Positions 1 to 31,668 of a DNA stretch of 31,668 nt are shown one piece after another. Source of the stretch: a virus. The stretch's first letter is position 1. Each line of letters starts with the position of its first letter. Position numbers and translations under genes: made by a program. Below the pieces are notes generated by a model. That model saw only the letters and a list, made by a program, of their open reading frames with translations, was not told the DNA's origin and made no database searches. Location: the IMG/VR virus record IMGVR_UViG_3300032307_000772, positions 1 through 31,668 of that record. The stretch is one strand, 5' to 3'.

Positions 1-247
1 ACTTGACTAAAGCCATTTGTGCATCAACAATCTTGTTAAAAGCATTTGTTCTAAAAACATTTGCTTCCCAACTTTGCATTATCTTTCCATAATCGCTTTT
101 CTCTAACTCGGCTTGTTGTAATAAATCTAAAGCATCAGCCATTAATTTTTTGGCTTGATTTACTTTATCATCGCCTGACGGATTAAATGTTAATCCTACC
201 GCTTTTTCTCCGAAAGTTAATTCTCTCTGTGTATCGTTTGATTCCAT
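1..247 (-). CDS. Partial small protein resembling the Acb2/Tad1 hairpin family (nucleotide-sponge anti-defence)
   Basis: The start codon is at 245-247 and the frame is open to the window edge, so about 82 N-terminal residues are visible and the C-terminus is missing. The protein starts MESNDTQRELTFGEKAVGL, followed by TFNPSGDDKVNQAKKLMAD, then a long helical stretch ending in a 'KIVDAQMALVK' segment. The 'FGEKAVGLTFNPSGDDKV' opening and a closing helix of the form 'I-DAQM-xxVK' are what I recall from small phage proteins now grouped with Acb2/Tad1, which bind cyclic di- or trinucleotides or gcADPR made by CBASS and Thoeris. This is recall, not an alignment. The gene carries the start-associated repeat shared with the Tad2-like gene at 1270-1551, which strengthens the context. 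If the family call is wrong it is an unknown early protein. Confidence 0.5.
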   Translation of the reverse strand, partial: MESNDTQRELTFGEKAVGLTFNPSGDDKVNQAKKLMADALDLLQQAELEKSDYGKIMQSWEANVFRTNAFNKIVDAQMALVK

Positions 248-283
248 AATATTTTTAGCACTTTACCTTGCAATCGGGTTCTA
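245..283 (-). repeat. Start-associated repeat, copy 1
   Basis: On the minus strand this begins at AGAACCCGATTGCAAGG, continues TAAAGTGCTAAAAATATT and runs into the ATG at 247. It fills the whole gap between the stop of the 281-511 gene and this start. The core GATTGCAAGG is identical in all six copies. Confidence 0.9.
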
Positions 284-511
284 TAATTTCAATTTTTTTT
301 CTGCTTCTAAAGAATTACTTAATTCAAAACATAAATCCGCAAAACTCAACCAATTAAAAGAATCTTGTTCCTTGTTTTTTTCAAAAAGTTCTTTTAATTC
401 TCTTTTAAGTATCAACAAAGCAGATGTAGAAACATTTTTTATGTTTATAGTTATTTCATCTGTACCAAAATTACCTTGTTCATCGGGTTTGTAATCTATT
501 TTAATCTCCAT
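281..511 (-). CDS. Small acidic protein of unknown function in the repeat-leader array
   Basis: This 76-residue protein has an N-terminal beta-rich part (MEIKIDYKPDEQGNFGTDEI then an alternating hydrophobic ITINIKNV strand). A helical, charged C-terminal part follows (ILKRELKELFEKNKEQ and LSNSLEAEKKLKL). I see no known motif, membrane segment or cysteine cluster. It is one unit of the repeat-leader array: a start-associated repeat lies directly before its ATG, and its stop codon overlaps the end of the next copy. The shared leader with Tad2-like and Acb2/Tad1-like genes makes it a guilt-by-association anti-defence candidate, nothing more. Confidence 0.75.
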   Translation of the reverse strand: MEIKIDYKPDEQGNFGTDEITINIKNVSTSALLILKRELKELFEKNKEQDSFNWLSFADLCFELSNSLEAEKKLKL

Positions 512-553
512 ATTATTTATAGTACTTTACCTTGCAATAGGGTTCTTGGTTTA
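509..553 (-). repeat. Start-associated repeat, copy 2
   Basis: This is the minus-strand leader of the 281-511 gene, reading CCAAGAACCCTATTGCAAGG then TAAAGTACTATAAATAATATG. It is the most divergent copy (CCCTATT for CCCGATT, GTAC for GTGC). Its upstream end abuts the stop codon of the 554-730 gene. Confidence 0.88.
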
Positions 554-730
554 TTATCTTTTACTCTGTTTGGTTATTGCTAATAAATAACCACTTATCC
601 ACATTTGTTTTTCTGTTGGAGATAGTGTTTCTCTTAACTTTTCGTGTACATTTTCTTCAAATGCTTTTTCTCCTAACATCATAAAATCAGCAGGATTTGG
701 CAATTCGTTTGGTTTTAAATTTTCTTCCAT
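554..730 (-). CDS. 58-residue protein of unknown function in the repeat-leader array
   Basis: The ATG is at 728-730 and the TAA at 554-556. The protein starts MEENLKPNELPNPADFMMLG, continues with a charged helical middle (EKAFEENVHEKLRETLSPTE), and ends in KQMWISGYLLAITKQSKR. The C-terminal 20 residues could form an amphipathic or short membrane-associated helix, but it is too brief and too charged for a confident transmembrane call. Its own copy of the start-associated repeat precedes the ATG. No family recognised. The compact fit between two repeat copies supports it being a real gene despite its size. Confidence 0.75.
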   Translation of the reverse strand: MEENLKPNELPNPADFMMLGEKAFEENVHEKLRETLSPTEKQMWISGYLLAITKQSKR

Positions 731-778
731 AATAATTTTAGCACTTTACCTTGCAATCGGTTTCTTGGTTTATTAATA
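728..778 (-). repeat. Start-associated repeat, copy 3
   Basis: This is the leader of the 554-730 gene. It reads CCAAGAAACCGATTGCAAGG then TAAAGTGCTAAAATTATTATG on the minus strand and occupies the whole intergenic space after the 781-987 stop. Confidence 0.9.
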
Positions 779-780
779 AT

Positions 781-987
781 TTAGTTTGAACTTGGCTCTG
801 AAATACCGCAAGTTCCAAAATTCCCTTTTTCTTGTTCATTCCAATTATCAGGTGTTTCTTTCCGAAAAACAAGTTTTAAATGGTATTTAATTGTCTGAAC
901 TTGATTTTCATCAAGTTCTTTTAATTCAGATTTTTTTGATAATTCAAAAAATCCTTGTAGCCAATAGCAAAAATCTAATGAGTTCAT
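781..987 (-). CDS. Conserved small phage protein ('FCYWLQGFFEL' type), unknown function
   Basis: This is a 68-residue protein. The N-terminal MNSLDFCYWLQGFFELS, followed by a Q-rich helix (LDENQVQTIKYHLKLVFRK), matches a short domain I have seen repeatedly in phage early regions: DFCYWLQG, a ...EL segment, then ...Q...IK.HL..VF.K. I know of no assigned function. The C-terminus is a polar tail with a GNFGT sequence. The gene has a near-consensus start-associated repeat, so it belongs to the same array as the Tad2-like gene. A nucleotide- or protein-binding inhibitor is possible but not shown. Confidence 0.8.
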   Translation of the reverse strand: MNSLDFCYWLQGFFELSKKSELKELDENQVQTIKYHLKLVFRKETPDNWNEQEKGNFGTCGISEPSSN

Positions 988-1029
988 AATATTTGTAGCA
1001 CTTTACCTTGCAATCGGGTTCTTGGTTTA
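985..1029 (-). repeat. Start-associated repeat, copy 4
   Basis: This is the leader of the 781-987 gene and the cleanest consensus copy. On the minus strand it is CCAAGAACCCGATTGCAAGG then TAAAGTGCTACAAATATTATG. It ends one base from the stop codon of the 1031-1255 gene. Confidence 0.92.
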
Positions 1030-1030
1030 A

Positions 1031-1255
1031 TTATGCAATTCTATAACCTGTATAGTCGCACTTTTCACTTGAGCAACCAACATTCTTTTTTGGTGGCATT
1101 GATGTTAATGTAACGTTAGGTTGTGTGTCAAGCAATTCTTCTCCGCATTTCGGACAAGCAATACCGTTTGGAACAGGTTTCTGATTCATCATTCCCCAAT
1201 GGAAAGTAGAAGACACAGAGTTGTGTTCATCTAAACTTTTTAGTCTTTTAGCCAT
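1031..1255 (-). CDS. Zinc-ribbon small protein
   Basis: This is a 74-residue protein. Four cysteines form two knuckles: CPKCGEE (about residues 34-40) and CSSEKCDYTGY (about residues 61-71). This is a zinc-ribbon arrangement, typically a nucleic-acid or protein interaction fold. The N-terminal third is polar and lacks cysteines. It sits inside the small-gene array but has no start-associated repeat, which separates it from its neighbours at 781-987 and 1270-1551. Target and function are unknown. Confidence 0.75.
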   Translation of the reverse strand: MAKRLKSLDEHNSVSSTFHWGMMNQKPVPNGIACPKCGEELLDTQPNVTLTSMPPKKNVGCSSEKCDYTGYRIA

Positions 1256-1269
1256 ATCAATTTATTTTG

Positions 1270-1551
1270 TTATTCGACAACAAACCAATCCTCCGCTAAA
1301 CAATCTGAAGTACTTGGATTCCAAGTCGCTATATCATTTTGAGCCGTCTTTAAAGCCAAATAAGGTCTGTATGGAACTAACTTGTCCCCGAATTCCTTTT
1401 TTGCAATTTCAGTACTTGCGGGGTATGAATTAGCAGGAACATAATATGCATACATTCCACTTCCATTCCATCCTTTTCTTGATACTTTTTTACCGTCTTT
1501 AAGTAGTCTTATAGCCAAGCCAAAATCAAATAAATTTACTTCTGAATTCAT
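1270..1551 (-). CDS. tad2: DUF2829 protein, Tad2-type anti-Thoeris nucleotide sponge
   Basis: This 93-residue protein spans the DUF2829 fold end to end: an N-terminal helix 'FDFGLAIRLLKDGKKVSRKG', then WNGSGMYAYYV, a loop, 'PYLALKTAQNDIATWNPSTS' and a terminal 'AEDWFVVE'. The K(V)xRKGWNGxGM motif and the closing W-x-P-S...D...A-D-W pattern are diagnostic. Phage DUF2829 proteins of this size (Tad2) oligomerise and sequester gcADPR-type signals made by Thoeris TIR enzymes, acting in the host cytoplasm. Not every DUF2829 protein has been shown to do so. The gene has a start-associated repeat with the GGATAAG variant, shared only with the copy at 29.87 kb. Family is confident; the anti-Thoeris role is inferred from the family. 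Confidence 0.85.
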   Translation of the reverse strand: MNSEVNLFDFGLAIRLLKDGKKVSRKGWNGSGMYAYYVPANSYPASTEIAKKEFGDKLVPYRPYLALKTAQNDIATWNPSTSDCLAEDWFVVE

Positions 1552-1593
1552 AATATTTGTAGCACTTATCCTTGCAATCGGGTTCTTGGTTTT
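1549..1593 (-). repeat. Start-associated repeat, copy 5 (GGATAAG variant)
   Basis: This is the leader of the Tad2-like gene: CCAAGAACCCGATTGCAAGG then ATAAGTGCTACAAATATTATG on the minus strand. The AT swap relative to copies 1-4 is shared with copy 6, so these two copies are the closest relatives. Confidence 0.92.
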
Positions 1594-1601
1594 TTTTAAT
1601 T

Positions 1602-2225
1602 TTAAATTTCTTTTTTAATTTCGTAATAAAAACTATCTCCGTCTTCAGTAATCCATCTGTCGGCTTGATTTTCTACTGAAATTAATTCAGTATCAACTTT
1701 AAATTGTTTTAAATCTTGAGGAAGTTTTTTAGTTACCCAATTACTATCCCTCCAAAATATTCTATTGTTTGGTTGACAAAGTAAAAATCCGTCATCAGCA
1801 AAAAATATGTGTCCGCATTTATAATCAGAGGGTTCATCTGAATAAGGGTTATTAAACCAATCGACCGTGAACATATATGTAGCCCATATTTTTTTACCAT
1901 CTCTTAAAACTATTTCGGCTCTATGATATGCTAAAAAATCATATTCAACTACTGACACGTTTTCTGAAAAGCAATCCCACAATTGTTTATAATGTGCGGG
2001 AATGTCATTTTCAGGAATCGAAGTATAAATTTCAGATATTGGGACTCTACTTCTAACCATACCATCATCTGTCATAATGTGAAACGTTAATATTACACCT
2101 GCAACAGACTGAATTGCAAAACAATAAACATTTATAAATTCATCACTATCTTTAACGTTTTTGGTTAAATATGATTTTCTTACTAAACCTTTAAAACTTG
2201 GTATATTACTATTTAATTTACTCAT
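1602..2225 (-). CDS. Hypothetical protein, 207 residues
   Basis: Mixed alpha/beta soluble protein with no signal peptide or membrane helix. It is rich in aromatic residues (for example WATYMFTVDWFNNPYSDEPS near residues 119-138, and NRIFWRDSNWV further on). The two halves alternate strand-forming segments, as in phage structural accessory or inhibitor proteins, but I recognise no family. It lies between the small-gene array and the glycan cassette, only 5 nt downstream of the GT4 stop, so it is probably cotranscribed with the glycan genes. It lacks the start-associated repeat. Confidence 0.7.
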   Translation of the reverse strand: MSKLNSNIPSFKGLVRKSYLTKNVKDSDEFINVYCFAIQSVAGVILTFHIMTDDGMVRSRVPISEIYTSIPENDIPAHYKQLWDCFSENVSVVEYDFLAYHRAEIVLRDGKKIWATYMFTVDWFNNPYSDEPSDYKCGHIFFADDGFLLCQPNNRIFWRDSNWVTKKLPQDLKQFKVDTELISVENQADRWITEDGDSFYYEIKKEI

Positions 2226-2230
2226 AAAAT

Positions 2231-4798
2231 TTATTTTGCAAGTTTATCTATTTTTACTTTGAATTGTTTTGCTATTTTTTCCCAACTCATACCTTTTACT
2301 TTTTCATAAGCCCTTTCGATTTTTTCGGCAACCATAAGTTGTAATTCTTCTTCATCATTAATCAAGTTGTAAGCAACCCCTAATAAAGTATTTACTTCAC
2401 TTGGATTACAAGAATATCTGATTTTCTCAAAGTCATTCACATAAACGGTAGGTTGCATAAACATAAAGTTTAGTGTTAAATCGCCGTCATTTGTAATTTC
2501 AGTTAGTGAAGTATGTTTTGGACAAATAACCAACGTTTTTGTAGCCATTGCCTCTGTTACTGTATTATGACAAACTAAACCATTACCAACAAAACTATGA
2601 GTTTCTTCAACACATAAATCATATACTTCAGTTTTGTTATATATTTCTGAAATTGTTTTTATTTTTACAAAAAAATGCGTATCATTTTCTATAACATTAG
2701 AATTATGATTTCTTGTATTATTTCTTTTTAAATCAAATTCATAATTTACTAAATCCATATATTTTTGAATATAATGATTTGTTATTGAACACTGATAAAA
2801 ATTAAAATTACCAATGTTCCTTTTGTTAAATTTGTGAGAAGAAACAAAAACTCCATTTGAGTTCAAAATAGATTGAATTTGAAAGGCTAAAGAAGGAGAT
2901 ACTGTTGTAAAAGAAATATGGTTTCTATCAAACCTTAAATGACCATCTCCCTCAATATATCCTTTAACCAAAGGCATTAATTTTTTTTCAGAACCAATTA
3001 AAAAACAAGGCACTTTTTTATTCAAACTACCTTGTCCACAGGTTTTTTTAAAAAATTGAGCAATTATAGTATTAGAAACTCTTAATGCACATTTTGTTTT
3101 CATTTTTTTTATTACAGAATCTTTAAATCCAAAAACATCTTCAATTATTGATTTAATTTTTTCCGCTATGTGTAATTCATCTATATTTAAAGAAAACTCA
3201 ACTCTCTTTCCATCTTCGTTACTTCCCTCTGCTAAATACCAACCAATTAGATATAAAAAGTCGTCATTTATTTTTAAATTTCTTTTTATTTTAACAGGTT
3301 TTGATTTATAATATCCATCAAATTTAAGTTTTTCACATAAATCTAAAACTTTTTTAGATTTTTTTAGTGTTCCATTTTTTAAGTTTTGTATAGCCGATTC
3401 TGAAATGTTTTTTGAAACTCCGTATTTTTTTGAAATTTCAGAAATTGACCATTCTTTACTTTTAGGGCTATATGAAAATTTATTAGACAAAAAATCTTCT
3501 TCTATTATATTATTTTTATTGTCTAAATCTATGTAATCAATCAAATCTAAAGAATTTATTAGTTCTTTATCTCCTTTTGGCTTTACAATTCCTAAATAAT
3601 CGCCTTTTTTTATATCCTTTATTCTTTTAAATTCTCCTTTATTTTCACGTTTAGAATAAACAAAGTAAGGGTGTTCAACAGTAGCACTAACGTTAAAACC
3701 ATATTCAGTTTTAACGTTTACTAATTTATCCACGCTTCTAAAAGTAGTGTCTAAAACTTTATGATATTTACCACTATTACCTAAAACCATATCTCCTACT
3801 AAAACATCTTTAATGTTTTTGACTCCATTTATAGTTGGTATTTTAGTAAAAGGCTCAAGGCACAAGCCCCAACCCTCTGCCGTAGTAGTTGTGATAAAAC
3901 AATTAAAAGCATTGTAAATTCTATTTAACTGAACGTTATCACAACCTTTGTTTTCTGAAAAATCTTTTGGGAAAATGACATCTAATCCAACTCTTAACCC
4001 TACTCTTTCGCAAAGACGGTACATATTGATACCTGACGGGTCTAAAGGATTACAATGAAGATACAACACGGCTTTTACTTGATTATGATGCTTAAATGTA
4101 GCAAATCCCAATATCAAACTCGCTAAATCTTTTCTCGCAGAATTTCTATTTACGCTACCAAATAAATAAGTTTCAGCATCTCCTGCTTCGCCCAAAATCT
4201 CTAATTTTGCTTCAAGTTTCTCTTCGTTAGTTAAAGGATAAAAATCATTTGTATTACAACCGTGAGGAATAACTCTAATTTTTTTAGCATTTGTTGGCGT
4301 AGTTAGAGGTTTCATTACGTTTTTAGCGTATTCAGTATAAGTTATAACTTCATCGAAAAAACTTAATATATTCAAATCAACAGGTCTTGGCTCGCTATCA
4401 ATAGGAAAATAAACCATAGTTTTGAAAGACTTTTTGTTCTCTTTTCTTTTTTCCTTTTTAACGTTTAATAAATGCTCTCCCATTTCATTGAAAATTTCAA
4501 TGTCATTTAAGCAAAAAACAATGTCAAAATCGTTTTGATAAATAGTTTTTAGAAACTCTATTCTGCAATAAACGTCTTTTTTGCTTTCGGATAAAGTCAT
4601 AGCAGGTAATACCTTTACGTTTTCTTTATAGTCGTAAGGGGCTTCTGCAAAGTTGTTAATTGCAAAAACAACTATTCTTAAATTTTTGTCTTTTGACCAA
4701 TGGTCAATAAGTTCTTTTGATACGTTTCCGAATCCTGTCGTACAACCAAAATCCCCGAAGAATAATAGGTTGGTAATTTTTTCTGTTTTTTTTGCCAT
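2231..4798 (-). CDS. GT4-family glycosyltransferase precursor containing a LAGLIDADG intein
   Basis: This is an 855-residue precursor. Residues 1-312 plus 746-855 form a GT-B (GT4/GT1-like) glycosyltransferase of about 422 residues. It has an N-terminal Rossmann part (LLFFGDFGCTTGFGNVSKEL), a linker with VIPHGCNTNDF near 176-186, a YLFGSVNRNSARKDL segment near 211-225, and the C-terminal EX7E motif. That motif is E308-GWGL then, after the intein, TVT-E749, the nucleotide-sugar-binding element. The intein occupies residues 313-745. The mature enzyme should transfer a sugar from an NDP-sugar to an unknown acceptor in the cytoplasm. It is the most downstream enzyme of the glycan cassette and starts 5 nt after the RyR-domain gene. 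Confidence 0.92.
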   Translation of the reverse strand: MAKKTEKITNLLFFGDFGCTTGFGNVSKELIDHWSKDKNLRIVVFAINNFAEAPYDYKENVKVLPAMTLSESKKDVYCRIEFLKTIYQNDFDIVFCLNDIEIFNEMGEHLLNVKKEKRKENKKSFKTMVYFPIDSEPRPVDLNILSFFDEVITYTEYAKNVMKPLTTPTNAKKIRVIPHGCNTNDFYPLTNEEKLEAKLEILGEAGDAETYLFGSVNRNSARKDLASLILGFATFKHHNQVKAVLYLHCNPLDPSGINMYRLCERVGLRVGLDVIFPKDFSENKGCDNVQLNRIYNAFNCFITTTTAEGWGLCLEPFTKIPTINGVKNIKDVLVGDMVLGNSGKYHKVLDTTFRSVDKLVNVKTEYGFNVSATVEHPYFVYSKRENKGEFKRIKDIKKGDYLGIVKPKGDKELINSLDLIDYIDLDNKNNIIEEDFLSNKFSYSPKSKEWSISEISKKYGVSKNISESAIQNLKNGTLKKSKKVLDLCEKLKFDGYYKSKPVKIKRNLKINDDFLYLIGWYLAEGSNEDGKRVEFSLNIDELHIAEKIKSIIEDVFGFKDSVIKKMKTKCALRVSNTIIAQFFKKTCGQGSLNKKVPCFLIGSEKKLMPLVKGYIEGDGHLRFDRNHISFTTVSPSLAFQIQSILNSNGVFVSSHKFNKRNIGNFNFYQCSITNHYIQKYMDLVNYEFDLKRNNTRNHNSNVIENDTHFFVKIKTISEIYNKTEVYDLCVEETHSFVGNGLVCHNTVTEAMATKTLVICPKHTSLTEITNDGDLTLNFMFMQPTVYVNDFEKIRYSCNPSEVNTLLGVAYNLINDEEELQLMVAEKIERAYEKVKGMSWEKIAKQFKVKIDKLAK
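2564..3862 (-). mobile_element. Intein with LAGLIDADG homing endonuclease and a helix-turn-helix insert
   Basis: Encodes residues 313-745 (433 aa) of the glycosyltransferase precursor. It begins with Cys313 (CLEPFTKIPTINGVKNIKDV, block A) and has a block B with TVEHPYFV near 373-380. It ends with the splice block YDLCVEETHSFVGNGLVCHN, terminal His744-Asn745, followed by Thr746 as the +1 nucleophile. All canonical splicing residues are present, so it should self-splice. A helix-turn-helix-like segment (about 450-490) precedes two LAGLIDADG-type helices: LIGWYLAEGS (517-526) and LVKGYIEGDGH (610-620). Both carry the acidic residue, so the endonuclease looks intact. The insertion point lies inside the catalytic EX7E motif. 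Confidence 0.92.
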
Positions 4799-4803
4799 CT
4801 TCT

Positions 4804-5205
4804 TTATTTTAAAGAATTTAATGTTAATGTATTTCCTGCTGATAATGAATCAACAATAGCACAAAATAGTGCGTCTTTTTTCTTTTGAAAGTCGGGTAGT
4901 TTGTCAAAAGGAATGATGCAAGGGTGTGTCTTGGCTACCGCATCTTTAACCTCTCCATAAACCCAACCATCTTTTACTTTTTCTTCCAACCAAGCGTTGT
5001 GTTGAGCATCGTGTCCTGCGTTTGGATTTAATAATCTAAACTCTACTCCTTTAATTGCACTTTCACGTTGCCAATCTTCCGCATCTTGCCAATCTTTTTG
5101 AGAATTATCATCATTTGCTTCACACCACGCTTTATTTGCTTGATGACATACTAAAGCAATTTGTAATACCTCTAAAGAGGGTTTTGATTTAATTGTTTCT
5201 TTCAT
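4804..5205 (-). CDS. RyR-domain protein
   Basis: This is a 133-residue protein. From about residue 14 to 122 it matches the prokaryotic/phage RyR (ryanodine-receptor repeat) domain: HQANKAWCEANDD (21-33), DWQDAEDWQRESAIKGVEFR (38-57), HDAQHNAWLEEKVKDGW (65-81), VYGEVKDAVAKTHPCIIPFD (82-101) and the closing FQKKKDALFCAIVDSL. Bacterial and phage RyR domains have been proposed to recognise nucleotide-derived signals, but the ligand is not established. It overlaps the upstream gene by 17 nt and lies between the nucleotide-sponge array and the glycan genes. A signal-binding role in counter-defence is inference. Confidence 0.88.
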   Translation of the reverse strand: MKETIKSKPSLEVLQIALVCHQANKAWCEANDDNSQKDWQDAEDWQRESAIKGVEFRLLNPNAGHDAQHNAWLEEKVKDGWVYGEVKDAVAKTHPCIIPFDKLPDFQKKKDALFCAIVDSLSAGNTLTLNSLK

Positions 5206-5635
5206 AATTTATTTTTATTTCTTGACCTGTTTTTATGTAGCAGTAATTCTGAACGTGATGTAAAGATTTGATATGACAATGACTTTCAAGTTTCCCGTAA
5301 GCCCCCTTACACAAACATATACCGAAAATTTCTTTTGTTTTTTCATCAATAAGAGGGTATATTCTCAAATCATAACGAGCATCTAAATATGTGAAAACAC
5401 AATTATCGCTATCTTTTTGACCGCCTAAATTATTCAAAAAAACTTCTTCAGTTAATTTAATTGGTTGCAGTACGCTTATTTTCTCACAATAAAGACTTGA
5501 ATCTTTTTTGAAAGATATGCTATTAGTTATTTCGTTATTTTGTTCGTGAGCATTTATGCCTAAAACTTCCACAAATTCATCTGTAAATGGAAAATATAAC
5601 ATATTTCCAATTCTTAATTCGTTTGGCTGAATCAT
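5189..5635 (-). CDS. Conserved Bacteroidota phage protein ('NELRIGN' family), unknown function
   Basis: This is a 148-residue protein. The opening MIQPNELRIGNMLYF, the central PIKLTEEVFLNNLGG and the closing 'SLHHVQNYCYIKTGQEI' form the signature of a protein family very common in Bacteroidota phages and prophages: NELRIGN... PI.LTEEWL...G..., ending in VHQLQNLYFALTGEEL-like text. No function is known to me. The beta-rich N-terminus suggests a small barrel. The C-terminus overlaps the start of the RyR-domain gene by 17 nt, so the two are probably translationally coupled. Confidence 0.8.
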   Translation of the reverse strand: MIQPNELRIGNMLYFPFTDEFVEVLGINAHEQNNEITNSISFKKDSSLYCEKISVLQPIKLTEEVFLNNLGGQKDSDNCVFTYLDARYDLRIYPLIDEKTKEIFGICLCKGAYGKLESHCHIKSLHHVQNYCYIKTGQEIKINYERNN

Positions 5636-5646
5636 AATTAAATAAA

Positions 5647-5973
5647 CTAAACTTTTTTGCCGTTTATTTTAACCCAAGAAATACCATCATTTAAGATAAG
5701 TACATCGCTATAAGGTGTACATTTAAAAGCCAAATCGGTATGCTTACCGTCTTCCCCTACGCTTTGTCTTAATTCCTGAAATAAAGAGCCTTGTTTTTCA
5801 ATTTTGATTTTCCAATCCCCGTCATAAGTGATTGTTCCTTTTGTTTCGTCTGAACATTCAAAAGGGATTCCTCTTTTAGCAAGTGTGTAGTTATCGTATT
5901 CGGCATCTACTTGTCCGTTTACTTCTACTAAATCATCAGAAGAACCATAAATGATTGTGTGTTTTTTTTCCAT
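5647..5973 (-). CDS. Hypothetical protein, conserved phage type
   Basis: This 108-residue beta-rich protein starts MEKKHTIIYGSSDDLVEVNG and ends in ISWVKINGKKV. The 'YGSSDDLVEV.G' opening is something I have seen at the start of small phage proteins, but no function is attached to it. No cysteine cluster or membrane segment. A TAnnTTTG promoter box lies 28 nt upstream of the ATG, making it the first gene of a transcription unit that includes the RyR-domain gene. Confidence 0.72.
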   Translation of the reverse strand: MEKKHTIIYGSSDDLVEVNGQVDAEYDNYTLAKRGIPFECSDETKGTITYDGDWKIKIEKQGSLFQELRQSVGEDGKHTDLAFKCTPYSDVLILNDGISWVKINGKKV

Positions 5974-6000
5974 TGTTGTTTTTATAAAGTTTGTTGATTA

Positions 6001-6008
6001 CAAATATA
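6001..6008 (-). promoter_or_regulatory. Bacteroidota-type -7 promoter box
   Basis: The minus strand reads TATATTTG, a perfect TAnnTTTG match, 28 nt before the ATG of the 5647-5973 gene. No clear TTTG lies at the -33 position (the sequence there is T-rich), so confidence is moderate. Confidence 0.45.
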
Positions 6009-6047
6009 AAAATATTTTGGTACTAAAAAAAATAATTAATGTTTTTT

Positions 6048-6221
6048 TTATTTTGGAATTCCATAACCAATTGCGTTTTTCTTTACATCAAAAATCATAT
6101 AAAAATAGCCTACTTTTTCAGTTAATTTCAATGCTTCTTCTCTTGATTCAACAAATATTGTTTTTTTATTTGCGACATATTTCGTAACCTCGAAACCTAT
6201 GTCATTAAACATTCTTTCCAT
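6048..6221 (-). CDS. 57-residue protein, unknown function
   Basis: The ATG is at 6219-6221 and the TAA at 6048-6050. The sequence starts MERMFNDIGFEVTKYVANKK, continues TIFVESREEALKLTEKVGYF, and ends YMIFDVKKNAIGYGIPK. It has alternating strand-helix-strand character with no motif. It was found by reading the gap between the C39-like gene and the 5973 start. It keeps the strand, spacing and codon use of its neighbours, and no other gene fills the gap. Confidence 0.65.
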   Translation of the reverse strand: MERMFNDIGFEVTKYVANKKTIFVESREEALKLTEKVGYFYMIFDVKKNAIGYGIPK

Positions 6222-6244
6222 AATTATTTGTTATTTATTATTTA

Positions 6245-6742
6245 TTATTTATTAAATATTAGTGCTGAACTTGATTTATTTATATTATTAATTTTTATTT
6301 TTCTGAATGAAGATATTTTATTACACCCAAAATTTCCTCTTATTATTAAAGCGTAAGGCAACCATTCAACAATATTTTCACTATACATATTAGAACCAAC
6401 GCACATATAACTGTCTTTTTCTTCATTATAATCACATACTAAAAAAGAATGTAATCCATTGCAGTAACCTGAAAAATCAATCGGATTTCCTTTTAATATA
6501 TTGGTATGAAACCATTTATGAAAACTCCTGCCATCTCCTTTAAAGTAATCTTTTTTAATACCTGTTAAATCGTAAATTTTTTCATCATAAAAAGTATTAT
6601 TTTTTGTTTTTGAATCATTAAAAAAATTAAAGTATTCATCAGACGGATATTTAAAAGGAATAGTCTTATTCTTGAAAACACAAGCATTTAAAATAGTTAT
6701 CAAAGAACAAGTGTAATTATCTGTTTGCTTAATAAATTCCAT
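6245..6742 (-). CDS. C39-like/papain-fold cysteine peptidase
   Basis: I place the start at 6740-6742 (MEFIKQTDNYTCSLITILNA). An ATG at 6805 would add 21 residues and overlap the upstream glycosyltransferase by 26 nt, and its extra residues do not fit the family. The Q-T-D-x-Y-T-C-S beginning (Gln6, Cys12) is the oxyanion-Gln/catalytic-Cys arrangement of C39-like peptidases. GLHSFLVCDY supplies the catalytic His, and YALIIRGN is the final strand. There is no signal peptide or transporter domain, so it probably acts in the cytoplasm. It may be a bacteriocin-peptidase-like, deubiquitinase-like or transglutaminase-like enzyme; the substrate is unknown. It sits among glycan genes. Confidence 0.6.
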   Translation of the reverse strand: MEFIKQTDNYTCSLITILNACVFKNKTIPFKYPSDEYFNFFNDSKTKNNTFYDEKIYDLTGIKKDYFKGDGRSFHKWFHTNILKGNPIDFSGYCNGLHSFLVCDYNEEKDSYMCVGSNMYSENIVEWLPYALIIRGNFGCNKISSFRKIKINNINKSSSALIFNK

Positions 6743-6779
6743 AAAAAAATTATAAATTTTAAAATATACCAAAAATAGT

Positions 6780-7487
6780 TTAATAGTTTTCTTTTTCGTG
6801 AACACAAGTTACCTCTCTTATGACATAACTTTTTAAATTTTCTTTTTTACATTTTTCTGCAATTCTGTCCCACATATCCCCGTCACTTGGAAAATATCTG
6901 TTTTCTTCAGCCCATAAATCCCGATACGGCAAATGTATCTGTTCTAAATCATAATAAACAGAACTATGGATTAAAGAGCAATATGCAGGATAATATTCCA
7001 CTACTTGTCCGTCAGTAGGCATTTGAGGAAATACAGGATTGTCTAAATATCTGCTCAATGTGTATATGAACGCAGGGTTTTGTTTTTCTATTATTGTTTT
7101 AGCAATTAACTCTAAATGATTTGGCAACCAAATATCATCGTGGTCTATGTGACACACTTTTGTTATTCCGTGAGCCTTTGCTAAATTATTAGCGTGATTA
7201 AGTGCGTTCGCACCACCGCAATTCCAAAGAGCAGTATTGTTAATACCCAAATACTTATCTCTTTCGTGAGCAAAACTTAAATTTTCAAATACTATTTTAT
7301 CTTTAATTTCAATAAAGCCATTAATAATATCTTCAAATTCTTGATTATCCTCATACTTATCCCCAACTATAAATATCTTAAAATTTTGGTACGACTGATT
7401 TGCTACGCTTTGAATCGTTTTTAAAAGCAAGTTCGGGGTTTGTCCGTCCGCTCTTTGATATGTGTGTATTGTAACTCCTAACATCAT
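6780..7487 (-). CDS. GT2-type glycosyltransferase
   Basis: This 235-residue GT-A fold enzyme begins with the strand MMLGVTIHTYQRADGQTPNL typical of GT2 (xVTxxTYxR). It continues with LLKTIQSVANQSYQNFKIFI and carries the metal/nucleotide-binding DHDD at 115-118 (CHIDHDDIWLPNHL). It lacks membrane helices, so it should be a soluble transferase using a UDP- or GDP-sugar. Its ATG overlaps the stop of the methyltransferase gene by one base, so the two are co-translated. The donor and acceptor cannot be read from sequence. Confidence 0.88.
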   Translation of the reverse strand: MMLGVTIHTYQRADGQTPNLLLKTIQSVANQSYQNFKIFIVGDKYEDNQEFEDIINGFIEIKDKIVFENLSFAHERDKYLGINNTALWNCGGANALNHANNLAKAHGITKVCHIDHDDIWLPNHLELIAKTIIEKQNPAFIYTLSRYLDNPVFPQMPTDGQVVEYYPAYCSLIHSSVYYDLEQIHLPYRDLWAEENRYFPSDGDMWDRIAEKCKKENLKSYVIREVTCVHEKENY

Positions 7488-8131
7488 TATTTTATTTTTT
7501 TAATAACAAAACAATTTCCCTCTTTAAGTTCGCTTGGGTATGCGCCCAATTTATTTTCTAATGTACCAATGATTTCGTAATTTGAAAGGCTCGGCACTAA
7601 ACCATCGACTGCGCTTTTAACTTCAGGGCTAAACTCTTTATCGTTGTAATCATCAAAGACAATGTAACCCCCAACATTTACTAATTCTTCGTACATTGAA
7701 AAATCATTAAAAACCCCATCAAAACTATGGTCGCCGTCAATAAACAATATGTCTATTTTATTAGTATAGCCCAATACTCTTGAATTGCTTAATGTTTCGA
7801 TAACCTTGTCTTTTGTCGTTTGAGATTGAGAGTTTCCCTCAATAAATTTATAATAATTATTATTACTTTTATAATTAATTACATTCTCAAAAACAACCGC
7901 TTTAGGAATCGGTACTCCCAAGTCAATACTTATAATTGTTGTGTCGGGTCTTTGCATCATTAAGCAAGAACTACCACCTGCATAAGCACCAATTTCAACG
8001 TAATTAATCTTCTTGTCGCCAAAGGTATTTGCGATGTCATAAAGAATATGATAATGATGGTGGAACGTGGCTACTTCAGTAGCAATCTGCCTAACCATAT
8101 CTAACGAAAGTTGTGTAATTTTTAAGTCCAT
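7487..8131 (-). CDS. SAM-dependent methyltransferase (CmcI/Methyltransf_24-like)
   Basis: This is a 214-residue class I Rossmann methyltransferase. Motif I is VEIGAYAGGSS (45-55) and the acidic ribose-binding strand is ISIDLG (67-72). Then come ILFIDGDHSFDGVFNDF (about 127-143) and GGYIVFDDYN (about 153-162). The DGDHS...DD pattern is that of the metal-assisted CmcI/Methyltransf_24/sugar-O-methyltransferase group. Its place between a GT2 gene and acetyltransferase/aminotransferase genes suggests it methylates a sugar or glycan made by this cassette. Confidence 0.85.
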   Translation of the reverse strand: MDLKITQLSLDMVRQIATEVATFHHHYHILYDIANTFGDKKINYVEIGAYAGGSSCLMMQRPDTTIISIDLGVPIPKAVVFENVINYKSNNNYYKFIEGNSQSQTTKDKVIETLSNSRVLGYTNKIDILFIDGDHSFDGVFNDFSMYEELVNVGGYIVFDDYNDKEFSPEVKSAVDGLVPSLSNYEIIGTLENKLGAYPSELKEGNCFVIKKIK

Positions 8132-8134
8132 ATT

Positions 8135-8638
8135 TTATTTTTTTAAATCGTTTTTTGTTTTCTGTTTGTGACAACTATCACAAAGGTATTGATAATTAGA
8201 CAACCAACAACCGCCCCCGCCTTTAAATACAGGTACAACGTGGTCTTTATGAACTGAATTTACAGACATACCATTAGCATATTCTTTGTATGAATCAGTT
8301 AGTCCACATTCAATACAAGCAACTACCCCGTGATATAATTTTAGATAACTTGATATTGTTTCAGAATGACCATTTATAATAGCCCAAACTGCCTGTGCAA
8401 AATACTTGCAACTATCCGTAGCCCAACGTCTTCTTCTTCCTGTTACTTCAGCACCACAACCGCAACCGCATATATTTCCGTTTATAGGAAACATTTCTCC
8501 TATCGGAACACTTTGTATTCTTGCAAAATGATTAACTTTAATTCTGTCATAGATAGGTTTAGGGTCGAGAAATAAAACCCTCAACTGATAGTCTTTACAA
8601 GGTCTTACTTCTTTATGACTTAATTGCTCAACAACCAT
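8135..8638 (-). CDS. HNH endonuclease with an additional zinc-binding N-terminal module
   Basis: This is a 167-residue protein. The N-terminal part has CGCGCGAEVTGRRRRWATDS (57-76) and C77, a treble-clef-like zinc module. The C-terminal HNH domain runs from C108/C111 through VHKDHVVPVF (129-138, catalytic His133), GCWLSNYQYLC (Asn148) and CDSCHKQKTKND (153-164). The active site looks intact. It lies between the methyltransferase and acetyltransferase genes with 3 nt gaps, unrelated to glycan synthesis, so it is probably a free-standing homing or restriction-like nuclease that moved in. Confidence 0.85.
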   Translation of the reverse strand: MVVEQLSHKEVRPCKDYQLRVLFLDPKPIYDRIKVNHFARIQSVPIGEMFPINGNICGCGCGAEVTGRRRRWATDSCKYFAQAVWAIINGHSETISSYLKLYHGVVACIECGLTDSYKEYANGMSVNSVHKDHVVPVFKGGGGCWLSNYQYLCDSCHKQKTKNDLKK

Positions 8639-8641
8639 AAT

Positions 8642-9277
8642 TTACTTTATCTTTTTAGCAGGAATACCAACGTATGTACCGCTTTCTGTTATGTCTTTTA
8701 CAACACTTGCATTCATACCAATTACAGCATCATCGCAAATGTTTATTTTTTCTCTGATACAACAAGCAGTTCCTAAATAAACACCTTTTCCAATATTAAC
8801 GTTTCCACTAATATTTACGCTCGGAGCAGTAGTTACAAAATCCCCTAAAACAGAATCGTGTCCTATTGTTGTTTGTAAGTTAAGATGAACGTGGTTTCCT
8901 ATTTTTACATCGGTAGTTATGATAACTCCTGCACAGATGAAATTTCCTTTTCCTAAAGACAAATTATTTACATAGGCGTTTGGAGAAATGTAATTCCAAA
9001 ATTTCGTATTTTCAGGTAATTTAGACAATAATTTCATTTTGTCTGCGGGATTTCCTACTGCTATTAATGCACTTTGAGTTTTTGGATTAAATTCAGAAAT
9101 CTTGTATAGACCATCAGTCCAATATTCATCATCTACAAAACATTTTAAATTAAACTTATTTTGAAGATAAACTTCTGCAACTATTTCTCTTGCAAAACCA
9201 CCCGCACCAATTAAAACAGGTTCTAATTGTCTGTTTAATATGTTTTCTTGTTGTTTTTCAGTTTCTTGATTTTCCAT
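8642..9277 (-). CDS. PglD/NeuD-family sugar O/N-acetyltransferase
   Basis: This 211-residue protein has a Rossmann-like N-terminal domain with the family signature GAGGFAREI (24-32) and FVDDEYW (47-53). Then comes a left-handed beta-helix of hexapeptide repeats (about 97-205), including TTIGHDSVLGDF (136-147), where His140 aligns with the catalytic base of PglD. It ends VGIPAKKIK, the usual trimer-forming tail. The family transfers acetyl from acetyl-CoA to a sugar amine or hydroxyl, commonly a UDP-4-amino-sugar or sialic acid. The DegT-like gene nearby (10332-11012) would be the natural amino-donor step, which favours N-acetylation of an amino sugar. Confidence 0.9.
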   Translation of the reverse strand: MENQETEKQQENILNRQLEPVLIGAGGFAREIVAEVYLQNKFNLKCFVDDEYWTDGLYKISEFNPKTQSALIAVGNPADKMKLLSKLPENTKFWNYISPNAYVNNLSLGKGNFICAGVIITTDVKIGNHVHLNLQTTIGHDSVLGDFVTTAPSVNISGNVNIGKGVYLGTACCIREKINICDDAVIGMNASVVKDITESGTYVGIPAKKIK

Positions 9278-9287
9278 TTTTTTAATT

Positions 9288-10013
9288 TTAAAAGTTATTT
9301 TTTAATATGTCATATCCTGAATGATGTTCTTTAAACCAAATTTTGTCAAAAACCTGTTTTTTAAATTCAAAATAAGGGTTTCCATCGTAATACAAATCCC
9401 AAGTTAAATGATATACCTTGTTTCTATTCACTTTAAACCAACTTCTATTCATTGCATTTACAGTTTCGGCAAGAAAACTATCAAGATATAATTTGTTTTG
9501 CTTTAAAAGATTTATGTCTTCGTGTTTTATTGTAATGAAGAAGTTTCCTGTATGACCTTGTACACTTCCGAATAACGCTAAATTACACTTGCTTTCATTT
9601 ATAAATCTTTCTAAACCAAACCTTTGTTTGTTAAGGTAATTATTGCCCTGCCATAATTCAGCACTACTAATAATTACTTCAGGGTTTTTAAAAGCATCAA
9701 ATATTTCGTCAAACATTGCTTTTACATCGTGTACATATAAATCGCCATCAGTAAACGTAACGTATTCATATTGCTCAATTAAATCCCAATAATCACAAAT
9801 AAAAATACTCATTGCGCTATTGGCTATGTTCTCGTGAAATTGAATATAACCAATATGATTTTTGTCTTCAAAATAGTCAGCAATAGCCTTTGAATTTATT
9901 GATTGATTTTCAACTATAAATATATCAGCATCTACACCCTGTATGCTTTCAAAACTTTTGCTTACAATATCCAAATGCTCAAAAGCCATAAAGACAATCA
10001 AATGCTTTTTCAT
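9288..10013 (-). CDS. GT-A glycosyltransferase-like protein
   Basis: I use the ATG at 10011-10013 (MKKHLIVFMAFEHLDIVSKS). It sits one base after the stop of the upstream gene; the alternative ATG at 10040 would overlap that gene by 26 nt. The protein (241 residues) has the GT-A order: N-terminal strand, DADIFIVENQS, QFHENIANSAMSIFICDYWD, then YVTFTDGDLYVHD with a D-G-D metal site near residues 86-90, and a C-terminal aromatic-rich region (FKVNRNKVYHLTWDLYYDGN). No membrane helix. Sugar specificity unknown. Confidence 0.75.
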   Translation of the reverse strand: MKKHLIVFMAFEHLDIVSKSFESIQGVDADIFIVENQSINSKAIADYFEDKNHIGYIQFHENIANSAMSIFICDYWDLIEQYEYVTFTDGDLYVHDVKAMFDEIFDAFKNPEVIISSAELWQGNNYLNKQRFGLERFINESKCNLALFGSVQGHTGNFFITIKHEDINLLKQNKLYLDSFLAETVNAMNRSWFKVNRNKVYHLTWDLYYDGNPYFEFKKQVFDKIWFKEHHSGYDILKNNF

Positions 10014-10014
10014 A

Positions 10015-10332
10015 TTAACCTGTACTTTCAATAGAATCAATTGCTTTTTTGGTTATCTTCAATGGAGTTGAGAAAGATTTACTTCTCGCTCTATGTGTGT
10101 AAACAAAAAAACCATCTTTATCTGCCCCCATAGAAACTCCGCTTATTTTTGATGATATTTTAAACATTGCTGACGGTTTTACCAAACCAAATACACGACC
10201 ATTATTATATCTACTTGAAGAAGTAACATAGTTTAGTATTTCCTCTTTCATTTTAGCAGGTATTTTTCTACTCAACTGAATAGATTTTCTTACGTCAGGT
10301 GTTTTTTTACTTAATTCTGATTTTGCTTTCAT
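10015..10332 (-). CDS. Small basic hypothetical protein in the glycan cassette
   Basis: Start chosen at 10330-10332 (MKAKSELSKKTPDVRKSIQL): its ATG overlaps the TAA of the DegT-like gene by one base, as is common here, whereas the ATG at 10341 would overlap by 10 nt. The 105-residue protein is lysine- and serine-rich with a basic N-terminal half. I see no domain. It lies between a glycosyltransferase and the DegT-like gene and is probably cotranscribed with them. Confidence 0.65.
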   Translation of the reverse strand: MKAKSELSKKTPDVRKSIQLSRKIPAKMKEEILNYVTSSSRYNNGRVFGLVKPSAMFKISSKISGVSMGADKDGFFVYTHRARSKSFSTPLKITKKAIDSIESTG

Positions 10333-11012
10333 TATTTCCAAATTTTAAACTTACTCAAATCAGGATAAGGCAATTCCAAATCCTCGTTATGCTTTTTACT
10401 TCCGTCAGCATTATAAAATTGATTCATCAATAGAAGACCTCTCGCAGACAATTCAGGCATCATATAGAAGTTCCAACCAATAACAGGATTATCATCAAAA
10501 TCGTCTTCGTGATAACTGCATTCACTTCTTCCGCTAAAACGTGCTTTTTTCAGCCAATTGTAGGCATCTAAATCGTCTAATAGTATTGCACCGCCTTTTG
10601 ATAACTTAAAGTGCTTGTACGCCCCTGTGAAAGAAACACACATCATTGATTCGGGAATATACATATCAGCAGTAAATCTTAATGCGCTATCCCAAACGTT
10701 AGTTGGTGTTAATTGATATGCCCCTTTTATTGTATTTCCAACTACCTTTGTGAAATTTACCTCTGCCCCTGCGTGAATTACTTCGCAAGGAACTGACGGA
10801 TATGTTCTTTGAGGAACGTCAATTAATGGTGGTTGATAAGTTCCATCCAACCAATCTATATGTGCTTCTTTATTTTTAACGTGAATCCAATAATACAAAC
10901 ACAAAAACAATGCGTTGCTTTGGTTATCTACACACACAACGTAAGGTGCGCCCGTATATTTTGATAGTTCTGCCTCAAAATCGGCAGTAATTTTGTGTAC
11001 TCCCTGTGCCAT
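10332..11012 (-). CDS. Shortened DegT/DnrJ/EryC1-family sugar aminotransferase-like protein
   Basis: 226 residues, against about 360-400 for the family. The PLP-binding large domain is recognisable: KITADFEAELSKYTGAPYVV, NQSNALFL (replacing the usual SGTxAL), IDVPQRTYPSVPCEVIHAGA, WDSALRF (Asp108 in the place of the PLP-ring aspartate), SFTGAYKHFKLSKGGA with Lys133 aligned to the Schiff-base lysine, and IGWNFYMMPELSARGLLLMN. It then stops where the C-terminal small domain should begin. It may be a minimal aminotransferase making a 4-amino sugar, or an enzyme with altered chemistry. Cofactor residues look kept, so loss of function is not evident. Confidence 0.8.
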   Translation of the reverse strand: MAQGVHKITADFEAELSKYTGAPYVVCVDNQSNALFLCLYYWIHVKNKEAHIDWLDGTYQPPLIDVPQRTYPSVPCEVIHAGAEVNFTKVVGNTIKGAYQLTPTNVWDSALRFTADMYIPESMMCVSFTGAYKHFKLSKGGAILLDDLDAYNWLKKARFSGRSECSYHEDDFDDNPVIGWNFYMMPELSARGLLLMNQFYNADGSKKHNEDLELPYPDLSKFKIWK

Positions 11013-11027
11013 ATTATTTGAATTAAT

Positions 11028-11402
11028 TTATAGTTTAAAAACGAAGTGATTTTCTAATTTATTATATTGACCTTTGTGTTTTTCTTTTAAATATTCGGTT
11101 AGCGCAATTAATAATTCGTTAGTAAGATAATAACCATCTTTAATTTTAACTACCAAAACAACACCCTCTCTCCATTCACTCCAAGCAGAACTTCTTCCGT
11201 CACCGCCTAAAATATATTCATATTTTTTTTCTTCAAAATCCGCAGTATAATATTTTTTATTTGGTAGATTAGCGTAAAAGTCATCGGTTGTAGGTTGTGT
11301 CATTTTTGATAAATTTTGAAGTTCTTCTTCATAAAAATCTACCCAACCCTGTGCTTCTTTTTTCCTGTTAATGTAGTTTTCAATTTTTTCTTGTAAATCC
11401 AT
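11028..11402 (-). CDS. Hypothetical protein with N-terminal coiled-coil
   Basis: 124-residue soluble protein. Residues 1-33 are a charged helix likely to form a coiled coil (MDLQEKIENYINRKKEAQGW and DFYEEELQNL), followed by a beta-rich middle (YYTADFEEKKYEYILGGDGR, VVLVVKIKDGYYL) and a helical end. No motif for glycan chemistry is visible. It is embedded between the RgpF-like and DegT-like genes with gaps of 1 and 15 nt, so it may be an accessory subunit or a passenger. Confidence 0.65.
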   Translation of the reverse strand: MDLQEKIENYINRKKEAQGWVDFYEEELQNLSKMTQPTTDDFYANLPNKKYYTADFEEKKYEYILGGDGRSSAWSEWREGVVLVVKIKDGYYLTNELLIALTEYLKEKHKGQYNKLENHFVFKL

Positions 11403-11403
11403 T

Positions 11404-12111
11404 TTATGCTTTTAAAATGTAACCCCCTTTTACTTTTATTAAACAACCAAATACTCTTTCTAAATGATGTGCAATTGAGCCGTCCCCAATATATCCGTCT
11501 TCAAATTTATGATAAAATCTTTCATAAATATTTTCAGCAATAAACCAATCCATTATGGTTTTAAAATTTACCATAAACATAGTTCCACCTACAAACTCAT
11601 AATCAGTAAAGTTAATAGGTTCAGAAAAATACTGTTGTTCATACCCAATTACGTCTTGTTTTAAAACCCAAATAGCACTCCCGACCATTTTAGCATCTGT
11701 ATCTCTACAAGCCAAATATCCGTTTTGTAATTTAGGAAAACCTAACAAGGCATCTGTTAATTGGCTTCTCCAACGCTCCCCAAGTTCGTAACTGTGAGCC
11801 AAACTTTTTTTGCTATGAAGTTTAATCATAACATCATAATTTTTTCCCCTTGAAAAAATATCATTCATAACATACAGAAAAGGAGCAACGTCCATTCCTC
11901 TATTTGGCAATGAATAAATAAATGCTTCGGGAAACTCCGACATAACTGCATCGTGAATATCTGTAAATTGACCTGAATGACCGTCTGTTATCGTAACGTA
12001 AAGGTCAATGTCTGTGTCAATTCTTTTTAAGTAGGGTAAAAAGTAGCCCCATAAATCAACATAATAGAGGTGTAGTATAACACACACTTTTTTGTGAAAA
12101 TGTTCTTCCAT
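11404..12111 (-). CDS. RgpF-like (rhamnan synthesis protein F family) glycosyltransferase
   Basis: 235 residues. Typical RgpF-family blocks are visible: CVILHLYYVDLWGYFLPYLK near the N-terminus, DLYVTITDG, LPNRGMDVAPFLYVMN (the NxGxDxxPFL signature), then YDVMIKLHSKKS (the 'KxHTKK' block), and WRSQLTDALLG. The C-terminal VGGTMFMVNFKTIMDWF corresponds to the 'xAGTMFW.R' segment. RgpF proteins act on rhamnose-containing polysaccharide, usually as glycosyltransferases on the cytoplasmic side. The phage version is a single compact domain. Confidence 0.88.
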   Translation of the reverse strand: MEEHFHKKVCVILHLYYVDLWGYFLPYLKRIDTDIDLYVTITDGHSGQFTDIHDAVMSEFPEAFIYSLPNRGMDVAPFLYVMNDIFSRGKNYDVMIKLHSKKSLAHSYELGERWRSQLTDALLGFPKLQNGYLACRDTDAKMVGSAIWVLKQDVIGYEQQYFSEPINFTDYEFVGGTMFMVNFKTIMDWFIAENIYERFYHKFEDGYIGDGSIAHHLERVFGCLIKVKGGYILKA

Positions 12112-12140
12112 AGTGTTTTATTTTTGTTGTTAATTTTTAA

Positions 12141-12845
12141 TTATCTGCAAAAATTAAAAACCTGATTAACGTATTTTCTAAAACCTACATATTTAATCAA
12201 ATTGTAATACATTTTGCAATCTTTATAAATTCCTTTCAAAAAACTATTTTTTTTGAATTTATAATTATTTACGGCTGAACTTGGCGACCAACCACATTTG
12301 TTTTCTAATTTTTTTTCAATAAAATATTGATTTATGGCAATTTCTAACTGAAACCCTTTAACACCCGTTGCTAAAATCTTACTTAATTGATTTTTATTTA
12401 TTATCCTTTCCCCCGAAAACAAAGTATTTGACCTGAAAATTTTTACCAAAGGCAAAGATTTTGTACGTTTAAGAATAACCATTTCCAAAGATTCTTCTTT
12501 GAATTTTTTAATAGCACTTTTAAATTCTGAAACTCTTACATCTTCCAAGTCCGAATCAACTAATAAAATGTTTTTATTATAGGCTTTATTTAAAGCATAA
12601 GAAACCGCAGAGGATTTTCCAATATTAGAATTTATTCTTATTATATTAACGGGGTATCTGTGTTTGAATGTACGAACCATACCATTAAATACCTTTTTAC
12701 TTTTAGAACCATCATCAACAAGAATTATTTGATTAATTTCAGGTATAGCCAATAGAGAAAAAACAATTATTCTCAATGTCCATTCTTCTTCATTATAAAA
12801 AGGAATTATACAAGTTACGTTATCTTGATTCAAAACGCTATTCAT
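12141..12845 (-). CDS. GT2 glycosyltransferase
   Basis: 234 residues with clear GT2 blocks: VTCIIPFYNEEEWTLR (10-25), IILVDDGSKSKK (40-51), INSNIGKSSAVSYALN (75-90) and NILLVDSDLEDVR (93-105), the DxD-like donor site being DSD. There is no C-terminal membrane segment. Its donor motif resembles dolichyl-phosphate-mannose-synthase-like GT2 enzymes, but the acceptor is unknown. It is separated from the next upstream glycosyltransferase gene by 2 nt. Confidence 0.88.
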   Translation of the reverse strand: MNSVLNQDNVTCIIPFYNEEEWTLRIIVFSLLAIPEINQIILVDDGSKSKKVFNGMVRTFKHRYPVNIIRINSNIGKSSAVSYALNKAYNKNILLVDSDLEDVRVSEFKSAIKKFKEESLEMVILKRTKSLPLVKIFRSNTLFSGERIINKNQLSKILATGVKGFQLEIAINQYFIEKKLENKCGWSPSSAVNNYKFKKNSFLKGIYKDCKMYYNLIKYVGFRKYVNQVFNFCR

Positions 12846-12847
12846 TT

Positions 12848-13471
12848 TTATTGATTAAACGGGGTAGCAAATGTTTCTTGAGTTGGTTGTCCGCCCCATT
12901 TAGAAATATAGTATTGACGATTTTTTTCAAATCCACTATTTAATTCAGGAGATTTTTGAATTGTCATACTGTTTCTGTAAATTACAGGATTAAGCATAGG
13001 GTTTACTATTATTGGCACATTTGCCAACTGCATACGTCTGAAGTAGTCGTTATCCTCGAAGTAAGCAGGAAAGAAATTTTCATCAAAATTACCTACTTTT
13101 TTAAAAGTTTCAACAGATAAAATAAAACTACACCAATTGAGTTCAGTACAAATAAATTCAGGATTCCATAATCGAATTATTGTATTTATTTCATCTTCAG
13201 ATTTTCCTAAATAAATGTCATCATTTAAAATAAGAACGTGCGTTCCTTTTACCTTGTCTGCATAATCCATTAACATATTCCAACTTCCCGATACTCCTAA
13301 ATTTTTTTCGGGCTTATAGTGAACAAAATTTCTTTCTCTTGTAATTATTTCTTGATTTCCATTATCACAAATTACGATTTCTGTGTTTTTAAAATCTTCA
13401 AAATAATTAGCCAACGCTTCATTTAAAAGGTCGGCTCTGTTGATTGTTGGGATTCCGATAATAAGTTTCAT
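12848..13471 (-). CDS. GT2-type glycosyltransferase
   Basis: 207 residues. GT-A features: MKLIIGIPTINRADLLNEAL (1-20), IVICDNGNQE, NLGVSGSWNMLMDYA (the NxGxxGxxN block), THVLILNDDIYLG with the NDD donor motif near residues 81-83, and VGNFDENFFPAYFEDNDYFR with the ED-D acid/base region. It is compact and membrane-free. It is the first gene of the glycan cassette in transcription order and lies 14 nt downstream of the 50-residue membrane-protein gene. Confidence 0.88.
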   Translation of the reverse strand: MKLIIGIPTINRADLLNEALANYFEDFKNTEIVICDNGNQEIITRERNFVHYKPEKNLGVSGSWNMLMDYADKVKGTHVLILNDDIYLGKSEDEINTIIRLWNPEFICTELNWCSFILSVETFKKVGNFDENFFPAYFEDNDYFRRMQLANVPIIVNPMLNPVIYRNSMTIQKSPELNSGFEKNRQYYISKWGGQPTQETFATPFNQ

Positions 13472-13485
13472 TGGTTTTTTTGTAT

Positions 13486-13638
13486 TTATATGTTATTTAG
13501 TATTTCATCTGCTTCTTGTAGTGTAACCGTAGTTGCATCTCTCTTTGCTTCTAAAAATCTTTTAAAAGTTAAAAATGACAGGTAAGAAATTCCCGCCAAA
13601 GTCATTATTACGACTGTATATTTAATTCCGTTTTTCAT
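13486..13638 (-). CDS. 50-residue single-span membrane protein beside the endolysin (holin/spanin candidate)
   Basis: ATG at 13636-13638, TAA at 13486-13488, 2 nt after the endolysin stop. Residues 1-6 are basic, 7-24 (YTVVIMTLAGISYLSFLT) form one hydrophobic helix, and the rest (FKRFLEAKRDATTVTLQEAD then EILNNI) is charged and soluble. One short transmembrane helix next to an endolysin lacking a signal peptide suggests a lysis accessory (small holin or spanin-like), but nothing in the sequence proves it. Confidence 0.6.
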   Translation of the reverse strand: MKNGIKYTVVIMTLAGISYLSFLTFKRFLEAKRDATTVTLQEADEILNNI

Positions 13639-13640
13639 AA

Positions 13641-14186
13641 TTACTCTATTTTACCAAAACCTAAAATTTTTCTAACTCTATTTACATTACCTTGCATTTT
13701 GCTTAAATATTGTCTTCTTGTAGTTAAAGGGTCATATCCTGCATCGTGAATCATTAATATTTGTTGTTCAGGGCTTTTTGCTTCTTTTCTTGCTTTCTCG
13801 TATCTTTTGGATTTTAAATTTCCGATGTAGCCCTTAACACCCTCTTCATAATTAGCCCATTTAGCCCATCTTCCTGTTGAGGATTGATAAAAATCAGAGT
13901 GAATATTTTTGTTATATCTTACACCGCCAAAATTTTTTCCTTGCATAAAAATATTACTTCTACCATAAAAACTTTCAATCATTGACATAGGAATAACTGC
14001 GCTTAAATATAATCCGCTACCTTTTACTTCTTTTGCAAATAATTTTCCAAACTTGGCTAAAAAATATCTAACTTTAGTATCGGCATCTACAAATCCCGCA
14101 AAAGTTTTATAAGGAAGTTTGTCTAAATAAACAATTAAATCCTCTGAAGTCATTTTATCATAATCTCTTTTAGTCTTGTTTGCCAT
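13641..14186 (-). CDS. Endolysin: glucosaminidase-family peptidoglycan hydrolase
   Basis: 181 residues. The glucosaminidase (FlgJ/LytG-like) domain covers about 40-175. It begins KVRYFLAKFGKLFAKEV, contains the catalytic block SMIESFYGRSNIF (Glu71, with Y74-G75-R76-S77), then GKNFGGVRY (the NxxFGI equivalent), FYQSSTGRWAKWANYEEGVK and YDPLTTRRQYLSKMQ. It should cleave the GlcNAc-MurNAc glycan bond. No signal peptide or cell-wall-binding domain, so it needs a holin. A TATATTTG promoter box lies 22 nt before the ATG, so it may start a lysis transcript. Confidence 0.88.
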   Translation of the reverse strand: MANKTKRDYDKMTSEDLIVYLDKLPYKTFAGFVDADTKVRYFLAKFGKLFAKEVKGSGLYLSAVIPMSMIESFYGRSNIFMQGKNFGGVRYNKNIHSDFYQSSTGRWAKWANYEEGVKGYIGNLKSKRYEKARKEAKSPEQQILMIHDAGYDPLTTRRQYLSKMQGNVNRVRKILGFGKIE

Positions 14187-14207
14187 AATTTCTTTATTTT
14201 AAAAGAA

Positions 14208-14235
14208 CAAATATATGATTTTTTTTGATTACCAA
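14208..14235 (-). promoter_or_regulatory. Bacteroidota-type promoter before the endolysin
   Basis: The minus strand has TATATTTG (14208-14215), a perfect TAnnTTTG -7 box, with TTG 17 nt further upstream (14233-14235). It lies in a 53 nt gap, unusually wide here, before the endolysin ATG at 14186. Confidence 0.5.
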
Positions 14236-14239
14236 TACA

Positions 14240-14545
14240 TTACACCATTTCTAATATTTCTTGATGCACCTCGACCATATCTTCTTTTGGTTTTAATTTT
14301 CTAAATCTCCATTCAGCAAAAGCAGGTTCTTGAAAACCACCAACTAATTCTATAAAAACAATCGGATTATCTATCTCTTCAAGTAAAACACCCGTTGCAA
14401 TACCTCTGTTTGTTTTTATTTCTCTAATAGTGTATTTGTTATCTTTTTTAACCCAATTAGGAACAAGCCTTTTTAAATGCTCGACCGCTTCAGGTTGCAT
14501 TGAATCGTCTATACAAACAACTCTATCTCCTACGCTAAATCCCAT
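14240..14545 (-). CDS. SH3-like beta-barrel phage protein, unknown function
   Basis: 101 residues. It begins MGFSVGDRVVCIDDSMQPEA, continues with KYTIREIKTNRGIATGVLLE and ends 'EWRFRKLKPKEDMVEV'. The 'GDRVVCID...YTIREI...' layout is that of a widespread small beta-barrel phage protein of unknown role, often found near DNA-metabolism genes. No catalytic motif. It ends just before the endolysin promoter. Confidence 0.7.
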   Translation of the reverse strand: MGFSVGDRVVCIDDSMQPEAVEHLKRLVPNWVKKDNKYTIREIKTNRGIATGVLLEEIDNPIVFIELVGGFQEPAFAEWRFRKLKPKEDMVEVHQEILEMV

Positions 14546-14548
14546 AAT

Positions 14549-14791
14549 TTATTTTTTTAAATTTTTTTCAATCAACCATTTCGGAGCGGTTAAAAAATAT
14601 GTTGGCAGGTTTTTTTTAGGGTCAACAGGCTCAACTCTCTCAATTAAGCATAGGCTTTTAGGAAACCACTTTAAATTACTTGCAGAAACATTAAGTCCGT
14701 CCTCATTAAATACCAAATCCACTAATACACCAATAGACTTTTCACTTTCTCTTGGAGATGTAACCTGAATAGTAATTAATTCTTTGGACAT
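14549..14791 (-). CDS. Hypothetical protein, 80 residues
   Basis: Starts MSKELITIQVTSPRESEKSI, ends YFLTAPKWLIEKNLKK. It has two likely beta hairpins and a short C-terminal helix, with no cysteine or membrane features. Spacing to both neighbours is 3-6 nt, so it belongs to the same operon as the OB-fold gene upstream. Confidence 0.6.
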   Translation of the reverse strand: MSKELITIQVTSPRESEKSIGVLVDLVFNEDGLNVSASNLKWFPKSLCLIERVEPVDPKKNLPTYFLTAPKWLIEKNLKK

Positions 14792-14797
14792 ATTGAT

Positions 14798-15094
14798 TTA
14801 TTGTTGATTTGGTATAGCGGAATCAGTTCTTTCTAATTTCCAACCTTGTAATTGATTAAAATAGCCCACTTCCCCATTTTTGTTTGTGTACTCTTTACCT
14901 CTGACGTTTATTTTAACGCTTACGTTTTCGCCAACTTTATAATTGTCAAGAATTGAGCATTTGTCTTGAACAAAATCAATCAAAATATGTTGAGGATATT
15001 GCTCATCGGTTGTTACAACTAATTCTCTTTTTTTGAAAGTGTCTGAAACCTCTTTAGTTGGGTTTATCACTTTAATTTTTCCTACGATTTCCAT
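14798..15094 (-). CDS. DUF3127 OB-fold protein (ssDNA-binding-like)
   Basis: 98 residues. The sequence MEIVGKIKVINPTKEVSDTF, then KKRELVVTTDEQYPQHILID, VGENVSVKINVRGKEY and GYFNQLQGWKLER matches the DUF3127 family of Bacteroidota and their phages: short OB folds that often replace or accompany SSB in phage replication modules. Aromatic Y/W residues near the C-terminus fit single-strand DNA binding. ssDNA binding is inferred from fold and context. Separated from another OB-like gene by a homing endonuclease gene. Confidence 0.82.
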   Translation of the reverse strand: MEIVGKIKVINPTKEVSDTFKKRELVVTTDEQYPQHILIDFVQDKCSILDNYKVGENVSVKINVRGKEYTNKNGEVGYFNQLQGWKLERTDSAIPNQQ

Positions 15095-15116
15095 TTTTTA
15101 AGTTTCTTTTTTATTA

Positions 15117-15665
15117 TTATAAATATTTGTTTGATATTTTATTTTCCGATTCAAAAATACATCTTTTTAAATATGCTTCCTCTTCGGAATCATAAAACCC
15201 AAGATGTATCTTTCTGCCATTAAATTGAATTTGACTTCTCCATTTATTAGTTTTTATAACAAAACTAACTCCAATATAATTACTTGTTTTTTTTAATAAG
15301 GTTTGTTTATGACACTCGTTTTCTCTACTTGAAACCCACTCAAGGTTTTCTAAATTATTGCATTTTTTATCTCCGTTAATATGATTTACTTGCTTACTAA
15401 AGTCGTCTGTAAACAAAAAAGACTTTGCGACTAATCTGTGTACTAAAAAACAACTCAAAACACCATTTTTACATATAGTAGTTTGTTCATAACCATTATT
15501 GTTAAATTTAGTAGAGAGTATTTTTTCAGGATATTCTCTTATTGTCTTAAAATTTTTTCCTGTAAATCTTTTTTTAGCCAAACTTTTAACCCTGCCTAAA
15601 TTTGAAATTTGATATAAATTTTCATATCCAATAATGTCTTTCCAAACCTCTATATTTAAACCCAT
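15117..15665 (-). CDS. Homing endonuclease, NUMOD4-HNH-AP2
   Basis: 182 residues in three modules. NUMOD4 is at 6-50 (EVWKDIIGYENLYQISNLGR then VKSL). The HNH domain is about 73-119, with LVHRLVAKSF, VNHINGDKKCNNLENLEWVS (93-112) and NECH. The C-terminal AP2-type DNA-binding domain is about 128-172 (SNYIGVSFVIKTNKWRSQIQ then GRKIHLGFYDSEEEA). All catalytic residues appear present, so it is probably active. It stands between the DUF3127 gene and a second OB-like gene with gaps of about 22 and 1 nt. Confidence 0.93.
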   Translation of the reverse strand: MGLNIEVWKDIIGYENLYQISNLGRVKSLAKKRFTGKNFKTIREYPEKILSTKFNNNGYEQTTICKNGVLSCFLVHRLVAKSFLFTDDFSKQVNHINGDKKCNNLENLEWVSSRENECHKQTLLKKTSNYIGVSFVIKTNKWRSQIQFNGRKIHLGFYDSEEEAYLKRCIFESENKISNKYL

Positions 15666-15666
15666 A

Positions 15667-15975
15667 TTATCCTATTATTTCTCCCGTAGATAAATCAACG
15701 ATTAATTGTTGCGGAGATTTTTTAGCAACAACGTTTATTTTCTCTACTATTGCACTTGTTAAGTATTTGTCTTGCCACTTTTTAGATTTAATGTAGTAGT
15801 CTATTTTTACAGTATCTCCTTTTTCTATTCTTAATTGTTGAATTAAAACTTTGATTTCTAAAAAAGCCGTAAAAGCGACAGGGAAATAAGATTCATTCTT
15901 TTTTACCTGAATAACAACCTGCATAACCGTATCGGTTACAGGGATTAAGTCTAATATTTTGCCTTTACAAACCAT
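15667..15975 (-). CDS. OB-fold-like protein (possible DUF3127 relative/SSB-like)
   Basis: 102 residues. MVCKGKILDLIPVTDTVMQV opens like DUF3127 (GKI...I...), followed by alternating strands (VVIQVKKNESYFPVAFTAFL), KGDTVKIDYYIKSKKWQDKY as the second half of an OB barrel, and a TSAIVEKINVV strand. The short C-terminal tail is acidic. It looks like a divergent paralog of the 14798-15094 protein, which lies two genes downstream with only a homing endonuclease between. ssDNA binding is inferred from fold and context. Confidence 0.6.
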   Translation of the reverse strand: MVCKGKILDLIPVTDTVMQVVIQVKKNESYFPVAFTAFLEIKVLIQQLRIEKGDTVKIDYYIKSKKWQDKYLTSAIVEKINVVAKKSPQQLIVDLSTGEIIG

Positions 15976-16011
15976 AATAATAATTATCTTTTGTAAAAAT
16001 AAATATTATTT

Positions 16012-16854
16012 CTAATATAAAAGCATTTCATACGTTAATTTTTTTAACATATTATCTAATTCCATAACATCAATCCAAAAATTAGCAACATATCGCCTTG
16101 CACCTCTTCTAACTATTTCCTCTTTTTTAGTCGCATTAAAAGAAACATCGTTTATCATTTTTTTTAGATTTCCTTTTTTGGAATCGCTTACTGCTTCTAA
16201 AAATTGTCTTTCCCCGCTTTCCATTGCTTTTTTGATTAACTCATCATCAATATTAACAAGTTTGTTGTGTCTTATGAAGTTGTAGATTACTTCGCCTAAA
16301 TCATCATAAAGTTCGCCTTTATCGACTATTTTTTTAGCATTTACAAGTAATTCTTTAAAGTTTTTAAGGCGTTCTTCTTTTGAAATAGGTTCTTTGTTTG
16401 CTTCTTCTAATTTTAAAACTTTTTGTCTTACTCCAAAGCAAACAGTACTTTTGTATTTTTCATACGCTTTAAGAACTTTTGAAACATAAATCATAGTTAA
16501 TTTACCATAATGCTCGGCATCTGTTTCAAGCAAATCAGAATCAATAGAAACGAGCCTTACACATACTTTTAAATCGAAAATATTTAAGTTAGGGAAATTT
16601 TCTCTTATAAAATTGTTTAAAGTTACTAAATCTTGAGCAACAACAGTTATACCTAATGCGTAACCCCATTGAGCAATAATCTTTGTTATTTCTGTAATTT
16701 CTGCTTTATTAGAACTATTTATTTCTTTTAAAGTTCTATCAGTAATTTTCTTATTAAAAATTAAAATGTCATTCGGATTAGTGTTTGGCAAATTGCCAAC
16801 TACTAAATTATCCTTGACTATTAAAGAACTCTGTTGCGATACTAACTTGGTCAT
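16012..16854 (-). CDS. Hypothetical helical protein next to the replication gene
   Basis: 280 residues, mostly alpha-helical and charged (for example SKVLKAYEKYKS, EERLKNFKELLVNAKKIVDK). The only candidate ATG overlaps the end of the Phg_2220_C gene by 47 nt in another frame, the longest overlap in the window. No Walker, helicase or nuclease motif is visible. Immediate coupling to a replisome-organizer-like gene suggests a partner in replication initiation, such as a helicase loader or primase accessory. This is inference from position only. Confidence 0.65.
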   Translation of the reverse strand: MTKLVSQQSSLIVKDNLVVGNLPNTNPNDILIFNKKITDRTLKEINSSNKAEITEITKIIAQWGYALGITVVAQDLVTLNNFIRENFPNLNIFDLKVCVRLVSIDSDLLETDAEHYGKLTMIYVSKVLKAYEKYKSTVCFGVRQKVLKLEEANKEPISKEERLKNFKELLVNAKKIVDKGELYDDLGEVIYNFIRHNKLVNIDDELIKKAMESGERQFLEAVSDSKKGNLKKMINDVSFNATKKEEIVRRGARRYVANFWIDVMELDNMLKKLTYEMLLY

Positions 16855-17524
16855 AAGTGTTTTTTAAATTTGAGTTTGGAGCATTTGAAACTACATTTTC
16901 GTTTAAATATGATTCAAACTTGTTTGAAAATAAGGTTTCAGGTCTTAAAAATTGTTCCATTTTAGAACCTAACCAATTTTTTGTTTTTACAGATATTACC
17001 TGTTTAAAATCATCAATATTAAATCCATCATTTAATCTTTGAGTAATAAACTTCCTATTGATTACAGAGGTTGTCTTGTAATTTTTGCCTGTGGCTAAAT
17101 TAAGATAGTTTATTATTTCTTCATAAACCTCATTTGGATAAGATGTTTCTGTTGATTTTTTTCTTGGTTTTTTTTGATTTTCTGTAATAATTTCAGCCTC
17201 TATGGGTTTTTCTTTTAAAACTTCTTGAACAGGCTCTTTTAAATGATTTGTTTTTGAAACATACTCTACATATTTTTCTTCATTTATCGACAAAACAAGT
17301 TCACTATAATTCTTCCTTAAAACATACAATTTTACATATTTCGGAAACACACTTACACCATAGTTTATTACTCTGTAATAAGTTGTTTTTGAAATATCAA
17401 TTGGTACATTAAGTTTTATAGTTACATTTTCTTCTTTGTGAAATTGAAGTATAATAGGAAGCCATATTTTATAATAAATAGCGCCCATTTTTCTTAAATC
17501 ATTTATGAAGTCTAATATTTCCAT
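16808..17524 (-). CDS. Replication protein with Phg_2220_C domain (replisome organizer-like)
   Basis: 238 residues. Residues 1-95 form a compact helical/winged-helix-like N-terminal region. A charged linker (about 96-128, ending KKPRKKSTET) follows. Residues 132-210 are a textbook conserved phage C-terminal domain (Phg_2220_C): VYEEIINYLNLATGKNYKTT, FITQRLNDGFNIDDFKQVIS, KNWLGSKMEQFLRPETLF and NKFESYLNE. Such proteins bind the phage origin and recruit the helicase. The gene starts at the last base of the Cro-like regulator's stop region (1 nt overlap), indicating tight coupling. Confidence 0.88.
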   Translation of the reverse strand: MEILDFINDLRKMGAIYYKIWLPIILQFHKEENVTIKLNVPIDISKTTYYRVINYGVSVFPKYVKLYVLRKNYSELVLSINEEKYVEYVSKTNHLKEPVQEVLKEKPIEAEIITENQKKPRKKSTETSYPNEVYEEIINYLNLATGKNYKTTSVINRKFITQRLNDGFNIDDFKQVISVKTKNWLGSKMEQFLRPETLFSNKFESYLNENVVSNAPNSNLKNTYDQVSIATEFFNSQG

Positions 17525-17751
17525 CAGTCAACTATATCGTCAATTGGTAAATTAAGTGCGTTACAAATCAATATTGCGGTATTGATGTTATAATTTTTTC
17601 TTTTGCCGTTTACAATTTCATTGATAATATACATAGAAACAGATTTACCATTGTTCGCTTCCATTATCAAGTTATAAAGGTCTTTTTGTGTCATACTCCT
17701 ATCAAGAAGTATTTTGTATAACTTGGTTACTTCTACCTGTATTTTTTGCAT
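17524..17751 (-). CDS. Small Cro/XRE-like helix-turn-helix regulator
   Basis: 75 residues. The five-helix XRE layout is visible: LYKILLDRSMTQKDLYNLIM (11-30; the first HTH helix is TQKDLYNLIMEA), MYIINEIVNGKRKNYNINTA as the recognition helix and loop, then ILICNALNLPIDDIVD. It lacks a dimerisation tail, as in Cro. It probably binds operators near the replication genes; no specific site was identified with confidence. Confidence 0.75.
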   Translation of the reverse strand: MQKIQVEVTKLYKILLDRSMTQKDLYNLIMEANNGKSVSMYIINEIVNGKRKNYNINTAILICNALNLPIDDIVD

Positions 17752-17754
17752 TTT

Positions 17755-17964
17755 TTAGATATTTAAAATTCTTAATGTTTCTTCAAAATCGTTTTTGAGG
17801 AAAAAATCGTTATAAACTTCAACAAAATCTTTATCTCCGTTCAGAGATATGAAATCAAGTGTTTTGTGAAAAATTGTTTCTTTTGAAGCCTTTTTTGTTT
17901 TAGAAGACAAAACTTCGCTGATATTTGTTACCGACTCCAAAGTTACTTTTTTAATTTGTTCCAT
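17755..17964 (-). CDS. Hypothetical protein, 69 residues
   Basis: Starts MEQIKKVTLESVTNISEVLS and ends NDFFLKNDFEETLRILNI. Helical, with a lysine-rich stretch in the middle. No recognisable motif. Sits 3 nt upstream of the Cro-like gene and 1 nt downstream of the 17966-18466 gene. Confidence 0.6.
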   Translation of the reverse strand: MEQIKKVTLESVTNISEVLSSKTKKASKETIFHKTLDFISLNGDKDFVEVYNDFFLKNDFEETLRILNI

Positions 17965-17965
17965 T

Positions 17966-18466
17966 TTATTTTTTAGTGATTAATTTATAATTAACTACTT
18001 CCACTTTTTTTCCAAGTTCATTGTGCAAAAAGATTTTTTCAGTTTTAAAAACAAAACCGTCTTTTCTCAAAAACCAAATGAAATTATGTAAACTTTTTAC
18101 TTTAAATTTTTGTTCACAGGTAAGAACGTCAAGCGAACCATAGGCTATTAAGTATTCTTTAATTTCATTCAAAGTTTTTTGACCTACAATGTTTTTCTTT
18201 CTCTTCTTTTTTGGTTTATTTTCGGAACTTAAAAAATCTTTATCTGTATTTATTTCCTTTTGAATTATTTCATTAGAAACAAAAAAATCATCTCCGCTCG
18301 GCATAGAACTATCAATTTTTATTGGATTAAAAAAATCATCTCCTTTTGGTATTGGACAATTTTCTTTTTCTTGGTCTTCAAAATTTTCAATTATTCCGCC
18401 TTGAGCGAATTTATCTTTTGATTGGCTACCAAAAAAAAGATTCCAAATGAATTTAAAAATTTTCAT
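17966..18466 (-). CDS. Hypothetical protein with repeated 'GDDFF' motif
   Basis: 166 residues. A short hydrophobic N-terminus (MKIFKFIWNLFFGSQS) precedes an acidic, probably disordered linker with two near-repeats, PIPKGDDFFNP (about 38-48) and SMPSGDDFFVS (about 54-64). A basic patch KPKKKRKKN follows. The C-terminal 70 residues (VGQKTLNEIKEYLIAYGSLD onwards) look like a winged-helix DNA-binding domain. The doubled motif could be a peptide dock for a partner. Function unknown. Confidence 0.65.
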   Translation of the reverse strand: MKIFKFIWNLFFGSQSKDKFAQGGIIENFEDQEKENCPIPKGDDFFNPIKIDSSMPSGDDFFVSNEIIQKEINTDKDFLSSENKPKKKRKKNIVGQKTLNEIKEYLIAYGSLDVLTCEQKFKVKSLHNFIWFLRKDGFVFKTEKIFLHNELGKKVEVVNYKLITKK

Positions 18467-18494
18467 AATGTTGGTTTATTAAAAGGTTAGTAGT

Positions 18495-19016
18495 TTATTT
18501 TGAACAATCTATTTCTACAATTTTAAAATTGGTATATGCCCTAACAAAATAGTCTTTTTCAGTTTCTTTTAAAGAATATGTAAGGTTGTCAAAGGTTCTG
18601 CCATTTGTGAAACGTATTGCGGAAACTTTTTTGGAAGATAATTGATTAAGTTGGTCTTCAGAAAAATCAAAGTAGGCGTTTCCATCACAATTAAACTTAT
18701 TCCAAGATGTCATAGTTATTTTAGTATCATCTTCAAACAAAAATATCAGTTCATCTTTTTCATCGCAAGCCCCAATGTTTACATTTTTACAATTAAAACC
18801 ATTGTTTACCAATTTACCATCATTTGTTATAAAACTTGGAGTAATAGTAAAACCTTTAGTTTTTTCAGCATTAGAACAGATTAACTTTTTTTCTGCAAAA
18901 TAGTATTCCTTTTCGCTCATTTTGTCTTTGCAATGTTGGATTACAAAAGGATTTTTAGTTTGAGAAAACACGCTTAAAGAGATAAGCAACATAAAACTTA
19001 ATAGTAATTTTTTCAT
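18495..19016 (-). CDS. Secreted protein, unknown function
   Basis: 173 residues. MKKLLLSFMLLISLSVFSQT is a Sec signal peptide with the flavobacterial 'VFSQ' cleavage style, so the mature part should be periplasmic. The mature region has four or more cysteines (QHCKDKM, LICSN, GFNCKNVNIGACDEK, EIDCSK) that could form disulfides, and is otherwise beta-rich. No family recognised. A phage gene with an exported product in an early/replication region suggests an effect on the host envelope, but this is inference. Confidence 0.75.
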   Translation of the reverse strand: MKKLLLSFMLLISLSVFSQTKNPFVIQHCKDKMSEKEYYFAEKKLICSNAEKTKGFTITPSFITNDGKLVNNGFNCKNVNIGACDEKDELIFLFEDDTKITMTSWNKFNCDGNAYFDFSEDQLNQLSSKKVSAIRFTNGRTFDNLTYSLKETEKDYFVRAYTNFKIVEIDCSK

Positions 19017-19062
19017 AATTTTTTGTTTTTAGATTTGTTTTTAGATTTATTTTAATTTTTTT

Positions 19063-19269
19063 TTAGGATTGAAAAAATTTAATAGCGGTGTAGTGTGTCA
19101 ATCCAAAACCCACACCGCTTATAAGAGAAACTTTTACAAAATTCCCGAATTCAGGATAAGCAAAAAAGCCATTAAAAAAACAGTCAAAAAGAATGATAAG
19201 AATAACAATACTTACAGAAAATAAAATACCAACAAGGTAATGATAAAAGATTGTTTTTAAAGTTTCCAT
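19063..19269 (-). CDS. Small two-helix membrane protein
   Basis: 68 residues with two hydrophobic segments: YHYLVGILFSVSIVILIILF (about 9-28) and FVKVSLISGVGFGLTHYTAI (about 44-63), joined by an aromatic loop (DCFFNGFFAYPEFGN). Could be an inner-membrane accessory, holin-like or exclusion protein. It is the first gene after the best-formed promoter in the window (TTTG-N20-TAAGTTTG). Confidence 0.7.
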   Translation of the reverse strand: METLKTIFYHYLVGILFSVSIVILIILFDCFFNGFFAYPEFGNFVKVSLISGVGFGLTHYTAIKFFQS

Positions 19270-19287
19270 AGTGTTTTTTTAGTTCTT

Positions 19288-19319
19288 CAAACTTACATAA
19301 TATTATTTAGAATATCAAA
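19288..19319 (-). promoter_or_regulatory. Bacteroidota-type promoter, full TTTG/TAnnTTTG match
   Basis: On the minus strand TTTG (19316-19319) is followed after 20 nt by TAAGTTTG (19288-19295), 19 nt before the ATG at 19269. Spacing and both boxes fit the primary sigma factor consensus of Bacteroidota. It lies in a 91 nt gap. Confidence 0.65.
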
Positions 19320-19352
19320 TATTTTTTATATTATTTTTACTTATTTATAATA
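19303..19352. repeat. AT-rich operator-like element shared with 25444-25474
   Basis: TTATTTAGAATA (19303-19314) and ACTTATTTATAATA (19339-19352) on the plus strand also occur, in the same order and orientation, before the DUF932 gene. Base composition makes chance similarity likely enough that confidence is modest. Confidence 0.35.
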
Positions 19353-19360
19353 CTTTTTAT

Positions 19361-20419
19361 TTATTCAGGATTAGTCCCTGCTTCCGCTATCTCTTTTAAA
19401 GCATTGTTTACTAAATTCCTTAAATTTTGAGGTACAATAAAGTATAAAACAGACTCTAAAGCAGACCTTGCTATAATGTATCTTGATTTAAGAATCTCAA
19501 AGTCCGATTTTTTAATAGTGATTAATTCTTCTTCTGAATCAGCCCCGAAAGAATCTTTATCCGCCACCTCTCTCTTAATTATGGTTGATGCTTCGGCAGT
19601 AGGCGTTGGATTTGTTTTTACAATAGTCTTTAATTCGTTAATCTGCTTTTCTTTTTCTTGATTTTGCTTTTTAAGTTTTTCGTTTTCTTTTTCAATTTTA
19701 TCACGCTCAATCAAATATTCTTGTTTTCTCAAAAGCAAATTATTCATAAGTTCTTCAAAAGCAACTGAATCAGTTTCAGTTGTTAGAATTAGGTCTTTTT
19801 CAGCATCATAAAACTGTTTAAATTCGGCTAACTTTAAACTTCTTTCTTGAAACAATTTTTGCTTTTCCTCTCTTTCTAAACGTTCTTTCTCTAATCTTAA
19901 TGCTTCTTCTCTTTTGTTCTCTAAAGACACTTTAGCACCATTTAAAATCGTAGTAAATGCTTCCTCTGAAATCAAATCTAATTGTATAGAATTTGGGTCA
20001 ATAACTTCAAGATAAGGCTTTAGCATTTCAGTTCTATCCGCTTTTAACTTAATGCGCTTGTTTTGTTCTTGTATTTCTACAAATTTTTCTTGAAGTTCTA
20101 AATGCTTTTCAGCAGGTTCGATTAGACTCGTCAAATACTTTGCAACGCTATCAATCAATCTACCCTCGCTTAAAGATTGTTCTTTTAATGACTTTCTTAC
20201 TTTTTCAACCTCAATACGTTTGGCTTTAAGCAATAATCTACCCTCTCTTGCTTCAGCCATTAACTCTTTTTGAGTTTCGTCAGTTACTACTATGGCATTT
20301 GCCTTTTCAGACCATTCCTCAATCGCTTGGGTAAAGTCTTGAAATTTTTCTTTAATGTAATCTGCTTTGCTTTTTTCAATTACACCTGTTCCGATTAATT
20401 CGTCAATTTTTTGGCTCAT
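19361..20419 (-). CDS. Coiled-coil protein, DUF1351-like/recombination-associated
   Basis: 352 residues. Residues 60-130 (LLLKAKRIEVEKVRKSLKEQ, then RLIDSVAKYLTSLIEPAEKH and LELQEKFVEIQEQNKRIKLK) have the layout of phage proteins of the DUF1351 kind that accompany single-strand annealing or nuclease genes. A second, very long coiled coil spans about 160-275 (RLEKERLEREEKQKLFQERS, IEKENEKLKKQNQEKEKQIN). A helical C-terminal domain follows. No catalytic motif. The DnaQ-like exonuclease three genes upstream supports a DNA recombination/replication setting, but the exact role is unknown. Confidence 0.65.
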   Translation of the reverse strand: MSQKIDELIGTGVIEKSKADYIKEKFQDFTQAIEEWSEKANAIVVTDETQKELMAEAREGRLLLKAKRIEVEKVRKSLKEQSLSEGRLIDSVAKYLTSLIEPAEKHLELQEKFVEIQEQNKRIKLKADRTEMLKPYLEVIDPNSIQLDLISEEAFTTILNGAKVSLENKREEALRLEKERLEREEKQKLFQERSLKLAEFKQFYDAEKDLILTTETDSVAFEELMNNLLLRKQEYLIERDKIEKENEKLKKQNQEKEKQINELKTIVKTNPTPTAEASTIIKREVADKDSFGADSEEELITIKKSDFEILKSRYIIARSALESVLYFIVPQNLRNLVNNALKEIAEAGTNPE

Positions 20420-20436
20420 TTTATTTATTTTTTAAG

Positions 20437-20694
20437 TTATTTTGTTATTTTCATATCAGGATTTTCAGAAAGAGTAAATATCAATATTCCCGTATCTTGC
20501 TCTTTAAAATAAATAGTTTCTCTACCGCTTGTAGATTCTATTGCTTTACATTTTTCTATAACAATTTCTGTATCGTTCTTTGAAATAGAGGCTTTAACAT
20601 AATAATTAAAACTATTCTTTTTAAAACCCATTTTATTTGCTTGTTCATTGGTTATAAAATTTCCGTTTATCCCAATATTTTCAACATTTTTCAT
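20437..20694 (-). CDS. Hypothetical protein, 85 residues
   Basis: Starts MKNVENIGINGNFITNEQAN; the last part (FKEQDTGILIFTLSENPDMK) is beta-rich. No known motif, cysteine cluster or membrane segment. Spacing to neighbours is 5-18 nt. Confidence 0.6.
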   Translation of the reverse strand: MKNVENIGINGNFITNEQANKMGFKKNSFNYYVKASISKNDTEIVIEKCKAIESTSGRETIYFKEQDTGILIFTLSENPDMKITK

Positions 20695-20699
20695 ATTTT

Positions 20700-20963
20700 T
20701 TATTTTAAAAATTTTTGTTTTTCATTTTCTAAATAAATTTCAGAATATCTTACAAGGGTTTCTATTGAATGTCCATATTTAGAACCAACCTTTGAATTAT
20801 TTTTAAATATTGTTAAAAATATTCCGCAGTAATACGGCTTTATCTTTGGATTGCCCTCATAATCATACCGAATATCAAATTCGTAATCGTGAAATATCCC
20901 TTTTTTTGACGAATAATCAAGTCCAAAAAATTCGTTTTGTTCTGTCCAAACAATTGGCTTCAT
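20700..20963 (-). CDS. Hypothetical protein, 87 residues
   Basis: Starts MKPIVWTEQNEFFGLDYSSK. Aromatic- and strand-rich (YEFDIRYDYEGNPKIKPYYC, then GIFLTIFKNNSKVGSKYGHS) with a helical end. No recognised family. Lies 5 nt after the exonuclease gene's stop. Confidence 0.6.
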   Translation of the reverse strand: MKPIVWTEQNEFFGLDYSSKKGIFHDYEFDIRYDYEGNPKIKPYYCGIFLTIFKNNSKVGSKYGHSIETLVRYSEIYLENEKQKFLK

Positions 20964-20967
20964 AATA

Positions 20968-21705
20968 TTATTTTAAAAGCGTTCTTAATTTGGCTTTTGT
21001 TTCGTCAGGAAAATCACTACTTAAAACCCAATTTAGATAAGGAATATCTTTAGTAACGGGATTGTTAGCATTTTTACCTATTGACCAACAAACCTCTCCG
21101 TTTGCGTTTATGTAAGTTTTACCGCTTAAATCAAAACGTTTTCTTTCGCCTTGACACATTAAATCAATATCTTGAGGTGTAAGGTCTTCTTTGCCGTGTT
21201 GTTGCAATTGACACATTAAAATCTCAAAAGTGGCTCTAATATCATTTAGCGCATCGTGTGCGCCCTCTAAATCTTTGCCTGTGTACCTTTTATAAACCTC
21301 TCCAAGTTTGTTTGAGTTTAGGATTTTTTCAAACCTTAAAACATCAACTAAATTTAATTCCCAAGTAGGAAATTCGATACCACATCTGCTAAATTCTTTC
21401 ATCAACAATGGAACATCGTAAAAATCAGAGTTAAAACCTGCTATGTCGCAGTTTTCAAAATAGGCGAATAAAGACTTTGAAAGTTGTCTAAACGTTGGCG
21501 CATCGGCAACCATATCGTCAGTAATACCGTGAACGTCAGAAGCCTCTTTTGGGATAGGCATTTCAGGATTCATTAAAATTTTCTTTTCCTCTGATTTTCC
21601 GTCCAAGTCAATTTTTATGGTAGCGATTGATACGACTCTGTCTTTGGACAAATCAAGACCTGTGGATTCAAGGTCAAAAAACACTATTGGCTTTATTATT
21701 TTCAT
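20968..21705 (-). CDS. DnaQ-like DEDDh 3'-5' exonuclease
   Basis: 245 residues. Exo I is IVFFDLESTGLDLS (Asp11, Glu13). Exo II is CDIAGFNSDFYDVPLL (Asp97). Exo III is EGAHDALNDIRATFEIL (His150, Asp155), so it is a DEDDh enzyme like the DNA polymerase III epsilon subunit. The classic DVHGITDDMV block (58-67) is present. The extra C-terminal region (about 175-245) contains an NANGEVCWSIGKNANN segment found in phage/Bacteroidota versions. Two divalent metals should support 3'-5' degradation of DNA. It probably serves proofreading or DNA processing for phage replication. Confidence 0.92.
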   Translation of the reverse strand: MKIIKPIVFFDLESTGLDLSKDRVVSIATIKIDLDGKSEEKKILMNPEMPIPKEASDVHGITDDMVADAPTFRQLSKSLFAYFENCDIAGFNSDFYDVPLLMKEFSRCGIEFPTWELNLVDVLRFEKILNSNKLGEVYKRYTGKDLEGAHDALNDIRATFEILMCQLQQHGKEDLTPQDIDLMCQGERKRFDLSGKTYINANGEVCWSIGKNANNPVTKDIPYLNWVLSSDFPDETKAKLRTLLK

Positions 21706-21707
21706 AT

Positions 21708-22259
21708 TTATACAATTTTATAATTTTCTATTTTGTTGTTTTTTAATTTTTTGTAAAAAGTAGAGCATTTTATTTCAATATTAGAATCATCAAATGCTTC
21801 TTTTATTGAATTAAAAATTTTATTATCTAAAGTTCTTAAAACTTTTTTTGATGCTAAATTTTTAACCCCTGATAAAAAAGCGTTTTTTTGAAGCCCCATT
21901 TTAAAGGCGTGTTGTGAATTATGAGAGTAATCACACCATTCTAAATTTGAAACATTATTATTTAATTTATTTCCGTCTTTATGATTTATACACTTGAAAT
22001 TTGAAACATTTTCTAAAAAAGCAACACAAACCAATCTGTGTATCGTAAATGTTTTTGTTTTTCCAAAACGAGAAAGACTAACCATTTCATATCCATTTTT
22101 TGAACAATTAGAAGATTTTAATATTTTCTCTTCATAAACTCTCAAAGTAGAGCCTGACCTACCTGTTTTTCTTACTTTCCTTAACGCTTTTACATTCCCT
22201 AAATTACTTACTTGGTATAGTTTTTCAAATTCAGGAATGTCTTTCCAAATTTCCAACAT
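21708..22259 (-). CDS. Homing endonuclease, NUMOD4-HNH with NUMOD1-like tail
   Basis: 183 residues. NUMOD4 at 3-46 (EIWKDIPEFEKLYQVSNLGN). The HNH domain at about 72-118 holds IHRLVCVAFLE, CINHKDGNKLNNNVSNLEWC (90-109) and NSQHA. The C-terminal part (KKVLRTLDNKIFNSIKEAFD, then CSTFYKKLKN) resembles the NUMOD1 DNA-binding module. Catalytic residues appear intact. It lies between the zinc-ribbon gene and the exonuclease with 1-2 nt gaps, an insertion that did not disturb the operon. Confidence 0.92.
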   Translation of the reverse strand: MLEIWKDIPEFEKLYQVSNLGNVKALRKVRKTGRSGSTLRVYEEKILKSSNCSKNGYEMVSLSRFGKTKTFTIHRLVCVAFLENVSNFKCINHKDGNKLNNNVSNLEWCDYSHNSQHAFKMGLQKNAFLSGVKNLASKKVLRTLDNKIFNSIKEAFDDSNIEIKCSTFYKKLKNNKIENYKIV

Positions 22260-22260
22260 A

Positions 22261-22515
22261 TTATTTTTTGTTTTTAATTTTTCTTGGTGGATAATAATTT
22301 TCTTTTAAAAATTCTTGAAGTGGGACAACTTTTTCCTTTGGTAATTCATCATACGCATCAAGAACTTTATCCCAAGTTAACATACCCTTTTTATTAATTT
22401 GGTTATGCGCTTTGTTTTTACAATTTTCTGAACAAAACTTTTTATTAGGTCTTTCTGTAACAGGAATTATGTTTGCACATTTTGGATTAAAGCATTTTCT
22501 TATTTTAGTTTCCAT
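22261..22515 (-). CDS. Zinc-ribbon protein
   Basis: 84 residues. Four cysteines: CFNPKC (8-13) and FCSENCKNKAHNQ (27-39). This is a CX4C...CX4C-like treble clef similar to DUF2116-type zinc ribbons and the HNH-preceding zinc module. The C-terminal half is a charged helix followed by a basic tail (YYPPRKIKNKK). Possibly nucleic-acid binding. No partner visible. Confidence 0.7.
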   Translation of the reverse strand: METKIRKCFNPKCANIIPVTERPNKKFCSENCKNKAHNQINKKGMLTWDKVLDAYDELPKEKVVPLQEFLKENYYPPRKIKNKK

Positions 22516-22516
22516 T

Positions 22517-22915
22517 TTATTTTATTTTTTCGGATTCAACTCTTACTTGTTCCCAATATTTTTTTTCTTTTTCGTCAATACTTGGGGAAATTATTTTTGT
22601 TTCTACCAAGAAATCTAAAACTTCTAAAATTTCACTATGTTTCAAGTCCATCAACATACTTATTTTTCTGAAAAGTTCATCTGCTTTTTGTTTTGGTGGC
22701 AACATACTTTGATTATTATTTTGTTGTTCTTTTTCGTAAATATCAAAAAGTTTGTCAAATCTTAAAACTGCATTAGGATATTGTTTGTGTTTTTCAACAA
22801 TCCATTCCGCAAACCCAATAGACGTTTCTTTACAAATCTTAACAGAACCATTAACCCTGTTTTGATTAATATTAGTTCCATTAAATAGTTCTTGAAATTG
22901 TTTTGTCAAATTCAT
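22517..22915 (-). CDS. Hypothetical protein with 'FAEW' motif
   Basis: 132 residues. GFAEWIVEKHKQYPNAVLRF followed by a helix-rich C-terminal half (KADELFRKISMLMDLKHSEI then LEVLDFLVETKIIS). The FAEW-type opening recurs in the adjacent 22912-23160 protein and, as IEW, in 27466-27690, so these may share a small helical fold. It overlaps the upstream gene by 4 nt (ATGA-type). Confidence 0.65.
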   Translation of the reverse strand: MNLTKQFQELFNGTNINQNRVNGSVKICKETSIGFAEWIVEKHKQYPNAVLRFDKLFDIYEKEQQNNNQSMLPPKQKADELFRKISMLMDLKHSEILEVLDFLVETKIISPSIDEKEKKYWEQVRVESEKIK

Positions 22916-23160
22916 AAGCCTTTTTCTTTTTTAAAGATTTCTAATAGTTCTTTTGTGGTAATTTTTATATTATCCTCCCAATCTGTTGAATCGCTCCATA
23001 TAGAAGTATTACCCATTCTAAAGTAATTATCATCACACCATTCCGCAAACTCAATAGCAAATTCATCTGCTATTTGTTCGCATTCAATTGCGTTTTGTTC
23101 TTTCATATTGTCACTTAAAAAAGACAATATTTTATCTCTAAACTTTTCTTTTAGTGTCAT
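22912..23160 (-). CDS. Small acidic phage protein, 'FAEW...LLEIFKKEKGL' family
   Basis: 82 residues. EFAIEFAEWCDDNYF, an aromatic Trp-rich middle (IWSDSTDWEDN), and TTKELLEIFKKEKGL at the C-terminus. This ending is nearly the same as that of the 27466-27690 protein (LLKIYKKEKGL). The pattern is common in small phage and Bacteroidota proteins of unknown role. Confidence 0.7.
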   Translation of the reverse strand: MTLKEKFRDKILSFLSDNMKEQNAIECEQIADEFAIEFAEWCDDNYFRMGNTSIWSDSTDWEDNIKITTKELLEIFKKEKGL

Positions 23161-23166
23161 AGCTGT

Positions 23167-23241
23167 TTATTTTTTAATGTAGCCCACTAATACGAACTTT
23201 CCATAAAACCATTTGTAATAAGGAATTAAATCTTGATTCAT
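23167..23241 (-). CDS. Possible 24-residue peptide
   Basis: ATG at 23239-23241, TAA at 23167-23169; MNQDLIPYYKWFYGKFVLVG then YIKK. Aromatic and basic with no stops, in an 87 nt gap where no larger gene fits. Small enough to arise by chance; kept because the flanking spacing (6 nt each side) matches the operon style. Confidence 0.35.
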   Translation of the reverse strand: MNQDLIPYYKWFYGKFVLVGYIKK

Positions 23242-23247
23242 AAATAA

Positions 23248-23625
23248 TTATCTATGAAATTCAACCGAATATCCCTCTGAAATCAGAATTCTTAAAGTAC
23301 TATCTTCATCAAACAACTGAATTGCTACTTTTTTAGCATCGGCATTATCAATACAATAAATTATTTGATAATTTTCTCCTGCTTTTGTTTTTCCTTTTTC
23401 AACATCTCCTATTTGATGAAACCTTTTAGTGTTTCCATTAGAATAGTAAAAAACAATATCCCCTGTGTCTTCTTCGTTGAAAACAACTGTGATAGAAACC
23501 TCTTTCCAATCTTCAAGAACACCTGCTTTTTCAGCAATAGCAGAAGTGTATTTTTTTACAAAAGTTTGTGAAAAAGATGTTAATGAAAACATCAAAAATA
23601 ATAGTGTTAAAAATAGTTTTTTCAT
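23248..23625 (-). CDS. Secreted protein, unknown function
   Basis: 125 residues. MKKLFLTLLFLMFSLTSFSQ is a signal peptide ending with the flavobacterial 'SFSQ' pattern, so the rest should be periplasmic. The mature part is an all-beta domain (VSITVVFNEEDTGDIVFYYS, YQIIYCIDNADAKKVAIQLF, RILISEGYSVEFHR) with one cysteine. It is the second predicted exported protein in the window. No family recognised. Confidence 0.75.
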   Translation of the reverse strand: MKKLFLTLLFLMFSLTSFSQTFVKKYTSAIAEKAGVLEDWKEVSITVVFNEEDTGDIVFYYSNGNTKRFHQIGDVEKGKTKAGENYQIIYCIDNADAKKVAIQLFDEDSTLRILISEGYSVEFHR

Positions 23626-23629
23626 AGTC

Positions 23630-23908
23630 TTAAATGTTTGGTTTTTTTATTAAATAATCTTCGCAAAATATTGCATTTTTAAAATTTATGTTTTCAGGAA
23701 AAACAACCATATAAAAATGGTCTATTGCTTCTTCTTTAGGCATATTTTTTTTAAGTATTTTGATACATTTTTTTACCGAATAAATCAGCCTGTTTGTTTT
23801 TACTTCAAATCCTATAATTGCATTGTCGAAACCATCAATCCTGTCAAGGGTTTTTTCTCCATAAACCTGAATAATAAAACTCAAAGTCTTACCCCCTTTT
23901 AAACTCAT
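23630..23908 (-). CDS. Hypothetical protein, 92 residues
   Basis: Starts MSLKGGKTLSFIIQVYGEKT. Strand-rich first half, then KKCIKILKKNMPKEEAIDHF and YMVVFPENINF. One possible small alpha/beta domain without a signature. It follows the secreted-protein gene's start by 4 nt. Confidence 0.6.
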   Translation of the reverse strand: MSLKGGKTLSFIIQVYGEKTLDRIDGFDNAIIGFEVKTNRLIYSVKKCIKILKKNMPKEEAIDHFYMVVFPENINFKNAIFCEDYLIKKPNI

Positions 23909-23909
23909 T

Positions 23910-24095
23910 TTATTTTATAAATAATTTTAGTGTTTTTCCATCATCTTGATATGATAGTTCCACACTCTTACAATCTTTTTTTACAAACACTCTTCCGCCT
24001 CCCTGCTCCGCAGATTTTGAATGGTCTATAACCTCAACTCTTGTTACTTTTATTAGAGCGAAATCTGTTTGATGTTTTTTTTTATCAGAGTTCAT
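23910..24095 (-). CDS. Hypothetical protein, 61 residues
   Basis: Starts MNSDKKKHQTDFALIKVTRV. Small beta-rich protein with a glycine-rich loop (EQGGGRVF) and one cysteine. No motif. Sits 1 nt from its downstream neighbour and 5 nt from the upstream gene. Confidence 0.55.
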   Translation of the reverse strand: MNSDKKKHQTDFALIKVTRVEVIDHSKSAEQGGGRVFVKKDCKSVELSYQDDGKTLKLFIK

Positions 24096-24100
24096 ATAAT

Positions 24101-24433
24101 TTATTTATTGTTTCTTTCGTTTAATTCTTCGATTAACTTATTAGCATTTATTTCAAAATCTTGGTCTGCCTTAAAAAAACAAGCAAACAACATAGAGAAA
24201 GTTAGTTTTGACAATCTCATAGTTTGATTAGTTATTACATTTTCATAAGGGCTATCTACACTTTCTTCATATCTTATCACATTTATAATAATACTTTCAT
24301 CAGCAAGACGAACAAGACTTATTTTTCTGTTTTCAGAAACGACAGAAAAACTTTTTAAAATCTCTAATTTGCCATCGGGCGTTTCTACAAAAGACTTCTT
24401 TGTCTTATTTTGTTTTTCTTTTTTATTTGACAT
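24101..24433 (-). CDS. Hypothetical protein, 110 residues
   Basis: Starts with a lysine-rich tail (MSNKKEKQNKTKKSFVETPD), then a beta-rich core (SLVRLADESIIINVIRYEES) and a helical C-terminus (LTFSMLFACFFKADQDFEIN). No family recognised. The stem-loop at 24450-24465 separates it from the DUF932 gene upstream, so its transcript may be attenuated relative to DUF932. Confidence 0.65.
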   Translation of the reverse strand: MSNKKEKQNKTKKSFVETPDGKLEILKSFSVVSENRKISLVRLADESIIINVIRYEESVDSPYENVITNQTMRLSKLTFSMLFACFFKADQDFEINANKLIEELNERNNK

Positions 24434-24449
24434 AATTTTTGTTTTTAAA

Positions 24450-24465
24450 GGGGCTTTTCAGCCCC
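24450..24465 (-). terminator. GC-rich stem-loop (terminator or attenuator)
   Basis: On the minus strand GGGGCT-GAAA-AGCCCC forms a perfect 6 bp stem with a GAAA tetraloop, 7 nt after the DUF932 stop. Only three U residues follow, so it may be a weak intrinsic terminator, an attenuator or an mRNA-stabilising hairpin. Confidence 0.5.
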
Positions 24466-24472
24466 ATTAATT

Positions 24473-25390
24473 TTATACAGTTGCTACCAACGTAGGTAAT
24501 GAATCAACTATGATGTTGTAGGCGTTTAAATTCTTCTTATATCCTGAACCAACCATAACGTTTTCTAAACTTCTGTTTTCTTTTACGTCTTGATGGTTAG
24601 TTTTCCAAGTTACTGCATTAAATAAACCCCAAAGAGTATTGCCGTGAGATTGTAATTCTGCCTCAAGTATTTCGTTGAACTTGGTTAGTTCGTTGATTTT
24701 TTTTGTTGAAAATTCTTTGGTTTCTTTTTCAAAGTCGTCTTCTTGGAAATTAAATAAATCAGCGATTACTCTTTTTGTAACAACTGCATTTATTTTTGTA
24801 TCAGCCATACGCTTGTAGTTGTCCATAAGACCACTCTCAATTTTTAGTATTCTATTGATTTCCTGTCTTGCGATTTCAACTCTTTGTTGAGCGGAAGCCG
24901 TATGTCTAAATCTACTCACATCTTTCATTGCAATATGAAAAGTGTTTTGACAAACAACAACTTGATTTGTAAATCCAAATCCGATTGAAGAAGAACCATC
25001 GTGGCTATTTAAACCCGTTACATATCTTTTGATTGTGTCGTTAGCAATGTGAGTGTCTTCCAACTGCGCTTGATAATAAACTTTTTTACCGCCAAATAAT
25101 TCTCCGCCTCTAAATTTTTCGCTAACATCTAAAGATGCTTCAATGATATTTTGAGCCAAAGTAGCATTTTGCATAAGTTCGTATTGCTTACCAACAGTTC
25201 CTAACCATTGATTATTGTCATTACGATAAATACCAAAAGATTCAGTAGGATAGCCGTCAGGACAAACTAAAGGTTTTTTGTTAACAGACCAATTAGTTTT
25301 TGTGTCGTTAAGTAAATCAAATGTTTTGAAATAGATTGCGCTTTTTTCTTCGCTTACTTCTTGGGCTTGATTGTTCATTGTAGTTTCCAT
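24473..25390 (-). CDS. DUF932 phage/plasmid-like protein
   Basis: 305 residues. The DUF932 (phage/plasmid-like, TIGR03299-type) layout is clear: GIYRNDNNQWLGTVGKQYEL (53-72), NATLAQNIIEASLDV, GGKKVYYQAQLEDTHIANDT, then YVTGLNSHDGSSSIGFGFTN, QVVVCQNTFHIAMKDVSRFR, TASAQQRVEIARQEINRI, and finally LWGLFNAVTWKTNH with SLENVMVGSGYKKN. It is a full-length soluble protein, widespread in phages and plasmids, whose biochemical role is not firmly known; suggestions involve DNA replication or recombination. It has its own promoter-like leader and a strong hairpin after its stop, so it may form a separate transcription unit. Confidence 0.9.
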   Translation of the reverse strand: METTMNNQAQEVSEEKSAIYFKTFDLLNDTKTNWSVNKKPLVCPDGYPTESFGIYRNDNNQWLGTVGKQYELMQNATLAQNIIEASLDVSEKFRGGELFGGKKVYYQAQLEDTHIANDTIKRYVTGLNSHDGSSSIGFGFTNQVVVCQNTFHIAMKDVSRFRHTASAQQRVEIARQEINRILKIESGLMDNYKRMADTKINAVVTKRVIADLFNFQEDDFEKETKEFSTKKINELTKFNEILEAELQSHGNTLWGLFNAVTWKTNHQDVKENRSLENVMVGSGYKKNLNAYNIIVDSLPTLVATV

Positions 25391-25429
25391 AATTTAAAGA
25401 TTTTTGTTGTTTTTTAAGTTTCTTGAGTA

Positions 25430-25437
25430 CAAATATA
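25430..25437 (-). promoter_or_regulatory. Bacteroidota-type -7 promoter box before DUF932 gene
   Basis: Minus strand TATATTTG, 40 nt before the ATG at 25390, in a 98 nt gap. No TTTG at -33 (T-rich instead). The AT-rich direct repeats at 25444-25474 lie just upstream. Confidence 0.5.
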
Positions 25438-25443
25438 AAAAAC

Positions 25444-25474
25444 TTATTTAGAATAAAAAAACTTATTTATAATA
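25444..25474. repeat. AT-rich operator-like element shared with 19303-19352
   Basis: TTATTTAGAATA (25444-25455) and ACTTATTTATAATA (25461-25474) repeat each other with few changes and recur at 19303-19352. Located directly upstream of the -7 box, the position expected for a regulator site. Confidence 0.35.
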
Positions 25475-25488
25475 TTTTTTATATTTTT

Positions 25489-25911
25489 TTAAAAAACCTC
25501 ATAACCATAGACTTTAGCAGGTTTTGTTTTGTCGATAAGCATTTTTACAAACAACTTTCTCTGCTCCGTAGATTGTTCCGCATAAGAAACATTCCACCAA
25601 AAAATCTTGCCCCTATAAACTTTATTAAAATAAAAACGTCTGTGCTTAAAAAAACTTGGTTTTTGGCTCTTAAAATGATTTAACAAAAAAAGGCTTTCTT
25701 CGGGCGTAATGTTGTTTAATTTATTAATTTCTTTACATAAAGAATCAATATAATCTTTATCACAAATACTTTCATAAAGTTCGCAATAAAACTTATGTAC
25801 TTTTTTGTTTTCTATTTCTTTTTTAGACATAATCAATACTGCTATTATTTGTACAATAGCAGATAACAAGCAAAGCCCTATGAACAGATAAATATATTTA
25901 TCGTTTTGCAT
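25489..25911 (-). CDS. Single-pass membrane protein, unknown function
   Basis: 140 residues. Residues 7-29 (IYLFIGLCLLSAIVQIIAVL and IMS) form one transmembrane helix; the rest is a charged, cytoplasmic or periplasmic helical domain (YCELYESICDKDYIDSLCKE, then ITPEESLFLLNHFKSQKPSF) with an aromatic region (FYFNKVYRGKIFWWNVSY). No family recognised. Overlapping reading frames on the plus strand are shadows. Confidence 0.7.
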   Translation of the reverse strand: MQNDKYIYLFIGLCLLSAIVQIIAVLIMSKKEIENKKVHKFYCELYESICDKDYIDSLCKEINKLNNITPEESLFLLNHFKSQKPSFFKHRRFYFNKVYRGKIFWWNVSYAEQSTEQRKLFVKMLIDKTKPAKVYGYEVF

Positions 25912-25916
25912 ATTAT

Positions 25917-26234
25917 TTATTTTTTTTCGTTATCTTCATCATTGGAAATATGTTTCACGAGGCTACTCAATTGGTCGGCGTTTTTAACTACCGCATCTAA
26001 CTTTTTTTTATGTAATTGAAGTTCCGTAATCAATGCTTGTAACATATAAGGACTAACAATCATTCTAACCTCTGAACACTTAACTTCCTGCTTTAATCCT
26101 TTTGAGGTTAATGTGTGGTTTTTTCCGTCAGCATAAACGATTATAAGTTCCATCATTGGCTTTAATACAAACTCCTTGTTCGATTCGTCTTGAGTATAGT
26201 GTGTGTTTGATAACACAGATAAAATTTGTTTCAT
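25917..26234 (-). CDS. Hypothetical protein, 105 residues
   Basis: Starts MKQILSVLSNTHYTQDESNK. A beta-rich middle (VLKPMMELIIVYADGKNHTL) is followed by a helix-rich C-terminal half (YMLQALITELQLHKKKLDAV, ending in acidic DNEKK). Could form a small coiled-coil dimer. No signature. Confidence 0.62.
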   Translation of the reverse strand: MKQILSVLSNTHYTQDESNKEFVLKPMMELIIVYADGKNHTLTSKGLKQEVKCSEVRMIVSPYMLQALITELQLHKKKLDAVVKNADQLSSLVKHISNDEDNEKK

Positions 26235-26246
26235 ACTATTTGGTTT

Positions 26247-26615
26247 TTAATAAATTGGTTTTTTTTGTTTTTGAATTGGTTTGTAGTGTGAAGAACGAAT
26301 GTAAAAGAAGTCTATGTTTCCTTTATAAAACTCTCTTTCTAATATTTTTCCTGTTTCTCTTTCAACTACCAAATACCACCCGTATTCTTTTGGCAAATCT
26401 TCCCTGCTTAAAATTTTTGTCCAACCATTATTATCTTCGATACCTTTCAAAGAAAGTGGTCGCATCAAATCTTTTACATTATCAAACTCTAAATCACTAA
26501 ATCTTGCAGGGTCAGTCCATTTAGTCCAACCATTTTCATCGGGATTACATTCTTTATAGTATTCTCCGTAAACCCTTTTTATAAACTCCTGTTTAACCTG
26601 TTCTTGTCTTGTCAT
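26247..26615 (-). CDS. DUF551-like phage protein
   Basis: 122 residues. The C-terminal half reads NGWTKILSREDLPKEYGWYL, VVERETGKILEREFYKG and then HYKPIQKQK. The 'W...LP...G.YLV...........THYKPI' sequence corresponds to the DUF551 pattern of phage proteins of unknown role. The N-terminal half (VKQEFIKRVYGEYYKECNPD) is helical. Its stop/start region overlaps that of the upstream 30-residue gene by 4 nt (ATGA). Confidence 0.65.
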   Translation of the reverse strand: MTRQEQVKQEFIKRVYGEYYKECNPDENGWTKWTDPARFSDLEFDNVKDLMRPLSLKGIEDNNGWTKILSREDLPKEYGWYLVVERETGKILEREFYKGNIDFFYIRSSHYKPIQKQKKPIY

Positions 26616-26704
26616 AATCCATTATATTTTTTAAAATCAGCGTTATAGTTTTCAAATGCTTTTAGAAACAAATCCAAAATAGCAACAATAATTTTTCTCA
26701 TCAT
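26612..26704 (-). CDS. 30-residue hydrophobic peptide, paralog of 30861-30971
   Basis: MMRKIIVAILDLFLKAFENY then NADFKKYNGL. ATG at 26702-26704, TGA at 26612-26614 overlapping the next ATG as ATGA, which suggests translational coupling. The 'FENYNADFKK' end matches 'FEDYNKSFKS' in the peptide at 30861-30971, so the two form a small family. Confidence 0.55.
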   Translation of the reverse strand: MMRKIIVAILDLFLKAFENYNADFKKYNGL

Positions 26705-26729
26705 ATTTTTTAAAGTTGTTTGAACTTCT
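26703..26729. repeat. 27-nt direct repeat, copy 1
   Basis: This 27-nt sequence, containing TTAAAGTTGTTTGAACTTCT, covers the last codons of the 26710-26913 gene and its downstream flank. An exact second copy is at 27420-27446. Confidence 0.85.
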
Positions 26730-26913
26730 CTTTGTTTATATCCTCTAAAACACTTAACGCTTCATAACAAGATTTCAAAACTTCCTTTAACTCGACATCT
26801 GTTTCTTTGTATTCGTTGTGTTTTTTGTGCACTTTTTCTTGAAGAGCATTTATTTTGTCAATTTGCTCTAAAATAGCAGTTCCTTTATCGTAATCTTCTT
26901 TAGTCATAACCAA
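26710..26913 (-). CDS. Small coiled-coil protein, 67 residues
   Basis: MVMTKEDYDKGTAILEQIDK followed by KINALQEKVHKKHNEYKETD and KEVLKSCYEALSVLEDINKE: a continuous charged helix likely to dimerise as a coiled coil. It overlaps the upstream gene by 14 nt. The 27-nt direct repeat includes its last codons. Confidence 0.65.
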   Translation of the reverse strand: MVMTKEDYDKGTAILEQIDKINALQEKVHKKHNEYKETDVELKEVLKSCYEALSVLEDINKEKFKQL

Positions 26914-27409
26914 TTTCTTTTTTTGCGGTTTCTGTAAGTTCCAAGCAATTAAATTGAGATAAAGACTCTATGGATTCTAACCCAAAGGACTTATTCCAAG
27001 TTTTAGTTATATTATCAAACCAAAACAAATGGATTATTCCGCTTTCATTGGTTATAGATTTAGTGCTTCGGCTAAAACTACTCTTGGTGCAATCGACAAC
27101 CTTAAAACCTTTGAACAAAACACGGCTTTGGGCTTCTTTATATTTTTCTAAATTGTAAAGCCAATCTCTCGCATTTTGCTCTTCGTTGCAATCTGTATAA
27201 TGTTCCTGCAAAGGCTCTTCTAAAACGTTCCCTAATTCATCACAAGGAACAACCATTCCTTTTTCAATATCTTTAAGCAGGAAGTCTGCATAATTCTGAA
27301 TTATTTTAAACCTATTCGCTCTTTCTGATAACTGATGTGTTAACGACTGAACCTCCATTCCTACAATCGCTAAATTTTTAACGAATTGCGTCATACTAAC
27401 TAAAATCAT
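26900..27409 (-). CDS. Hypothetical protein, paralog of the 27703-28227 protein
   Basis: 169 residues. Block GMVVPCDELGNVLEEPLQEH (residues about 51-70) and YKEAQSRVLFKGFKVVDC match NMFVPCDELNNILEEPTSCD and YEQAKERVLFNGWEF in the 27703-28227 protein: the same two segments in the same order, with a cysteine-containing insert between. A possible alternative start is the ATG 15 nt downstream. Helical N-terminus, beta-rich C-terminus, no catalytic motif. Probably arose by tandem duplication. Confidence 0.7.
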   Translation of the reverse strand: MILVSMTQFVKNLAIVGMEVQSLTHQLSERANRFKIIQNYADFLLKDIEKGMVVPCDELGNVLEEPLQEHYTDCNEEQNARDWLYNLEKYKEAQSRVLFKGFKVVDCTKSSFSRSTKSITNESGIIHLFWFDNITKTWNKSFGLESIESLSQFNCLELTETAKKEIGYD

Positions 27410-27419
27410 ATTTCTTATA

Positions 27420-27446
27420 ATATTTTTTAAAGTTGTTTGAACTTCT
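27420..27446. repeat. 27-nt direct repeat, copy 2
   Basis: Exact repeat of 26703-26729, here in intergenic DNA; the tail of a coding sequence with no gene attached. The two copies bracket the 26710-26913 and 26900-27409 genes. Confidence 0.85.
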
Positions 27447-27465
27447 TTTATTTTTTGTTGATTTG

Positions 27466-27690
27466 TTATAATCCTTTTTCTTTTTTGTAAATTTTCAATA
27501 GGTCTTTTGCAGAATAATTTTTATTAAGTTCTCCAACTAAAATTAAATCTTGAATTACAACTCTTGCTTCATCAGTAGCGCACCACTCAATGACATCAAC
27601 TACATAGTTATCTACAATCTTTTCTAATTCATTTACTGTTTCGGTCAATAAACCACCAAAAGGTTTACATAATTTTTTTCTTAAGTTCAT
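27466..27690 (-). CDS. Small phage protein, '...LLKIYKKEKGL' family
   Basis: 74 residues. NYVVDVIEWCATDEARVVIQ, then AKDLLKIYKKEKGL. The C-terminal end and the VIEWC segment parallel the 22912-23160 protein (FAEWC, LLEIFKKEKGL), suggesting distant paralogs. N-terminal basic tail MNLRKKLCKPFGG. Function unknown. Confidence 0.68.
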   Translation of the reverse strand: MNLRKKLCKPFGGLLTETVNELEKIVDNYVVDVIEWCATDEARVVIQDLILVGELNKNYSAKDLLKIYKKEKGL

Positions 27691-27702
27691 CTTTACTTTT
27701 TT

Positions 27703-28227
27703 TTAAATTAATTTTAGTTTTTTAAGTTTATCTGTAAGTTTTAAATCAAGTCCTGTTTTAAGCAAATCCTCAATTGTATGAATAGGCGTTCTGAATGTTA
27801 AATCTGAACTAACAAAAATTGTGGGGACATCTTCGTAAAAATAAATTACGTTGTCATTGAATACAACTTCGTTTCTTACACCTGTTTCAATGCCCGAAAG
27901 GCTATTTGTTAAAAATTCCCAACCATTAAACAAAACACGTTCTTTTGCTTGTTCATATCTTCCCCTTTCTCTGTAACAACCCTCAATATCACATTTACCT
28001 CCCTCACAGAAATCAATTGGACTACAAGACTTATCGCAAGAGGTAGGCTCTTCTAAAATGTTGTTTAATTCATCACAAGGAACGAACATATTTTTTTCGA
28101 TAGGCTTCTTTAAAAATTTAGAGTATGTAATTACTCTGTCAATAAAAATATCTCTTGATATTTCATCTCTAAACAACAATTCAAATTGTTGGATAACGAA
28201 ATCTGTTGTGCTAATTAAATTTTCCAT
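27703..28227 (-). CDS. Hypothetical protein, paralog of the 26900-27409 protein
   Basis: 174 residues. Shares the PCDELNNILEEP and RVLFNGW blocks with its neighbour. The intervening insert is cysteine-rich (CDKSCSPIDFCEGGKCDIEG then CYRERGRY; six cysteines) and may bind metal, whereas the 26900 paralog has only one cysteine there. N-terminal helix; beta-rich C-terminus. The longer, cysteine-rich version may be the ancestral one. Overlaps the upstream gene by 17 nt. Confidence 0.7.
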   Translation of the reverse strand: MENLISTTDFVIQQFELLFRDEISRDIFIDRVITYSKFLKKPIEKNMFVPCDELNNILEEPTSCDKSCSPIDFCEGGKCDIEGCYRERGRYEQAKERVLFNGWEFLTNSLSGIETGVRNEVVFNDNVIYFYEDVPTIFVSSDLTFRTPIHTIEDLLKTGLDLKLTDKLKKLKLI

Positions 28228-28411
28228 CTAAACCTATTTGTTTTAAAGCGTTATTAAATTCCTCTTTATTACTAACCGAAACATCATCGGAATATGCGGA
28301 CGGTAAAGTTTTACTTTTACGAAAAGAACCGTTATCGGTATTTATTGCGTAAATCTCTTTGTTTTTTATCTTATAAAAAAGATTGTTTTTAACCTTGATA
28401 AATACTTCCAT
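28211..28411 (-). CDS. Hypothetical protein, 66 residues
   Basis: MEVFIKVKNNLFYKIKNKEI begins with beta strands, followed by a serine-rich loop (SFRKSKTLPSAYSDDVSVSN) and KEEFNNALKQIGLDGKFN. No motif. Overlaps the downstream gene by 17 nt. Confidence 0.6.
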   Translation of the reverse strand: MEVFIKVKNNLFYKIKNKEIYAINTDNGSFRKSKTLPSAYSDDVSVSNKEEFNNALKQIGLDGKFN

Positions 28412-28419
28412 TTTTATTC

Positions 28420-28599
28420 TTATTTTTTATATATTTTTTTATAAACTTCATAATTCTCTAAATTTTGCTCTTCTGCATAATTTATAGCCTCTTGTTCTGT
28501 TTCAAAAATTATTAAATCTCCATCATAATTTAATTCTACTTCTACCTTTGGGTCATTAAAACATTCCGCATCTAAATTGATTATTAAAATATAACTCAT
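28420..28599 (-). CDS. 59-residue acidic protein
   Basis: ATG at 28597-28599, TAA at 28420-28422: MSYILIINLDAECFNDPKVE, then VELNYDGDLIIFETEQEAIN, then YAEEQNLENYEVYKKIYKK. Strand-strand-helix, acidic in the middle and basic at the end. It abuts the GIY-YIG stop directly. Similar in layout to the 6048-6221 protein (IFVESREEALKLTE against IIFETEQEAINYAE), so the two could be distant relatives. Confidence 0.68.
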   Translation of the reverse strand: MSYILIINLDAECFNDPKVEVELNYDGDLIIFETEQEAINYAEEQNLENYEVYKKIYKK

Positions 28600-29352
28600 T
28601 TAACTTATCTTTTTACTTATTAATGTATTAAATCCGTTAGAGATTGAATCGTACAACTTAATGTAACTACTCTCTATTTCAAAAACCTCTTTATCGGTCT
28701 TCTTTTCTAATATTTCAATTACTTCAAAAGTCCAATTAGAAAGATTACTTTGTCGGAAATAAATACCGAAAGGACTACCGCTATGAGTTAAGTGATTCCA
28801 CCATCGAAAGAACGGAGCATTTAACGTTTTACCGATATAACATTTTCCGCTTCCTTTTTCAGTAATTTTGTATATGTAACAAATATCAGTATTGATGTAT
28901 TTTTTATCATCAGGAATTTCGTTTTGTTCATAGTATTTTTTCTTGAACTCTATATCGCAAATATCGTTGTTACAGAAATACAAATTTTCATTGTAATATT
29001 TAACAATAGGCTTATGTAAATATTTGCTATTATATTCTTCTTGACAATGACTACATTTCCAAGTTTCTTTATGCGATAAAACTTCGTGTCCATAAAGTTC
29101 AAAAATAACAACATAAAAGAACTGCGCATCGTCTTTTGTTTCACGACTGTATATTTTATTATTCGGGAAAAACTGCGGGTACTTATTTAATAAAAAATCA
29201 AGAACTCCTTTTTTATCTTTCGCTTCAATCAATCTTTCTTCAACGATGTTTTCATAACCAAAATAATCTAAAAAATTACTATCTCTTTTATCTCTTGATA
29301 ATGATTTTACGACACGAATAAATGCTTTAAAATATTTAGTTTCTGATTCCAT
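28600..29352 (-). CDS. GIY-YIG homing endonuclease with zinc module
   Basis: 250 residues. N-terminal helical region (1-90). A zinc module has WKCSHCQEEY (98-107) and FCNNDICDIEF (126-136). The GIY-YIG domain covers 158-245: YIYKIT (159-164), KCYIGKT (170-176), the catalytic-region Arg183 in FFRWWNHLTHSG, and the ES-x-YI helix near 227-231 with Asn239 as the expected final residue. All core residues look present. Free-standing among small genes, so probably a selfish endonuclease. Confidence 0.88.
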   Translation of the reverse strand: MESETKYFKAFIRVVKSLSRDKRDSNFLDYFGYENIVEERLIEAKDKKGVLDFLLNKYPQFFPNNKIYSRETKDDAQFFYVVIFELYGHEVLSHKETWKCSHCQEEYNSKYLHKPIVKYYNENLYFCNNDICDIEFKKKYYEQNEIPDDKKYINTDICYIYKITEKGSGKCYIGKTLNAPFFRWWNHLTHSGSPFGIYFRQSNLSNWTFEVIEILEKKTDKEVFEIESSYIKLYDSISNGFNTLISKKIS

Positions 29353-29428
29353 TATTTTTAATAAAAATTAAGTATTTTTTTTTAATTTTATTCTTTCTTT
29401 ACTTACTTTAGGTAGTTTTATTTTTTTT
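29353..29428. other. A/T-rich gap with no gene
   Basis: 76 bp of poly-T and poly-A runs between the GIY-YIG start and the frameshifted gene's end. No promoter box, hairpin or repeat match seen. Confidence 0.5.
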
Positions 29429-29709
29429 TTAAAAAACTATTTTACGATAATATTCTATCTCTAAAAAAAAATTAATTAAACATCTTATTTGCGGGTACTT
29501 ATTAATACCAATTTTTCTACTTAACACACTTAAATTACCTTTTTCTATTTCAATATAAATATCATCAAGAGTTCTAAAGGAATCTACAATTTCTTGTATT
29601 TTTTCTTGCTCTGTAAGTTGTTGTTTTTAATTCTGTAATATATAGTAATCGCTTCTAAAGAAGCAAAAATTGAGAATAAAACAATCGAACACAATATTAA
29701 AGTTATCAT
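29429..29709 (-). pseudogene. Frameshifted single-pass membrane protein gene
   Basis: The ATG at 29707-29709 opens a frame that stops at 29584-29586 after 41 residues (MITLILCSIVLFSIFASLEA ...). From about 29624 the -1 frame stays open to a TAA at 29429-29431 and encodes a charged helical continuation (QQLTEQEKIQEIVDSFRTLD then DIYIEIEKGNLSVLSRKIGI). That frame has no start codon and is preceded by TAA. The break sits at a five-A run on the minus strand (29624-29628); one more A would join both parts into a ~94-residue membrane protein. Not a canonical slippery heptamer, so mutation, sequencing slip or an unusual programmed shift are all possible. Confidence 0.7.
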
Positions 29710-29722
29710 ATATTATTTGTTT

Positions 29723-29875
29723 TTAAATTAAAAAAATCGCTCCAATTATTATTATTAAAAATAAAATAATAAGTAATAATATCCGATAAAATTTTGACAC
29801 TTCATCGTCCGTCCCGTAAAAATTAAATAAAATTAAATTCTTAAATTTTTCATCATCTTTACTATCCCTAAACAT
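29723..29875 (-). CDS. 50-residue membrane protein with the left-end start-associated repeat
   Basis: ATG at 29873-29875, TAA at 29723-29725: MFRDSKDDEKFKNLILFNFY, then GTDDEVSKFYR, then a single hydrophobic helix (LLLIILFLIIIIGAIFLI). N-terminal acidic, probably cytoplasmic part and one C-terminal anchor. It is the only gene outside the left-end array with the same leader repeat, which ties it to the putative anti-defence units 28 kb away. No family recognised. Confidence 0.7.
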   Translation of the reverse strand: MFRDSKDDEKFKNLILFNFYGTDDEVSKFYRILLLIILFLIIIIGAIFLI

Positions 29876-29909
29876 AATATTTGTAGCACTTATCCTTGCA
29901 ATCGGGGTT
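29873..29909 (-). repeat. Start-associated repeat, copy 6 (GGATAAG variant)
   Basis: Minus strand: CCCCGATTGCAAGGATAAGT then GCTACAAATATTATG. From CCCGATT to the ATG it matches copy 5; the CCAAGA upstream part is lost. Confidence 0.9.
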
Positions 29910-30624
29910 TATTTTTTTTAAGTTTTTTAAAATCTTCAATCGCTTGACCTATCGCATCTGCTCTTTCCTCGCTTTTTGCATCTGTTTTAAGTAAGAAATA
30001 ATCTTTACATTTTTCTAACATTTCAAGTAATGGTAAAACTTCTTCCTCACTATACATTAGTTTTTTTTCAGCCATTAGTTTTTCAATAACTTTTTGATTG
30101 ATTTCGTGAGCAATTAAGGCTTCTTGTTTCCACTTTTTAAGTTCTTCAAGTGTTTCTTGTTTATGTTCTTCTTTTGAAATAATGATTTTATAAATATTAT
30201 TATCAATCCAATTAATAGTTGAATAATAATTTGATGATAATTGTTGTTTAGGTAATTTAAACACCTCAACCCACTCACAACTTGGATTCTTAACAAACCA
30301 TTCTAAAAATTCATCATCAATAGCCTGAACACCATCTTTGATTAAGTCTTGGTCTGTTGTTAGGATAACCTTTGATGAACCTATCAAAACTTTAGAAAGC
30401 AAATAAGAAACTTGAAATAATCTACCATCTTTTTTAGTAATGATATAATCATTATCTTTTAAATCTTCTTCCGAAGTGATGTAAATATTGTGGTTACTAA
30501 ACATATTCCTTGTATTTGGAATATAATGTTCTCCAAAAGCATATCCCTCTTTTTTAGTTGCAGTTGGAGCAGTTGAATAAAATCTACTCGGTTTTTCTGT
30601 TGGTAATAAGAATAAATTTTTCAT
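29890..30624 (-). CDS. Conserved Bacteroidota protein ('DDEFLEWFVKNPSCE' family), unknown function
   Basis: 244 residues. MKNLFLLPTEKPSRFYSTAP opens a protein type very common in flavobacterial genomes and phages. The signature TTDQDLIKDGVQAIDDEFLE plus WFVKNPSCEWVEV lies at about 88-120. The C-terminal third is coiled-coil (EELKKWKQEALIAHEINQKV, then a helical ERADAIGQAIEDFKKLKK end). It has near-identical DNA to the 31123 gene over about 100 nt, so the two exchange sequence. Function unknown. Confidence 0.8.
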   Translation of the reverse strand: MKNLFLLPTEKPSRFYSTAPTATKKEGYAFGEHYIPNTRNMFSNHNIYITSEEDLKDNDYIITKKDGRLFQVSYLLSKVLIGSSKVILTTDQDLIKDGVQAIDDEFLEWFVKNPSCEWVEVFKLPKQQLSSNYYSTINWIDNNIYKIIISKEEHKQETLEELKKWKQEALIAHEINQKVIEKLMAEKKLMYSEEEVLPLLEMLEKCKDYFLLKTDAKSEERADAIGQAIEDFKKLKKNKPRLQG

Positions 30625-30626
30625 AG

Positions 30627-30848
30627 TTATTTGTTTTTAAATATTATTTTATTGTCTTGTTCTTGTTTATTTTTCAACCATAATCTTATGTTTTTTATCT
30701 CGTATAAATCCTCATCAGCACTCCAATTAAATCTAATCCACCATAGACTTCCCCATAAATCAGTATGTTTATACCAACCTATTTTATACAATTGCCACCA
30801 ATATCTTTTGGTTAATTGTACTTCCCCGTCAATTTTAATAATTTCCAT
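30627..30848 (-). CDS. Trp-rich small protein, paralog of 30984-31118
   Basis: 73 residues: MEIIKIDGEVQLTKRYWWQL, YKIGWYKHTDLWGSLWWIRF, then NWSADEDLYEIKNIRLWLKN. Eight tryptophans. The LWWIRFN block parallels ELWWIAFN in the 30984-31118 protein. Function unknown; a strand-rich, perhaps membrane-surface, protein. Confidence 0.68.
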   Translation of the reverse strand: MEIIKIDGEVQLTKRYWWQLYKIGWYKHTDLWGSLWWIRFNWSADEDLYEIKNIRLWLKNKQEQDNKIIFKNK

Positions 30849-30860
30849 AGTTATTTGTTT

Positions 30861-30971
30861 TTAGTAATTGTAACCGCTTTTAAAAGACTTGTTGTAGTCT
30901 TCAAATCTGTTTAGTGAAAAGGTTAGAATTTTCACAAGTATTATCTTTGGTATTATTAATATTTTTTTCAT
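30861..30971 (-). CDS. 36-residue hydrophobic peptide, paralog of 26612-26704
   Basis: ATG at 30969-30971, TAA at 30861-30863: MKKILIIPKIILVKILTFSL then NRFEDYNKSFKSGYNY. A hydrophobic N-terminal helix with a polar amphipathic tail. Similar tail (FEDYNKSFKS against FENYNADFKK) to the 26612-26704 peptide. Confidence 0.55.
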   Translation of the reverse strand: MKKILIIPKIILVKILTFSLNRFEDYNKSFKSGYNY

Positions 30972-30983
30972 AGTTAATTAAAT

Positions 30984-31118
30984 TCAGGTTCTCCAAAACC
31001 AATTACCTTTTAAGTGTTTTCTATCTTCAGGATAAAACTCTACGCTATTAAAAGCAATCCACCATAATTCAAGTTTCCAAACATAAAAAAGTCTTTGTGC
31101 TACATTGTAGTCTTTCAT
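30984..31118 (-). CDS. 44-residue Trp-rich protein
   Basis: ATG at 31116-31118, TGA at 30984-30986: MKDYNVAQRLFYVWKLELWW, IAFNSVEFYPEDRKHLKGNW, FWRT. Five tryptophans. The LWWIAFN core resembles the 30627-30848 protein, so this may be a shorter paralog. No family known. Confidence 0.6.
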   Translation of the reverse strand: MKDYNVAQRLFYVWKLELWWIAFNSVEFYPEDRKHLKGNWFWRT

Positions 31119-31122
31119 AATG

Positions 31123-31668
31123 TTATTTGTTTTTAAATTGTTGTAAAGTTTCTTTTAATAAATCTAATTGTTCAATGTTAGTGTTTCCAAACTTATATTG
31201 CATAATCATAGTTTGAGTGAAATTTAAAACTTCTTCCTTACTATAACCTTGTTTTTCTTTTTCCAAGTCTTTTGCTATTTCAAAAGTTTCTTCAAGTTCG
31301 TTTGGATATAATTTATACCCGTCCATTAACATAAGTTCAACTCGAGGTTTCAACCAATCTACTGCTGATTTTTTTTCAACTTGAGTCATTTCAACACCTC
31401 TTTCAAGTTCTTGTTTAGGTTCATCTTTTGGAATGATTATTTTGTATTTTGATTCTACTTCTCTTAAAGGTTCGTTTTGTAACAAATCTAAATAAGAAAC
31501 CCAAAAACCAAAATCATCTTTAAATAATTGTTTCAACTCAACAAACTCACAACTTGGATTTTTCACAAACCATTCTAAAAATTCATCATCAATAGCCTGA
31601 ACACCATCTTTTATTAAGTCTTGGTCAGTTGTTAGAATGATTTTTTTATCTTTATTAGGATTGATTAA
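31123..31668 (-). CDS. Partial paralog of the 'DDEFLEWFVKNPSCE' family protein
   Basis: The frame is open to the right window edge, so the start is outside; the GTG at 31564-31566 is an internal Val codon. Visible residues include ILTTDQDLIKDGVQAIDDEF, then LEWFVKNPSCEFVELKQL, followed by a divergent middle and a coiled-coil C-terminal (AKDLEKEKQGYSKEEVLNFT). Paralog of the 29890-30624 protein, with nearly the same DNA at 31545-31641 as at about 30273-30370. Function unknown. Confidence 0.8.
   Translation of the reverse strand, partial: LINPNKDKKIILTTDQDLIKDGVQAIDDEFLEWFVKNPSCEFVELKQLFKDDFGFWVSYLDLLQNEPLREVESKYKIIIPKDEPKQELERGVEMTQVEKKSAVDWLKPRVELMLMDGYKLYPNELEETFEIAKDLEKEKQGYSKEEVLNFTQTMIMQYKFGNTNIEQLDLLKETLQQFKNK

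Follow-up and report, generated by a model that had tools for sequence, protein, structure and literature searches.

The window analysed here is a complete IMG/VR virus record, 31,668 bases long, and carries an array of small genes in which one leader sequence is repeated directly in front of the start codons. With moderate confidence we regard the locus as a cassette array in which this leader is a translation-initiation element that enables units to be swapped, and whose cargo includes signal-sequestering proteins. A unit consists of one small ORF and a 33-nt start-associated leader, and the genome is of the flavobacteriophage type; its source is probably an uncultured virus with flavobacteria as hosts.

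The gene array

The window is AT-rich, and its minus strand holds nearly all plausible genes (Table 1). The initial annotation had delimited two genes of interest, 1270-1551 (93 aa) and 1-247 (82 codons, cut at the contig edge), and both sets of coordinates are correct. Five genes of the array are preceded by the leader. A search of the window proteins with PADLOC gave no match. DNA homologous to the MEENLK gene, together with its downstream leader, is present in a phage contig of 167 kb (L043/L068). The phrog_3704 gene is missing from the equivalent place in several relatives. The glycosyltransferase-like gene is the conserved gene 5' of the array, and versions of it without the intein, 421-422 aa long, occur in the related contigs L084, L085 and L087. 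In these three contigs the array is flanked by this gene and, at the other end, by large genes in which LLAPNGKPSNL motifs recur, and the gene order RyR-glycosyltransferase-Zn-array-Acb2 is repeated.

Table 1 Genes and leader copies of the array and of the sixth leader site (positions in the window)
Feature	Position	Strand	Evidence or remark
Acb2/Tad1-hairpin family protein, C-terminus lost at contig edge	2..247	-	PF24729 relatives; A1 profile matching T4 Vs.4; AF2 helices
Leader copy (-33 to -1) of Acb2-type ORF	248..280	-	Core with 0 mismatches
MEIKID, small leader-led protein, 76 aa	281..511	-	Leader-led homologue in L039
Leader copy of ORF 281-511	512..544	-	Core with 2 mismatches; 40.5 bits
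MEENLK, small leader-led protein, 58 aa	554..730	-	Homologous DNA in L043/L068
Leader copy of ORF 554-730	731..763	-	Core and PWM match
Small phage protein, 68 aa, phrog_28500, leader-led	781..987	-	E=1.5e-11
Leader copy of ORF 781-987	988..1020	-	Core and PWM match
Zinc-ribbon-like protein, 74 aa, without leader	1031..1255	-	Weak zinc-ribbon matches
Tad2-like protein, 93 aa	1270..1551	-	PF11195 E=2.8e-24; ModTad2 9eib/8v3e E=6.5e-34
Leader copy of Tad2 gene, consensus	1552..1584	-	64.3 bits
phrog_3704 protein, 207 aa, without leader	1602..2225	-	PHROG match
Glycosyltransferase-like gene broken by intein	2231..4798	-	PF14890, PF14528
RyR-domain protein, 133 aa, RyDEP-type counter-Thoeris candidate, without leader	4804..5205	-	PF02026 E=2.4e-11
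Leader-led protein, 50 aa, hydrophobic C-terminal stretch	29723..29875	-	Same context in L074
Sixth leader copy; overlaps ORF 29890-30624 at its end	29876..29908	-	Core match

The leader element

The leader can be written as ANNCCGATTGCAAGG-WW-AAGTGCTA-N-AAATATT-ATG. Its 20-base core has six minus-strand copies in the window when up to 3 mismatches are allowed, where 0 are expected from 100 shuffles. Five of the copies are in the array and one is at 29876-29908, each upstream of a start codon, namely of the ORFs with upper coordinates 247, 511, 730, 987, 1551 and 29875. In the core scan of the window no leader was found before the zinc-ribbon ORF at 1255 or the ORF at 2225. A nearly identical leader had initially been described for the ORFs at 247 and 1551, and these two copies indeed differ at only 3 of their first 38 bases; the number of copies had been set too low, four of the six having been missed.

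The distance from the core to the ATG is 8 nt at 80 of 83 distinct sites and 9 nt at the remaining 3; the ATG was not a criterion of the first leader scan. The conserved stretch spans -33 to -1 and includes bases beyond the search pattern: A-33 and CC-30/-29 are fixed at all 78 of 78 sites, A-6 at 77 and A-3 at 74. When positions were freed in relaxed scans, position -14 varied and T-13 and CC were invariant, and thus the conservation of the leader is not an artefact of the search. The leaders score 40-64 bits on their position weight matrix (PWM), with a gap at 10-30 bits within leader-bearing loci, and in 527 kb of other phages no site exceeded 8 bits. The leader usually occupies a short gap between co-directional genes. 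An upstream gene could be assigned at 72 sites, 71 of which lie no more than 60 nt from the stop codon of that gene. Genes of the same contigs that are not led by it have the ordinary A-rich pattern at -11 to -13 and match the core at no more than 10 of 20 bases, whereas at this place the leader carries TGC within AAGTGCTA.

The leader was found in dozens of IMG/VR contigs and in a few Flavobacteriaceae genomes. The exact scan of IMG/VR gave 69 stretches and two relaxed scans about 20 more, some of which are chance matches with negative PWM scores. Among 50,697 catalogued phage records the leader was absent at the sensitivity used, the only matches being half-length chance ones. One-per-species genomes gave four matches. 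Three are in Flavobacteriaceae (two contigs of isolate PS02334 and one of F. caseinilyticum), in surroundings that appear phage-like by eye; in F. caseinilyticum AT-3-2 a prophage-like region (L159) carries a single leader. The fourth, in a proteobacterial MAG, lacks the usual spacing and is probably due to chance. Most records have 1-4 copies, and the window and L007 have six each.

The Tad2-like, Acb2-type and RyR-domain genes

The identification of ORF 1270-1551 as a DUF2829/Tad2 gene was confirmed. The match to PF11195 (E=2.8e-24, 85.9 bits, cut-off 25) covers positions 2-73 of the 73 of the profile, and the nearest solved structure is ModTad2 (9eib, E=6.5e-34; 8v3e, 7.5e-34), to which the protein is alike over its full 93 aa. 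It differs from known Tad2 (PF11195; ModTad2, SPO1 Tad2) in that its gene carries the leader. Judging from homology, the protein would sequester or destroy ADP-ribose-type Thoeris signals. That it is instead an anti-CRISPR of the AcrIIA7 type and not a signal sponge is very improbable: structures of AcrIIA7 do fall in the same family (8kbi, E=3.1e-11; 9kzr, E=9.2e-11), but ModTad2 is much nearer, and the RyR-Tad2 fusion described below and the adjoining Acb2 and RyR genes suit signal sequestration.

ORF 1-247 had been proposed to be Acb2/Tad1-like, which is supported through its relatives and not by a direct match. It gave no convincing direct match in Pfam, PHROG or PADLOC, and at the Pfam cut-off neither this protein nor its full-length, 91 % identical relative matched PF24729. 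Viral contigs yielded 154 relatives, of which 80 were kept, and by tblastn and iterated HMM search these relatives form one family. A member of this family matches PF24729, Acb2_Tad1_hairpin, with E=1.9e-12 and 47.6 bits (cut-off 27), the identity to several members above that cut-off is 41-46 %, and the family profile A1 matches a solved Acb2, Vs.4 of phage T4 (7uq2), with E=0.0011. The AF2 model (pLDDT 83.6) has helices at 12-17, 27-49 and 60-81, i.e. a short helix and two long ones; Foldseek gave no match at E <= 0.001 for this model of a small helical monomer with its C-terminus cut. As the proteins of close relatives have 86-88 aa, only about 4-6 residues are lost at the edge. The protein resembles the Acb2/Tad1 hairpin (PF24729; T4 Vs.4) in its predicted short N-terminal helix followed by two long helices, in relatives that exceed the Pfam cut-off and in a C-terminal QM--VK--T motif. 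It differs in being itself under Pfam detection and in an N-terminal LTFGEKxVGxxFNPSG motif, which is typical of its subfamily. If it acts as its homologues do, it would sequester cyclic oligonucleotides.

The RyR-domain gene at 4804-5205, which the initial annotation had passed over, is a third candidate counter-signal gene. The match to PF02026 has 44.1 bits (E=2.4e-11, cut-off 27.4), and residues H69, W72, H94 and D111 have the spacing of the four ligand/catalytic residues H75, W78, H100 and D117 of RyDEP. Proteins of the RyDEP family degrade or sequester 2'/3'cADPR, and the homologues tested were mostly sponges and not enzymes (PMC13232231). By analogy with them the window's protein, too, would sequester or destroy ADP-ribose-type Thoeris signals. 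RyDEP was reported within a NARP1 operon, whereas the window's gene is near Tad2 and Acb2 genes, neither of which is mentioned as a partner in the text of the RyDEP preprint (PMC13232231). Elsewhere the RyR domain is fused to them: L213 has a RyR-Acb2 fusion behind the leader, and in L247 there is a RyR-Tad2 fusion, upstream of which, at about 1.1 kb, lies a PF24729 gene. In L251 a RyR gene adjoins a Tad2-like gene. The RyR-Tad2 fusion was matched by tblastn with a coverage of at least 80 % in 12 phage records, the matches listed being Pseudomonas phages. Three signal-scavenger families are connected by these fusions, which suggests that proteins with two heads exist to counter alarms made of ADP-ribose and of cyclic oligonucleotides.

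The cargo behind the leader

At least seven divergent Acb2-hairpin types are led by the element. Leader-led matches to PF24729 occur in L012, L020, L035, L044 and L068, whereas for the types of the window and of L056/L196 the assignment to Acb2 is by family relation. Leader-led Tad2 genes were found in the window and in L033. The leader also precedes HU genes in three contigs, the gene of a protein ending in DDNLPF, which is SSB-like by eye, in nine, and about 30 unassigned families. It is therefore not an anti-defence tag as such, and the view first put forward, that the locus is aimed at nucleotide signalling, was too strong; three of the five leader-led genes of the array itself have no known function. 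Most led families have no known role in counter-immunity.

Among 27 leader-bearing records all four PF24729 genes stand directly behind the leader, and Acb2 accounts for 4 of 33 led family clusters compared to 0 of 639 non-led ones (p=4.9e-6), an association which holds within these records and not for all phages, since they were picked for carrying the leader. In other phages, Tad2 and Acb2 genes without the leader are common, and the nearest leaderless Acb2 relatives are those of L079/L080. A second, degenerate class of leader before the RyR gene of L251 and the Acb2 gene of L046 was considered and dropped, as it was not reproduced in 2.0 Mb of DNA.

Exchange of units

The suggestion that the array is made of exchangeable units was borne out by four relatives. 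Compared to the window, L084 and L087 have the order Zn-leader-Acb2, L085 has Zn-leader-MEIKID-leader-Acb2 and L082 has MNSLDF-leader-Acb2. In all four the segments homologous to the window overlap by 38-47 bp, and this overlap is the leader. The homology thus switches inside the leader, which indicates that units of leader and ORF have been exchanged. The repeated leaders would provide short homologies by which phages may gain, lose and swap units. In L007 and L086 a leaderless Tad2 gene stands where the window has the ORF at 2225, with the switch at the start codon; these leaderless genes count against our overall reading of the locus.

Mode of action of the leader

In our view the leader is best read as a start-associated element of translation initiation that serves small phage proteins made in abundance, and as an analogue of the start-associated sequence (SAS) of Cluster K mycobacteriophages. 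Initiation of translation is indicated by the fixed distance to the ATG with a varying spacer, by the tight runs of co-directional genes and by A-3 and A-6, both of which promote initiation in F. johnsoniae (PMC6847099). The leader would act on the mRNA in place of the A-rich motif at -11 to -14 of Bacteroidota, and may be read by a trans-acting factor. It would ensure strong expression of small proteins whose action depends on stoichiometric binding. Sponge proteins work by concentration (PMC12043709) and HU- or SSB-like proteins are needed in bulk, so that a strong start signal could be their common denominator.

Against this reading, the RNA comparisons showed neither unusual 16S complementarity nor a stable hairpin by which a ribosome could recognise the core. 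With 16S rRNA from a congener of F. caseinilyticum, the longest complementarity of the leader is 7 Watson-Crick bases compared to a shuffle mean of 7.0, i.e. no excess; pairing with the 3' end of 16S rRNA is slightly above the shuffle mean, but it involves a base that varies among leaders. The search for a stable hairpin in the leader gave minimum free energies of -1.5 to -4.8 kcal/mol only, with a different fold for each variant. Phage-encoded bS21 was considered as the trans-acting factor and rejected, as it is present in only 1 of 27 records.

A long, nearly invariant motif at a fixed distance would also suit leaderless transcripts, and the leader might then be a promoter for a phage-encoded or phage-modified RNA polymerase, with the start codon at a fixed distance and a very short or absent 5' untranslated region. 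The TGCTANAA in the leader resembles an extended -10 element. Transcripts from such an element would, however, begin at the ATG or within it, and nearly all assignable sites are within 60 nt of an upstream stop codon, many of them without room to spare. The promoter consensus of flavobacteria is TTG/TAnnTTTG, a pattern the leader does not have, and its conserved A-3 and A-6 indicate ribosomes, so we consider a promoter unlikely. A binding site for a repressor, as an operator or on the RNA, would keep the led genes off until a given stage, the bound protein blocking ribosomes by virtue of the fixed distance. The imperfect dyad TTGCA-N8-TGCTA in the core, its high specificity and the presence of one to six copies in most records speak for such a site. 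No candidate regulator was identified, however, and the dyad is both imperfect and invariant, so that covariation cannot be judged; we think this quite unlikely.

A reading in which the leader serves chiefly for recombination, exchanging cassettes in an integron-like or site-specific way, and plays no part in expression is improbable. The homology does switch exactly in the leaders, and in L011 a leader without an ORF survives ahead of a terminator-like hairpin. A pure recombination site, however, would not need a distance of 8-9 nt to the ATG, and many contigs hold just one copy, conserved ahead of the same gene, e.g. that of the SSB-like family. In L083, furthermore, an Acb2 gene has a broken start codon, and the leader preceding this gene is degenerate.

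Comparison with known elements and implications

The protein families of the array are already known. The open-access text of the papers searched contained neither the leader nor its link to the Tad2, Acb2 and RyR families, nor the RyR fusions. The nearest precedent for the leader as an initiation element is the SAS/ESAS of Cluster K mycobacteriophages, a 13-bp sequence 3-7 bp from the start codon with an AGGAG Shine-Dalgarno (SD) core, restricted to one phage cluster; its function is unproved, although translation initiation is suspected (PMC3203893). Both elements are short, nearly invariant, non-palindromic repeats just 5' of the ATG of many unrelated small, non-structural genes, both have a single orientation, and both are essentially absent from the host. 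A repeat directly upstream of many starts in one orientation is thus common to both, the leader having 83 sites with a spacing of 8-9. The GGGATAGGAGCCC sequence with its SD core is not: the leader differs in sequence and lacks an SD at the usual distance, and it would therefore work like SAS without being the Cluster K element itself. The leader is also longer (about 33 nt), keeps its fixed 8-9 nt in SD-less phages of the flavobacterial type, occurs across contigs that otherwise differ greatly (4-309 kb), each genome having few copies, and has a marked share of counter-immunity genes in its cargo. Sequence, length, spacing, host group and cargo thus all differ.

A broader proposal, which we put forward tentatively, is that flavobacterial phages share a dedicated, sequence-specific initiation signal that is read by a phage or host factor and serves as a portable tag for expressing small counter-immunity proteins in abundance, that units of tag and gene are traded, and that led genes of unknown function are enriched for undiscovered anti-defence functions. 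If this is right, new counter-immunity genes of phages could be found in viromes of Bacteroidota simply by using the leader as a DNA handle. It would also be a concrete case of a strong initiation signal that does not depend on SD sequences, in a phylum in which these are ignored by the ribosomes, and the repeated start region would provide phages with a route for shuffling their small genes.

Leaders and fusion proteins of the array families

Partly similar sequence (TATAGGTAAA) precedes a leaderless Acb2 gene in one compared locus (L046 4300-4374) and a leaderless RyR gene in another (L251 2960-3000), and is possibly a diverged form of the leader, the start-associated element of the small array genes, with two occurrences only. 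In L083 (around 4960-5000) a degenerate leader accompanies a natural Acb2 pseudogene start, in which a stop immediately follows the start codon. In L011, L048 and L071 (L160:110-240) the leader is intact, no ORF follows it, and a terminator-like hairpin comes next.

RyR domains were also found fused to Tad2 or to the Acb2 hairpin (table). Pseudomonas phages also carry a stretch matching RyR-Tad2 (e.g. MK511043 42642-43199), annotated in their records as alanyl-tRNA synthetase.

Coordinates of fusion proteins and of window genes
Feature	Location	Strand	Remark
RyR-Tad2 fusion	L247:3007-3666	+	
RyR-Acb2 hairpin fusion	L213	-	215 aa; preceded by the leader
Glycosyltransferase-like gene split by intein	window 2231-4798	-	
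Glycosyltransferase-, acyltransferase-, aminotransferase-like gene run	window 6780-13471	-	mostly by eye
Homing-endonuclease-like genes (three)	window 15117-15665, 21708-22259, 28600-29352	-	

Array neighbours and other window genes

In the close relatives L084, L085 and L087, large or repeated proteins adjoin the array downstream of Acb2; they carry LLAPNGKPSNL...FKKWFGDWE...VYHG motifs and, by eye, resemble polyvalent phage proteins. A P-x-[GS]-D-D-[FL]-F motif is common to several small phage proteins (window 17966-18466, minus strand; L007, L021, L068), and one Acb2-type protein carries it at its N-terminus.

The intein of the split gene contains a LAGLIDADG domain, and the same three relatives have an intein-less version of 421-422 aa. 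Among the homing-endonuclease-like genes, Pfam identified a GIY-YIG domain in one, and two resemble NUMOD/HNH by eye. The transferase-like run, which includes a DegT-like match (10332-11012), probably serves sugar modification, as judged mostly by eye.
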